A stretch of DNA of 53,751 nt, from the NCBI GenBank assembly GCA_021732415.1, contig JAKFVC010000194.1, positions 1-53,751 on the forward strand. Reading direction: 5' to 3'. A program made the translations under genes and the position numbers. The DNA comes from Planctomycetaceae bacterium (GTDB taxonomy: Bacteria > Planctomycetota > Planctomycetia > Planctomycetales > Planctomycetaceae). A model generated the notes under the pieces. It ran no database searches, was not told the DNA's origin, and saw only the letters and a program-made list of their open reading frames with translations. Every line of letters begins with the position of its first letter. Positions within the stretch are counted from its first letter, which is position 1. Shown one piece after another: positions 1 through 53,751 of the stretch.

Positions 1-2
1 TC

Positions 3-1097
3 CCGGTTGGCTGGGCGTGGGCAATGAACGCCCCGTTTCAGTGGACGAAGCAGGTCGCCAGTCACTTCGGTGGCACTCGCAATCCGATGATTGTCCACTG
101 GCCCAAGGGCATCAAGTCGAAGGGCGAACGTCGCGATCAGTTCCACCACGTCATTGACGTCGTGCCGACGATCCTGGAAGCCTGTCAGATCCCTGAGCCG
201 AAGGTCGTGAACGGTATCCCGCAGAAACCGATCGAAGGCGTTTCGATGGTTTACTCGTTTGATGATGCCAAGGCGAAGGACCGGCGGACGACACAGTATT
301 TCGAAATGGCCACAAACCGCGCTATCTACCACGACGGTTGGGTGGCGTGCAGCGCGTACGGCTTGCCGTGGCAGACCGCAGGACGAGGTGACGGATTCCT
401 GACCGCTCCGTGGGAACTCTACAACATCGACGACGACTTCAGTCAGGCCAACGACCTAGCCTCGAAGAACCCGAAGAAGCTCGAAGAGTTGAAGGCGAAG
501 TTCATCGAAGAGGCGATGAAGTACGACGTATTTCCGCTCGACTCGCGCTTCGCCGAACGATTCGATCCGAAATTGCGAACTGCCGGTGAGCAAAAGACGA
601 GCTGGACCTACTTCGGCAACAACGTCGCGCTGCCGGAACCGATCGGCCCGCAGACCTTCCCGCGAGCGCACACGATCACCGCCAACATTGAAATACCGAA
701 GGGCGGAGCCGAGGGCGTCATTGCCTGTAGCGGAGCCTTCTCGGCGGGCTGGTCGCTCTACCTGAAAGACAGCAAGCCGGTGTTTCGCTACACGTTTTTC
801 GAAATTGCTGACGCGACCATCACTGGTACGGACTCTCTTCCTGAAGGCAAGATCGCACTGAAGGCGGAGTTCACTCCCGACGGTTCGGTAGAAGGGGGTG
901 GCACTCTCAAGATGTTTGCCAACGATAAGCACATCGGCGAAGGGACGCTCAAGCGATCATCGTTCCGCCACGGTTTGGAACCGTTCGAGGTCGGTCGCGA
1001 CTCGATTACCCCCGTCAGCCCCGACTACAAAGGGCAATTCGAGTTCACTGGCAAGATCGAAAAGGTCGTCTTCGAGTTGAGCAAGAAGTCCCCGTAA
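3..1097 (+). CDS. Sulfatase, C-terminal part (5' end outside window)
   Basis: The frame is open from the first bases of the window, so this is the 3' part of a gene that starts upstream; the Met at 24 is internal. The protein begins in the late part of a type I sulfatase fold (GWAWAMNAPFQW, then GGTRNPMIVHWPKG and a VVPTILEAC segment), which normally lies well after the active-site cysteine motif, so that motif is not visible. Residues from about 215 onward form the extra beta-rich C-terminal domain common in planctomycete arylsulfatases. It probably hydrolyses sulfate esters of polysaccharides or other organosulfates in the periplasm or outside the cell. A second complete sulfatase follows 83 bp downstream in the same direction, so the two may be co-transcribed. 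The family call is firm; the substrate is unknown. Confidence 0.9.
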   Translation, partial: PVGWAWAMNAPFQWTKQVASHFGGTRNPMIVHWPKGIKSKGERRDQFHHVIDVVPTILEACQIPEPKVVNGIPQKPIEGVSMVYSFDDAKAKDRRTTQYFEMATNRAIYHDGWVACSAYGLPWQTAGRGDGFLTAPWELYNIDDDFSQANDLASKNPKKLEELKAKFIEEAMKYDVFPLDSRFAERFDPKLRTAGEQKTSWTYFGNNVALPEPIGPQTFPRAHTITANIEIPKGGAEGVIACSGAFSAGWSLYLKDSKPVFRYTFFEIADATITGTDSLPEGKIALKAEFTPDGSVEGGGTLKMFANDKHIGEGTLKRSSFRHGLEPFEVGRDSITPVSPDYKGQFEFTGKIEKVVFELSKKSP

Positions 1098-1180
1098 CTT
1101 ATTGCTCTTCATGGCCATTTTATGTTATTGCCACTTACATGTTAATGCGTTATGCCACTCACCACATGGAGGAGAAGATT

Positions 1181-2794
1181 ATGAAAATCGAACGCCCATT
1201 TCGAGGCTATTGTCTGCTGTTCGCAGCCGTGTTGTGCTTTACAAATGCATCGACTTGCTGTGCCGAGCAGGCGAAGAATCCGTTTGATAAGACAGTGCGA
1301 GTCGCGGCTCACTTGGAACCGGCGATTCCACATTCTGCTCAAGAGAAAGCTGCCAGGGACAAGCTCGCCACACTCAAGGCAAAGACTGGCCGTGCACCGA
1401 ATATCCTGATCATCGTTGTGGATGACATGGGCTGGGGCGATATCGGGGTCAACGGCGGTGGAGTGGCAGTTGGTGCGCCGACTCCGCATATCGACTCGCT
1501 GGCACGAGGCGGACTGAATCTCACCTCGACTTATGCCCAGTCGACATGCACTCCGACCCGTGCAGCATTGATGACAGGACGCTTTCCCGCTCGGACTGGG
1601 TTGACCCGCCCGCTGATGGCTGGAGAGCAAATGAAGGTGAACCCGTGGGCGGACGAAGAGCCGGCTGCAAAGTTGCTTTCCGCCGCTGGATATAAAACCG
1701 CGATTTCTGGTAAATGGCACGTCGGCGAACCGGAAGGAACTCGTCCGCACGAAGTCGGTTACGACGAATACCTGGGCATCCTCGCGGTAAATTCCGAGAT
1801 CACGCAGGCAATCGACGAACGACTTTATCCCGACTTGGTACTCCGTCCGGAGCGGCTGGCAGCACTGCGAAAACTGGTTCTGCCCGTCGTCACTGCAGGA
1901 GAGAAAGGAAAGCCAACTCGTACCGTCATGGAGTTCAAGACCATCGATCAGGTGGGCAACTCCGACCAGATGTTCGCCGATTACTCTGTGGACTTCATCA
2001 AGCGCAGTGCGACCGAAAAGAAACCGTTCTACCTCGTCCACGCCTTCTCGAAGGTCCATAACGACAACTATCCCGCCACCGGCTACAAGGGAAAGAGTCC
2101 GGCTGGCTTTCCTTACAAGGACGCCATCGTTGAGGTAGATGACATCGTCGGTCGCTTGATGAAAACTTTGAAAGAGACGAATCAGGCTGAGAACACGCTC
2201 GTCTTCTTCACCTCCGACAACGGTGCCAACGAAGATACTTGGCCGGATGGTGGCTACAACCCGTGGCGCGGCGGCAAAGGGACGACTTGGGAAGGCGGCG
2301 TTCGCGTACCGGGTATCGCCTATTGGCCGGGCATGATCGCACCCCGTCCCGCCAGCGACGGTCTCTTCGACCTGATGGATTTGTTCAACACGTCGCTGGC
2401 GATCGCCGGAGAAACCAATCGCGTTTCCGACAAGCGGTACATCGACGGCGTTGACCAATCAGGCTTTCTACTCGCCGATGAAGGCGAATCGGCTCGACAG
2501 TGCGTGTTCATGTACTCGGAAAAGGAACTGACGGCGGTTCGATGGATGGAGTACAAAGTCCACACGAAGGTCTATCAGTCAGCCGGACCGATGAAGAATC
2601 TGGACGAATCGGTACTCAGCAAAGCAGTCTGGCCCTGGGTCTACAACTTGTACATGGACCCCAAGGAGCAGCGCAGCACTGGACATCGCTACTTCGAGTG
2701 GGGCCTGACAGCGGTTGTCTCAATGTTGAACGACCATGCTGGCACCTACGCAAAGTATCCGATGAAGAGCCTCGGGCTGGAACTGCCAAAGTAG
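1181..2794 (+). CDS. Secreted arylsulfatase (type I sulfatase)
   Basis: A complete sulfatase of 537 residues. I chose the ATG at 1181 because GGAGGAG lies at 1168-1174 and the resulting N-terminus is a good signal peptide (basic start, hydrophobic core, cleavage near ASTCCAEQ). A longer in-frame start at 1139 lacks both. The metal-binding start of the fold, ILIIVVDDMGWGDIG, is followed by the formylglycine motif CTPTR with the modified cysteine at about residue 123, then LMTGRFPARTGL. Later motifs include SGKWHVG and FFTSDNGAN. Sulfatases of this class need a formylglycine-generating enzyme to convert the cysteine. The FGE-like domains elsewhere in this window lack the expected cysteines, so the activator is probably encoded elsewhere. 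The protein is likely exported to the periplasm to desulfate glycans. Confidence 0.95.
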   Translation: MKIERPFRGYCLLFAAVLCFTNASTCCAEQAKNPFDKTVRVAAHLEPAIPHSAQEKAARDKLATLKAKTGRAPNILIIVVDDMGWGDIGVNGGGVAVGAPTPHIDSLARGGLNLTSTYAQSTCTPTRAALMTGRFPARTGLTRPLMAGEQMKVNPWADEEPAAKLLSAAGYKTAISGKWHVGEPEGTRPHEVGYDEYLGILAVNSEITQAIDERLYPDLVLRPERLAALRKLVLPVVTAGEKGKPTRTVMEFKTIDQVGNSDQMFADYSVDFIKRSATEKKPFYLVHAFSKVHNDNYPATGYKGKSPAGFPYKDAIVEVDDIVGRLMKTLKETNQAENTLVFFTSDNGANEDTWPDGGYNPWRGGKGTTWEGGVRVPGIAYWPGMIAPRPASDGLFDLMDLFNTSLAIAGETNRVSDKRYIDGVDQSGFLLADEGESARQCVFMYSEKELTAVRWMEYKVHTKVYQSAGPMKNLDESVLSKAVWPWVYNLYMDPKEQRSTGHRYFEWGLTAVVSMLNDHAGTYAKYPMKSLGLELPK

Positions 2795-2803
2795 GTCAGC
2801 AAA

Positions 2804-3106
2804 GTGCCAATGCAACGGCCTCCCATTGCCTTTGCACTTCACGCTGGCGAGAGGTTCTCTCGAGTTCATGTCGGACCGCTTGGAATTGATGGCGATCGAC
2901 TAGTACACGTCGAGGATGCAAGAGGACGCACGGTGACTCCCCGTTCTCATTCTCAGTTCCTTGGTCACGAAGGTACGCCGAGTCCGCAAGGTGAACCGCT
3001 CGTGGAAGGTGAGTCGTGGGTAGTCTTGGGGGAGCGCCTTCACTCAAAGCTCTTGAGTAGTGCCTCGGCAGACGAGAGAAGCGGAATCTCCTTCGAAGCT
3101 CCGTAG
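2804..3106 (+). pseudogene. MOSC-domain protein, N-terminal remnant
   Basis: A short open frame resembling the N-terminal beta-barrel of MOSC-domain proteins: VHVGPLGIDGDR, then VHVEDARGR, TPRSHSQFLGH and GEPLVEGESW, seen at roughly 2849-3010. The similarity stops there. The frame then runs antisense over the end of the TetR gene, and the catalytic MOSC domain with its cysteine is absent. I read it as the truncated start of a molybdenum-cofactor sulfurase-like gene, cut when the TetR-led cluster arrived. The only start candidate is a GTG without a good ribosome site. The motif assignment is from memory of the family and is moderately sure. Confidence 0.5.
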
Positions 3107-3615
3107 ACCGTTCGCAAGGAGAGCGCACCATCAATGATGGTAAGTAGCTTCGTTGCCGCCACCGTTCGATCAATCGCGAAGGGCTTTAACAGGTCAATGA
3201 GATAAGCAAGCAGTTTGTCTTTTTGCTCAATCGCGCGACGATGGAAAGGATGAGCAATGTCGGGGTACTCTGCAGCTATCAGTAGGAATGGACAGCCGGT
3301 GACATCAGGATGATTCGCTAGCCGGTCGATTTTGATCAGAGCCTCATGCACATCTCCCGGAGGGGTAGGGCTCATGAGATAGTCCCAAAACGCTTGAGCG
3401 CTTCTGTCGAGGTAGGCGAGCACGAGGGCATCTTTGCTTTCGAAATGCCGATAGAACGTCGCTTTTGCGACCTCGGCGACGGCCATGATTTTCTCGGTGC
3501 CAGTTGCACGTACCCCTTCCGCGTAGAAGAGGCGGTTGGCAACTTCCAGGATTCTCGCACGCGGATCGGCTTTCTTTCGCTTTTTCATGCCACCCATCTT
3601 GACGAAGGCAGACAT
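3040..3615 (-). CDS. TetR/AcrR-family transcriptional repressor
   Basis: A 191-residue TetR-type regulator. The helix-turn-helix lies in residues about 18-63 (RARILEVANRLFYAEG, then EVAKATFYRHFESKDALVLAYL). The C-terminal ligand-binding half includes VTGCPFLLIAAEYPD and resembles regulators of oxidoreductase and electrophile-response genes. It is divergent from the CMD/DoxX/peroxiredoxin/OYE genes, and two palindromes lie in the shared intergenic region, so it most likely represses that operon and itself. The start is uncertain: Met1 (3615), Met7 (3597) and Met10 (3588) all lack a strong ribosome site. If Met7 or Met10 is used, the 3609-3620 palindrome lies in the leader rather than over the start codon. 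Confidence 0.9.
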   Translation of the reverse strand: MSAFVKMGGMKKRKKADPRARILEVANRLFYAEGVRATGTEKIMAVAEVAKATFYRHFESKDALVLAYLDRSAQAFWDYLMSPTPPGDVHEALIKIDRLANHPDVTGCPFLLIAAEYPDIAHPFHRRAIEQKDKLLAYLIDLLKPFAIDRTVAATKLLTIIDGALSLRTVYGASKEIPLLSSAEALLKSFE

Positions 3616-3620
3616 GTCTG
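3609..3620. promoter_or_regulatory. Candidate second TetR operator (12-bp palindrome)
   Basis: CAGACATGTCTG is a perfect palindrome overlapping the longest possible start codon of the TetR gene. It shares the AGAC...GTCT half-sites of the larger inverted repeat 17 bp away, so it may be a secondary autoregulatory operator. Confidence 0.45.
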
Positions 3621-3636
3621 TCTATATTGCTCACGG

Positions 3637-3662
3637 AAACAGACAGATGTGTCTGTCTGTTT
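3637..3662. promoter_or_regulatory. Candidate TetR operator (11-bp inverted repeat)
   Basis: The arms AAACAGACAGA (3637-3647) and TCTGTCTGTTT (3652-3662) are exact reverse complements around a 4-base centre. The site sits between the divergent TetR and CMD genes, 29 bp upstream of the CMD start, where binding would cover promoters in both directions. TetR proteins bind such symmetrical sites as dimers; the pairing with this TetR is inferred from position. Confidence 0.7.
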
Positions 3663-3690
3663 TGGCTAGCCCCACTAAAGGAAACCTCGC

Positions 3691-4248
3691 ATGATGAACA
3701 CTCAAAGCAGTCTTTTTACTCCGCTCGGCCTGGAAACCGCCCCTGAGATGTCTCGTCCGTTTCTCCAAAATATCCAAAAGGGGTTTAAGTTCATTCCGAA
3801 CCTCTTTGGAGTGTTTGCAAACTCTCCTGTTTTGCTTGAGGGCTACCTTGGGTTGGAAAAGACTTTTGATAAGGGAAGTCTAAGTGCAGTGGAGCGACAG
3901 ATCGTTCTCCTCGCCGCCAGCGTCGAGAATAGTTGCGGATACTGCACAGCCGCACACAGCACGGTGCTGAAAGCTTTCATGCATGTGCCGGCTGAGGTTG
4001 TTTCGGCAGTGAGGTCCAGCCAACCCGTAACCGATCCAAAGCTAAACGCACTTGTCGCTCTCACGAAAGAGATCGTTTCTCAACGCGGACACGTGCGTAC
4101 GCAAGTCATGGAGAGCTTTCTTGCTGCCGGGTATCAAAAGGAACAGGTACTTGAGGTATTGATCGGAGTCGCTCTCAAGACGATGAGCAACTATTTGGAC
4201 CACATTTCCCCGACTGAATTGGATCAGGCGTTTCAATCCGAGGCTTAA
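3691..4248 (+). CDS. Carboxymuconolactone decarboxylase-family (AhpD-like) protein
   Basis: A 185-residue all-helical CMD/AhpD-family protein. The redox active-site signature E-x2-C-x2-C-x3-H is intact: Glu79, Cys82, Cys85 and His89 in ENSCGYCTAAH. Family members with this signature act as alkylhydroperoxidase-like thiol reductants rather than true decarboxylases. It is the first gene rightward from the TetR operator and is followed, in the same direction, by a DoxX-like membrane protein, a peroxiredoxin-like protein and an Old Yellow Enzyme, which points to peroxide or electrophile detoxification. An AAAGGAAA ribosome site precedes the ATG pair at 3691/3694, so the first or second Met could be used. 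The fold call is firm; the substrate is unknown. Confidence 0.9.
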   Translation: MMNTQSSLFTPLGLETAPEMSRPFLQNIQKGFKFIPNLFGVFANSPVLLEGYLGLEKTFDKGSLSAVERQIVLLAASVENSCGYCTAAHSTVLKAFMHVPAEVVSAVRSSQPVTDPKLNALVALTKEIVSQRGHVRTQVMESFLAAGYQKEQVLEVLIGVALKTMSNYLDHISPTELDQAFQSEA

Positions 4249-4335
4249 CTTGAACACAGATCAGCGCCAATTCCGAAAAATGGCCCTTGGGCTGGCGATG
4301 GAATGTTTACAAACGGGGAACGTGGAGAATGACAA

Positions 4336-4776
4336 ATGTGTCGTCGCCTAAGCAAGGCTTTATCGCTGTTCCTGGGCGTTCTGATGTTCATGTTCGGAAT
4401 CCTCAAATTCTTCCAACCCTTCCGTGGATGGTTTGATATCCAGATTCACGAGAGTCATCTACCCCACGAGGCGATTCTCGCGGGCAAACTGGGGGAAATC
4501 GTCGTCGGGTGCCTGTTCATACTGCCTTGGCTTTGGAGATCGTTGACCGCAAAGAGCAGAGATCGACTCCTGCTGCTCGCGTGTTCGATGCTATTTGTTC
4601 AGATGAGCACTGCGATCTATGTCCACATACAGCCTCAAGTGCCTGCTGGCGTTCTTCCGCTCGGTATCAAGCCGCCTGTGATTCCCGTCGTCGTTCTCCT
4701 CCTCGCGTTGCTCACAGCTTTTGCTGTGTGGAATGAGCGCCGAGCAGAGACGGGTAGCGATAAGCCGACTCAATGA
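4336..4776 (+). CDS. DoxX-like small membrane protein
   Basis: A 146-residue protein with about four hydrophobic segments (near residues 7-25, 50-66, 80-98 and 113-131) and a short charged tail. Segment LFLGVLMFMFGILKFF with a downstream FDIQIHES resembles DoxX/DUF4870-like quinone-associated membrane proteins, though I cannot assign a precise family. GGAG at 4324-4327 is well placed for the ATG. It lies between the CMD and peroxiredoxin-like genes, so it is probably part of the TetR-controlled redox operon, perhaps linking it to the membrane electron pool. The function is inferred from context only. Confidence 0.7.
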   Translation: MCRRLSKALSLFLGVLMFMFGILKFFQPFRGWFDIQIHESHLPHEAILAGKLGEIVVGCLFILPWLWRSLTAKSRDRLLLLACSMLFVQMSTAIYVHIQPQVPAGVLPLGIKPPVIPVVVLLLALLTAFAVWNERRAETGSDKPTQ

Positions 4777-4822
4777 CAGACTTTGAACCCAACCATTTTC
4801 GGTCATAGCGCGGAGCAGGCTC

Positions 4823-5395
4823 ATGAAATACAAAGCCGGGGATGTCTTTCCTCGATTGACGGTCACTACATCGAAAGGGACGGCTCTGACGATTCCGGTG
4901 TCCGGCGTTCGCTATACCCACATCCAGTTCCGGCGCTTTGCAGGATGTCCGATTTGCAACACCCACATCGCCGCACTTCGGCGGGGGAAAGCGCAGCTTG
5001 ATGCTTTGGGCATACGCGAGGTTTTGTTCTTCCACTCATCAAATGCAGATGTGGCCGCCTTTCACGACGATCTCCCTTTTGATGCCGTCGGAGACCGCGA
5101 AAAACACTATTACCGCCAATTCGGAGTGGAATCATCCTGGAGAGTCTTCAGTCTGGCCGCCATCCGGGCCGCCTTGGCCAGCATTTTTCGGGGCAACTTC
5201 GGGCTGAAGATCGCGGATGGTCCGTTGGGACTGCCTGCGGAGTTCTTAGTCGCTTCGGATGGCCGCATCACGGCCGCACATTACGGTAAGCATGCATACG
5301 ACCAATGGCCAGTCGAAACCATTTTGGATCTCGCACGAGATTCGAGACCAATGATTTCGGACGAAGCTGAAACCATCAACAGGAGAACAGAATGA
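4823..5395 (+). CDS. Peroxiredoxin-like (AhpC/TSA-type) thiol protein
   Basis: A 190-residue thioredoxin-fold protein of the peroxiredoxin-like class. The motif FAGCPICNTHI gives a CxxC pair at Cys42 and Cys45 at the end of the first core strand, and GLPAEFLVASDGRI matches the cis-proline strand typical of the fold. It probably reduces peroxides or acts as a disulfide reductase in the cytoplasm, since no signal peptide is seen. GGAG (about 4812-4815) precedes the ATG. The stop overlaps the start of the downstream Old Yellow Enzyme by 4 bp (ATGA), so the two are translationally coupled. Together with the CMD protein it gives two thiol-based peroxide enzymes in one operon. Confidence 0.85.
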   Translation: MKYKAGDVFPRLTVTTSKGTALTIPVSGVRYTHIQFRRFAGCPICNTHIAALRRGKAQLDALGIREVLFFHSSNADVAAFHDDLPFDAVGDREKHYYRQFGVESSWRVFSLAAIRAALASIFRGNFGLKIADGPLGLPAEFLVASDGRITAAHYGKHAYDQWPVETILDLARDSRPMISDEAETINRRTE

Positions 5396-6471
5396 ACAGG
5401 CTTTTCGAATCAGTCCAACTCGGGTCGCTGACCCTACCAAATCGCGTCTTAATGGCACCGACGACGCGAAACCGCGCCAATCCAGATGGCGTGCATAGCG
5501 AACTTGCGGCGACATACTACTCGCAGCGTGCATCAGCAGGTCTCATCATCACAGAGGCGACTCAAATCTCCCCAATGGGAAAGGGGTACGTGAATACGCC
5601 GGGCATTCATTCGCCTCAGCAGGTCCGCGCATGGCGAAACATTGTCGATGCCGTGCATGGGCAAAACGGACGAATCTTCCTACAGTTGTGGCATGTCGGC
5701 CGAATCTCTCATTCTTCCTTGCTGCCAAACAACGCGCAGCCTGTTGCTCCATCTGCAATCCGAGCCAATAGCCAGACGTTCATTGCCACAGGTCGGGCAG
5801 AGGTTTCGGAGCCTGTCGCGTTGACGTTGTCGGGTATCAAGGAGACATTATCTGATTTCCGAGTAGCCGCCCGTAATGCTAAGGAAGCCGGATTCGATGG
5901 GGTTGAGATTCATGCGGCAAACGGTTACCTGATCGACCAATTTCTTCAGTCAGGAACCAATCAGCGAACCGACGAATATGGCGGATCAGTAGAAAACAGA
6001 ATCAGGTTTTTGTCGGAAGTCGCGCAGGCTGTTTGCGAGGTCTGGACGCCCTCGAGCATCGGTGTGCGGTTATCCCCGCGAGGAACCTTCAATGATATGA
6101 GCGACAAGGCCCCCGAGAGCACCTTCATGGCGGCAGTCGCGGCAATGTCGGCCCTGGGTCTGGGATACCTGCACGTCGTGGAAGCGTCGCCCGGCGACGT
6201 CCCGCCATCGCCGGAATTCGCTTCCCTGTTCGCCCGGTTGCGACACAACTGGCACGGCGTTTACGTGGCTAATGGCGGTTTCGACGGACCTTCCGGCGAA
6301 GAAGCTGTGCGCAGCGGCCGGGCCGACGCTATCGCTTATGGGCGCCATTTTATCGCCAATCCCGATCTGCCAAGGCGGTTGCAACTCGGAGCCCCTCTGA
6401 ATGAACCGGACCCAACGACTTTCTACGGAGGAGGCGCTGCCGGTTACACAAGCTATCCTGTGCTCTCCTGA
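5392..6471 (+). CDS. Old Yellow Enzyme-family alkene reductase
   Basis: A 359-residue FMN-dependent NAD(P)H oxidoreductase of the OYE/NemA family. Seen are the N-terminal MAPTTRNRA strand, QLWHVGR, the substrate-binding His/Asn pair in EIHAANGYLIDQF, the TDEYGGSVENR motif and a C-terminal phosphate-binding region (VANGGF, then GRHFIANPDLPRRL). The length is normal. It reduces activated C=C bonds, quinones or nitro compounds, and related genes are often controlled by TetR-type repressors that sense electrophiles. The start overlaps the preceding stop by 4 bp and follows AGGAGA. It ends the operon; a leftward DUF3817 remnant begins 11 bp later. Assignment is firm at family level. Confidence 0.95.
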   Translation: MNRLFESVQLGSLTLPNRVLMAPTTRNRANPDGVHSELAATYYSQRASAGLIITEATQISPMGKGYVNTPGIHSPQQVRAWRNIVDAVHGQNGRIFLQLWHVGRISHSSLLPNNAQPVAPSAIRANSQTFIATGRAEVSEPVALTLSGIKETLSDFRVAARNAKEAGFDGVEIHAANGYLIDQFLQSGTNQRTDEYGGSVENRIRFLSEVAQAVCEVWTPSSIGVRLSPRGTFNDMSDKAPESTFMAAVAAMSALGLGYLHVVEASPGDVPPSPEFASLFARLRHNWHGVYVANGGFDGPSGEEAVRSGRADAIAYGRHFIANPDLPRRLQLGAPLNEPDPTTFYGGGAAGYTSYPVLS

Positions 6472-6482
6472 AACGCGTAGCA

Positions 6483-6629
6483 TCAGGATCTGCAGATGCG
6501 ATCGTTTGGGACTGCGCCTAGCGTTATCCCGGCGACGTACTTCAGCGGCATCGCCACGAGGAGTAGCAACAGGAAAGAGAGTCCCTCGATAGCCAGCACG
6601 ATTCGAAGATCAGTGATTGAAATTCGCAT
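6483..6629 (-). pseudogene. DUF3817-family membrane protein, N-terminal fragment
   Basis: A 48-codon frame reading MRISITDLRIVLAIEGLSF, continuing with a leucine run and AMPLKYVAG. This matches the first transmembrane helix of DUF3817 proteins (LR-hydrophobic-IEG-SF ... MPLKY). Members are normally about 90-110 residues with further helices, which are missing here. The frame ends after about 10 unrelated residues against the OYE gene. I read it as a gene truncated by arrival of the OYE operon. It could still be expressed as a single-helix peptide, but that is not supported. The family call is from recognition of the motif. Confidence 0.5.
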
Positions 6630-6681
6630 AGCAGTGAGTTCGTTTCTTCAGATCCAGTAGCTGTTGGGATGACTTCATCTC

Positions 6682-7407
6682 CTATCTCAAGCGGCGTTTG
6701 TGAGCCTTTGCAATTTCGACTGCTGCCGGGGTCATTTCGCCCATGATGCCCTTGGGGCCGGAGATCATGTCAACGATCTCCTTTCTCGCCGTGCGTGGAT
6801 GACCGGCGTTGAACGGAGGTTGAGGATCGTACTCCAATGCCAGTTGCGTGAATTCAGCGGCATCCTGGCCCTTGATTGCGGAAATGACCGTGAGTCCAAA
6901 GTCGATGCCAGCGGTGACGCCACCGCCTGTGATGCGATTCCGATCGACACAGACTCGCTCGTGGCTTGCCTCAATGCCGAGGGCTTCCAATGGTTCATAG
7001 AATGCCCAATGCGTGGCAGCGCGATAGCCGTTCAGTAGGCCAGCCATTCCGAGGATCACTGAGCCAGTACAGACCGAAGTGATGTAACGGGCTGTCAAAC
7101 CAGCTCGTGCTAAGAACTCCAGAATCTCCTGGTCTTGCATGACAGCGTTCGTTCCGAAGCCGCCCGGTACGAACAGCAAGTCCAGATTATCGGGAACGTC
7201 GGCGAACGTGATCGTGTGGTTCATCGATACGGCCATGTCAGTCGGGACCGGCTCCATGTTTTTCCAGATGAGATGTGTCTTTCCGTGCAGGCCCAATGCC
7301 GTTTGTGGGCCTGCTAAGTCCAGCAGAGTGAAGCCGGGATAGAGCAGCATTCCGATCTGGAGCGGCGAGGTTCCTGTGTCCCATCGGGCGGTATTCTCAT
7401 CAGACAT
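6682..7407 (-). CDS. DJ-1/PfpI-family protein (cytosolic)
   Basis: A 241-residue class I glutamine amidotransferase-like protein. The nucleophile elbow is TSVCTGSVILG with the conserved cysteine at Cys113, followed by AGLLNGYRAATHW, and the PGGFGTN loop precedes it. The family covers isonitrile hydratases, glyoxalases, proteases and chaperones; the SVCTGS/ATHW pattern is closest to isonitrile-hydratase-like proteins. GGAAA precedes the ATG. There is no signal peptide, so it acts in the cytoplasm. The next gene in the same direction is a Tat-exported paralogue, and a divergent GlxA-like regulator lies beyond that, so this is a three-member DJ-1 cluster. The reaction is not determined. Confidence 0.9.
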   Translation of the reverse strand: MSDENTARWDTGTSPLQIGMLLYPGFTLLDLAGPQTALGLHGKTHLIWKNMEPVPTDMAVSMNHTITFADVPDNLDLLFVPGGFGTNAVMQDQEILEFLARAGLTARYITSVCTGSVILGMAGLLNGYRAATHWAFYEPLEALGIEASHERVCVDRNRITGGGVTAGIDFGLTVISAIKGQDAAEFTQLALEYDPQPPFNAGHPRTARKEIVDMISGPKGIMGEMTPAAVEIAKAHKRRLR

Positions 7408-7542
7408 GTTTATTTCCTTTGTGTTCGAGTTGTTGGTTGATCACACACTTGCCGAACGACTCAAAGGGTTCGGCTGTGTCTTGATGTGACGATTGGCCAC
7501 TCCCCTTTGTTCTGAATCGGAGTGACCCAAGCTGGACGGGCA

Positions 7543-8370
7543 TCACGGCTTTGGGGCGTATCGATTCATCTCCGCAGCGGCAGCAGCGCAGGCCGGGACC
7601 ATCTTCGCCATGACTGGTGCCATCCAATCCAACGCCATTTTCGTGATCTTTTCGCCTGCCTTCTTTGGCGATCCTGCGTCAAACGGGGGCGCGGGATCGT
7701 ATTCCATTCCCAGCTGACTCAATTTCGCGATGTCTTCGCTGAGCATGCTGGCGAGCAACGTCAATCCGAAGTCGATTCCGGCAGTCACACCACCACCGGT
7801 GACCCGATTGCGGTCAGTTACGACCCTCGCCGCCACGGGCGTTGCGCCAAACATCGCCAGTGCCTCGTGAGCAGCCCAGTGACTGGTCGCCTTGTACCCT
7901 TTGAGCAGACCCGCCGCCCCAAGAATCAGTGAACCCGTACAAACGGAGGTCACCCACTTTGCTCTTGAACCACGGTCGGCCATGAACCGCAGTACTTCTG
8001 CATCTTTCATAACCTCAAGTTGGCCTGGCCCACCTCCCACGAAGATCGCGTCAAGCTCCTTTGGGCAGTCAGCAAGCGACATAGAAGGCTGTAGGACAAC
8101 GCCAGTATCAGACTTCAAAAGTCTGGAGTTCTTCCATACCAAGTGGACATTGCAAGCAGGTGCCAGTGCCGTATGCGGACCTAGCATGTCCATGATCGTA
8201 AGTCCTGGATAGATGAGCATGGCGATTTCAGGCCGGCGTCCCGTGTGCATAACAGGCAACTGGTCCTCACTCACTTGCACGACCGCCTTCTCGTCCGCTG
8301 CGATCCCCGTTCCGGCGATCCCCGCGACTGCTGTTCCTGCCACCAATCCACCAAAGTCACGTCGATTCAT
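7543..8370 (-). CDS. DJ-1/PfpI-family protein with Tat-type signal
   Basis: A 275-residue paralogue of the neighbouring DJ-1 protein. I start it at 8370 because AAGGAG lies just upstream; an in-frame Met at 8400 has no ribosome site. The N-terminus MNRRDFGGLVAGTAVAGIAG is a twin-arginine type signal with cleavage near GIAADE, so the folded protein is probably exported. The catalytic motif TSVCTGSLILGAAGLLKG carries Cys144, with THWAAHEAL and RVTGGGVTAGIDFGL downstream. It lies in the same direction as the cytosolic paralogue with a 135-bp gap, and it is divergent from the GlxA-type regulator. Having both exported and cytosolic copies suggests the same chemistry in two compartments; that is inference. 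Confidence 0.88.
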   Translation of the reverse strand: MNRRDFGGLVAGTAVAGIAGTGIAADEKAVVQVSEDQLPVMHTGRRPEIAMLIYPGLTIMDMLGPHTALAPACNVHLVWKNSRLLKSDTGVVLQPSMSLADCPKELDAIFVGGGPGQLEVMKDAEVLRFMADRGSRAKWVTSVCTGSLILGAAGLLKGYKATSHWAAHEALAMFGATPVAARVVTDRNRVTGGGVTAGIDFGLTLLASMLSEDIAKLSQLGMEYDPAPPFDAGSPKKAGEKITKMALDWMAPVMAKMVPACAAAAAEMNRYAPKP

Positions 8371-8572
8371 CTCGAACTCCTTGTTGTCTAAAGATTGCAC
8401 ACACAGATCTTGATCGTTGACCAGAGAATCGACTTTGCCTTGACGCAGTCAGCGTTTCGGGCGTGAGTCTCATCACCAGCTAAATCTTATTGACTTCGCG
8501 AATGGCGTAAATGACAATGTTCCGACAGTTACGGCCATTCTGGATTGAGGTGACGCCCATGAGGAATCGACG

Positions 8573-9571
8573 ATGAAACGCGAAAGTAGCCGTAAGGCAA
8601 ATGAGACGAGGCGTATTGTGTTTCTGGCTTTCCCCCAAGTCGTCCTGCTCGATCTAATCGGCCCTTGGGATGTACTCAATCTCGCAAACACGCTGGCGAA
8701 CGATGAAACGCCGCCCTATGAACTGGAACTGGTCAGCGGCGACGATTCCGCAGCGATTCTCTCTTTCGGAGGCATTTCGATGGCGAGCCAACAATCGGCA
8801 TCCAAATGCCGAGGTGCCATCGACACGCTGATGGTTCCAGCCGCTGGCATGAGTTGGCAATCGCCACCGTCGGCACACTCATTGACTGTGTTGCGTCGAT
8901 TGGCAGGACGTTCTCGCCGCATCGTATCGATCTGTGGTGGGGCGATGCTCCTCGCGGCAGCCGGATTACTCGACGGAAAGAAAGCGACGACCCATTGGCG
9001 CGGAACCGACGAACTCGCCGCGCGTTTCCCCAACGTCAATGTCCAGCCCGATTCGATTTTCGTGAAAGATGGAAACGTCTATACTTCAGCCGGGGTCACA
9101 GCGGGGATTGACCTGGCATTAGCTCTGGTGGAGGAAGACTTGGGGCGAGCGATGGCCCTCAACTGTGCTCGCTACCTTGTTGTCTTTATGCGCCGTCCCG
9201 GTGGCCAATCCCAGTTCAGCGCCACGTTGGAGTCTCAACAGGCAGAGCGGAACTCGATCAACGAACTCATCGCGTGGGTCACTGACAACCTCGCCAGCAA
9301 TCTCTCGGTGGAAACGATGGCCGACAGAGTCCACATGAGCCTCCGCAACTTCTCCCGTGTTTTCCGTAGCGAGACCGGACAGACCCCCGCAGCCCTCGTC
9401 GAAAAACTGCGAGTCGATGCCGCCCGCCGCCGCCTTGAGGAAACCGACGAACCACTCGAAACAATCGCCACCGCCTGCGGCTTCGGCAGCGCGGACTCGA
9501 TGCGACGTTCATTCCACCGAATCGTGAAGGTCGCTCCTAACGACTACCGGAAACGATTCTGCATAGACTGA
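8573..9571 (+). CDS. GlxA-family AraC-type transcriptional regulator
   Basis: A 332-residue two-domain regulator. Residues about 12-195 form a DJ-1/PfpI-like sensor domain with a cysteine elbow in SICGGAMLLAAAGLL and ATTHW. Residues about 225-325 form an AraC double helix-turn-helix (SVETMADRVHMSLRNFSRVF, then ATACGFGSADSMRRSFHR). This is the GlxA/FtrA arrangement. It faces the Tat-exported DJ-1 gene across about 200 bp, so it most likely regulates the two DJ-1 genes. GAGGAA precedes the ATG. No clear operator stood out in the intergenic region 8371-8572. The family call is sure; the targets are inferred from divergent placement. Confidence 0.92.
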   Translation: MKRESSRKANETRRIVFLAFPQVVLLDLIGPWDVLNLANTLANDETPPYELELVSGDDSAAILSFGGISMASQQSASKCRGAIDTLMVPAAGMSWQSPPSAHSLTVLRRLAGRSRRIVSICGGAMLLAAAGLLDGKKATTHWRGTDELAARFPNVNVQPDSIFVKDGNVYTSAGVTAGIDLALALVEEDLGRAMALNCARYLVVFMRRPGGQSQFSATLESQQAERNSINELIAWVTDNLASNLSVETMADRVHMSLRNFSRVFRSETGQTPAALVEKLRVDAARRRLEETDEPLETIATACGFGSADSMRRSFHRIVKVAPNDYRKRFCID

Positions 9572-9690
9572 CCTAATTCCTTGGCAGGTCACTGTGAAAA
9601 TTAGCAATGAGTCGAATGGTGTCTTATTCTGCAAACCAATGAGCCACGTTGAGACCTGCAAGAAGGAGGCCAAAGTCACGATTTCTTCGG

Positions 9691-10023
9691 TCAACAAGTC
9701 CGGATGCGACAGCCTCCAAGCGGACTTTGTAACACTGATACGGTGCCATTGTGATTCATGATAGTTCGATTGACCGGGGCGAGTCCCAATCCGACGCCGG
9801 AATCGTTTTCTGTGAGCCGCACAAAATGCTCAAAGACTCGTCCAGGATCAGCCTCAGGAATACCGGGGCCGTCATCATCGACATCGATGGTCGTTCCGGT
9901 CGGAGAATGGCTGGCATTCACAACAAAGCGGTGTCGAGTGAAACGACTGGCATTGTCCAACAGGTTGCGTAACACATGTGTAAGTCCATTTCGGGAGCAT
10001 CGCTTCTTCCGGAGATGCTGCAT
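9691..10023 (-). pseudogene. Sensor histidine kinase, ATPase-domain remnant
   Basis: A 110-residue frame holding only the HATPase_c domain of a sensor kinase. The N box is HVLRNLLDNASRF, the G1 box DVDDDGPGIPE, an F-box-like VFEHFVRL, and the G2 box GVGLGLAPVNRTIMNH. The sensor, membrane and HisKA phospho-acceptor parts are missing, and the upstream sequence holds no matching frame. I read it as the 3' end of a decayed sensor-kinase gene. No adjacent response regulator remains. A stand-alone ATPase protein is less likely because nothing resembling a ribosome site precedes it. Confidence 0.7.
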
Positions 10024-10174
10024 GAGTTATGATAGAAGATCAGACAATACAATTCATTTCGTCTGGCAGTTGGAGAAGACGTTCTGCCACGCCTTAGTTT
10101 GTGAGTCCTACTCGATTGGACAGGTCTTGAATTAGCAACAGATGGGATGCATCCAGTCCAGTGACCCCGGTCAG

Positions 10175-10200
10175 AAAAAGTTCTATTGGTGTCCTCCCGC
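10175..10200. repeat. Dispersed repeat, copy 1 (AAAAAGTTCTAYTKGTGTCCT core)
   Basis: AAAAAGTTCTATTGGTGTCC followed by TCCCGC. A close copy lies at 17280-17305 (AAAAAGTTCTACTTGTGTCC, then TCTTGC) in the same orientation. Both sit in non-coding DNA beyond an end of the giant exoprotein gene, about 7.1 kb apart. The element type is unknown. Confidence 0.6.
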
Positions 10201-10216
10201 CTCCACTTTAAGATTA

Positions 10217-10250
10217 AACATCCCTTCATCGATCTCGATGAAGGGATGTT
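10217..10250. terminator. Strong hairpin, likely bidirectional terminator
   Basis: Arms AACATCCCTTCATCGA (10217-10232) and TCGATGAAGGGATGTT (10235-10250) are perfect 16-bp complements with a 2-base centre. An AGTCTTTT tract follows on the plus strand, and A/T-rich sequence follows on the minus strand. It lies about 245 bp downstream of the minus-strand giant exoprotein gene and probably ends its transcript. Confidence 0.7.
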
Positions 10251-10496
10251 AGTCTTTTACCCCATGAGATTTACGCGTTTGGTCTAGACGAAACCCGTGT
10301 GTTCAGCGGAATCGGGAAATTGACAGGAAAACCTTGTAACACCTTTATCCCATTGATGTTGCCGAGTTCAATTGTTTGCTTGCCTCAGGCCGGCGAATAC
10401 TTGGCAATCGTGGCAGCTTCCCTGCCACGGCATTTTGTCTTGTCCGACACTTTGTTCGACGTCGCAGTGCGAGGTGCGGCAAAACGATACGATCAA

Positions 10497-13400
10497 TCAA
10501 CTCACGACGACATCCTTGGTCACGGGATCGCTCCCATGTCCGGTCTCGTCGATGACTTCGAATTGTATCGTCCGGGTGCCGCGATCCCGCTTGTGGCTCT
10601 GGAACGAAATGTTCTTCAAGACTCGCTGGGCAAATTCAGTCGACGTACTGCTATTGAATGTGATTTCCAGCGGAGTTTCGGCGACTCCACCGGTGACGGT
10701 TCCGATGACTTGCTTACCGAGCATCAACGCTCCTGACTTCGTGACCTGCAATTTGTTGGCACCCTTGCCGTTGGTGGCGACTCGCACGCGATCACGCGTT
10801 TTCACTCCCGCGACAATGGATACCTTAATCTTACCCGTGTTGAAGTCCGCCGTGTCCTGATCCTGGAGTGTCGCCGACGGAGCGATGATGACCTCGCGAC
10901 CCTTTACGGACGGCGTTGAACCAGGTCCCACCGTCACGACTGGTGCGTCGCTGACATTGGTAATGGTCAGGGTATAGTTCACCGACGCATCCACCGCGCC
11001 GCCCACCGCGGCGTCATCCACATTGACCGTCACGGCGTACGTGGTCTTCGTCTCGAAGTCCAGGACGGTCCCGGCCTTCAACCGCAGTTCAGTGCCGACA
11101 ATCTCAAAGCTTGCCGCATCCGCTCCGCCGAGGCTGAGCGTGTTGGTACCAAGCGCATCATCGGTCACAACGATATCTGCCACCTTGATTGCCGTGGCGG
11201 TATCCGTGCCTTCGGGCAACGTGGTGACAGTGTTCTCCAAGGCAACTGCCGACGGCGCCGTGTTAGTGAAGATCGTATCGTTGCGTGCTCCCAGATTCTG
11301 AATGCGGGTGTCGAGAGCCGCCGACGTATCGGGGGTGTTAAAGGCCGGACCATTGACCGGGTATTCGTCCTGCAAGTAGTTGCTCAGTGCTGCTTGCTCG
11401 CCCACGCCGAGATCGACTCGATTGGTGCCGAATGTCGGGAACGGGTAGTTGTCGCCGCCCAAACCATTGTTGTCACCGTCGTCAATCAGGAAGCTGAGAG
11501 TCACGATGCGGAACTGGCGGTTGGGATCACCCACCACGACACCGTTCTCGACGATCTTCTCCACCACCAAGCCATTCTCGTCGATGCGGGCGAGGTTGCG
11601 AATGCGATTGCCTTCAATGGTCACCGTGGCGATGCCGGCGCCTCCAGTCAGCACCTGTGCGGTTTGCGTGGTGTCAAAGCTGAAGGCAATGCCGCCAATC
11701 TGCGGGAATTGGCCGGGCGTCGCGCCAGGTGCGGTCGCGGCGACGGCATGTTCCAGAAGGCGCTTCAGGTTGGCCGCCGAGACTGTGATCATCGACAGGC
11801 TATTGTTGAACCGCAGTGAATTCTCGATGTCGAGTTGTGAGATGTCTCCAGCGTTCTTGCCAGCCGCCGGGTTGGCAACTGTCGCCACGCGGTTGACGTC
11901 GATGACATTTCCTTCATCGTCCAGGACGTCTTCGGTCGAACCGATCGAGTCTCGGATGCCGCCACCGTTCTTAATCGACACGGTCACCGTAGGGTCAGTC
12001 GCCTGAGCCCGGGCCAAGTTCGCATCCGCGGTCAGGTTGCCGAGATTGGTCTCTTCCGTCCGAATTTCGGCCCGCAGTCCATTCAGGTAGACGTCGGTGT
12101 GACCGTAAATGATTCCATCCTTCGTATTGATCACGCTGGCGACGGCGTCGGTCACTTGTTTAACCGCTGCTCCCTTCGTCCCCGGGAGGAACGGATCGTT
12201 CAGATTGCCCCACAGATCTTGAACCCCCTGATTGTCGGTCGCATAGGCCCCGCTCTCTGCCGTCACATAACTGCCCGGCAGCAATTTCCCCTGGGCATCG
12301 AATTCGATCACCAGGCGACCGACGTACCTATAATTACCGTCGGTGTTGACGATCAGGCCGGCGTCGCCATCCGCATTTGTGAACGAGAGGGGATAACTTC
12401 CGTCGGCGGAGTCTCCGGCACGGAGGCGATCAGTCGCGTCGGCCAACAACGTATTCGAACCACCGGCAATCACGATATCGACACCATGCAGCAGCGGCGC
12501 CAAGGCTTGCTCATAGCTGATTTGCTGCAAGTGAGACATCACGATGATCTTGTTTGTTCCGCTGGCGATCAGTGCGTCGATCGCTGGCTGCACGATGGCC
12601 GCCAAGGCAGCCATGTCTTCCGCATTCGCGGGGCTGACTCCCACTGATCCCGGCGATGAGATGCTCGCGAGCATCGGCGTGGTCACGCCGACAACGCCGA
12701 TCTTCTGGCCCCCTTCCGTGATGATTGCCGAAGGGGCGACTCGGCCCTTAATCGTGTTGGACTCCAGTCCTCCAGCACGAGTCAATCCGTTGAAATTGGC
12801 GTCCGTCGTGAAGTTGAGATTGGAGCTGAGGTACGGGAACTGAGCACCGCCCCAAGGCGCCGCTGCGGCAATGATGTTGCGAACTTCTCGGGTGCCTGCG
12901 TCGAACTCGTGATTCCCGAACGCGGAGGCCTCGATGCCAATGCGGTTCAGGATTTCAATATCGGCTCGTCCCACGGATGCTGCCCCAGTGCCACCCAGCA
13001 ATGCATTCAGAGCGGGATCACCGCCGGCATTGAAGAACGTGCCTGGAATAAAATTGTCGCCCGACGAGAGAATCAGTGTGTTACTAAAGAGGTTGTCGAA
13101 GAAATCGACCACGGCGGCAAAGTTGGGTGCATCCTGCACCGCGGCCAGGCCGGCTTCCATGTCAGAGGCATGGAGCAGTTGCAGCGTGTAGTTGACGGTC
13201 ACCGTAAAGCTGGTCTCGACGGATAGTCCGCCGGCATCCTCGGCAGTCACGGTGATAACGCTGATGCCAGATTTCGTCGGGTCATAGTTCAGCGACAGTT
13301 GTCCGCCAACGATTTGCACGCTGGAAAAGAGCAGAGGATTCGAATTGGACGACACCGTGTAAACCAGATCCTCGTCTGCGGTATCGGCATCGCTAAACGC

Positions 13401-16400
13401 TCCGAAAAGATCGACGACATTCGGAGCGGCACCCTGCCGAACCAAGACGTTGTTCAGCGTGCCCGCTGTCGGGGCGGTGTTCACGATAATCGAATAAATC
13501 GTGGCGGTGCCGCTGACTTCGTTGCCCGTGACCACCAACGGCTGGCCAGTGGGGCTGGCGGCAGCGGGGATGAAAATGATCCCTTCCGGCGAGAGATCGG
13601 TCTGGCCCGGAGTCCCTGGCGCATTGGTGGCCGGGTTCGTATACGTGACAAACTGCGGATGGAGTGGATCGGTCACATCGAAGGTGATGAAGCCCCCCAC
13701 CCGTTCGAGGCCAACAAACGCATAGGTCCGGCCGTCGATGACGCCGATCGCAACCCCTTCCGGCTCGGGACCCTTGTTGTCCGAGCGGGTATCGAACGAC
13801 GCGGCCGCGCCGTCGCTGTTGAAGAATGCGGGGAACTGGGCCGCGCTAATCTGCTCCAGAGCGTCGCCGGAATCGAAGATCCGGTTGCCGGCCGCGTCCC
13901 AGATTGTGAACGAACGCGCGCCGTAGATCTGGATGCGGTCGAAGTCGCCGTCGCCGTCCAAATCCCCGTCCAACGCGGAACTCGTGAGCCGTCCCAGCAC
14001 AGCATTGTTCTTCAGTGCCGCGGCGTTGGGGAATGCGGTGGGATCCAGCACATAACCGGCGGCTCCGATCCGGCGTTCCTCACCCGAAGTAAAGTCTTCT
14101 CGAGAATCCCCTTCGTTGGCGGTAATGAAGTAGTTCTTGCCACCGACCGAATAAGCGGCCGCGCCATCGGGCATGTACATGCCAAACACCGGCTGCTGAT
14201 TGATGCTGATCTTACCTCCGCCGGCCTGAGTTCCATCCACGTCGCGATCGCTGCCGTCCAGACCGTTGCCGCCGGTGAAGTCGATTAGGCCCAGGCGGAT
14301 GGGATCCGGATTCGGGTTGACTGGTGCCGAACCGTTGCCGACGATGGCGCCAGCCATCTGGAAGTCGTTGTCGTTGATCAGGGCGATCGTGTCGCTATCG
14401 ATCACGGCCAGCCCTTCGAGTTTGCCAACGCCGGTGTAACCGATGGCGGCGGCGTTCACGACCAACCGCTTGTTGACCGGGCGGATGCCGTTCGTCGCCA
14501 AACCGGCTGGAGACAGACTCTCCAGCGTCATTCCCGCGGTCGCGATGGCGATCGGGGTGCCCGTGACGTTGGTGGCGCCCGTCAGATTGATCTCGTAGAT
14601 CAATTTGTTGGAGTCGGTCGTGGTGCGGTCGTCTCGCTCGACGACCAGGAACTTGCCCCCCCCGAGCGACACGGCGTCGCCGATCTTGTCGGTCTTGGCG
14701 GTGCCGGCGCCGGTCGTATCTCGCATCACGTAGACATATTCACCCGTGACGGTGTTGGTCGTGGTTTCGAACTCCACGATGCGGATCACGCCGTTGTTTC
14801 GGACTGCGGCGGAGCCAGTGGGGTTATCGAGATTCGTCTGGATGAAGGTGTAAATCTTAGTGCCCTCCATCGCGATGGCTTCAAACCCGCGGTTGGCCCT
14901 GCGGAATTGACCGTAGACCGCCGGCAGGGCTTCGGTGCCGAATGTACCGACAGGCTGGCCAGCTGCGGCTGCGGTGCCCTGCGGCACGAACCGGTCGAGC
15001 AGCTTGCCGGTCGCATCAAAGTGGTAGATTGCTGGCCGGTACTCGTCAGGCAGCCAGAAACTGCCGTCTGGGGCGACGACAATGCCTTCCAGGTCCGCGC
15101 CCAGGGGGTCGTTGGGGAGTTGCACGCCAAAGAGGTCCACACCCACTTCATCGGTGTAGGGAGTCCCCTGCGCTGCAGCCTGCAGGTTCGGCAGTCCGGA
15201 GAGCAGCGTCGTGCCATCGGCTTCCTTCAACTGAATCCGGCTGGTGATTGTGATCTGGCCGGTGGCCTGATTGAGTTCGAACCGCACCAGTTCCGGAGTG
15301 AAGTCCGGCAGTGCGAATGGCCGTTCCAGTCCGGGAATGCCGGGAATTGAGTCGCCCGGTTCCCCATTCGGTCCCCGGTCGGTATTGACGATGAACTTCA
15401 GGTTGCCGTTACCGGGGTTGGTCCCTTCGAAATGCAGGCCGGAGAACCCGCCGAGCTTCAGGTCCTGACCGGTCGCTGTCGTGCCGATTACTGGAAGTGT
15501 GCTGGTGTCGAAGTCGTACGTCGTCACGACCGGTGTGCCGGTGCTGAAATCTTTCAACCCCAGCGCCTGGATCGAGGTGATCGTGTTCGTGGTCAGGTCC
15601 AGCACCGCGAACGCATTGCTCTCTTGCAACGTCACGCGAGCCGTGGTGCCATCTGGCGAGACGGCAATGTATTCCGGCTCGGCATCAACCGAAAAACTCT
15701 TGCCAGCGGTGATCCGCACCCCTTGACCGCGCAGCTTGTCTTCCTGGCCGTTGAACGCGGTGAACGTCGCCGTCTGCACGGTGGGATTGAGTACGCCGTT
15801 GGTCAGGCTGATGATGCTGACGGATCCATCAGGATTGACCGTGTCGCCAACATTGGGTTCGCCCTCATTCGCCACCAGGACTTTCAATCCGTCCGGTGTG
15901 AACGTCAGCATGTCCGGCTGCGAACCGACCGTCACCTGGCTCTGGAAAACTCCAGCGGTTGAGAAGAAGACGACAATCCCCACATCTGTCTTGGGTGCGG
16001 CTTCCATCGCCACCGCAACGACGCCATTCTTCACTGCCACGCTGTTGGGCAGCGCCCCAAATCCGGCCAGCGAGATCTCATTGATCTTGGTGGGATTGGT
16101 GGGGTTGCTGATGTCGAGCACATCCAGTCGGTTGTTCGCACCATTTAGGCTGAACAGCCTTTGGGTGATCGGGTCGTGGGCTACGATTTCCGCCACCGCG
16201 GTAGTACCACTGGCATAGCTCCCGATGGGTTCTATGATGAGGGAGTTGTTCGGCGTCGGAGCTTGCAGAATGCTCACCTCGAAAAGCTCGGGACCGAATG
16301 TCGTCAGCAGCGTCCGAGCCTCCAATTCTTCGGTCGAAAACCGACGCCGATTCGCAATCACCCGACGTTTCTTAATCGCCGTGCGGCTGGAGTTCGTACG

Positions 16401-16442
16401 AAAATGATTCAACAGACTGTCAAGCCAATTCGAAAATAGCAT
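10497..16442 (-). CDS. Giant secreted phytase-like / 5'-nucleotidase surface protein
   Basis: A 1981-residue exoprotein. I start it at 16442 (MLFSNWLDS...), with AGGA 9 bases upstream; an in-frame start at 16598 adds an unlikely extension. The N-terminus has a basic stretch and LEARTLL at residues 40-46, the planctomycete variant of a motif common on large exported proteins. Approximate order: beta-propeller of the choice-of-anchor I type (60-290), esterase-like-phytase domain (290-680, with TDRGPNGEPGD and GADLEGIVVAPDG), more propeller (680-1040), metallophosphoesterase (1085-1370, with LLHASDMEAG, SSGDNF, GNHEFD), 5'-nucleotidase C-terminal domain (1440-1670, with IKNGGGIRDS), a cadherin-like repeat (1715-1835) and a beta-rich tail. 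It probably scavenges phosphate from nucleotides or organophosphates at the cell surface. Confidence 0.9.
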   Translation of the reverse strand: MLFSNWLDSLLNHFRTNSSRTAIKKRRVIANRRRFSTEELEARTLLTTFGPELFEVSILQAPTPNNSLIIEPIGSYASGTTAVAEIVAHDPITQRLFSLNGANNRLDVLDISNPTNPTKINEISLAGFGALPNSVAVKNGVVAVAMEAAPKTDVGIVVFFSTAGVFQSQVTVGSQPDMLTFTPDGLKVLVANEGEPNVGDTVNPDGSVSIISLTNGVLNPTVQTATFTAFNGQEDKLRGQGVRITAGKSFSVDAEPEYIAVSPDGTTARVTLQESNAFAVLDLTTNTITSIQALGLKDFSTGTPVVTTYDFDTSTLPVIGTTATGQDLKLGGFSGLHFEGTNPGNGNLKFIVNTDRGPNGEPGDSIPGIPGLERPFALPDFTPELVRFELNQATGQITITSRIQLKEADGTTLLSGLPNLQAAAQGTPYTDEVGVDLFGVQLPNDPLGADLEGIVVAPDGSFWLPDEYRPAIYHFDATGKLLDRFVPQGTAAAAGQPVGTFGTEALPAVYGQFRRANRGFEAIAMEGTKIYTFIQTNLDNPTGSAAVRNNGVIRIVEFETTTNTVTGEYVYVMRDTTGAGTAKTDKIGDAVSLGGGKFLVVERDDRTTTDSNKLIYEINLTGATNVTGTPIAIATAGMTLESLSPAGLATNGIRPVNKRLVVNAAAIGYTGVGKLEGLAVIDSDTIALINDNDFQMAGAIVGNGSAPVNPNPDPIRLGLIDFTGGNGLDGSDRDVDGTQAGGGKISINQQPVFGMYMPDGAAAYSVGGKNYFITANEGDSREDFTSGEERRIGAAGYVLDPTAFPNAAALKNNAVLGRLTSSALDGDLDGDGDFDRIQIYGARSFTIWDAAGNRIFDSGDALEQISAAQFPAFFNSDGAAASFDTRSDNKGPEPEGVAIGVIDGRTYAFVGLERVGGFITFDVTDPLHPQFVTYTNPATNAPGTPGQTDLSPEGIIFIPAAASPTGQPLVVTGNEVSGTATIYSIIVNTAPTAGTLNNVLVRQGAAPNVVDLFGAFSDADTADEDLVYTVSSNSNPLLFSSVQIVGGQLSLNYDPTKSGISVITVTAEDAGGLSVETSFTVTVNYTLQLLHASDMEAGLAAVQDAPNFAAVVDFFDNLFSNTLILSSGDNFIPGTFFNAGGDPALNALLGGTGAASVGRADIEILNRIGIEASAFGNHEFDAGTREVRNIIAAAAPWGGAQFPYLSSNLNFTTDANFNGLTRAGGLESNTIKGRVAPSAIITEGGQKIGVVGVTTPMLASISSPGSVGVSPANAEDMAALAAIVQPAIDALIASGTNKIIVMSHLQQISYEQALAPLLHGVDIVIAGGSNTLLADATDRLRAGDSADGSYPLSFTNADGDAGLIVNTDGNYRYVGRLVIEFDAQGKLLPGSYVTAESGAYATDNQGVQDLWGNLNDPFLPGTKGAAVKQVTDAVASVINTKDGIIYGHTDVYLNGLRAEIRTEETNLGNLTADANLARAQATDPTVTVSIKNGGGIRDSIGSTEDVLDDEGNVIDVNRVATVANPAAGKNAGDISQLDIENSLRFNNSLSMITVSAANLKRLLEHAVAATAPGATPGQFPQIGGIAFSFDTTQTAQVLTGGAGIATVTIEGNRIRNLARIDENGLVVEKIVENGVVVGDPNRQFRIVTLSFLIDDGDNNGLGGDNYPFPTFGTNRVDLGVGEQAALSNYLQDEYPVNGPAFNTPDTSAALDTRIQNLGARNDTIFTNTAPSAVALENTVTTLPEGTDTATAIKVADIVVTDDALGTNTLSLGGADAASFEIVGTELRLKAGTVLDFETKTTYAVTVNVDDAAVGGAVDASVNYTLTITNVSDAPVVTVGPGSTPSVKGREVIIAPSATLQDQDTADFNTGKIKVSIVAGVKTRDRVRVATNGKGANKLQVTKSGALMLGKQVIGTVTGGVAETPLEITFNSSTSTEFAQRVLKNISFQSHKRDRGTRTIQFEVIDETGHGSDPVTKDVVVS

Positions 16443-17279
16443 CGGTGCAAATCCTGTAAGAGTGATTCGGGCGCACGTTGACCGTCCGCGCGCACGAAGT
16501 CTGTCCGCAACGCAGGCGATTATGGTGACAATAGAAGAAAACGTAAGACATCCGTGGGCGAGTGTTTGTCGAAACTCACCTGCATTCGAACGTTCCAAAG
16601 AACAATTTGGAGGGTTGGAGTTCAGATGAACTCACCAGCGATCTACGACGAGTGATACCCACCCTTACGATATCGAAAGGTTTATATAGCGCCCGCCTAC
16701 CCGCTTCCACGATCACGGCGTCACCTTCATTGCAATTTAACCAAGCTCCCCCAGCCCCGCATTTGGCGGCTGAGTAGGCAATAAAGTGTGAGAATTCAAA
16801 ACGAATTCGAGCGGAACAGAAGATTACAATGCTCAGGTGTTCCGATTGAGGCGAAGAAAATCTGAAATTCCGTCAACCAAATTCTCTCCAATTCCTTGTC
16901 CACACGGCCTAGAAATCCTGGGAGAAACTCAGCGATTTTGCATAAAAGTAGGCTGGGTGGCAGTTTTGCTTCGCTACCTGGATTGTCCTGGCCGTGCAAG
17001 TTGCCTGAAACAACTATTTTACGCAAAGGAAGTGTGACAATGTGGGGGCCCGAGGGTGACCTATCGATCGTAGTCCCAATCTCCCAATCATTGATATCGT
17101 GCATTATTCTGATCTGTCGGTCCTTGTGTCACTTGTCTTATTGACATCCGCAAGCTGTATCAGTCCTGTCACACAGTAAGGCATCATCACAGTAATTGTC
17201 ATAAGCACCGCATCTGCTAGTACTTAACATCAAGCAGCCGCGTTCAAATCAAATCACTCCACGTGAACAAGACCTGGAC

Positions 17280-17305
17280 AAAAAGTTCTACTTGTGTCCT
17301 CTTGC
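17280..17305. repeat. Dispersed repeat, copy 2 (AAAAAGTTCTAYTKGTGTCCT core)
   Basis: Same orientation as the copy at 10175-10200, with two mismatches in the 21-base core. It lies in the intergenic DNA downstream of the WD40/FGE-like gene. Confidence 0.6.
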
Positions 17306-17383
17306 ATCCTTGTGGCCTTGGACGCTCATGCCGGCACTGACAGCGGCATCACTGTCGTTCCGGCCCGGTAAGCCATTCGTTCG

Positions 17384-17423
17384 CTGCATCGGTCACATCG
17401 ACTGTGTGTCGGACCGAGGTAGG
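17384..17423. repeat. Dispersed GTCACATCGAC/GTGTCGGACCGA repeat, copy A
   Basis: CTGCATCGGTCACATCGAC (17384-17402) is followed directly by TGTGTGTCGGACCGAGG. This is the most compact copy: both halves, found apart elsewhere, are adjacent here. Related units occur at about 21766-21782, 21873-21891, 27728-27739, 31654-31673 and 44189-44215, all in intergenic DNA. Confidence 0.6.
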
Positions 17424-17727
17424 ATCTTCTCAGGTCGACTCTCCGACTGATACCTTTCATCCCTGTTTCGACGTCTCAACTTGGTGTGGGCGGGGAACCC
17501 GATCGCAGATGTGCGATCAGTGATTGAGCTGGTACGGTGGGAGGCTTGACAAATAGAGAAATAAGACCACCGATCCTTCCAAGCGTTTTGATGACAGAGT
17601 TCGGCGTTTCCTGGTGGCGACTCGAATGATTGCAAACCAGCGAACGACCTCAACATTTGCATGGACGAAGTGGTTCAGCGCGGTCGCCTGGCAGAGATTC
17701 AGCTTCATACGCATTATACGCGCCGAC

Positions 17728-20700
17728 TCATGGTTCTCGAACGACTCGAAAGCCGGTGGCGGCGTTGCGTTCGTTTGGGGGATGCTCGCCCAGACGGAAC
17801 GTGCTGCGCAGGGGCCAGAAGTCGTTGTACCAACTGCCGGCGCGGACGATGCGGTTCTCACCGGTGGAGGAACCCTGAGGATCAGTGTCGGGACTGTGGC
17901 TGTAAAAGTTGGGGGCGTACCTGTCCTCAACCCTCTCGGCAACGTTGCCGTGCATGTCATATAATCCCCACGGGTTGGGCTTGAAGCTGCCGACGGGGGC
18001 GCTGAAAGGGTGGCCGTCGTCCCAGGAGACAACCCATTCGGCCTTGTTCCACTTCTGCTTTAAGGATGCGTCTCCAAGATTCTCAGCTCCCTCCAGACTC
18101 GGTATGGGGTCACCAGTCCAATAGAGAGTTGTGGTGCCCGCCCGACAGGCGTATTCCCACTCGGCTTCCGTTGGTAGGCGGTACTTCTTGCCCTCTTTGC
18201 CGGTGAGCCAGGCGCAGAAGGCTTTAGCATCGTTCCACGAAACATTGATGACAGGATGGTTGTCGGACTGGGGAAATCCGTTGCTCTTCCACGTAAAGTT
18301 CGGCTGCCAGGTCTCGATGACCTGCTGGCTTCCGACATCATACCCCTGGGCTCCCATGCCGTCCTGTTCGGCGTCGGTCTGGTGGCCGGTGGCTTCCACA
18401 AACGATTTGAACTGGCCGATTGTGACTTCATGCATGCCGATGGCAAACGGTTTGGTGATGCGGACCTGATGCTGTGGTTGCTCGTTGGGAAGAGCGCCGC
18501 CATCACTGGCCGGTGCGCCCATCTGGAACTCGCCGGCCGGCAGTTGCACCAGCTTCATCCCGATCGAGTTTGTGATGACCTGTCGACCATTTTTTGTCAC
18601 CGACGGCTTTGTCACTGCGGTTTTCGCCACTGTGGATTTTGCCCCAGTGGGTTTTGTGGCTGATCCGCTGTTGACCGTCGGTTTGGGGTTCTCGGTGGCA
18701 GCGGGGACGTCAGGTTCAGTGGTCGCGACGTTGGCGTCTGCCGGGACTTCAGGTGGCTGCTTGGGAGTGAATCGAATCACCTGCAATTCGTTGTTCCCCG
18801 GTGCGGCGAGACCTTTGAGATCCGCGGGGACTTCCCAGAGTTTGATCGTCTTTTCTTCGACAGAAAGTGTTGCCACGATCTTGCCGTCGGGCGAGAAGGC
18901 GACACCATCGCAGGGTGCTGTATGTGCTGCTCGGCGAACGAGTACGTCGCCGCGTTCGAGTTCTCGCAACAGCAGGTAGCCATCATAGTCCGCACTGGCA
19001 AACACCGGTGCCGTGGGGGAGAACACGGCCTGCTGGGGTACGCCTGTGTGACCGCGGTTCAGGTCGATTTCCCGCTGCAGTTGGCTGGTGGCGATGTCGT
19101 ACAGAGCAAGGTTGCCATGGCCCATCACACCCAATGTCTTGCCATCATGAGTAAATGCGACAGAATCACCCGGCTTGGCCCCGTTCACAATTTCCTGGTG
19201 AGTGCTGACGTCCCAGAGACGTATTCCGTCCCTCGATGGCAACGCCACCAGCTTCCCATCGGGTGAGAAGACGCCCAGTCGATCATCATAATTATCCACT
19301 AATACAGCCTGCTCTTTACGCGTCGACGCGTCCAGCAGCGCCAGATGAAAAGGGGGCGTCGATAGTTCATCGACCCCAGGCGCCTTGTCGGCACCTCGAT
19401 CCACCAGCTTGTGCTGAATCGTGCGGACAACACCCAAAACCATTTTGCCATCCGGAGACGCCTCCAGTCGGTGAGCTTCAAACGGATCACTGACCGGTTG
19501 CAGCCGCATGAACCCGACATCAATCGGGCCCTTGGGGATACCAGCAGCAATCGTGTACTTCACTGGGATATGGAAAGTCGTCGGATCAATCGGCAGAGAT
19601 TTCCCAGGATCCCCGGCCACCGGAAACTCAAACAGCCTGAAATGATCGCTCTGATTCAGAGTTTCGCTACTAGTAAGCAATACCCACTTGCCTTTACCAG
19701 TCACCCAAAGAGAGGATGCCCCCGGCACCAGGGTGACGGACAACGGTGCCTCATTCTGGGTTTCAACCAGCCTCGCTGCGCCGGCATTACCGATTTCAGC
19801 CTGCAATTTGTCGCGATACAACAAGACTGGCGGGATCACGATGTTATATAGGAACTTCCTGGTGGCGACATCCCACAATGAACTTGCTGAAGTCGATGAA
19901 AAGATCAGAAACCGCCCGTCGGGTGTGAATCGCAGAATGCCCTGTGGACTAATGGGTCCACGAGTTGGGGAGAACGCATTGGGCCCATTCGGAGCGAGAG
20001 ACATCTCCGCCACGAGTTTGAATGTTGCCAGGCCATTTGCCCCGAGCGGTTTCAGATGGACAACACCATCTGAGGACCCGATGGCCGCGACTTGCCCGTC
20101 CCGGCTTGCGGCAATGGGCTCGGAGAAACCGATGACAAACTTCCGCTTGCCGAACTCATGTCGAACGCGGATCTCGCCGGTGGCTGGATCGACTTCGATC
20201 AGTTCGAGATTCTCGTTGTTATTGGTCCAGGCCAGCAACGAATTCCCGTCGGGTGCCCGTTGCACGGGGACCTGAGCTCCTGGGATGGATCCCGTCACGA
20301 CTTTGCGAGCCGCAACATCCCATAGGCGACCGTCCGGAAAGGCCAGCGTCCGACCATCGGGAGTTGCCACGATGGGCCGATAAGGTTCGGCCGTATCAGC
20401 CGGTAGCTCGAATTTGTGTTTCAACTGCAGCGATCCATCCGGCTTCATCTCCCATTCGAAATACTCTCGGCCCTTCCATCCGATCAACCGGCTGGGCTTC
20501 GCTAATAAAACAATCGAGTCATATTCAAAATTGTGGGGAGGGAGCTGCTTGCCCGTTTCCACGTCGAACATCAGCAACTTCTTGACGCCGTCGGCGCGCA
20601 CGCTGAGCAGTCTTCCGTCCGGCGAGAACTGCGGTTCAACGTCGCCTGCGAGTTCCTTCCAGTCAAAATGAAAGCGTTCCTTGCCGCTGCCGACATCCCA

Positions 20701-21570
20701 AACGTGATATCGCACCGACGCGTCGCCGGGATATTCCACTGTGACAAGCGATCTTCCATCCAGAGATAAGGCGACGAACCCTGCATGCACCGTTGAATTG
20801 GCATTTTCTTTCAGCTGGTTGCCAAGGCGGTGTTTGAGTTTACCCGTGACTGTATCCCAGACCCGGACTTCAGAACCAAAACCTGCCAGCAGGAGGCCGC
20901 CGTCGGCGGTAAATGAGACTACTTTTTTAGAGTACTTAGTATAGGACCGTTGTTCCGGTTCAGCGAGCGTGAGCTGTTCTCGAGTCGCCAGATCCCACAG
21001 AGCAATCCCTCCGTGAGCGGTGAAGACAGCAAGCTTGCGGGCGTCCGGAGAAAACTCCACATCGAAAATCCCGTCGCCGTTCCCTTCCAACCGGGCGGGA
21101 CGAGCGAGATCGATCGGCTGTGCAGCCGGTTTGGCCGCTTGCTGATTGCCGCGAATCCCTTCGGCTGGCTGATGACCTTGATCGATGTTGCCTGCCAGTT
21201 TCTCTGCGGGCGCTCCACCGATAGGATTCTGGCCGGCCAGTGGATTCGCTTCTTCGCCAGGCGCGCCCGCGGCAACGGGCTGAGCCTGACCAGCGCCACC
21301 TGCCTTAAGTCGCGTGACTGCGTAGTAGCCCACCGCCGCCACAGCGACGCAGAGAACGGATCCAAAGATCAACCATTTGCCGATACCGGATGATGAGCCG
21401 GCGGGTTCAGTTTCGTCAGAGAGCGGCTCATGCGCGGCCGAGTGATCCTCAGCCGAGCGGTAGCGAAAAGGTTGTTGACACTTGGGGCATTTGAGGGTCT
21501 TGCCAACCTCAGGCTTCGACTGCATTCTCAAGGTAGCCCGACACTTCGGACATTTGATGCGATCGAGCAT
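17728..21570 (-). CDS. Zinc-ribbon, WD40-repeat, FGE-like membrane protein
   Basis: A 1280-residue protein. Residues 7-31 form a zinc ribbon of two CPKC knuckles (Cys7/10 and Cys28/31). A single membrane segment at about 66-84 (WLIFGSVLCVAVAAVGYY) follows. Residues about 165-935 carry many WD40/propeller blades (repeats such as FSPDGK and LWDVATRK). A Thr/Pro/Ala-rich linker leads to an FGE-sulfatase (SUMF1/PvdO-like) domain at about 1030-1280 ([44 protein letters not shown]). The C-terminal part (RAGSWYNDFWPLRSTFRL) lacks the two cysteines of true formylglycine-generating enzymes, so catalysis is doubtful. The ribbon is probably cytoplasmic and the rest beyond the membrane. Such planctomycete fusions are of unknown role. 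Confidence 0.88.
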   Translation of the reverse strand: MLDRIKCPKCRATLRMQSKPEVGKTLKCPKCQQPFRYRSAEDHSAAHEPLSDETEPAGSSSGIGKWLIFGSVLCVAVAAVGYYAVTRLKAGGAGQAQPVAAGAPGEEANPLAGQNPIGGAPAEKLAGNIDQGHQPAEGIRGNQQAAKPAAQPIDLARPARLEGNGDGIFDVEFSPDARKLAVFTAHGGIALWDLATREQLTLAEPEQRSYTKYSKKVVSFTADGGLLLAGFGSEVRVWDTVTGKLKHRLGNQLKENANSTVHAGFVALSLDGRSLVTVEYPGDASVRYHVWDVGSGKERFHFDWKELAGDVEPQFSPDGRLLSVRADGVKKLLMFDVETGKQLPPHNFEYDSIVLLAKPSRLIGWKGREYFEWEMKPDGSLQLKHKFELPADTAEPYRPIVATPDGRTLAFPDGRLWDVAARKVVTGSIPGAQVPVQRAPDGNSLLAWTNNNENLELIEVDPATGEIRVRHEFGKRKFVIGFSEPIAASRDGQVAAIGSSDGVVHLKPLGANGLATFKLVAEMSLAPNGPNAFSPTRGPISPQGILRFTPDGRFLIFSSTSASSLWDVATRKFLYNIVIPPVLLYRDKLQAEIGNAGAARLVETQNEAPLSVTLVPGASSLWVTGKGKWVLLTSSETLNQSDHFRLFEFPVAGDPGKSLPIDPTTFHIPVKYTIAAGIPKGPIDVGFMRLQPVSDPFEAHRLEASPDGKMVLGVVRTIQHKLVDRGADKAPGVDELSTPPFHLALLDASTRKEQAVLVDNYDDRLGVFSPDGKLVALPSRDGIRLWDVSTHQEIVNGAKPGDSVAFTHDGKTLGVMGHGNLALYDIATSQLQREIDLNRGHTGVPQQAVFSPTAPVFASADYDGYLLLRELERGDVLVRRAAHTAPCDGVAFSPDGKIVATLSVEEKTIKLWEVPADLKGLAAPGNNELQVIRFTPKQPPEVPADANVATTEPDVPAATENPKPTVNSGSATKPTGAKSTVAKTAVTKPSVTKNGRQVITNSIGMKLVQLPAGEFQMGAPASDGGALPNEQPQHQVRITKPFAIGMHEVTIGQFKSFVEATGHQTDAEQDGMGAQGYDVGSQQVIETWQPNFTWKSNGFPQSDNHPVINVSWNDAKAFCAWLTGKEGKKYRLPTEAEWEYACRAGTTTLYWTGDPIPSLEGAENLGDASLKQKWNKAEWVVSWDDGHPFSAPVGSFKPNPWGLYDMHGNVAERVEDRYAPNFYSHSPDTDPQGSSTGENRIVRAGSWYNDFWPLRSTFRLGEHPPNERNAATGFRVVREP

Positions 21571-21765
21571 AATGTTCCCTACAACAACTTGCTTGCCCTT
21601 GCGAGACTAAGGCGACTTTGAGCTAAGCATCACTGTAAAAACTAGAGTTGTGGTTGGCAACATCAGAACAAGCTTGACCCTGGCAAGACATGGTGACTCC
21701 CCCCTTTGTAGTTCGAAGACATCGAGTTGCCATCTCATATCGAGAAGGGAGTGGCCATAACTGTA

Positions 21766-21891
21766 CTTCGGTCACATCGACCGGCTCATCGTTTCTCGGT
21801 CTATTATGCGTAATAGATTGTTGGTGCTCTGGGTTGGTGGTTGGACGGTCGATGGGACTGTCGCAGAACGAGGTGTGTCGGACCGATGTGG
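21766..21891. repeat. Composite palindromic repeat, copy B
   Basis: Contains CTTCGGTCACATCGACC (21766-21782), the palindrome TCTATTATGCGTAATAGA (21800-21817, one base off perfect) and GTGTGTCGGACCGATGTGG (21873-21891) within 126 bp. The same three parts recur in other combinations at 17.4, 31.45-31.67 and 44.19-44.30 kb. It lies in the intergenic region ahead of the ECF sigma remnant. Confidence 0.65.
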
Positions 21892-21929
21892 TTCAGTCGC
21901 TCTGATGGATTCGCCTAGCCTGTGTCGAT

Positions 21930-22223
21930 ATGCTGAGTTTCATGCGTGACGTCACTCACATCCTTACGCAGATTGAATCCGGCAATTCGTTGTCCGCCGA
22001 ACAATCTTTGCCGCAGGTCTACGATGAGTTGCGGAAGTTGGCGACAAGCCACCGGTTGGCGAACATGAATTTCCAAGGCTCGGTGGGACGAAACATTTGC
22101 AATTGTGTGGGCCATTCAGGCTTGAGAGAATCAATGCTCACAAGTCCGGGGTCTCACGGTCCCGGAAATCGATGTATCGGCCCTCCTGGGCCTGAATCCC
22201 TGTGGAAAGTCCCCGAACCATGA
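21930..22223 (+). pseudogene. ECF sigma factor, N-terminal remnant
   Basis: The frame begins like planctomycete ECF sigma factors of the TIGR02999 type: RDVTHILTQIESGNSLSAEQ, then LPQVYDELRKLA and HRLA. These are the region-2 start of a protein of about 190 residues. Similarity ends near 22065, where the text becomes unrelated, and regions 2.4 and 4 are missing. Full-length relatives often precede kinase or cytochrome genes in planctomycetes. Here the remnant lies just upstream of the DUF1592-type cytochrome gene, which may once have been its neighbour or target. I call it a truncated pseudogene. Confidence 0.6.
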
Positions 22224-24943
22224 ACGTTCAGGACATTGTCAGGTTCACCTTTCTGCTGTGTCTGATTTTCAGCGCTGGCGTTGAGCCTGCGATGGCTCAG
22301 GACGGTGAAGCTGTTGATGCATCGGCGTCGTTGATGCTGGAGCAGCTCAGGGCGGAAGGTGCTCTGCGGTCCCGGTACCGGCAGCAGCGTGAGCCTGTAT
22401 CCTCGGTTGCGGAGGATCCGTCAAAGGACAGTCTGGCTTCCTTCAGGGAGAAGGTGGAACCCGTGCTGAAGGAAACCTGTGTGCGGTGTCATGGACCGGA
22501 TCATGTGGAAGGAAATATCCGGATCGACACGCTAAATCCTGACCTGGCGAATGGCCCTGACGCCCACTGGTGGCTCGAAATTCAGGCAGTGCTCAGCAAC
22601 GGTGAGATGCCTCCACCCGACGCGAAGAAACTCAGCGACAGCAATCGCGGCAAAATTGTTGACTGGCTGGCTGACGAAATCCAGAGAGCCTCGAAGGTGC
22701 GGCGTGCAACCGGCGGACATTCGTCCTTTCGTCGCATGACGCAGTACGAATACAATTACGCTCTGCAGGATCTGCTTGGTGTGCCGTGGAATTTTGCCAA
22801 GGATCTTCCTCCCGAATCACACTCGGACGACGGGTTCCAGAACAGTTCCGAGTTGCTGCATATGTCCGTGGGGCAACTGGAGTCGTATCGTCAGATTGCT
22901 CTGACCGCACTGCGGCGAGTCACCGTGAAGGGCGATCGACCACCTGTGATTCCATGGGGCGTTTCGATAAAAGCAGCGGCCGATCGAGAATGGCCAAAAC
23001 AACAGCAGGAACTCGACAAAGTCAAAGAGCAGTTCAAAGATGATCCCGCAAAGCTGCAACAGGAGGTGGATCGACTGACTGCCGGCTTTAGGCAACCTCA
23101 TGGCCGGCCGTATTACCGCGAAATTTCGACCGGCAGGACGGCGCGAGCGGCATGGGGCTATGATGGCGCGAAGTATGCCTTTCGCCCGACTGCTGACGAA
23201 CCGAAGTTTCCCGAAACCTTCGACCATGTCGCCGTCATTCCGTCCGGAGGCAATCAGGAGCTCACCGTAGAGCTTGGTGACACAATTCCTGATGAAGGCA
23301 TCATGCGAGTTCGGATTCGTGCGTCGAAGGAAGCGACCGAGGAATCTCGCATTCCCAGCCTGCAACTGGAGTTCGGGTTTCAGGCCAGCAATGAAGGACG
23401 GGCCGAAATTCGTGTGAGTACCGCCGACACGCCGATCACTGCGACTGCAGATGCACGGCAGATTTATGAATGGGATGTGCCGCTCGGCGAGATCTATCCC
23501 AGGAATGCGTTTCGGGGTGAGTCGAAGATGGGGGACCTGCCCAGTCCTTCTGAATACATCCGCTTCATCAACAGTTCAGTCCCACAAGGCGGACACGGTG
23601 GAATTCAGATTGATTACGTTCAGGTCCTTGCTCCGTATTATGATGCATGGCCTCCCCAGTCGCACCGGCGGATCTTTTTCGACAGTAAACATCGCCTCGA
23701 TGAATCCGTCTACGCCAGGGAAGTGCTGACTCAATTCATGACGCGCGCGTGGCGACGCAAATTGAGCGATGATGAAGTCCAGCAGAAGCTGAAACTGTTT
23801 CATTCAATCCGTGGTCAGTGTGACAGTCTTGAAGATGCTATGCTGGAAGTTCTCGCGACCGTGCTGTCGTCGCCAAAATTTTTGTACGTCGTGCGTGAAG
23901 ACGTCGCAGGCAGTGAGCCGTCGGCGGCGTCGAAATTGCCAAAACGCTTGTCACCGGATGAGCTGGCCACGCGTCTATCGTTGTTCCTGTGGTGCAGCGT
24001 TCCGGATGACACGTTACGGATGAAAGCGTCGAGTGGCGAACTGGCCGATGCCGCCAGCCTGCGTCAGGAAGTCGAACGGATGCTGAAGGATCCGCGAGCA
24101 GAACGCTTTGCCGAGCAGTTTGTCCATCAATGGCTCGATATGCAGCTCCTGGATTTTCTGACGCTGAAAAACGCCGATCCGTTGCTCAAGGAATCCATGC
24201 AGGCGGAACCTGTCGAGTTCTTTCAGGAGGTGCTGCGAAACAACGAAAGCGTGCTCAATTTCATTCATGCCGACTACATGATGGCTGATGAACGACTGGC
24301 TGTGCATTGCGGCCTGCCGGATGTACGAGGCAACTCGTTTCGACGCGTTGCGCTGCACGGCAATTCGCATCGTGGAGGCTTGATGACTCAAGCCGGACTG
24401 ATGGCCATGAATTCCAACGGCACAGATTCCCATCCATTAAAACGTGGAGTCTGGTTGCTGCGTTGTGTGCTGAATGATCCGCCACCGCCACCACCCGCCG
24501 CGGTTCCGGTGATCGATCTTGCGGATCCGCAGATTGCAAAGATGACACTCAAGCAGCGCATTGAGAGCCATCGGAATCAGGCGGCTTGCATTTCATGTCA
24601 TTCCAAAATCGATCCTTGGGGCATCGCCTTCGAGAACTTTGATGCACTGGGCCGCTGGCGTGACAACGTCAACGGATCCCCGGTGGATGCCTCAAGTTTG
24701 TTATTCAATCGGCAGGAACTCAGAGGCTCGGACGGGCTGAAACGATTCCTTCTGCAGAATCGACAGGATCAGTTTGTCCGTGCGATGGTCCATAAATTGG
24801 CCACATTTGCCCTTGGAAGGCCGCTGACCTTCAGCGATCATGCAGACATCGAAAACATCACCGCGAACGTTCGGCGACAGGACGACGGGCTGACCACGAT
24901 GATCAATTTCCTCGTGGCAAGTGATCTATTTCAAACGAAGTAA
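22220..24943 (+). CDS. Planctomycete cytochrome c / DUF1592-family secreted protein
   Basis: A 907-residue exported protein. The ATG at 22220 follows GGAAAG at 22204-22209 and gives a signal peptide ending near AMAQDG; an upstream GTG at 22202 adds six unlikely residues. A haem-c motif CVRCH (about residues 88-92) belongs to the planctomycete cytochrome domain. It is followed by the DUF1587 segment (YEYNYALQDLLGV), a carbohydrate-binding-like middle, then DUF1595/DUF1592/DUF1588/DUF1585 modules. A second CISCH motif (about 789-793) sits in the DUF1588 segment KIDPWGIAFENFDALGRWR. The DUF1552 gene follows 12 bp later, the usual partner of this family. The role is thought to be periplasmic redox chemistry linked to polymer breakdown, but it is not established. 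Confidence 0.92.
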   Translation: MNVQDIVRFTFLLCLIFSAGVEPAMAQDGEAVDASASLMLEQLRAEGALRSRYRQQREPVSSVAEDPSKDSLASFREKVEPVLKETCVRCHGPDHVEGNIRIDTLNPDLANGPDAHWWLEIQAVLSNGEMPPPDAKKLSDSNRGKIVDWLADEIQRASKVRRATGGHSSFRRMTQYEYNYALQDLLGVPWNFAKDLPPESHSDDGFQNSSELLHMSVGQLESYRQIALTALRRVTVKGDRPPVIPWGVSIKAAADREWPKQQQELDKVKEQFKDDPAKLQQEVDRLTAGFRQPHGRPYYREISTGRTARAAWGYDGAKYAFRPTADEPKFPETFDHVAVIPSGGNQELTVELGDTIPDEGIMRVRIRASKEATEESRIPSLQLEFGFQASNEGRAEIRVSTADTPITATADARQIYEWDVPLGEIYPRNAFRGESKMGDLPSPSEYIRFINSSVPQGGHGGIQIDYVQVLAPYYDAWPPQSHRRIFFDSKHRLDESVYAREVLTQFMTRAWRRKLSDDEVQQKLKLFHSIRGQCDSLEDAMLEVLATVLSSPKFLYVVREDVAGSEPSAASKLPKRLSPDELATRLSLFLWCSVPDDTLRMKASSGELADAASLRQEVERMLKDPRAERFAEQFVHQWLDMQLLDFLTLKNADPLLKESMQAEPVEFFQEVLRNNESVLNFIHADYMMADERLAVHCGLPDVRGNSFRRVALHGNSHRGGLMTQAGLMAMNSNGTDSHPLKRGVWLLRCVLNDPPPPPPAAVPVIDLADPQIAKMTLKQRIESHRNQAACISCHSKIDPWGIAFENFDALGRWRDNVNGSPVDASSLLFNRQELRGSDGLKRFLLQNRQDQFVRAMVHKLATFALGRPLTFSDHADIENITANVRRQDDGLTTMINFLVASDLFQTK

Positions 24944-24955
24944 GGCCTCTCAAAC

Positions 24956-26365
24956 TTGAACCTCAACTCACTGGATCGTCGCCGATTTCTTCGCGGAACC
25001 GGAGTGGCTTTGGCCTTGCCGCTGTTCGAGTGTGTGGCATCGACGTGGCTGCAGGCCAGCGAAGACCCCGGTCCGGTCAGGCGACTGGCGTGCATCTATT
25101 TCCCTGACGGTGTTGGAATGCCGTTGCCGCAGGATCCCGCCTATAAAGACTGGGCGTGGTTTCCAAACGGAAATGGAACGGAGTTCACATTCTCAAAATG
25201 TGGTGAGCCATTCGAACCTTTGCGGAATGACCTCACCATTCTTTCCGGGTTTTCGCACCCGTCCAGTCGTAAAGTGCATGGTCACTGTAATGCTGATCAG
25301 TTTCTGACGGCCGCCGCTACGGCGACCAGTGGGCCGTACCAGAACTCGATCTCGTTGGACCAGGCGTACGCTGCGTTCGTGGGCAACCAGACTCGATTTT
25401 CGTCGATCGTGATGTCGACCGATGGCGGTACCGGTACGCCTCGCGGAGCACAGACGATTTCTTTCGATCACAATGGCCGTGCGATCCCGGCAGAGAATCG
25501 CCCGAAGCGCGTGTTCGACATGCTGTTTGTCAGCAGCGATCAGGATGCTGCTCGACGACTGGCACTCAACAAAAGCGCGCTGGACGATCTGATGGAAGAT
25601 GCGGCGTCGCTACGAAAGAATCTGAATTCTTCGGACCAGCGCAGTCTGGATGAGTATCTGGAATCTGTGCGGGAAGCAGAACGTCGCGTGGAAAAAGCCC
25701 GCCACTGGATTAACACGCCACTGCCAGTGGTGAAAGCCGATCATCTGAAACTGGACATCACACCGGATGAACCTCGAGCCTATGTCCAGACGATGTTTGA
25801 ACTGATTTATCTGGCCTTCAAGACTGATTCCACTCGCGTGGCGACATACCAGATTGGTCGCGAAAACGGTTTCGGCATCAGCGACCATCTTGCCAAAGCG
25901 GTTGGCTTTAGTCTGGCCCATGCACTGACTCATGAGACAAAGAATCCGAAGGGATGGGAACGTCTTGGGATTTATTGTCGGTTTCTGAACGAAGAATTTG
26001 CTCGATTTGCCTCGCGTCTTCAGCAAACTCCGGAACCCGCCGGTCAAGGCAGCATGCTCGACAATTCTCTGCTGTTGTACGGATCGGCCTCCAGCGCGTT
26101 TCATCTGTCTCGCAATTATCCGCTGGTCCTTGCCGGCGGAAAGAACATGGGCTTCCGTCATGGTCAGTACATCAACGCCGCCGGTGCCAATCCGCAGGCC
26201 GGTGCCTGGGACGGTGGCACCGAACCCTGGCAGCTTGAAGCGAATACGAAAGACAGGCCTCTCTCCAACGTCTTCGCCACGATGCTGAAACAACTCCAGG
26301 TGCCGATTAAGAAATTCGCCGACAGCGATGGTCTGGTGAAAGAACTTCTGACCGAGCGAGCGTGA
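24956..26365 (+). CDS. DUF1552 secreted protein (Tat signal)
   Basis: A 469-residue DUF1552 protein. The only sensible start is a TTG at 24956, 12 bp after the preceding stop, with AAGG (from 24942) as a weak ribosome site. The resulting N-terminus LDRRRFLRGTGVALALPL is a classic twin-arginine signal, which supports this start. The body shows the conserved DUF1552 pattern (PDGVGMPLP, SGFSHP, SISLDQAYA, and a long helical middle), resembling alkaline-phosphatase-superfamily-like planctomycete exported proteins. It is coupled to the DUF1592-type cytochrome gene and they are expected to act together outside the cytoplasmic membrane. The substrate is unknown. Confidence 0.92.
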   Translation: MNLNSLDRRRFLRGTGVALALPLFECVASTWLQASEDPGPVRRLACIYFPDGVGMPLPQDPAYKDWAWFPNGNGTEFTFSKCGEPFEPLRNDLTILSGFSHPSSRKVHGHCNADQFLTAAATATSGPYQNSISLDQAYAAFVGNQTRFSSIVMSTDGGTGTPRGAQTISFDHNGRAIPAENRPKRVFDMLFVSSDQDAARRLALNKSALDDLMEDAASLRKNLNSSDQRSLDEYLESVREAERRVEKARHWINTPLPVVKADHLKLDITPDEPRAYVQTMFELIYLAFKTDSTRVATYQIGRENGFGISDHLAKAVGFSLAHALTHETKNPKGWERLGIYCRFLNEEFARFASRLQQTPEPAGQGSMLDNSLLLYGSASSAFHLSRNYPLVLAGGKNMGFRHGQYINAAGANPQAGAWDGGTEPWQLEANTKDRPLSNVFATMLKQLQVPIKKFADSDGLVKELLTERA

Positions 26366-26444
26366 GTGGAGAACTGCGAACGAGAACGTGGAAGCAGTGT
26401 GGTTCTCGATCTCAGCCTTGGCAGCACAGGTGGCATCGACTGCG

Positions 26445-27491
26445 TCAGGATGCGTCCGCGAAACGCCTTCGGCAGCACGGGCATTCTCCATCGAATCCTT
26501 TGGTGAGAGCGGAAAAAGCCGACGGCTGCGGCAGCGTCATTATCGCCTTAAACGCCAGCGGTGCGCGATGGGCATAATGGCGATAGGTGATTCCACCTAC
26601 CGAATGCCCCAAAATCTCAATGGAAGATTCAGGAACGTGTTCGTCGTAATATGTTGCGCATGTCTTTCTTAAGTCCTTGAGAACCCATGGCTCTTCTTCG
26701 CCGGTCTCCAAGTTCGTCTTCGGCTTAATTCCGGCTAGGGTGCAGAGCTCTCGAAATTGCGTGTTTGGACGGGAGCCGCCTCCGAGAAAGAGTGGATTGT
26801 CCGATTGAGGATTCTCCGGCATGAGGCTTTTGATATGAGCATGCACGACACGATTCATTGGCCGGTAAAAAGCCTTGCTCGTTTTGACTCGACGATAGAA
26901 CAGCCATCCCCACGGTGATTGTTCCTTGATTTCCCTGTCCGGTGACCGCCGATCCCAAGACACGTGTCGCCACAGGATTGGTTCGTGGAATGGTGTGGAT
27001 TTCCAGACCGTCCCGGTATCAACGCCGTAGTTGAAGAATACGACCAACGCTGCACGCCAAAAACGCCCTATCGGAATTGAAGAAGTCCAGCCCTTCGGGC
27101 GTTCCATTGCGTGAGTCGCAAAGTAGAGGGCGTTGATCTCGGATTTGATCAAATAGTGCCTGCCCGCGACGTCCCGCTGCAATCTGGGTTGCGGAAATCG
27201 GGGTAAGGACTCGATGAGATCCTGTTCCCACGCCCACGAAGCGACAGCCCGAAGATGCTCGCGGGCTTTATTAGCAGTGCGCCCTGGGTTCTTGCCGTCT
27301 TGCTTGACTGCACGCTCGTAAACCCAGTCGAGAAAATCTCGGATCTGTTTTCGCTCCAGATTCTCGATCGCAACGCCGCCTCCCCATTGATCCCATTTCG
27401 CGAGGGTTGTTTGATATTCATGTCGAGTTCCCTGAGCAGGGCTTTTCGCAGCCAGATACTTTGATACGGCTGCCTTCAACGTGGTTGGCAT
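26445..27491 (-). CDS. Tyrosine-type site-specific integrase
   Basis: A 348-residue tyrosine recombinase. I start it at 27491 because CTGGAG lies 8 bases upstream and the protein begins at the SAM-like core-binding domain (MPTTLKAAVSKYLAAKSPA); an in-frame Met at 27557 adds a glycine-rich stretch. The C-terminal catalytic domain keeps RVKTSK (beta-hairpin Lys), LKDLRKT (K-x-x-R in place of H-x-x-R), LGHSVGG and the Tyr in YRHYAH. The first catalytic Arg, expected in a GLRxxE-like box, seems replaced: the sequence reads NYGVDTGTVW. It is a lone integrase convergent with the DUF1552 gene; no other phage or plasmid genes adjoin it. Activity is uncertain. Confidence 0.85.
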   Translation of the reverse strand: MPTTLKAAVSKYLAAKSPAQGTRHEYQTTLAKWDQWGGGVAIENLERKQIRDFLDWVYERAVKQDGKNPGRTANKAREHLRAVASWAWEQDLIESLPRFPQPRLQRDVAGRHYLIKSEINALYFATHAMERPKGWTSSIPIGRFWRAALVVFFNYGVDTGTVWKSTPFHEPILWRHVSWDRRSPDREIKEQSPWGWLFYRRVKTSKAFYRPMNRVVHAHIKSLMPENPQSDNPLFLGGGSRPNTQFRELCTLAGIKPKTNLETGEEEPWVLKDLRKTCATYYDEHVPESSIEILGHSVGGITYRHYAHRAPLAFKAIMTLPQPSAFSALTKGFDGECPCCRRRFADAS

Positions 27492-27991
27492 TGGCAAGAC
27501 TCCAGCGACTCCGGCGCCGCCTCCAATGCCAGATCCAGTCTGCCGGGAAAATCCCATTAGGCATCCTGCGAGTGTGTCGCACCGGATCCGTGAAGCGAGT
27601 CAAACGGTGTTTGGACGATTTCCTTCTCTTAAGAATAGCCCAGATTTCGAGCGTTTGCCGTAATCGAACTTGAACAGAACCAAAACTCACGGTTGCCGTC
27701 CTAACGTTGGCTGGAGTGCAAATTGAAGTGTGTCGGACTGGAGCATCCAAGTCGAACCGTCTCAGTTCAAATCCCGTCGCATCGAATGCAGGACCGCTTC
27801 GATTTTCGGCCGAAAGGGATGCGGCTTGCACGGCTCTGACAGCACATTCTCCATAGGTTCTGGTGGTACTGACGGAGACGATGGTTGATGGGAAGTCATC
27901 TTGTGAGGGACATTGGATCGAGCTGGCAATCGTTGTTGCCTTCTGAGACACTTTCGCTCGTACTTCTAAACCCAGCAGTTGTAGAGACCCG
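27492..27991. other. Divergent intergenic region between integrase and kinase genes
   Basis: About 500 bp with promoters presumably facing both ways. It holds one short GTGTGTCGGACT unit (27728-27739) of the dispersed repeat family. GTTCAAATC near 27768 looks like part of a tRNA T-arm, but no tRNA folds around it. No gene is visible. Confidence 0.45.
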
Positions 27992-30900
27992 ATGGCTCTT
28001 TCACGCGATGATTTTGTTCGACACCTGACGTCGAGCGGCCTAGTGGACGCGGACGAGGTGACTTCGTTTCTGTTGAACTTACCCGCCGACCAGCAGCCGT
28101 CCGACGGCGAGCAACTGGCTCGGGAGTTGGTCAAGCAGAAGAGGCTGACCAGGTTTCAAGCTGAGCAGATTTATTCCGGCAAAGGGAAGACGCTGGTACT
28201 TGGGAACTACACCGTCCTCGACAAGCTCGGCCAAGGCGGCATGGGGATGGTGCTCAAGGCCGAACACAAGCGGTTGAAGCGGTTGGTGGCGATCAAAGTC
28301 ATGTCGCCCGCAGCGCTCAAGACGCCGGATGCTCTTAAACGCTTTCATCGCGAGGTCGAGGCGGCTGCCAAGCTGCGACATCCGAATGTCGTGGCGACTG
28401 ACGATGCGGACGAAGCCAAGGGAACGCATTTCTTGGTGATGGAGTACGTCGAGGGGAGCGACCTGTCAGCGCTGGTCAAGAAGCAGGGACCGTTGTCGGT
28501 CGATCAGGCTGTGGGCTGCATTTTGCAGGCAGCGCGGGGGTTGGAGTATGCTCACGAGCAGGGGGTCGTGCATCGGGACATCAAGCCGGCCAATCTGCTG
28601 ATCGATGGCAAGGGAACGGTCAAGATTCTCGACATGGGCCTGGCGCGGATCGAAGGAGATTCCGCAGGCCGGGCGGAGCTGACGAGTACGGGTGCGGTGA
28701 TGGGTACCGTGGACTATATGGCTCCCGAACAGGCGCTGAGCACAAAGACTGCTGATGCGCGCAGCGACATCTACAGTCTGGGAATCTCGCTGTGGTACCT
28801 GTTAACGGGGAAGTGTGCCTACGACGGTGACACACTTATGGCCAAGTTGCTGGCGCATCGCGACTCTCCTATTCCATCGCTGCACCAGATTCGCAGCGAA
28901 GTCCCCGAGTCGGTGGACGGTGTGTTCCAGAAGATGGTCGCGAAGCAGGCGCTGGACCGTTACCAGTCGATGACAGAAGTGATCGCCACTCTGGAGGGTA
29001 TTCTTGGGGGAACGGGTTCGGCGTCGAGATTGCGAATCCCGATCGGTATGGGCGACAGCCTGTCGGGCAGGTTGCCCCCCTCCGGTCTGCCAGCGTCATC
29101 GAGCAATACGTCTCGCTCGTCGGCTTCCGCGAAGTCGAGTCCCTCGCCACAACCCACCGCGACGGACGCTCCGTCAGCGGATTTGGCGACCGAAGCGACG
29201 ATGCTGTCGGACGATCTGATCGGGGCGACCGATCCACAGACACTGACATCAACCCGGTCTCCGCTTCGTAAAAAGGAGGAGCCCGGCTCTCGAAAGGGGC
29301 GGAAGTCCGCCGCCGCTCCCCTTTGGTGGCAGGACCGCCGCTTGACGATCGGTGGTGGAGTCGGAGCTGTGCTGCTCGTGCTGGCCAGCATGTTTCTGTG
29401 GCCCGGAAAGAAGAACGGTCCACACAAGACGTCGGATGTCGCAGTCAATTTTTCTGTGAAAACGTCCGACAAAGACGGTCTTCCGGTAGCTTCGGCGAAA
29501 GACATCAAAACCGGATCTTCCACCACAGCGCCGTCACCCGCCATCGCCCCGTTCGTCACTGCCACAGCCAGGCAGCACCAGCAGGCATGGGCCAAACATC
29601 TCGGCACGGCGGTCGACACGACCAACGGCGTCGGGCAGATCATGATCCTCATCCCGCCCGGCGAGTTCCAGATGGGAAGTTCGGATGATGAGATCGCGGA
29701 AGGACTCAAGCTGGTGGATGCGGCGCGGTTGCCTGCGGAAGCGTTCGAGAGGGCGAGGATTCCAGAAGAGAAGCCTCGGCATGCTGTCACGATCACTCGG
29801 CCGTTTTGCATGAGCGCCACGGAAGTAACCGTCGGGCAGTTTAGGCAGTTCGTTGAGGCGACCAGATACTGGACTCAGGGCGAACAGTTCGGCGCGGGAA
29901 ACTCGAGCACGTGGACCGCTCCCAGAGACGTGAAGCCCGAGAACGTGACGATCACCTGGCGCACTCCCGGATATGCCACCACGGACAATCATCCGGTGAC
30001 GCAGGTGACGTGGGGGGACGCCGTCGCGTTCTGCAACTGGCTCAGCGAGCAGGAGCTGCTTGATCCTTGCTACGAAAGCAGTGGCAAACTCGACTGGAAA
30101 TTGAACAGGGATGCCAACGGCTATCGACTGCCCACGGAAGCAGAATGGGAATATGCCTGCCGCGCAGGAACAGTGACTCAGTTTTCGTTCGGCGACGCTG
30201 TCGAGCAGATCAACGACTATGGCTGGTCAAGCGAATCGAAGTTGAGCAGTCCGCAGCCTGTGGCAGGCAAGCGGCCGAATCCATTCGGTTTGTTTGACAT
30301 GCACGGCAATGTGCGTGAATGGTGTTACGACTGGTACTCGTCCGAGTTCTATGCCGAGTCGGGGCAGGCCGATCCGCTTGGACCTGATTCCGGAACAGAC
30401 CGAGTAATGCGTGGAGGTCGCTGGAGTAGCCTCAGTGTGAATAGCCGGTCGGCCTTTCGTTATGACATCAATCCTTTCCAGCGTGGCACCCAAAACGGGT
30501 TTCGAATCGTGCGTGCTCCCTCGCCGCCACCAAGAGCCACCGGCAATCTGATCTCGCGCGAGTTCAACTGGTTGCCGCCCGAAAACCTCGGACCAACCAT
30601 CAACAGCAAGCAGAGTGATACCAATCCATTCCTCAGTGCTGACGGACTCACGTTGCTGTTTGCATCCAGTCGTCCACAGGGGCAAGGTGGCTTCGATCTC
30701 TGGTGGTGTCGGCGCTCGTCGATCAATGAAGCATTTCAACCCGCCGAGAATCTGCCACGTGTGGTGAACTCGTTCGCGTTGGATGATTCACCGTGCCTCA
30801 GTTCGGATGGCTTGCAACTCGTGTTTGCATCCAATCGGCCAGACACCGAAGGTGACTACGATCTTTATTTGTCCCGGCGTTCTGATCGGGATTCCAAATG

Positions 30901-31381
30901 GAGTCCGCCCGACAACCTGAAGCCGCCGGTGAACAGCAAAGATCGCGAGGACAGGCCGTCGTTCTCGCCCGATGGACTCACGTTGTACTACGCGTCGAAT
31001 CGCCCGAGCGGACAGGGAGCCACAGACATCTGGTCCGTTCGTCGCGACAATCTGACTGCGTCCTTTCGAGAACCGGAAAACCTCGGCCCGCTCGTGAACT
31101 CCAGCGACCATGAAGCTCATTTTCGACCAATGTCCGACGGACGTGCGGCGATCCTCAGCCGCCGAGGTCCAAACGGCGAAAGTACAACGTGGCTCGTTCT
31201 ACGCAAGTCGGCGGACGTTCCCTTTACGTCCCTTCGGCCGCTTCCGCTGACTGAGGAAACCGCTGCGAGCCTGACTGCCCCCGAAGTGTCGTTAGACGGC
31301 CGCACGCTCTACTTCCAGTCAAAGCGAGTCGGTGGTCAGGGCGAAGACGACTTGTGGCTGATCCGACGCGTCCCCAGGTAA
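27992..31381 (+). CDS. Ser/Thr protein kinase fused to FGE-like and PD40 domains
   Basis: A 1129-residue membrane kinase. An N-terminal docking-like segment (1-70) precedes the kinase domain at about 71-335: glycine loop [14 protein letters not shown] lysine, [12 protein letters not shown] catalytic loop, DMG in place of DFG, and YMAPEQA. A Ser/Pro-rich juxtamembrane stretch leads to a membrane segment at about 451-470. An extracellular FGE-sulfatase-like domain (about 545-850, [36 protein letters not shown]) follows; it ends [16 protein letters not shown] without the FGE cysteines. The last 260 residues are WD40-like PD40 repeats ([19 protein letters not shown] pattern). It probably senses an outside ligand through the propeller and signals by phosphorylation inside. 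The target is unknown. Confidence 0.93.
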
Positions 31382-31444
31382 TTTTACGTCCGTTCCACTT
31401 CTGATAACCGCCGCGAGAGCTTCCCGCGACGATGACGCCTGCTT

Positions 31445-31475
31445 CGATCTATTACGCGTAATAGATCGGCCGATC
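31445..31475. repeat. Perfect palindrome, copy D of the TATTACGCGTAATA family
   Basis: The 24 bases 31445-31468 are a perfect palindrome around TCTATTACGCGTAATAGA, overlapping a second palindrome GATCGGCCGATC (31464-31475). Near-identical 18-base cores lie at 21800-21817 and 44280-44297. A TGTGTCGGACCGACGCAGG unit of the associated repeat lies 190 bp downstream at 31654-31673. Confidence 0.7.
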
Positions 31476-31653
31476 GGTTTTGGATCGATCCGACGGCGAT
31501 TCGCCGACCGGCGTGACTCCTCTAGCCCGCGAGGAGTGGGCGAGATTTCGAGTTCTCGCCATTTGCCGCCGGAAGATAGTGATGCGACTCTGCGTCGTAG
31601 GAATGGGCCATTAGAGGGTTTTTAGTCGGGAAATGGTGCAGAAACTCGCTTTG

Positions 31654-31673
31654 GTGTGTCGGACCGACGCAGG
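31654..31673. repeat. Dispersed repeat unit GTGTGTCGGACCGACGCAGG
   Basis: Shares GTGTGTCGGACCGA with 17407-17420 and 21873-21886. Its GACCGACGCAG end equals the right arm of the inverted repeat at 44205-44215. Confidence 0.6.
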
Positions 31674-31714
31674 TTAAAGCAGGTCGAGAATTACTGATGC
31701 GCACCGGCTTTCAA

Positions 31715-31866
31715 AGTGGCAAGCGTATGTCTGACGGGACCGTTCCTTCATAACTTTCGGGTCGCTGATTCACATCCCGAGCACACCACTTGTTTTGACG
31801 GTAGCGAAACTCGCGTACCGTCGGGTTACACGAAAGGCCGCCATCTTCGGATGGCGGCCTTTTCGC
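31715..31866 (+). ncRNA. Candidate structured small RNA ending in a terminator
   Basis: Between a plus-strand gene ending at 31381 and a minus-strand gene ending at 32090 lie three stems in order: TCGGG/CCCGA around 31760-31785, GACGGTA...TACCGTC with an inner GCG/CGC pair near 31798-31823, and the terminator hairpin at 31833-31862. No coding frame explains the conserved-looking pairing. The terminator is about 450 bp past the kinase gene, far for its own 3' end, so a separate transcript is plausible. It could equally be the kinase transcript's tail. No known RNA family was recognised. Confidence 0.35.
31833..31862 (+). terminator. Rho-independent terminator
   Basis: AAAGGCCGCCATC and GATGGCGGCCTTT are exact 13-bp complements around a TTCG tetraloop, with the T-run folded into the base of the stem. 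It would work in both directions between the two convergent genes. Confidence 0.85.
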
Positions 31867-32089
31867 GTTCTATCGCCAGTTCTGGCAACCACTTCGAGCA
31901 CCGCGTCGGGTCTCGAAGCCTCCGTCTGAGCACGTCGCGAGACTCATCCTCGCCACGCCCGCGTCGTCGTTCCAGCCCGATCTCGCCCGAAACTCTCGGT
32001 TGTCTCTGCGTCTCTCCCCGTCTGGGTTAAAGACCGTTGCGAGCGCTCGCCCGGTTGCGGATCACATGGTTGCGAGTGGTAGGACGCAC

Positions 32090-34186
32090 TCAGCGCCGCA
32101 GACGTTTCGCCTCTTCGAGCGTGATAGCACCATCCTTGTCAGCATCAAGCCGCATCAGGTTGTCGCGTTGAGCCTCCGGGATCTCATCGCCGATCAGTTT
32201 GCCGTCGCCGTTGCGGTCGAGGCGTTTGAAGATTGCTTCGAGGTCGAAGCCGGGGCGTCCGCCGCCAGCGGCTCCGCGCCGGCCGTAGAGCGAAGGCGAT
32301 TCGCCGGGCTTGGCACCGGGGATGTAGTATTCAACGTAGCCCAGGTGCATCTCGTCGAACGTCTGCGCTCCCCAGCGGACCGTCTTGGTGGGGTCGGGAT
32401 TCGCGGGATTCTTGTCGCTGTTGTCGTACCACACCGTAAAGCGGATCGTGTCGCCGGCATGGAGCGACAGCGGCTCGAAATAGCGGTAGAGCAACTGCCA
32501 GTTGAAGTCGTAGCGGGGAATATCGAGCAGGGTGGTCGTTTTGCCGTCGGAGCGTGTGACCTCGTACTTGCAGGCTTTTCCACGTAGGTGCATGTGCGGG
32601 AGAAATCCCATAATCTGCGCATCCATCGGCAATCGGAGCGTCGATTCTTCGCGGTGATTGTCGGCTCCTGGCGGGATGCTGATACGGGCGTTGACGATCC
32701 CCGCGACGCGAACTTCATGCTTGGGCGGTTCTTTGGCCCAGATCAATCCGATGCGAGTTTGATCCGTGGTGGCAGTTCCGTTGGGTGTGTAATGCATTTG
32801 GAACTTGAGCTTTGCCCCCTTCGGGATGCGTTTGGCGAAGCCTTTGGGATAGACCAGCGTGCTGTTGCCCGGCACATAAATACCCCAGAAACCTCGCCGT
32901 TCAGCGGCCGCATCGTCGCTTGGCTCTCCCTCGTCTTCGCCGCCATCCTGCACGAACACCAGTACGTGATGGACAACGCCCCGGTCACCCGGTTGAACTT
33001 CGATGGCCTGCACCCATTTGTCCTCAGGAAGGTTCGTTTCGACAACGATTTTCTGATAGGGCATCACGCCGGTCGCCTTGATCGGCACAGGCTTGGCAAA
33101 CTGAAAGATCGCGTCAGGTTTGCCGATGAGCCAACCATTATCGAACTTCAGAGGCTGCGGAGCATCGCGGTGATCTCCTTCTGGCTTACCCCCGGCGATC
33201 CATGACAGCAGGTCATTCTTTTCGGCTGCAGCCAGCGAGCGATCATTGGCCCAGGGTGTGTGGACGACCTTAGTTACTGCATTAGGTGTGGTCTCGGTGG
33301 CGAACCACGGCGGCATGATGCCACGCTCGATGACTTGTTTGATCATCCCCGCGTGAGTCTCAACATCGTCAAAGGTGTCGAGCGGGAAGGGGCCGACGCC
33401 GCCATCGTGGTGACATTCCACACAGTGCCGCTGCATTATTCGTGCGACCTGATTGTGATAGGTCACTTCCGATTTTGCTGAGGGCTTTGTCGGTTGTTCC
33501 AGCGTACAGCCTGGAGCGTCCGTTGCCGCCACCAGGGGCGACTTGCCTGCCTGAATCGCCACAAGCGCATCGGCCAGATAGCGATAACGAGGTGTGTCGA
33601 TGGAGTAACCGAACCCGTACTGATCGTCAATCGCGCCGTGATAGACGATGGTTCGCGACCTATCCAGAATGATCACATCCGTCGTCGTAAATGCCCCGCA
33701 GGTATTCGCCAGATTGCCGTCCTTGTCGTGAACATAAATGACCTTCCCGTGGAACTGCTCGGCCGCTGTTTGCATGTCGCTCAGCTTGTCAGTTGCGAAA
33801 GGATTCACGAGCACCCAACTCACACCATCGCCGGAAGACTTCACCAGATCGATCAATGTTGGCAGGTACTTTTTGCTCAACGGGCAACTGGTACTCGTCA
33901 TGGCGAAGACGACGATTTGCTTCCGCGAAAGAGCACTGAGCTGATGGTTTTTGCCGGCCAAGTCTGCGAAGGACACATCGGATACCAAACGACCGATGCC
34001 ATGATCGCCAGGACGGATAGGTTGCGGTCCTTGCCGAACTGCAGCTTCGGTTGGCGTTACCCACTTTGGAGCGGGGGTCACGGGCTTGGGTTTGACCAGA
34101 TCGTCGTTTTTTCTATCCTGGGCGCCGCACTCGTTCAACAAGACCATCAAGCCGAAGCAGGCACAAGTCACATTAATTCTAAACAT
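32090..34186 (-). CDS. Secreted redoxin / haem-c / monooxygenase-like / EF-hand protein
   Basis: A 698-residue exported protein. The ATG at 34186 gives a signal peptide (MFRINVTCACFGLMVLL...); an in-frame Met at 34234 adds charged residues. A thioredoxin-fold redoxin domain spans about 65-215 (FAMTSTSCPLSKKYLP, YHGAIDDQYGFGY). A haem-c motif in HCVECHH lies at about 254-258. The following 350 residues resemble copper type II ascorbate-dependent monooxygenase-like beta domains (HHVLVFVQDGG, LKFQMHYTPNG, LPHMHLRGK with paired histidines). The C-terminus (about 650-695) has two EF-hand loops (DRNGDGKLIGDE and DADKDGAITLEE). It probably performs periplasmic redox chemistry in planctomycetes. The substrate is unknown. 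Confidence 0.88.
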   Translation of the reverse strand: MFRINVTCACFGLMVLLNECGAQDRKNDDLVKPKPVTPAPKWVTPTEAAVRQGPQPIRPGDHGIGRLVSDVSFADLAGKNHQLSALSRKQIVVFAMTSTSCPLSKKYLPTLIDLVKSSGDGVSWVLVNPFATDKLSDMQTAAEQFHGKVIYVHDKDGNLANTCGAFTTTDVIILDRSRTIVYHGAIDDQYGFGYSIDTPRYRYLADALVAIQAGKSPLVAATDAPGCTLEQPTKPSAKSEVTYHNQVARIMQRHCVECHHDGGVGPFPLDTFDDVETHAGMIKQVIERGIMPPWFATETTPNAVTKVVHTPWANDRSLAAAEKNDLLSWIAGGKPEGDHRDAPQPLKFDNGWLIGKPDAIFQFAKPVPIKATGVMPYQKIVVETNLPEDKWVQAIEVQPGDRGVVHHVLVFVQDGGEDEGEPSDDAAAERRGFWGIYVPGNSTLVYPKGFAKRIPKGAKLKFQMHYTPNGTATTDQTRIGLIWAKEPPKHEVRVAGIVNARISIPPGADNHREESTLRLPMDAQIMGFLPHMHLRGKACKYEVTRSDGKTTTLLDIPRYDFNWQLLYRYFEPLSLHAGDTIRFTVWYDNSDKNPANPDPTKTVRWGAQTFDEMHLGYVEYYIPGAKPGESPSLYGRRGAAGGGRPGFDLEAIFKRLDRNGDGKLIGDEIPEAQRDNLMRLDADKDGAITLEEAKRLRR

Positions 34187-34479
34187 GTGAACACTTTCAA
34201 TTGCTTTGGTTAGTTCCCGAATATGTAACCCCACCCGGAGGAAAAGGTTTCGGAGGCACAGCCAAGTTCAGCAACTGCGGGCGAATTTTTGTACTCGGGA
34301 AATAACAGGGACAGCCGAAGCGATGAAAAAACCTGGCAGTAACCGAAACTTTGAGGGAAGAACGGTGTTTAGCCACATATGACAGTTATCACGGCCAATT
34401 GGTCAAGTGATCAATGCGCCCTGAGCTGCGATCTCTGATTCTCGACTACCGCCAGCGTTCGGCAACTAGGAACCCCTCG

Positions 34480-35346
34480 ATGATCAATCTACCCGCTCCA
34501 ATGCAATTCATGACGCGTGTGTTTCTGTTTCTTTGCCTTCTCGACGCCCCGCTGTTCGCCCAGCCTTCCAATCCACCGACGGTCAAGGACGCCCGCGTCG
34601 AGACCTACCGCAAGGTCGACTCCACTCAACTGAAGCTGTGGATATTTGGGGAATCGGATCCCAAGGTGCCGAAGCCCGCGATTGTGTTCTTCCACGGTGG
34701 TGGTTGGAATGCAGGAACACCCGAGCAATTCGCGGCTCATGCACGATATTTTGCAAAGCGTGGCATGATCGCCATTCTCGCTGAGTATCGCGTGAAATCC
34801 CGCCATGGTGTTTTAGCGGTGGAATGCGTGAAAGACGCCAAGGCGGCCATCGCTTGGGTCAGGGAAAATGCCAAGCGTCTCGGCATTGATCCGGACAAGA
34901 TAGCCGCCTCCGGTGGCTCCGCCGGTGGTCACCTCGCCGCCTGCACTGGCACAATCACTGGTCTTGGCAGCGACGAACGACCGAACGCCATGATCCTTTT
35001 CAACGCCGCAACAACGCTCGCTCCGATCGGGGATTGGAAATTTGAAGATCCCAAGATGGAACCCGGCAAAGACCGATTGGGAGTGAAGGGGCAGGATATC
35101 TCTCCAGCGCATCACATTGGCCCCCACACTCCACCGACCCTGCTTCTTCATGGGACAAAAGACGAGACAGTTCCCTATGGCAGTGTCGTGGCTTTTGATC
35201 AAGAGATGAAGAAGGCAAAACGCCCATGCAAGCTTGTTGGCTACGAAGGTGCAGACCACGCCTTCTTCAACAGACCGCAGTATCTAAGTAAAACAATAGC
35301 CGAAGCCGACGCTTTCCTCGTTGATCTCGGCTGGATCAAAAAGTGA
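34480..35346 (+). CDS. Secreted alpha/beta hydrolase (esterase/lipase), copy 1
   Basis: A 288-residue alpha/beta hydrolase. I start it at 34480, where AGGAA stands 7 bases upstream and a signal peptide follows (MTRVFLFLCLLDAPLFAQ); an in-frame Met at 34414 lacks both. The oxyanion loop is FFHGGGWNAG and the nucleophile elbow is GGSAGGHLA, with the Ser in G-x-S-x-G. The acid/His part lies in DETVPYG and GADHAFF. This is the acetyl-xylan-esterase/BD-FAE-like group, probably removing acyl groups from plant or algal polymers in the periplasm. A closely related tandem copy follows 36 bp downstream. GTTCGGC sits just before the ribosome site at 34457-34463 (see findings). Family call firm. Confidence 0.92.
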   Translation: MINLPAPMQFMTRVFLFLCLLDAPLFAQPSNPPTVKDARVETYRKVDSTQLKLWIFGESDPKVPKPAIVFFHGGGWNAGTPEQFAAHARYFAKRGMIAILAEYRVKSRHGVLAVECVKDAKAAIAWVRENAKRLGIDPDKIAASGGSAGGHLAACTGTITGLGSDERPNAMILFNAATTLAPIGDWKFEDPKMEPGKDRLGVKGQDISPAHHIGPHTPPTLLLHGTKDETVPYGSVVAFDQEMKKAKRPCKLVGYEGADHAFFNRPQYLSKTIAEADAFLVDLGWIKK

Positions 35347-35382
35347 AGTCCCGCAACCAGCGAGCCGAATAAGCGATCTCCT

Positions 35383-36227
35383 ATGAAATCCACCATCATT
35401 TTCGTTCTCTGCCTCCTCACAGCCCCGCTGTTCGCTCGGAATTCCTATCCCCCAGCATTTAAGGACGCGCGCGTCGAGACCTACCGAAAGATCGGCTCTA
35501 CCGAGCTGAAGCTTTGGATCTTCGGGAGTCGGACCCCGAGTCGCCGAAGCCCGCGATTGTGTTCTTCTTTGGCGGTGGCTGGAGTGGGGGTACACCGGAA
35601 CAATTCGAGAGTCAGGCCCGGCATTTCGCCAAGCGTGGCATGATCGCCATCACCGCCGACTACCGCGTGAAGTCACGGCACGGCGTCCAAGTGGTGGAAT
35701 GCGTGAAAGACGCCAAGGCTGCCATCGCCTGGGTCAGGGAAAATGCCAAGCGTCTCGGCATTGATCCGGACAAGATTGCCGCCTCCGGTGGTTCCGCCGG
35801 TGGTCACCTCGCAGCCTGCACTGGCACAATCACTGGTCTTGGCAGCGACGAACGTCCCAACGCCATGATCCTGTTCAACCCCGCCACCACGCTCGCTCCT
35901 ATCGCGGGCTGGCAGCCCTCAGTGGGCAAGGCAGATCTCAGCGTCGAGCGTTTCGGCGTGGAGGCCGAGGTGATCTCGCCGGCCCATCACATCGGCAAGC
36001 ACACGCCGCCGACCCTGATCCTGCATGGCAAGGAGGACACTACGGTCCCTTACGATTCCGTTGTCGCGTTCGAGACTGTGATGAAGAAGGCGGAAAGGCC
36101 GTGCAAACTGGTCGGCTACGAAGGTGAGGGACACGCCTTCTTCAATGAACGTAAACGCGAGGCCCACGCCAAGACGCTCGCTGAAGCCGACAGTTTCCTC
36201 GTCGATCTCGGCTGGATAAAAAAGTGA
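35383..36227 (+). pseudogene. Alpha/beta hydrolase copy 2, frameshifted
   Basis: A tandem paralogue of the preceding hydrolase. It starts at 35383 with its own signal peptide (MKSTIIFVLCLLTAPLFA) and matches copy 1 through ELKLWIFG, then loses frame near 35524-35527. Copy 1 has a run of four G followed by AATCGG, while copy 2 has three G then AGTCGG, a one-base loss. The match resumes in another frame from ESDPESPKPAIVFFFGGGW to the end (GGSAGGHLA, then HAFFNERK...DLGWIKK). Long stretches such as AKRLGIDPDKIAASGGSAGG are identical to copy 1. It is either a recent pseudogene or a sequencing error in a G-run. Confidence 0.85.
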
Positions 36228-36253
36228 TGTCCCCCACAACCAACGAGCCGAAC

Positions 36254-36320
36254 AAGGCGGTTAACCCGAGCGGTGGATCGGGCACCTGTGCGTTCGTGGA
36301 GCGGTTCATCCAGACGCTGC
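36254..36320 (+). pseudogene. DDE integrase/transposase, left fragment
   Basis: Reads VNPSGGSGTCAFVERFIQTL in one frame and then breaks at the TGCA at 36318. It is the left part of the transposase whose remainder ([16 protein letters not shown]...) resumes at 38758 in the same frame once the serine-recombinase element is removed. The upstream catalytic domain is missing, so this gene was already truncated at its 5' side, next to the hydrolase. Confidence 0.7.
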
Positions 36321-36343
36321 ACGACGTGGCATCTTGATGCCCC

Positions 36344-38383
36344 TTAAAACGAGATGGTTTTGACCTGACCGTTGAGAAGTTGCCGTAGTTTTTCAAGGGT
36401 TTTGGGCACATCCGGGAACAGGAAGGCATTGTGCCGGGCGTGCTTCTTGATCTTGATCGTCCCATTGCGGATACGATCATAAATCCAATGTGGCTGAATC
36501 TGCAGTCGTGCCGCCAATTGGTAGGGACGCAGATAGCCGGCGATGACTTTCGTGCGAGCCAGGATTGGGGATTGCTTGAGGTTGTGCTTCAGACGGATGC
36601 GGGTGACTGTCGAGGGCAGAAAACGGCTGTGACGCGGGGAACGGTGTCCGGCATTCGTCAGGTGCAGCGCGATCTCTTTGTCACTGCGACCGTCTTTCGC
36701 CAGCGCCAGGATAGTCGTTTCGATTTGATGGTGGTCTCGCAGTTGTTCGAAGCGGCCCACCGTGATTGGTATCGTCATTTCAGTCACGTCGACTCCGTGC
36801 CAGACGACGCGTAGCGCGACTTCGTCCTGGTCCCGTTTCAATACGACCTTCTCGACCAGGCTGCGGAGCAGTCCCTTCTTTTGCGACCAGGATAAAAGCG
36901 GTTGGCTCCAGAGTTCAGGCAGGCGCGGGCCGATATTTTTGAACATCTGCAAGAGGTCTGCTGGAATCGCCCAGATCTGGACCTTTTGACGGCTGGTTTG
37001 AAGGACGTCCTCGGCCTGCTGAAGATCGCGCAGAGCGGCTTCCCAACGCCGTTCCAGCTCCGCCGTCACCAGCCGATTGTCTGGATCGCTGCGCCGGAAT
37101 TGGCGGTCTGCCAGATGGGCCATATGACGAAGACGCTCCACCTGTTGTGACTGGGCCTTCAATAACTCTTCGCGCCGCAGATCGGCTTCTCGCAACGTGC
37201 GGGCCGAAAGATCGATCTCCGCGGTCGACAGCGCCTCGAAGAAGCATTTCAGCACCGGTGAATCAACCGTGTCCGACCAGAGGAACTGGCAGATGGGATC
37301 ACCTGCGGCGACGTTCCGCTGAATGCAGTTGTACCGTGGCTTGCCCTTATACGTAATCGTCATCTTGCGGCCGCAGTGGCCACAATACACGATCCCTTGC
37401 AGCAGCCCCTTTCCGTCGCGCGGCACACCTCTTGTGCCACGGCGCTGATATTCACTGTGGTTGTCTTGGAGCATGTTCCCGATCATCTCGAAATTGTCCC
37501 ACGAGACATAGGCTGGATACTTGTCTTTGACCAGCGCCCGCCACTGGCCGGCCGCCATCATGTTCCGCCGTTTGGTGGGCAGGCCGTTCTCGTACCGGGT
37601 GCGTGTTCTACCGTAAGCGAACGCTCCCGCGTAGGCCGGATTACGCAGGATGTCACAGATCCGCATCGTCGTGGGCTCCCTCCATTGAATGTCGCCGTAA
37701 TGGTCACGCCGAGGAATCTTCAGGCCGCGATCCTTGAGCACGCGCAGCACCTTGGGAACGGTTCGTTTTTCAAGCATCGTCTCGAAGATCAGTGTCAGCC
37801 GATCCTGCACCTCGCGATCCGGTGTCTTGACGACGTCGCCCGTCTCCAAACGTTCCAGTCCCGTGGGCAACATGACCGCCAACTCGCCGCGCTGAGCCTT
37901 GCTTTGGATGCCTGCCGTCAGGCGGGCGCGAATGGTGTGCAATTCCAGTTCCGAGATCTGGCCCTTCAGTCCCAGCAGCAAGCGGCCATTGATGGACGAC
38001 GGATCATAGACCCCATCCCGATCGGCGATCAGGCAGCTGGTTCTGCCGCACAGGTCGAGCAACTGATACCAGTGGGAACAGTTCCGGGCCAGACGCGTGG
38101 CATCATAAGCGATCAGAATGCCGATCTGTCCCAGCGCCACCTGCGCCACAAGCTCCTGAAAGCCGACACGTCCCTCGGTGGTGGCTCCGCTACGGCCCAG
38201 GTCGGTATCAATCAGATCCACCTGCGACTCAGGCCACCCGAACCCGTGGGCGCGTTGCGTCAATGCGTATTGCAGGCGCAGACTCTCCTTGTTCGTCAGC
38301 ACCTGCTGGGGTGTCGACTGGCGAATGTATACGGCAGCCCGAAGTGCCAGGTGCCTGGGCTGTATCAGTTCGGAAGTGTTCAT
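36344..38383 (-). CDS. Large serine recombinase
   Basis: A 679-residue serine integrase. The resolvase catalytic domain spans about 14-160, with the nucleophile Ser23 in YIRQSTPQQ, then DLGRSGATTEGR and the LARNCSHW segment. A recombinase domain (about 185-290), a zinc ribbon (about 325-385, CGHCGRKM...NCIQRN...C) and a coiled-coil region of heptad-like Arg/Leu repeats follow. The C-terminal HTH-like segment is LRPYQLAARLQIQPHWIYDR. It is the integrase of the 2.4-kb element in which it lies. The ATG at 38383 follows a small gene that overlaps it by 155 bp, suggesting translational coupling. Family call firm. Confidence 0.93.
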   Translation of the reverse strand: MNTSELIQPRHLALRAAVYIRQSTPQQVLTNKESLRLQYALTQRAHGFGWPESQVDLIDTDLGRSGATTEGRVGFQELVAQVALGQIGILIAYDATRLARNCSHWYQLLDLCGRTSCLIADRDGVYDPSSINGRLLLGLKGQISELELHTIRARLTAGIQSKAQRGELAVMLPTGLERLETGDVVKTPDREVQDRLTLIFETMLEKRTVPKVLRVLKDRGLKIPRRDHYGDIQWREPTTMRICDILRNPAYAGAFAYGRTRTRYENGLPTKRRNMMAAGQWRALVKDKYPAYVSWDNFEMIGNMLQDNHSEYQRRGTRGVPRDGKGLLQGIVYCGHCGRKMTITYKGKPRYNCIQRNVAAGDPICQFLWSDTVDSPVLKCFFEALSTAEIDLSARTLREADLRREELLKAQSQQVERLRHMAHLADRQFRRSDPDNRLVTAELERRWEAALRDLQQAEDVLQTSRQKVQIWAIPADLLQMFKNIGPRLPELWSQPLLSWSQKKGLLRSLVEKVVLKRDQDEVALRVVWHGVDVTEMTIPITVGRFEQLRDHHQIETTILALAKDGRSDKEIALHLTNAGHRSPRHSRFLPSTVTRIRLKHNLKQSPILARTKVIAGYLRPYQLAARLQIQPHWIYDRIRNGTIKIKKHARHNAFLFPDVPKTLEKLRQLLNGQVKTISF

Positions 38384-38480
38384 CGAGCATCTCCTTCAGA
38401 ATGCGGTTGAGTTCGGTCACTACTTCTTCCTGCTGCGCCTTCGAGAGACGCTGCCAGACGAATTGGGGACTGGTAGACAC
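38229..38480 (-). CDS. Small protein overlapping the serine recombinase start
   Basis: An 83-codon frame beginning [20 protein letters not shown] and continuing as a Glu/Leu-rich amphipathic helix. Its first 40 residues look like real protein; the rest runs out of frame over the start of the recombinase and is Arg/Pro/Ala-rich. It overlaps the preceding small gene by 61 bp as well. Genes of this kind occur ahead of planctomycete serine recombinases, perhaps as a leader or accessory factor. I have no family name for it. Existence is moderately supported by the overlap chain. Confidence 0.5.
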   Translation of the reverse strand: MSTSPQFVWQRLSKAQQEEVVTELNRILKEMLDEHFRTDTAQAPGTSGCRIHSPVDTPAGADEQGESAPAIRIDATRPRVRVA

Positions 38481-38728
38481 AGCTCGTACTCCTTCACGAG
38501 CGCCAGGAAATCCCTGACGACACGAGCGGAGAGTTTCGAACGCACGTCAGTTCGCTCCAAGACCGAAAGATTGGTGGCCTCGCGCAGAATCATCAGCCGC
38601 TGGTCACCACGGTAGACCACAAAGACGCGAGCCGACTGGATATCGCCGCCGGTGACAGTATGCACTGCAAACCGCCGACCATAGAGGGGATGGCGCGGAT
38701 CAGTCACCAATACCTCTTCCAAACTCAC
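38420..38728 (-). CDS. DUF5372-like small accessory protein
   Basis: A 102-residue protein beginning [20 protein letters not shown]. The V-T-x-P-x-H-P-L-x-G-R pattern resembles DUF5372 proteins that precede recombinases or transposases. The C-terminal 30 residues are basic (SRRRSRKK). It is the first gene of the element, ahead of the 83-residue frame and the recombinase, all leftward and overlapping. A role in DNA binding or control of excision is inferred from position. The family name is from motif memory and moderately sure. Confidence 0.6.
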
Positions 38729-38757
38729 CCCGACGACAGGGGTATCAACAACAGACC

Positions 38758-39030
38758 TTGCAGCAGGAGTGCCTCGATTACTTCGTCGTGTTCGGCGAAA
38801 GGCACATGAACCACCTGGTTTCGGAAATGGTCGCCCACTACCACAAGGAGCGGCCGCACCAGGCCAAGGAGAACGACCCGCTCATGCAGGCCTCGTCGGA
38901 ACCGCCGAAGAAGAAACCGAAGGGGCGGAAGGAGTCCGCGCCGCCACCGGATGTCGTGCCGCTCGGAGACATCAAGTGTCGGCAGCGGTTGGGCGGACTG
39001 CTGAAGCACTACAGCCGGAAGGCGGCGTAA
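38758..39030 (+). pseudogene. DDE integrase/transposase, right fragment
   Basis: Reads [18 protein letters not shown], then the C-terminal integrase motif HYHKERPHQ and a Lys/Pro-rich tail ([17 protein letters not shown]). These are the last about 90 residues of a retroviral-type integrase transposase. It completes the left fragment at 36254-36320 in frame across the recombinase element. Its 3' end abuts a truncated minus-strand secreted-protein gene (38972-39094), so the transposase or its IS cut that gene earlier. Confidence 0.75.
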
Positions 39031-39094
39031 CCGCGAAGGCTGCACCCAGAAAAAGCAAAGCTTCGATCGTCATCAAGACCATCGTTGTCCTCAT
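38972..39094 (-). pseudogene. Truncated secreted-protein gene (signal peptide only)
   Basis: AAAGGAG stands just before an ATG at 39094 that encodes MRTTMVLMTIEALLFLGAAF, a signal-peptide-like N-terminus. The frame then enters the antisense of the transposase tail ([10 protein letters not shown]...) and stops at 38972. The first 21 or so codons look authentic; the body of the protein is gone. It lies 53 bp downstream of the SASA esterase in the same direction and was probably the next gene of that operon before the IS arrived. Confidence 0.55.
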
Positions 39095-39147
39095 GGAATC
39101 TCCTTTCTTGCCGTCCAATACATACTTCAGATGTTTCAGTGCCTGTT

Positions 39148-40950
39148 TCATTTCAGTAAAGGCAGTAAGGCCTCGGCAAATGCCTTGCCCATCTGCGCGA
39201 AGATCTTTGCGCTGCCAAAATAGTGGTACCCGCCATTGGAAGCGCCTTTGAGGGCCTCCCTGTCTTTGGGCGAAAGGACTTCCTCCAAGGCGAGGTCGAG
39301 CTTCTCCTGGTCGGCTTTCGTGATACCCTCAATTCGCGCATCGATCGCGGCATAATGTTCTGGGGAGTTAAGGTCATATTGGTCATTGGCATAGACCGCC
39401 AATACGTTCTTCCCCTTCTTCAAATATTTGATCTCTTCAATTCCGAGGACGATTGAGCGGTAATACGGATTATCCATCCACCAGACGTAGGTATGAATCT
39501 TTTGACCATTCAAATAAACGTGGAATCCTTGTCTTGCTACAATCGCGATACGATACGAAGCGCAGTTGAGGTCTTCGACCTCAAAAGTTGTACGCATCAG
39601 CAGGAATTCGCCATTGCCCCATGTTGACGGGAATTTGTCCAAGGTGATTCCGCTGTGTTTCCAGACGCCCTTTCCGATGGGGGCCTTGCCTTCCGTCCAT
39701 TGGCTGTCATCGAAGTCCGGCATGTACCAGTTCTTCATCCCTGCTGGCAGCGTGATGTCACGGAATCGCCTGGCGTCATATTTCTCCAACTTGTCCTTCT
39801 TCTCCGTGGGATCAATCGTCATGAAACGCCAGATCCGTTCCTCTGGCAGCGGTTTGCCAACGGGCTTCCAGTAATTCTCCCATTTCCATTCCCTGTCGAG
39901 CGTGCCATCTGCTTTCAATGTGTGCGCCGTATTGACGAGATTGTTATACTCGCCCTGCTTTGGCATTGCGGCGGCGATGGCATGATCCCAGAAGGGGGCA
40001 GTATCCACAGCAACCACATTGCCCTTGAACTCGGGCATGTCGGCCGGTGCGGCCATGGCTTTGCGGAAATTCACATTTTTCTCACCGTCGACACCCAGCA
40101 CGCCGATCACGAATGGCATCTTCGGGGCCGAAAGATCTTTGCGCACATCCCGGATGAAGTGTGCCAGCAGGCGCGAGTATTCGTCGTATTTTCCAGGTTG
40201 GTCGGGGCCGGGATAGGTAGTCCCATCGACCAGGTCGTTGAAACCCTGAAGCCAGACAAAGCCGGCCAGTTCAAAGCCGGCCTGTTCGTCATATTCCGGA
40301 CAGACCCGCTTGGGATCTGCCAGCACCTTTTTCACATGTTCGATCATCATTCGGTAAAACACACCCGAGGCGGCATCCTTATCATCCTGCCATTTTTTCC
40401 GGTCCTCGAGCTTGGGCACCCCATGGGCGCCCTGGGGATATTTGTCCCACAATTCCTGAATCTGCTTGGGCAGCTTGTATTGCCCGGCGCTCGGCGGACG
40501 GAATTCGGTGTTGAGTGACCTGCCGCCCCAGGCGGTCTTGATAATCAGAATGGGCTCCTTCAGCTCTTTCTCCATATAAATTCCGAAGGTGAACTCGGGA
40601 CCGATCTTGCCACCAATCTTGGTGGGTTGATTTCCACGTTCGCCAAAGCCGGCGGTCAACTTGCCCAGGCCCTCGCCATTCGCACTACCATCATAAGGGC
40701 CGGTCAAATAGGACACCCAGACCTTGTCACATACCCGTGGAGTTCCATCGGGATTGCGCATCTCCTTGAGCAAGGGTGCCGTCAACGGATCCTTGCCGAT
40801 GTAGTCAAAAGTGCTGATGGCCGCATGTCCCTCCATGTTGGACTGTCCCGCGAGGATGAAGACTTTGAGCGGCTTCGCGTCCGCGCTGGCGGCGGAGACG
40901 CCAAGCGCAAAGAAACCAGCGACGAGTGCGGTGATCGTGTTTGTTCTCAC
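39148..40950 (-). CDS. Secreted SASA-family carbohydrate esterase (sialate O-acetylesterase-like)
   Basis: A 600-residue SGNH-type esterase. A GTG start at 40950 follows AAGGGA with 9-base spacing and gives a signal peptide cut near ASADAKP. Block I is FILAGQSNMEGH with the nucleophile Ser37. IGPEFTFG and IIKTAWGGRSL match the SASA (DUF303) domain, and a later GFVWLQGFND resembles the family's conserved blocks. The C-terminal about 180 residues form a beta-sandwich (LPAGMKNWYMPDFDDSQW, VYLNGQKIHTY) typical of carbohydrate-binding or sulfatase-associated modules. It probably de-acetylates glycans in the periplasm. Adjacent to the truncated signal-peptide gene on its 3' side. Confidence 0.9.
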   Translation of the reverse strand: MRTNTITALVAGFFALGVSAASADAKPLKVFILAGQSNMEGHAAISTFDYIGKDPLTAPLLKEMRNPDGTPRVCDKVWVSYLTGPYDGSANGEGLGKLTAGFGERGNQPTKIGGKIGPEFTFGIYMEKELKEPILIIKTAWGGRSLNTEFRPPSAGQYKLPKQIQELWDKYPQGAHGVPKLEDRKKWQDDKDAASGVFYRMMIEHVKKVLADPKRVCPEYDEQAGFELAGFVWLQGFNDLVDGTTYPGPDQPGKYDEYSRLLAHFIRDVRKDLSAPKMPFVIGVLGVDGEKNVNFRKAMAAPADMPEFKGNVVAVDTAPFWDHAIAAAMPKQGEYNNLVNTAHTLKADGTLDREWKWENYWKPVGKPLPEERIWRFMTIDPTEKKDKLEKYDARRFRDITLPAGMKNWYMPDFDDSQWTEGKAPIGKGVWKHSGITLDKFPSTWGNGEFLLMRTTFEVEDLNCASYRIAIVARQGFHVYLNGQKIHTYVWWMDNPYYRSIVLGIEEIKYLKKGKNVLAVYANDQYDLNSPEHYAAIDARIEGITKADQEKLDLALEEVLSPKDREALKGASNGGYHYFGSAKIFAQMGKAFAEALLPLLK

Positions 40951-41046
40951 TGTGTTATCCCTTAGGGTTTTTCAGTTGCGTTCACGTTGCTTCACGGGCC
41001 GCTTGTCCGGAGCTCGCCATTCTTGGGCTATCGCACCCTTCTTGTT

Positions 41047-43398
41047 CTATTTGATGTGGATGAGTTCCGGGGCGTCCGTCGAGGCTTCAATCGCAGAGAT
41101 CGTTTCGCGGACGCTCTTGGCCTTCATGCGCATCAGATGCGGCGGGAAGTCTTTCTCATCCTTCTCGAAATAGTTCGCGATCTTGGTCAGTTCTGGAATG
41201 ACCGCTTTGGCGTGAGCGCCGTAGGTCAGGAGGATCGTCATGAGTTCCGGCGTCCTTTTCTCGCTGGCCCATGGATTCTGATCGCGGGTGTATTTCACGA
41301 GAGCAGACATGCCTTCCTCGATGTGATGCTGCGACAGGAGACGCAGGCCTTCCACGCGAATCCCGTCGGCGAACATCTCGCCGCTCGGCGCGGGCTGGAC
41401 GATCGCTTCGTGAATGGCAGGCAGCAGAGGCTTGATCTCTTCGAGCGAGAGTCGGCGATAAACGGAACCAATGCTGCCGCGAGCACGACCGTCCTCGTTC
41501 TTTAACCCGGCCCGCACGGCCTTGTAGAGCGCGGGGCGATCCACGCCTTCCAGCGAGCGGCCGAGCATCCCGTCACGTTCAAACAACGCGAAGGAGAGAT
41601 AGCGCTGCTGCATGCCGCGCGGGTCATTCTTCACATCCACCCGAGCCAGCAGTTCGAGCAGTTGCGGCACCGCTTTCATGGCCGGCTCACCGATAGCAGC
41701 GAATGCTTCAGCCGCTTTGATGCGGAGCCAGAGGTCTGGATGCGCCAAGGTCTTCTGCAGGGCATCCACGGCAGGCGCTCCACGTCCGCGAAGCAGGATC
41801 AAACTCTGACAGGCTCCGTAACGAGCGTCGAGGCTGGGAGAATCGAGCATCTCGATCAAAGGTGCGACGAGAGCGTTCTTGCGGCGTCCCAGAGCCATGG
41901 CCGCTCGCTCGCGCACGACGGGCGACCAACTGTGAAGGCGCTCCAGGAGTTGGTCATCACTCAGCGCATCGTAGAAGCTGTGGCGGTCTTTGTTGCTCCA
42001 GCCACGCCCGTCGACGATGAGTGATTGAGCGGCGGCGGCATCGAGTTGCGGGACTGCACCAGCCTTTTTGCCAGTGAGATAAAGCTTCTTCAGCGGCATG
42101 GCGTAGGCCAGCAGATAGCCACCCGTCGCGTCCCAGCCTGCGTAGCTGTCTTCTCCAGGTTCCGGCGGACCCTGGTGCAGGAAATTGCCGTCCACACCGC
42201 GGGCGAGGTCGAAATACCAACTTCCAAACTCACTCATCCACGCTCCGGTCGCCTGTGGTCCCGACTGGGCAACGCCTGGCATCGCCCACAGCATGTTGAA
42301 GAAATTGCCGGTGTGACCCGTGTCCCGTTCCGGTCCGTGGGAGGCAACGCTCATGCGCGAGAAGAACTCCGCACCTTTCGATTCACCGAACTGGTTGAAC
42401 AGCACGGCGGCCATTCCACACTTGCCGTTGTCCTCGTGGTTCTCAATCCAGGGATGATGGTCGCCGTAGGGAATCGCCCCCTTGCCGATGTAAAAGCGGA
42501 GCAGCCTGGCACTGCGCTCGATTGCCAAATCCAAGGCAGGGTCTATCACGCCCGCCTCGCGGGCCATCACCAGCGAGATCGTCAGCGGCACACCGGGCGA
42601 ATTCATCATCCCGTAACCGCTGAGACGGCCGTCGGGCTTCGCGAACCCGTGGCCCCACGAACCGACCGCGCTTTGACCATGAGCGGCTTCGAGCGCGAGC
42701 CGCGTTAAGCCCGGCGTGACCGAATCATCGCCCGTGGCGATCTTGTATTCGGACAGAAACATCATAACGTAGCCGTAATACCAAGTCGCCATCCCATCGG
42801 TTCTGTAGTTCGCGGCCCACTCGGCCTCTTTCTTGATCAGAGGGAGGTAGCTCGGGTCGCCGCTGGCTAACAGGGCGAGCGCATTGAGCGATCGTGGAAT
42901 GGGATCCTGCCGCTTGGCATGGGAAGGCTCCGCCATTCGCTTGGCGAGATCCTTGCACCCTCGTTCGAGAATGAGCTTGGACTTCGGGCAATCGAAGGGA
43001 GCCGTAGCGCCATAACTTCCCAGCACCGGAAGCTTCACCACAACTTCCGCCGAGCTGCCTTCGCGCGACCGAGTCAGGCTGAGCTTGCCTTGGCCCGCTT
43101 CCGATTCGGCCAGAGTCAGGGCCTTCCCCATTTCAGTGCGAGGGTCATAGGAAAACGGCTTGCCGTCCACGCCCAGAATCACGTCGCCGACCTCGAGAAC
43201 GCCGTCAGCGGGAGACCCTTTCTCCACCTTGGTGACCGTGATCTGACGGGCATCGGAGGTGACCAACTTGTCACAACGAATCCAGCCCCGCAGGCCGGTG
43301 GCTCCCAGATTCCAGTCGTGCATCGCGGCGGCGGCAAAGCTCGATCCATGCGCAGCGAAAACGATGGTGATGGCAAGGAAAAGGATTCTGATTTTCAT
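41047..43398 (-). CDS. Secreted PDZ / DUF6288-like / HEAT-repeat protein
   Basis: A 783-residue exported protein. I start it at 43398, with AGGAAGTGA upstream and a signal peptide (MKIRILFLAITIVFAAHGSSFA); an in-frame start at 43617 adds 73 low-complexity residues. Residues about 40-125 form a PDZ domain (ITVTKVEKGSPADGVLEVGD). The middle is a helical toroid-like DUF6288 region (GMATWYYGYVMMFLSEY, SWGHGFAKPDGR, GHTGNFFNMLWAMPG). The last about 260 residues are HEAT repeats (WSPVVRERAAMALGRRK, LWLRIKAAEAFAAIGEPAM). It probably acts as a periplasmic scaffold or polymer-processing protein in planctomycetes. The biochemical role is unknown. Confidence 0.85.
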   Translation of the reverse strand: MKIRILFLAITIVFAAHGSSFAAAAMHDWNLGATGLRGWIRCDKLVTSDARQITVTKVEKGSPADGVLEVGDVILGVDGKPFSYDPRTEMGKALTLAESEAGQGKLSLTRSREGSSAEVVVKLPVLGSYGATAPFDCPKSKLILERGCKDLAKRMAEPSHAKRQDPIPRSLNALALLASGDPSYLPLIKKEAEWAANYRTDGMATWYYGYVMMFLSEYKIATGDDSVTPGLTRLALEAAHGQSAVGSWGHGFAKPDGRLSGYGMMNSPGVPLTISLVMAREAGVIDPALDLAIERSARLLRFYIGKGAIPYGDHHPWIENHEDNGKCGMAAVLFNQFGESKGAEFFSRMSVASHGPERDTGHTGNFFNMLWAMPGVAQSGPQATGAWMSEFGSWYFDLARGVDGNFLHQGPPEPGEDSYAGWDATGGYLLAYAMPLKKLYLTGKKAGAVPQLDAAAAQSLIVDGRGWSNKDRHSFYDALSDDQLLERLHSWSPVVRERAAMALGRRKNALVAPLIEMLDSPSLDARYGACQSLILLRGRGAPAVDALQKTLAHPDLWLRIKAAEAFAAIGEPAMKAVPQLLELLARVDVKNDPRGMQQRYLSFALFERDGMLGRSLEGVDRPALYKAVRAGLKNEDGRARGSIGSVYRRLSLEEIKPLLPAIHEAIVQPAPSGEMFADGIRVEGLRLLSQHHIEEGMSALVKYTRDQNPWASEKRTPELMTILLTYGAHAKAVIPELTKIANYFEKDEKDFPPHLMRMKAKSVRETISAIEASTDAPELIHIK

Positions 43399-43733
43399 GC
43401 GGATCACTTCCTGATCTGGGTGGGGAGCTGTTCTTGATGCAGACCGAGGGCGGCTGGAATCGATTATCGACGAAGATGCCGCCGAGCGCCTTGCGGGCGG
43501 AACGACGAAGACGAAATCACTTTTCCTTGAAGAGGCTGTCGAGGGGCTTGGGCTCGTCCATAGTCGGTTACCAGCGGCATCCCCTGGGATTGCGTGAATC
43601 GTGCGGGGATCGATCAACGACGCTTCGCGGACCGGCTCCTGAAGGGCATAAGTTGCTCATTTTATCGAGTCTTTGATGCCACCGCGATGACCAGATGTCT
43701 CTGCGCCATCTTTCAACCGGGCGTTCCACGATC

Positions 43734-44144
43734 TCAGATCGCCACGCCGCCCGGCATGCGGCCTGCCACCTTTAGCAGATCCGCCTTCACGTAGACGATC
43801 TGGTGCTCGCGGTGCCATTCCGTTGGAAAAAAGTTCTTTAGCCGATTGGCTTGGAACCGGACTGGGCAGTCGATGAAACGGTTCTGATCGGCGCGGGTGT
43901 CGTACCAGAACGAATTCGAGTTCCAGAAAGAGACATGGGTTGGGTCTTGGAACGCGCCACGGTCGTCGGTGCTGGGCGTCTGCGACAGGAGCCAAGCCTG
44001 CGGGGCCAGGCAGCGATGGAGTTCCTTCATCGTGTGGATCGGATCGCGCAGGTGCTCGAGGGCGTCGTGCGCCCGGAACACACCGACCTCGCCGTCACCG
44101 AACGGCCAACGCTCGTTGAGGTCGGCGGCGGATTCGTCCACCAT
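43734..44144 (-). pseudogene. SAM-dependent methyltransferase-like protein, C-terminal part
   Basis: A 136-codon frame reading DLNERWPFGDGEVGVFRAHD, then ALEHLRDPIHTMKELHRCLAP, GAFQDPTHVSFWNSNSFWY and NFFPTEWHREHQIVYVKADLLK. This is the middle and end of a class I methyltransferase common in phage-like and planctomycete genomes. The SAM-binding GxGxG motif expected upstream is missing. The frame upstream of the Met at 44144 is blocked by a stop after RQLQDPRRSIC, next to a dispersed repeat at 44189-44215. I read it as a 5'-truncated gene. Confidence 0.65.
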
Positions 44145-44188
44145 ACAGATTGACCGACGCGGATCCTGGAGTTGCCGTCAAATCTTGG

Positions 44189-44215
44189 CTGCGTCGGTCA
44201 CATCGACCGACGCAG
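44189..44215. repeat. Inverted repeat CTGCGTCGGTC / GACCGACGCAG, copy E
   Basis: Two perfect 11-base arms (44189-44199 and 44205-44215) around ACATC. The left arm plus loop match the TCGGTCACATCGAC units at 17389 and 21768; the right arm matches GACCGACGCAG at 31662-31672. It lies at the broken 5' end of the methyltransferase remnant. Confidence 0.7.
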
Positions 44216-44279
44216 GCAACTGGATGCTGATTCAGACGTGAGCTGTGCCGCTTTCTGATGACCCAGAGCTGTTGGAGAA

Positions 44280-44297
44280 TCTATTACGCGTAATAGA
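44280..44297. repeat. Palindrome TCTATTACGCGTAATAGA, copy E
   Basis: A perfect 18-base palindrome, identical to the core at 31448-31465 and one base from 21800-21817. It lies 65 bp right of the inverted repeat at 44189-44215. Confidence 0.75.
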
Positions 44298-44832
44298 ACA
44301 GGGGCGATCTGACGACCATGTGCCAATGCCCAAAATCGACTCTCTGACATGATCGCCGACAATTGCCGCTCCACCTGACGTTGGCAGCACCGAAATATTT
44401 GGCACGGTGTCGAGTTGCCATTCAAATGTTTCGACTGAAGGCAATCCAGCTGGACCGATGCCCAAAGGGCTAGGTTTACGGTTTGTCGTTCGAACACGAG
44501 AGTCTGGTAGCGCAAGACTACGGTCTGTGCGGTCCCGGTCCCAAACCAAAGCTGATCCGAAAGCCCGGCTTCCAGCCGCAAGCCCCGGTGGTTGCAGCTT
44601 ATCTTGATATTCAGACGCAAAAACGGGTACAGTAGTTTGCACAGATGGATCGGTGCCGAAATTCGGTGCCGATGGTATTTTTGCAATCACCGGAGTTTTT
44701 GATCGCATGGTGGCCGGAAAGCGGCCTCGCTGACAATTTGATTGACGCGTGAGCGTCAAGAACTGTTTTCCTTTAACCCGCCAACCTGAGCCGCAAGGCT
44801 CTTGTAGTTTTACAGAAACAGCAACTTGAGCC

Positions 44833-44852
44833 ACGCCCCCGCAAGGGGGCGT
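44833..44852. repeat. GC-rich hairpin at the RIT left end
   Basis: Arms ACGCCCCC and GGGGGCGT with a GCAA loop. It lies between the outer arm and the 32-bp palindrome. A looser ACCCC/GGGGT hairpin lies at a similar place outside the right end (about 48392-48409). Confidence 0.6.
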
Positions 44853-44881
44853 CGGTTATGGAAAGCTTTCCATAACCGACG
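44850..44881. repeat. 32-bp perfect palindrome at the RIT left end
   Basis: Both halves read GGTTATGGAAAGCTTTCCATAACC at the centre, extended by CGTC and GACG at the edges. Its right half leads straight into the inner inverted repeat (CCGACGTTATG). The right end of the element lacks this palindrome. Confidence 0.8.
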
Positions 44882-44908
44882 TTATGCGCACTTCGCGATT
44901 ATGCGTAG
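44876..44908 (+). repeat. RIT left inner terminal inverted repeat
   Basis: Begins CCGACGTTATGCGCACTT and ends GATTATGCGTAG. It matches the complement of 48341-48373 at all but a few positions (C/T changes and a 3-base difference). Confidence 0.8.
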
Positions 44909-45018
44909 TTGGACGAGGGCTAAGATGGGGATCCCTTTCTTTTCGCGGGTTTCGTCGGTGAATCGCTGCACATAATAATGACGCGTTCTTTTGCCCTCGG
45001 GGCCGAAAGGAGAGCGTC

Positions 45019-46257
45019 ATGTCAAAGCGGCATCGTAAGCGTGTTTGTCAGCACGCCTGTGCCAGATCTATTTGTTCCCTCCTGGAACAGTATTCGGAGT
45101 ATCTGAGTTCCCAGGGATATTCTGCTCAACGACACCGTCGCTATGTTCGGGTCGTTGAGCATTTTGGCCGGTGGATAGGACGCTGGCACGTTAGCCGGTC
45201 TCTCGTTCAGGAATTCCTCGACCAAGGACTGTCGGATTGTCAATGTCCGGGAGTCAGTCGCGATCGGCGTTTGAATCGCGCCGCATTGAATCACTTGCTG
45301 GCGATGCTGGGACTGGATCAGGAGCCGCCAGTTGATTCACAGGGTTGCTTGGGCGAGCTATTACGCGACTACGAAGAGCACCTTACCAACACCAGAGGAC
45401 TTGGACGGGATACTGTTCTCCGTCACTTGAAGTACACCCGGGACATGCTCCGTCGTTTCGGTATCCGGCGAGAGTCTCAGTTCAAGCATTGGACGGCCGA
45501 AGCGATCGAAGAGGATGTCGCACGGGAAGGACGCTGCGCTCCAGGACGAGGGCGTAATGTTGGATGGTGTGCTCGATCGTTTCTGCGGTTTCTCCAGCAG
45601 GTGGGCCTGATCGAACGAGACCTCGCCGCCGCCGTTCCGACCGTCGCGCGTTGGCGACTAGCGTCGCTGCCGACGACGTTGAGCGAAACAGAAATTGAAC
45701 GTTTGATTGGGGCGGCGGACCTGACGACAGCATTTGGTCGACGCAACTACGCCATCGTTCTGTGCCTGAGCGAATTGGGACTGCGCGGAGCGGATGTGGC
45801 CAAGCTGCAAATCGACGACGTCGATTTCACCGCCGGTGTGTTACGGCTGAGCCAGCGTAAGGAGCGACATGCGGACGTTTTTCCGTTGACGCCACGGTTG
45901 CGTTCGGCGTTGCAAGCCTATCTTCGGGGAAACCGTCCCGCTGGCACATCTTCGGCCGTTTTCGTTCGGCACCGTGCTCCGCTGGGCAAGCCGCTCACTT
46001 CCATCGGCATCTGCAATGTGGTTTTGCGTCTGGCGGATCAAGCCGGATTGCGTCACCGCGTAAATGGCCCTCATACGCTGCGGCGCAGTCTGGCCAGTCG
46101 GATGGTCAACGCCGGTGCCACTCTGAAACAGATCGCCGATTTTCTGGGGCACGCGTCAATCGACACCACAACGCTCTATGCCAAAGTCGATCTCACCACG
46201 CTTTCCCAAGTGGCGTTGCCTTGGCCCGCGAAAGAGAGAAAGACGGTGCGACCATGA
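45019..46257 (+). CDS. RIT tyrosine recombinase A
   Basis: A 412-residue tyrosine recombinase, the first of the trio, preceded by AAGGAGAG. Two core-binding segments occupy about residues 15-230. The catalytic domain has the first Arg in LGLRGADVAKL, HTLRRS (H-x-x-R), LGHASIDTTTLY with the second His and the nucleophile Tyr, and the hairpin Lys in RLSQRKERH. All catalytic residues are present, so it is probably active. Its stop overlaps the start of recombinase B by 4 bp. It would act with B and C on the element's inverted repeats. The family is sure; the division of labour among the three is not known. Confidence 0.92.
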   Translation: MSKRHRKRVCQHACARSICSLLEQYSEYLSSQGYSAQRHRRYVRVVEHFGRWIGRWHVSRSLVQEFLDQGLSDCQCPGVSRDRRLNRAALNHLLAMLGLDQEPPVDSQGCLGELLRDYEEHLTNTRGLGRDTVLRHLKYTRDMLRRFGIRRESQFKHWTAEAIEEDVAREGRCAPGRGRNVGWCARSFLRFLQQVGLIERDLAAAVPTVARWRLASLPTTLSETEIERLIGAADLTTAFGRRNYAIVLCLSELGLRGADVAKLQIDDVDFTAGVLRLSQRKERHADVFPLTPRLRSALQAYLRGNRPAGTSSAVFVRHRAPLGKPLTSIGICNVVLRLADQAGLRHRVNGPHTLRRSLASRMVNAGATLKQIADFLGHASIDTTTLYAKVDLTTLSQVALPWPAKERKTVRP

Positions 46258-47207
46258 AACGCAAGACGATGGTACGCCGGGTGAAGGATTATCTGCAGCT
46301 GCGGCGGGCACTTGGTTTTCAAATGCGAACTCAGGGAGACATGCTTCTGCAATTTGGGAGGTATCTCGATGGTGCGGGATATCGCGGTCCACTAACGACG
46401 GAAGCGGCGCTGCGCTGGGCCAATCGTCCTCACTTATCACGAGGCTCGCGCGCGAAGCGGCTGTCGGCGGTGCGCTGTTTCGCACGGTATCTGGCAGCGC
46501 GAGACGGCCAGACTGAGGTGCCGGAGCGGTATCTGGTACCGAAGGTCTGCTTTCGCCAGCGGCCACATCTCTACAGTCCACGCGAGCTGGAACAGTTGCT
46601 AGTTGCGACCGACCGGCTACGGCCTTCGTATCCATTGAAGAGGCTGGTTTGCCGCACGCTGTTCGGGTTGCTGGCATGCACTGGCTTGCGAGTTTCCGAA
46701 GCTCTGAAACTCAAGGCGGAGCACGTCGATCTGCAGCGTGGCGTCCTGCGAATTGAACAAACGAAGTTCAAAAAGTCACGGTTGGTACCACTGCATCCGA
46801 CGGCCGCGCACGCCCTACGACGTTACGCGCAGGCACGCTATGGCCGCTTGGACGTGCGTGACAAAAGCCCCTTTTTTGTCGACAAGAAGGGAACTCGTCT
46901 TACCTATGGCGCAGTCCGCCGGAGCTTTGACAAGTTGCGTGAAATGTTGGGTTGGACACAGTCCAACGGCGACCGGCCTCGTCCCCGCATTCATCATTTG
47001 CGACACACGTTCGCCTGCCAGCGGCTCCTGTCCTGGTATCGCCAAGGCCAGGATGTCCATCATCTGATCGCCGCGCTCTCGACTTACCTCGGACACGGCA
47101 AGGTCACAGACACTTATTGGTATCTGACCAGCACGCCGGAACTGCTGGCCATAGCGGGTAGCCGCTTTGAACAGTTCGCAGACACCAGGAAAGGAGAGCA
47201 TAAATGA
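46254..47207 (+). CDS. RIT tyrosine recombinase B
   Basis: A 317-residue tyrosine recombinase. I start it at the ATG overlapping the stop of recombinase A (46254); a longer in-frame start at 46221 lies inside gene A. The catalytic domain shows CTGLRVSEAL (first Arg), EQTKFKKSRLVPL (hairpin Lys), HHLRHTFACQ (H-x-x-R), LGHGKVTDTYWYL (His and Tyr). The length is typical for the middle gene of RIT elements. Its last codons overlap the start of recombinase C by 4 bp, so all three are translationally coupled and presumably made in fixed ratio. No frameshift is seen. Confidence 0.92.
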   Translation: MKRKTMVRRVKDYLQLRRALGFQMRTQGDMLLQFGRYLDGAGYRGPLTTEAALRWANRPHLSRGSRAKRLSAVRCFARYLAARDGQTEVPERYLVPKVCFRQRPHLYSPRELEQLLVATDRLRPSYPLKRLVCRTLFGLLACTGLRVSEALKLKAEHVDLQRGVLRIEQTKFKKSRLVPLHPTAAHALRRYAQARYGRLDVRDKSPFFVDKKGTRLTYGAVRRSFDKLREMLGWTQSNGDRPRPRIHHLRHTFACQRLLSWYRQGQDVHHLIAALSTYLGHGKVTDTYWYLTSTPELLAIAGSRFEQFADTRKGEHK

Positions 47208-48283
47208 AGACGACTACGTCCCGCAGGTCAAAGGTGACCAAGTCCCCAAAGTCGAAAGCAAACAGGTCAGGAACAAGTGAGTCGCTCGCACTGAAGATTT
47301 CCCTCGGCTCGATCCTGCAGCGTTATTTCTGCGAGTATTTAGTCAGCCAGCGCGACCTGAGTCAAAACACGATTGCCAGTTACCGCGACACTTTCCGGCT
47401 TCTGTTGGAGTTTTTGAAACTCCGGTACCGCATCCAGCCCGATCGAGTCTGCGTCGAGGATCTGGACGCGCCACATGCGCTCGCGTTTCTGGATGATCTG
47501 GAGCGACGACGCGGCAACACCGTCCGCTCGCGTAATGCCCGCCGGGCGGCGCTCCGCTGCTTCCTTCGTTATGCCGCAGCGTCCGAGCCGCAACTGCTGC
47601 CGGTGGCACAGCGCGTATTGGCCATTCCCGCGAAACGATTTGAGCGAGCTTCGGTCAGCTACCTGACGCGGGAGCAGATGCAGGCTATTCTCGACTCGCC
47701 CGATGTCACCACTTTTTCCGGACGACGCGACCGAGTGCTTCTTCTACTGTTGTACAACACCGGCGCGCGGGCATCGGAGATCGCAGGCCTGCAGATTCAA
47801 GATGTCTCTTTGGAGTCGCGAGGCTCTGTGTGCATTCGCGGAAAAGGCCGCAAGAATCGATCGATGCCGCTCTGGCAGAAGACAGTCAGGTTGTTGCGTT
47901 CCTGGCTGAAGGAACTTGATAGCGCGCCGGATTCGCCCTTACTGCCCAACATCCACGGCCAACGGCTGACTCGTTACGGGATTGCCCAGCGTTTGCAGTA
48001 CACGGTGCAACGTGCCGTCTCCGAGGAACCGTCACTTCAGTCGCTGCGAATCTCCCCTCACCTGATTCGTCACACGACGGCGATGCACCTGCTTCAATCA
48101 GGTGTGGACCTTTCGGTGATTGCCATGTGGCTTGGCCATGAGTCGACTCAAACGACCCATCAATACCTGGACGCAGACCTCGAATCCAAAAAGCGGGCAC
48201 TGGCGTGTCTGGAGCCACCATGCGTCGGTAAATCATCTCGCCCCCGAGATGATGACATCGTGCACTTCCTCAAAGGTCTGTGA
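47204..48283 (+). CDS. RIT tyrosine recombinase C
   Basis: A 359-residue tyrosine recombinase. GGAGAG precedes the ATG at 47204, which overlaps the stop of B. A basic Lys/Ser-rich start (residues 1-25) is followed by a core-binding domain (SQRDLSQNTIASYRDTFRLL) and a catalytic domain with YNTGARASEIAGL (first Arg), GKGRKNRSMPL (Lys), SPHLIRHTTA (H-x-x-R), LGHESTQTTHQYL (His and Tyr). All catalytic residues are intact. It closes the trio; the right inverted repeat begins about 57 bp after its stop. Confidence 0.93.
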   Translation: MKTTTSRRSKVTKSPKSKANRSGTSESLALKISLGSILQRYFCEYLVSQRDLSQNTIASYRDTFRLLLEFLKLRYRIQPDRVCVEDLDAPHALAFLDDLERRRGNTVRSRNARRAALRCFLRYAAASEPQLLPVAQRVLAIPAKRFERASVSYLTREQMQAILDSPDVTTFSGRRDRVLLLLLYNTGARASEIAGLQIQDVSLESRGSVCIRGKGRKNRSMPLWQKTVRLLRSWLKELDSAPDSPLLPNIHGQRLTRYGIAQRLQYTVQRAVSEEPSLQSLRISPHLIRHTTAMHLLQSGVDLSVIAMWLGHESTQTTHQYLDADLESKKRALACLEPPCVGKSSRPRDDDIVHFLKGL

Positions 48284-48340
48284 TTATGCGCACTATAAAG
48301 GAGACCAACCCATGACAAACAAGCGGTTTGAAGCAACGGG

Positions 48341-48373
48341 CTGCACATAATCCTCAAATGCACATAACGTCGG
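48341..48373 (-). repeat. RIT right inner terminal inverted repeat
   Basis: On the minus strand this reads CCGACGTTATGTGCATTT and ends GATTATGTGCAG, the mirror of the left repeat at 44876-44908. The complement of the outer arm GTTTACAGAACAGCA follows at 48380-48394. Confidence 0.8.
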
Positions 48374-48394
48374 CCATTGTGCTGTTCTGTAAAC

Positions 48395-48656
48395 CCCTTG
48401 GCGGGGGTAAAGGGAGCGGTCGTGGTTCGACGCCTCTTTATTTTCGGGATAGCATGTATTTCAATCTCTCTTCAGTACCGCCTTCGTTGAGCCCATTGGG
48501 GCTCCGAACCGGCATTGTGCCAACCAAAGTTCTTCAACGCTGGCCACAGTCACAGTCGAGCGCTTCTTTCCGCGCACACCGTCGATCGACGATTGGGGCC
48601 TGTCAGCGTTTCGATCTTCCAGACACGTTCGCCATCACCCCCGTCGAGAAATCATT
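48395..48656. promoter_or_regulatory. Leader region of the GTPase operon
   Basis: About 260 bp between the RIT right end and the first GTPase start. It presumably holds the operon promoter, but I cannot fix a -10/-35 pair. No gene is visible. It is the junction at which the RIT element meets the operon. Confidence 0.35.
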
Positions 48657-50561
48657 ATGTCGCAATTGCGTTCCTCGACCGAAGTGCTCGTGCCTCCCTG
48701 GATCACCTCACTTCGCGAGCATTTGGCGCAGCACGGCGAGCCTGCCGTGGTCGCCGAGATTGACCAGTCCGTTGACCAGTTTCGCAGTGCCCAGCTCACG
48801 ATTGCGCTGTTGGGAAAGGTGAAACGCGGCAAATCGACTCTGCTCAATGCGTTGCTGGGCCGCAGAGATGATGTCGTCGCGCCGATCGATCGCCTGCCCG
48901 CGTCGTGCGCCATCACGCAGTTCCGTTGGAGCGAACAGGAAGCGGTGCAAGTGATTTATCGGGACGGGCATCAGGAAGCGATTTCCTTCAGCCGAATTCG
49001 CGAGTTCGTCACCGAAGAATCTAATCGCGACAATCACAAACAAGTCGATGTGGTGCACGTATCTGGCCCCTTTACGGGAATCAATAGGGCCACGGTGTTG
49101 GTCGATACCCCCGGCGCGGGATCGATTCATGAGCACCACGATGCGCTCCTGCATGCGTTTATTCCACAGGCTGACGTCGTGTTGTTTCTCGTCACGTCCC
49201 GTATGCCACTGGATCAGGACGAATTGGAACTGCTGGCACGTATTAAAACCGCCGACATACCGAAGGTCTTCTTCGTCATCAATCGCATCGACGAAGCCGA
49301 GGAGCAAGATCTCCAGGATGCGATTCAGCACAACCAGGCACTTCTGGCACGGCATGGAATCGCGCCTGGGGTGATCCATCGGATTAGTGCGAAGCAGTCT
49401 TTTCAGGGAAATGCCGCAGACAGCGGTGTTCCCGAGCTGCTGGCAGCCGTGGGGACATTTCTGGCGGCCCAGCGCGGACCAACGCTGCAAAGTCGGTTGG
49501 TGACCCGCGTCCGTCAAGCCGTCGAAGTACTCATCCCGCGCTGGGAATTGGATTTCCAGAGTGCTACCAAGAGTGCCGGAGAACTGAATGCCGAACTGCG
49601 GCGACTAGAAACGCGACAGGCGACTCTGGCGCAGGAACGCGAATTCGCCAGCCGCGAATTCTTGCTCGCCTGGAAGCGCGCGGCCGATGAGTTCGACTTT
49701 GCCCTGCAAGGATCGCGGGCGCCACTCCAGTCAGGGTTACGTACACGAATCGAATGTCGTGAGTCCCCAGGAGCAGGAAGTCTATCCCAAGGACTGCCTG
49801 CCCTGCTCAATGAATTGGTGGCTGAGCGACTGACTCCGCTCACCTCGGAATTCGAGACCAAGTTACGGCAGGCGACAGACCGACTCCAGGCCACTTATCC
49901 ACAGTTCCACATGTCCGTCGAAGGGCACGCCCTCATCGCGCCCCGGACAAATGCGACCGCCCTTATGGCAACTTCGGCTGGCGGAATCGCGATCGCGAGC
50001 ACGGGGATGGGTTTGGCTGCTGCCGGAAGTGCCGTCGCGAGCTCCATTGCCGCAGCCAATGCCGCGGCGCTCGCGGCAACAACAACGGTTGCCGTTCCCA
50101 CGGCATTGGGCGGTTTACTGGGCTCGGTTCCGTATCTGGGAAGCGTGCTGACCCAATTAGCGACGGGAACTGCAGCCTTATCGACCCCGGCCGCACTGAC
50201 TGCGACTCCCTTGTGGGTCGCTCTCTCAGGACCAATCGGCTGGACGATGGCCGGGATCGGGGTGTTGGCGATTCCGATCGCCTGGCGCTCGTCTCAGTTG
50301 AAAGCCAAACAGCAGATCGAAGCGGCGTGCCTGCAGCAACTGGATCAGATATTGGACCAATTGCGGACAGAACGGCTACCGGCCATTCGGGAGATGGCCT
50401 CCTCGATCGTGGACGAATTTCAGCAAAACCTCGATCGGCAGTTGGGCGCAATCCAGCGGACATTGCAACAGCATCGCGATCGTCCGTCCAAGCCGGACGA
50501 AATCGTTGGGCTGCAATCCCGGCTTGAGCGACTACGGCAGCTTTGGAACTCCGCCACGTAA
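48657..50561 (+). CDS. Dynamin-like GTPase with hydrophobic C-terminal region
   Basis: A 634-residue GTPase. The P-loop is GKVKRGKST (about residues 53-61), G3 is DTPGAGS (150-156) and G4 is NRID (209-212), inside a TRAFAC/dynamin-like domain of about 290 residues. A helical, coiled-coil-like stretch (about 300-430, Arg/Glu/Leu-rich) follows, then a long Ala/Gly/Thr-rich hydrophobic zone (about 440-545) that could insert in membranes, and a final helix rich in Leu and Gln. The layout resembles bacterial dynamin-like proteins. It is the first gene of a four-gene same-strand run and lies just right of the RIT element. A role in membrane remodelling or conflict is inferred. Confidence 0.85.
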   Translation: MSQLRSSTEVLVPPWITSLREHLAQHGEPAVVAEIDQSVDQFRSAQLTIALLGKVKRGKSTLLNALLGRRDDVVAPIDRLPASCAITQFRWSEQEAVQVIYRDGHQEAISFSRIREFVTEESNRDNHKQVDVVHVSGPFTGINRATVLVDTPGAGSIHEHHDALLHAFIPQADVVLFLVTSRMPLDQDELELLARIKTADIPKVFFVINRIDEAEEQDLQDAIQHNQALLARHGIAPGVIHRISAKQSFQGNAADSGVPELLAAVGTFLAAQRGPTLQSRLVTRVRQAVEVLIPRWELDFQSATKSAGELNAELRRLETRQATLAQEREFASREFLLAWKRAADEFDFALQGSRAPLQSGLRTRIECRESPGAGSLSQGLPALLNELVAERLTPLTSEFETKLRQATDRLQATYPQFHMSVEGHALIAPRTNATALMATSAGGIAIASTGMGLAAAGSAVASSIAAANAAALAATTTVAVPTALGGLLGSVPYLGSVLTQLATGTAALSTPAALTATPLWVALSGPIGWTMAGIGVLAIPIAWRSSQLKAKQQIEAACLQQLDQILDQLRTERLPAIREMASSIVDEFQQNLDRQLGAIQRTLQQHRDRPSKPDEIVGLQSRLERLRQLWNSAT

Positions 50562-50609
50562 GACGAAGTCGCTATTGGAAATGTCCCCGCGTGACCACGG
50601 AACTTGAAG

Positions 50610-51704
50610 ATGATTTCGCAAACTACCGAATCGATGTCGAGGCTCGGAATACTCGTCGAGGAATTCCTGATGTTGATTTCCGAATCCATCGAGTATCACC
50701 CGGACTCCGACATCCAAGCCGTACTGCAAGAGACTTTTCAAATTGCCAAGACGATTCATCGTCGGATCGCCGTCTCGCGGCAGCGATTTGTCATGGCCAT
50801 CGTCGGTCAGGCAAACGTGGGGAAATCGACGCTCCTCGCCGCATTGCTGGGAGAGGAGATTTCCCCGCGCCGGAATGGCCCCTGTACCGCCACTTCCATC
50901 GAATATTCCTGGGGACCGACGTATCGCATTGAGGCGCGCTATCGGGGGACGTTGCGGCGAGACGTCAGCCACTGCGGCAGTTCCGCGGAGACCTTGCAGC
51001 AACTCACTGCCTTGGCCGATGAATCCAGTGCCGGGGCGGGGAAGCGAGCGGAGCGGATTCTGGTCCAGCTCCCGCTGGAACTCCTGCATGACGGTTTGGT
51101 AGTTGCTGATACTCCCGGATTTGGTGCCGCACACAGTGACGTGGAACGCGATGGCACGCATGACGAGAGCGTCCGAAGTTATCTTCATAGTGAAGTGTCA
51201 CAAGTCCTCTGGGTCGTGCTGGGGGATCAAGCCATCAGTAAGCGCGAGCACCGATTCTACGAGCAGTTTCTGAACGCAATTTGCGACGATGTGGTCGTGA
51301 CCGGTTGCGAAGACTGGACAGCGTCCGATCGGCAGCGCTTTCAGCAGCGAATGGCGGCTCCCCTCCACCTGCAGACGGCCGAATTCCACTTTGTGTCGGG
51401 ACTACAGGGACTACAAGCCCGCAAGAGTCAAGATTCTGGACGCTTAAACGCCGCTGGAATTCCGCAGTTAGAAACCCGGGTTCGTCTCCTGGCCGACCCG
51501 GTCCAACGCTACGCAGCGCTGGAGAGTCGACTGGCCATTTTGGCCAATGCGTTGGGGGCTTGGATGACAGATTTTCGGAGATCGAAAACGGCGAGGAGAA
51601 CGCAGAGTCCGTGGCGACCCGATAGCTGGCTGCGGTGGCTGGAATTGCCTGCCACACCGTTCAAGCGACAACTCGACCAAGCGTTACAACAGGGGGCCAC
51701 ATGA
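50610..51704 (+). CDS. Small GTPase (second GTPase of the operon)
   Basis: A 364-residue GTPase. I start it at the ATG at 50610 with GGAA 7-8 bases upstream; a TTG at 50604 and Met at 50634 are alternatives. P-loop GQANVGKS (about 66-73), Thr-rich switch region after SPRRNGPCTATSIEY, G3 DTPGFG (about 167-172). The G4 position reads VTGCEDW instead of N/TKxD, so guanine specificity is uncertain. A helical C-terminus ends in a basic stretch. The next gene overlaps its stop by 4 bp. It follows the dynamin-like gene by 48 bp and probably works with it, as paired bacterial dynamin-like GTPases do. Function unknown. Confidence 0.82.
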   Translation: MISQTTESMSRLGILVEEFLMLISESIEYHPDSDIQAVLQETFQIAKTIHRRIAVSRQRFVMAIVGQANVGKSTLLAALLGEEISPRRNGPCTATSIEYSWGPTYRIEARYRGTLRRDVSHCGSSAETLQQLTALADESSAGAGKRAERILVQLPLELLHDGLVVADTPGFGAAHSDVERDGTHDESVRSYLHSEVSQVLWVVLGDQAISKREHRFYEQFLNAICDDVVVTGCEDWTASDRQRFQQRMAAPLHLQTAEFHFVSGLQGLQARKSQDSGRLNAAGIPQLETRVRLLADPVQRYAALESRLAILANALGAWMTDFRRSKTARRTQSPWRPDSWLRWLELPATPFKRQLDQALQQGAT

Positions 51705-52915
51705 TATCCGTTGCGGTTGTCGGAATTGAGGGAAGTGGCAAGACCGTTTTGGCGACGATGTTGGCCAAGCGCTACTGCGAACGACGCGCGGGCGCGCCGT
51801 TTTTTGAAGCGATGTCAATCAACACGGTCAGGCTCGTCGAGAAGTGCTGGGGCACACTTCAAAACCGCGAATGGCCTCCATCTACTCCCATCGGAGAAAT
51901 GTCCGCACTTCACTGGCGCGTGCATTTTTCTGATTCACAAGTTTGCGATTTAAAGATGATTGATGCCGCAGGCCAAGACCTGCGCCAGCTGTTCGGTGAG
52001 CAGCGTATCAACGATTTCGATGCTCTGCCGCAGCATCTTAAGAATCTGGCAGACTGCATTTGCAATGCCAATATTGTGCTGTTGTTGGTCAATTTGGGTG
52101 ATATCTGCGGAGTGCCCGATTCCTTGCGCCGGCAAGAGAATGAATTCGCGGCCAAGTTTATCATCGAGTATCTGCAAGCGAAACGCACTGCAAACCCTCC
52201 TAGAATTTGCCTCGTGTTAACTCAGCGCGACCTGCATCGAGGGATCTTTCGCCAATTCACTGACGAACGGCAACTTGTGCGACATCATTTGCCGTCATTG
52301 TTCACCGCCCATTTTGCTTCAGGTGAAGTCGGCGTGCTTTCCGTTTCTGCCGTCGCAAATACTGACATCGAGCTTGGAGAAGGGCAGCGGATACGTCGGG
52401 TTCCCGCCGTTCCGGTTCAAAGTCAGGGTTTGTCCAAATTAATTTCTTGGCTGCAAGAGGCCGTAAATCGACAACCACCGGCAGCCCAAGTGCAAACTGA
52501 GATCCCAGTTCAAGACACGTTCTGGACCCGCATGCGCAGCCATGTAGGCACTTACCTCGCGATGTCAGTCTGTATTGGAGTCTTCACTTATGCAAAAGCT
52601 AAGCCTCCAAAGCCAGCGTGGCCTCGACTCCCACCTGTGACTCGACCGGTACCGCAATTTGTGACGCAACACTCTATCGGCCGCTCTGGGGTACTTGATG
52701 ATTCGGTGACCTCTTATGGAACGGTGCAAAACAAAGGTGCGGCAGGGAAGATCCGTGTGATTTCGCAAGTCGTCGAAGACGGCGTGGTCAAGGATCGAAA
52801 GTTTCAGGATCTGATCTTGAATCCTATGGAAGTCGGTCGCTTTGAGATCGAACTTCCCGGCATTGAGAATCTGAAACACAAGTTTGAAGTGACGAATGAG
52901 GCTGTGGTCCCGTAA
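51701..52915 (+). CDS. P-loop NTPase with membrane anchor and FxLYD-like domain
   Basis: A 404-residue protein starting at the ATG at 51701, which overlaps the preceding stop and follows AGGGGG; a longer in-frame start at 51635 lies within the GTPase gene. Walker A is GIEGSGKT (8-15), a DxxG-like DAAGQD is at 88-93 and TQRD (174-177) stands where a G4 motif would be, as in double-GTPase/DO-GTPase-like proteins. A single membrane helix is at about 282-298 (VGTYLAMSVCIGVFTYA). The C-terminal about 90 residues form a beta-sandwich (SYGTVQNKGAAGKIRVISQV) similar to FxLYD domains. This domain is probably outside the membrane. It links the GTPases to the envelope. The function is not known. Confidence 0.78.
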   Translation: MISVAVVGIEGSGKTVLATMLAKRYCERRAGAPFFEAMSINTVRLVEKCWGTLQNREWPPSTPIGEMSALHWRVHFSDSQVCDLKMIDAAGQDLRQLFGEQRINDFDALPQHLKNLADCICNANIVLLLVNLGDICGVPDSLRRQENEFAAKFIIEYLQAKRTANPPRICLVLTQRDLHRGIFRQFTDERQLVRHHLPSLFTAHFASGEVGVLSVSAVANTDIELGEGQRIRRVPAVPVQSQGLSKLISWLQEAVNRQPPAAQVQTEIPVQDTFWTRMRSHVGTYLAMSVCIGVFTYAKAKPPKPAWPRLPPVTRPVPQFVTQHSIGRSGVLDDSVTSYGTVQNKGAAGKIRVISQVVEDGVVKDRKFQDLILNPMEVGRFEIELPGIENLKHKFEVTNEAVVP

Positions 52916-52933
52916 TCGGATGGAAATTGCACG

Positions 52934-53751
52934 ATGCGCATCTACTGGGCTCTGTTCGATCAGGATTATTTATCACCGGATCGGTCGTATTGGACTTGGC
53001 ACCACAACGAACTGAATGTGGTCCTGCTGGATACGTTCTACTATGCGATCGCTCATCAATACCATCCCTCGCGGTCTGATCGCGATGGTACCGACGGCGC
53101 TCCTTCCGAAATCGCTGACGTCAATCCTGACTGGAAATGTTGGTATCAATATTTGGATGGAGGACGAGATTCACAGGGGCGGCCCGGGCGTTTTGTTTTG
53201 CTCTGCGGCTTCATTAAACGGCAAGATTTCTACCAGACAGGCGGTTCTCTCCCCACCATCGCCCGTTTACCGGTGATTCAACGTATTTGTGACTCCGCGT
53301 CTCAAAGACCTGTCCCTCCTCCAGACGACTTGAGCGTCGACGTTGCTCCACAAGAGTTGCGACGCGCTTCCGATTTGAATTCGGAGACACTCTCGATCGC
53401 GAACGAATCTGCACTTCACTCCAGTGTTCTCACCGACGCTCAGCTTCTGCGGCCTGTGACACCTTCGCATTTATCGCAATTTCTGGTCCCGGACCACGTC
53501 GAAATCGCTACCGCAGGCTGTCCGTTGCCGGACGTGAAACCCCGGCCAACCAATTCGGTCAAGCTTGCCGGCGTCATCGGTTCGACTCATCGCAGATCAC
53601 CGGCGGATGTCGGGAACTTGGATGCTAGCAGCCTGTTGAAAAAGGAGGTTTTCGGTCTCCTCCTAGTGAATTGTACTGGATATCATTCCGTCGGGCGAAA
53701 TCGAATCCTGATAGGTGGGCGACACAATGGCAATGGGACGTCGGAAGAATG
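52934..53751 (+). CDS. Unrecognised fourth gene of the GTPase operon (3' end outside window)
   Basis: An open frame from the ATG at 52934 to the last base, over 270 codons without a stop. GGATGGAA (52918-52925) is a good ribosome site, and the start lies 18 bp after the previous stop. The N-terminus MRIYWALFDQDYLSP is followed by WTWHHNELNVV and a Trp/Tyr-rich stretch, then GRPGRFVLLCGFIKRQDF and a proline-rich linker near residues 135-150. There is no signal peptide or clear membrane segment. I do not recognise a family. Its position suggests a GTPase-associated partner or effector of the operon, but that is inference only. The frame and ribosome site make it a convincing gene. Confidence 0.75.
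   Translation, partial: MRIYWALFDQDYLSPDRSYWTWHHNELNVVLLDTFYYAIAHQYHPSRSDRDGTDGAPSEIADVNPDWKCWYQYLDGGRDSQGRPGRFVLLCGFIKRQDFYQTGGSLPTIARLPVIQRICDSASQRPVPPPDDLSVDVAPQELRRASDLNSETLSIANESALHSSVLTDAQLLRPVTPSHLSQFLVPDHVEIATAGCPLPDVKPRPTNSVKLAGVIGSTHRRSPADVGNLDASSLLKKEVFGLLLVNCTGYHSVGRNRILIGGRHNGNGTSEE

Follow-up and report, generated by a model that had tools for sequence, protein, structure and literature searches.

The element and its ends

The window, a stretch of 53,751 nucleotides of Planctomycetaceae DNA, carries on the plus strand three consecutive genes, ritA (45019-46257, 412 aa), ritB (46254-47207, 317 aa counted from the ATG) and ritC (47204-48283, 359 aa), whose products matched tyrosine recombinases in Pfam (3.4e-28 with Phage_integrase, 1e-22 and 1.6e-33, respectively), RitC also matching XerD (1a0p, 3e-24). 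Inspection revealed that the R, HxxR and H...Y catalytic motifs are kept in all three proteins, and alignments with solved Xer recombinases span most of these motifs, the RitB alignment ending just short of its tyrosine. The sequence-only reading of this region, which had proposed three tyrosine recombinases with their catalytic residues, was thus borne out, as was the ATGA coupling of consecutive genes, which is found at 46254-46257 (ritA/ritB) and 47204-47207 (ritB/ritC). RitA showed a weak SAM-like match at 22-69, below the Pfam cut-off, and an XerD-like match from 117; according to the accessible portion of PMC8138268, a RitA with two core-binding domains and a RitC with an extra C-terminal helix are published features of RIT elements. 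A fourth gene, srap/ginD, is absent, the rit genes filling 45019-48283 and the remaining ORFs of at least 80 aa between the ends all overlapping them. The three-recombinase unit is an intact RIT element, an already known kind, and matches to its ritB occur at 758 places in 507 plasmid records (E<=1e-20). Its limits, earlier set at 44807-48394, a span that included flanking RNA-gene sequence, were corrected to 44856-48373 (3,518 bp), with a target spacer adjoining at 44850-44855.

The left end of the element is a perfect 20-bp palindrome, PP' (TTATGGAAAGCTTTCCATAA, 44856-44875), which has the same arrangement in a related element of genome G034. It is followed by the left 33-bp inverted repeat (44876-44908, plus strand), whose first six bases are the inner spacer s', CCGACG (44876-44881), the reverse complement of the outer spacer CGTCGG (44850-44855, plus strand); the corresponding hexamers in G034 are CCGGCG and CGCCGG. 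The outer spacer is the target copy and belongs to the lower stem of an RNA hairpin, and of the 80 RNA copies without an insertion, 62 have CGTCGG there. The additional outer arms previously described correspond to a perfect 32-bp palindrome (44850-44881) that is confined to the left end. Two TTATGYGCA motifs lie 17 bp apart in the left repeat (44882 and 44899, the second with one mismatch), and two TGCACATAA motifs, also 17 bp apart (48342 and 48359), in the right repeat (48341-48373, minus strand), which terminates in the spacer CGTCGG at 48368-48373. Each end has a third, inverted motif, TGCACATAA on the left (44967-44975, minus strand; one mismatch in G034) and TTATGCGCA on the right (48284-48292, plus strand). 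The two 33-nt repeats are 79% alike, in agreement with the imperfect inverted repeats first noticed, and the one close relative found has them as well.

The insertion site and the evidence for mobility

Together the flanks of the RIT, 44728-44855 on the left and 48374-48448 on the right, make up a single structured RNA of about 200 nt, half of it on each side. The 5' half (44728-44855, plus strand) covers model positions about 1-127, ends with the target spacer CGTCGG and was detected by cmsearch with 69 bits (E 9e-15); the 3' half with its U-run (48374-48448, plus strand) gave 26 bits (E 1.1e-4) and was found again in the whole genome with an E value of 0.0128. The right end, which had been taken to meet the leader of a GTPase operon, does border the pre-operon region, but its actual neighbour is the 3' half of the split RNA gene. 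That both flanks belong to one conserved structured RNA had been overlooked by the earlier reader.

In relatives the flanks are joined without the element as uninterrupted RNA copies, i.e. empty sites. The joined window halves share 91% identity (199 columns) with the uninterrupted RNA of G003 and 76% with the RNA of G034, which in turn is 84% identical to an empty copy in G173. A syntenic empty site was present in G137, from another genus, where an intact RNA directly precedes four homologous GTPase-operon genes, so that the comparison of empty sites suggested at the outset yielded both uninterrupted copies and one such copy before a homologous operon. No intact RNA copy was found in the host genome, and the first GTPase had no match at 1e-30 in the three other genomes of the genus (3/3), which accordingly provide no same-genus syntenic empty site.

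The close relative of the window RIT, in G034, belongs to another genus and an unrelated gene context, and the two elements share 86% nucleotide identity. The G034 RIT interrupts a member of the same RNA family at the identical nucleotide, and its orientation and PP' side also agree with those of the window RIT. Similarity between the two DNAs extends from 44731 to 48439, close to the limits of the RNA, and each of the six end motifs is preserved in G034. Between the two sets of rit genes dN is 0.07-0.08 and dS 0.33-0.44 (dN/dS 0.16-0.25), which indicates purifying selection. The presence of a relative in an unrelated context, the purifying selection and the empty sites constitute fair evidence, at the sequence level, that the window RIT is or recently was mobile, which supports the initial view of an element capable of movement. 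That view was to be abandoned if further copies and matching inverted ends in relatives were both absent: no other copy was found in the host genome, and matching inverted ends were present in the relative. As just two insertions of the window-type RIT are known, the target preference rests on two out of two.

One ancient insertion, after which the RNA::RIT block reached both genomes whole, by descent or by transfer and without repeated targeting of the RNA, would also account for the shared nucleotide, orientation and PP' side. The RNA copies occupy many different contexts, so that the RNA may itself relocate, and a clade uniting the RNA of the window with that of G034 was not rejected by the AU test (p 0.34); these data are thus compatible with one old insertion that was later lost in places. 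However, in the tree the window RNA grouped with the empty G003 copy (100/93 support), in agreement with the identity values (91% versus 76%), and a single insertion therefore needs a precise loss in G003. Moreover, the RITs are 86% alike at the nucleotide level versus 76% for the RNA halves that carry them. Taken together, we consider this explanation unlikely. Less likely still is a RIT that has decayed or become immobile and is now inactive: no second RIT copy was found in the host genome, and RIT mobility was still undemonstrated in 2012, as far as the available text of PMC3414803 goes, but the three complete genes with catalytic motifs, the low dN relative to dS and the six end motifs kept in G034 argue against decay.

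The interrupted RNA family and the operon behind it

The RNA was present in 43 of 150 genomes of the host family and in 32 of 392 genomes of the phylum, with at most six copies per genome, and its loci had varied contexts, 28 of 79 being near island-type gene clusters. Such a patchy distribution would suit a repeated DNA element (a MITE or an attachment repeat) that folds well and is no RNA. This possibility appears improbable, because in the covariance model of 80 uninterrupted copies 43 of 47 base pairs showed two-sided changes, with 96.6% of cells paired; because G-U cells were many (UG at one pair in 30 of 79 sequences) and would be A-C mismatches on the opposite strand; and because a run of at least four U was found near the RNA 3' end in 76 of 80 copies and the next downstream ORF was on the same strand at 62 of 78 loci. 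In addition, none of 500 shuffles did as well. No Rfam match at the gathering threshold was obtained for the window and seven loci, the sole hit of a relaxed search with one intact copy was to a CRISPR repeat on the opposite strand, below threshold (E 1.3), and a tRNA, tmRNA or other known family was rejected (ARAGORN and Rfam negative). These results strongly support, by covariation, that the flanking sequence represents a structured RNA family of Planctomycetota without an Rfam entry. We found no match on plasmids, phages and viral contigs in searches that consisted in part of a single exact pattern, and no description of the RNA family or of the RIT junction model presented below in the literature.

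A competing terminator stem over helix 2 could be formed in 67 of 80 copies, compared with a mean of 60.6 and a maximum of 66 in shuffles, and its covariation was unconvincing (35 of 500 shuffles equally high); therefore, a riboswitch-like switch is not claimed. Clustering of the copies by genome, as for a homogenised trans-acting RNA, was not general, the nearest copy being from the same genome in 21 of 50 cases. A systematic defence system behind the RNA was also rejected (PADLOC; 62 downstream genes in 44 families, with 2/62 members each among the 25 of 44 families listed). GYF_2-type, conflict-system-like genes were observed behind the RNA at 18 of 79 loci. Normally the RNA precedes genes or operons, and part of these are conflict-system-like.

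Behind the split RNA of the window, an operon on the plus strand encodes a dynamin-like GTPase (gene 1, 48657-50561; Dynamin_N 1.2e-22), a second GTPase (50604-51704; Dynamin_N 2.8e-17), a DO-GTPase-like protein (51635-52915; DO-GTPase2 3.7e-6) and a fourth protein cut by the window end (52934-53751; no Pfam match). They match the products of locus L159 at 4319-6193 (39%), 6190-7230 (36%), 7196-8380 (28%) and 8361-9410 (32% over 100 aa), which lie behind an intact RNA. The DO-GTPase2 match reached 27.2 bits versus a cut-off of 27, and no GAP1 was seen in the part of the operon inside the window, whose end cuts it. The RIT looks intact and lies within the RNA before this operon, as a fixed switch excising and re-inserting to turn RNA and operon on and off would, but such a role is highly improbable given that the G034 copy precedes different genes, that the G137 operon has no RIT and that related three-recombinase elements (strand-biased circularizing elements, SEs, and 3/7 GInt strains) need not regenerate the empty site, according to the available sections of PMC10214605.

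Proposed junction architecture and comparison with known systems

At the plasmid loci L214-L227 the best matches of the window RitA, RitB and RitC were in A-B-C order in 13 of 14 cases (exception L225), these trios being 29-39% (RitA), 41-45% (RitB) and 39-51% (RitC) alike to the window proteins. A near-perfect palindrome of 20 bp, with at least nine of its ten pairs matched, was found at an end of 13 of 28 RIT loci versus 0.2% of 560 control draws, the 28 being those of 43 scanned loci with inverted repeats at a strict score; the window RIT, whose repeats agree at 79%, falls below this score and outside the 28, and at L216/L261 and L262 outer or wrong repeats were called. PP' is not a feature of all RITs, as L218, L221, L222, L226 and L273 have inverted repeats and no recognisable PP'. 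Among eight Sinorhizobium copies PP' was on the left in four and on the right in four, and in the pairs L217/L260 and L223/L264, which have common target flanks, the body is reversed between the two members and PP' stays on one side of the target. Left out of the symmetry claims were L261 (PP' at both ends), L268 (7-base inner spacer) and L224/L277 (cut at the record start). The Sinorhizobium copies also led us to reject a strict rule that s' is the reverse complement of s in all RITs: in seven of eight, s' was more than one base off the reverse complement of the spacer across PP', and full junction symmetry is therefore not obligatory. The RNA family was absent from eight other planctomycete RIT loci (0/8; ritC 40-44% alike), and the planctomycete RIT L207 is inserted in a tRNA-Arg(ccg) gene, which it splits.

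In the mechanism that we propose, a circular (or copied-out) form would have its ends joined as R-s-PP'-s'-L, where R and L denote the 33-bp inverted repeats, PP' the 20-bp palindrome and s and s' the 6-bp spacers. This junction would be one large palindrome containing two inverted, near-equivalent tyrosine-recombinase cores, R-s-P and P'-s'-L, each able to recombine with targets built as arm-hexamer-arm. Since either core could be used, the side of PP' would be set by the target, and the body could be inserted in either orientation. The target hexamer in the window, CGTCGG, forms the base of the conserved RNA hairpin, and the inserted element breaks up the RNA without rebuilding it. The proteins, the end anatomy, the split RNA, the empty sites, the covariation and, among comparable copies, the two PP' positions and the two orientations are directly established, and we infer the circular form, the order of strand exchange, the roles of the three recombinases and the action of the RNA. 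Overall, it is probable that the locus contains an intact RIT that has a structured planctomycete RNA gene, now split, as its attachment site and a double-core palindrome as its junction. More tentatively, the RNA might serve GTPase/GYF conflict operons as a regulatory leader or as their RNA component, and the RIT might be a lineage specialised on this RNA, with a symmetric double-core junction whose inner spacer can record an earlier target. For RIT movement and target choice there is now an exact empty site, together with a target family and a junction model that can be tested; the split gene suggests what the window RIT may aim at, and the insertion site brought to light a structured RNA with strong support, indicative of a new family. 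With the RNA in 43 of 150 family genomes, same-strand genes usually behind it and 18 of 79 loci conflict-like, its function is directly testable.

Integron attC cassettes have a folded, imperfectly palindromic recombination site, and by analogy alone an attC-like folded RIT junction is conceivable. In Tn554-type elements several tyrosine recombinases act together; the window RIT is set apart from them by description, having inverted repeats and a palindrome and no TnpC-like protein that we could see. RIT elements of proteobacteria were reportedly the subject of Ricker in 2013. The joint action of the Tn554-type recombinases is also mentioned in the accessible text of PMC3414803, a 2012 survey that found RIT ends to fit poorly the usual core-and-arm sites. 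The DO-GTPase (GAP1-N2) conflict systems described in PMC7159879 include GTPases and, in planctomycetes, proteins in which a GYF domain is joined to trypsin or to membrane segments; genes like these lie behind the RNA at part of the loci, the window operon matches the DO-GTPase models weakly, and the portion of that description available contains no structured RNA. SEs and GInts, as far as the excerpts of PMC10214605 and PMC5385486 show, resemble the window RIT in having three recombinase-type genes, target specificity, a 6-bp spacer at the joined ends, and the target spacer at one end with the carried spacer at the other, but the window RIT lacks srap/ginD and cargo and has an extra 20-bp palindrome and a second spacer at one end. 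The closest agreement is with proteobacterial RITs, which in the available parts of PMC3414803 and PMC2864759 are about 3.5 kb long, with overlapping ritA-ritB-ritC genes, 28-34 bp inverted repeats, an overlapping palindrome and no cargo, and the window RIT conforms to this description with its 3518 bp, 33-bp repeats and 32-bp palindrome; its target, in contrast, is a structured RNA gene in a planctomycete host, whereas the targets given there for proteobacterial RITs are IS66 tnpA or radC.

A structured RNA split by the RIT element

The recombinase-in-trio (RIT) element at 44856-48373 had looked capable of movement to the sequence-only reading, and empty sites were recovered by the first relative search, the alignments of which contained both flanks joined without the element in several genomes. 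These flanks are the two halves (44728-44855 and 48374-48448) of one structured RNA of about 200 nt. The alignment of 19 joined-flank copies gave 47 consensus base pairs, with compensatory changes in 23 of them, and in 80 uninterrupted copies fitted to the covariance model we observed two-sided changes in 43 of the 47 pairs and 96.6% of the cells paired, compared with 83.0% in shuffles. A run of at least four U residues is present within the last 28 nt in 76 of the 80 copies, and the RNA model recovers both halves in the window. The hexamer CGTCGG, which is the spacer in the window, is found in 62 of the 80 intact copies; in the RNA it is the 3' strand at the base of one hairpin, with the element directly behind it.

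Under stricter filters, and counting the split copy of the host genome in both figures, the covariance model detected the RNA in 43 of 150 genomes of the host family and in 32 of 392 phylum genomes, with up to 6 copies per genome; no further copy was found when the whole host genome was searched with the RNA model. Neither this family, which is without an Rfam match, nor the double-core junction discussed below was found described in the literature searched, and their novelty is not certain. G137, which belongs to another genus, has an intact RNA (L159:3918-4116), and some 200 bp behind it lie homologues of the four genes of the window operon, with identities in window gene order of 39, 36, 28 and 32% (the last over 100 aa). 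Therefore, the RNA is an old neighbor of the operon, and the RIT element arrived later.

Gene neighborhood and possible role of the RNA

The nearest downstream ORF of at least 120 aa is on the RNA strand in 62 of 78 cases, and the corresponding upstream ORF shares this strand in 47 of 75. Pfam GYF_2 was present in 6 of the 62 first same-strand downstream genes (61 from RNA loci plus that of the window) and in 13 of 100 second or third downstream genes (100 of 141 genes used), and it was not among the 25 commonest upstream families, which reach down to single members (100 of 138 genes used). A profile seeded from GYF_2-type genes of downstream clusters, with which both sides were searched (551 kb downstream and 519 kb upstream), detected 30 proteins in 18 of the 79 loci, all of them downstream and 29 on the RNA strand. 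According to part of a published account, DO-GTPase conflict systems include, in planctomycetes, GYF proteins that carry trypsin or membrane parts (PMC7159879), and the window operon encodes dynamin-like and DO-GTPase-like proteins. Because of the downstream GYF genes, the published tie and the proteins of the window operon, our working guess is that the RNA acts as a regulatory leader or as an RNA component of GYF/DO-GTPase-type operons. Against this proposal, 61 of the 79 loci lack a GYF gene in reach, an opposite-strand gene comes next in 16 of 78, and 28 of the 79 are near island-type gene clusters. The competing terminator stem expected for a leader was sought in the RNA copies and found no support.

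A PD-(D/E)XK nuclease cluster recurs no more than 8 kb from the RNA at 11 of the 79 loci (L047, where it is Cas4-like, L053, L055, L059, L064, L152, L160, L169, L177, L179 and L193), accompanied in three of the 11 by an AAA+-like protein cluster, and this neighborhood looks like an unnamed planctomycete island. A conserved protein of 173-189 aa is encoded on the same strand 194-999 bp upstream of the RNA in L047, L048, L055 and L061, and elsewhere in the locus in two more cases. The L047 copy has no Pfam match, and at two of these loci, L047 and L061, the gene is preceded by one for another small conserved protein.

Recombinase genes, copies and targets

Re-inspection of the sequence agreed with the first description of three recombinase ORFs (ritA, ritB and ritC, 45019-48283) joined by ATGA overlaps and flanked by 33-bp inverted repeats. 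The outer arms of that description are a perfect 32-bp palindrome (44850-44881) present at the ritA end only. Each product is a tyrosine recombinase by Pfam, solved Xer recombinases align with all three, and NCBIfam models also match them, every score being under the curated cut-off. More than 200 residues of PDB chain 9i5v_14 align with the window recombinases, yet it is labelled ribosome-associated inhibitor RaiA, perhaps a labelling slip. The best matches of RitA, RitB and RitC are in this order at 13 of 14 plasmid loci (L214-L227, with L225 as the exception), with identities of 29-39, 41-45 and 39-51%, respectively. Each element end carries the motif TTATGYGCA three times, as two tandem copies at the tip, 17 bp apart, and one inverted copy further in, the sets of the two ends being mirror images; one of the six motifs has one mismatch in the window, and two of the six are mismatched in G034, a genome of another genus.

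The search for further copies, to which the sequence-only reading had tied mobility, revealed a single RIT copy in the host genome (9.87 Mb, 98% complete), and among 59 genomes of relatives, the host included, the full element was found only in the host and G034. RitC matched at 1e-60 in 9 of 120 family genomes, closely in these same two and at 40-44% in the remaining ones, and a scan of genome contigs gave 32 loci, one of them close (86%, on a contig of G034, a Planctomycetaceae MAG) and the rest at most 42%. The three rit genes of the window and G034 differ by dN of 0.07-0.08 and dS of 0.33-0.44, and the DNA similarity between the window and a 13-kb stretch containing the G034 copy is confined to 44731-48439. 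The window RNA shares 76% identity with that of G034 and 91% with the empty copy in the congener G003, and the G034 RNA shares 84% with an empty copy in G173. The RNA tree groups the window with G003 (support 100/93), and a constraint placing the window and G034 RNAs together is not rejected (p 0.34). Two separate insertions are favored, not proved.

Another planctomycete RIT, L207 (G129:C801), splits a tRNA-Arg(ccg) gene within an array of five tRNA genes, and joining its flanks restores the tRNA gene; thus, RNA genes have been seen twice as RIT targets in Planctomycetota. L265 and L266 have one reading in common in their flanks, GAA-ACR-GCR-AAG-CTC-AAC, tentatively taken as IS66 transposase. 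The proteobacterial L214 lies inside a gene annotated as IS66 transposase. IS66 tnpA is named as a RIT target in Cupriavidus in part of a published report (PMC2864759).

A proposed symmetric junction model

Inverted repeats were present at the strict score in 28 of the 43 RIT loci scanned, and 13 of these 28 had an end palindrome (PP', 20 bp in the window) with at least 9 of 10 pairs, compared with 0.2% of 560 control draws. Weaker palindromes occupy the expected place in L214, L215, L217, L259, L260 and L274, and no PP' was recognisable in L218, L221, L222, L226 and L273. Because PP' is clear in some loci and not recognised in others, the junction model covers many RITs, not all.

Two further arrangements were observed. 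The Croceicoccus RIT L216/L261 (NZ_CP060053.1) carries the 20-bp palindrome at each end, together with long inverted repeats on the outside, and the ends of L218 (Paraburkholderia phymatum pBPHY02) seem to bear half a palindrome each, unlike the one-end PP'.

The model was drawn from multi-copy RITs of plasmids. The Sinorhizobium copies share one 20-bp palindrome, placed at the ritA end in four of them (L223, L265, L266 and L269) and at the ritC end in the other four (L263, L264, L267 and L268). L223 (S. meliloti plasmid) and L264 (S. medicae plasmid), as well as L217 and L260 (Croceicoccus), have common target flanks and opposite body orientations, yet within each pair the palindrome keeps to one side of the target. 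In the Sphingobium/Croceicoccus family PP' is imperfectly palindromic and found in both orientations. A junction R-s-PP'-s'-L, in which R and L are the inverted repeats and s and s' the 6-bp spacers, would be symmetric, with two usable inverted cores, and would thereby account for both PP' positions, both orientations and the spacer differences.

Ten loci have spacers that are exactly reverse-complementary across PP' (the window, with CGTCGG/CCGACG, G034, L207, L209, L217, L220, L259, read by eye, L260, L267 and L274). A single base departs from this pattern in L212, L214 and L215, and the divergence is larger in 7 of the 8 Sinorhizobium copies, whose inner spacer resembles the remains of a former site. 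The inner spacer match in the window and G034 fits, and does not prove, a previous stay in this same RNA family. In two Sphingobium copies that are 99.97% identical, the left spacers are CCGAAA and GCGGAA and both right spacers are CCGTAA. This pattern, with one end varying and the other constant, is as expected under the rule stated for SEs in part of a published account, by which the target supplies one spacer and the element the other (PMC10214605).
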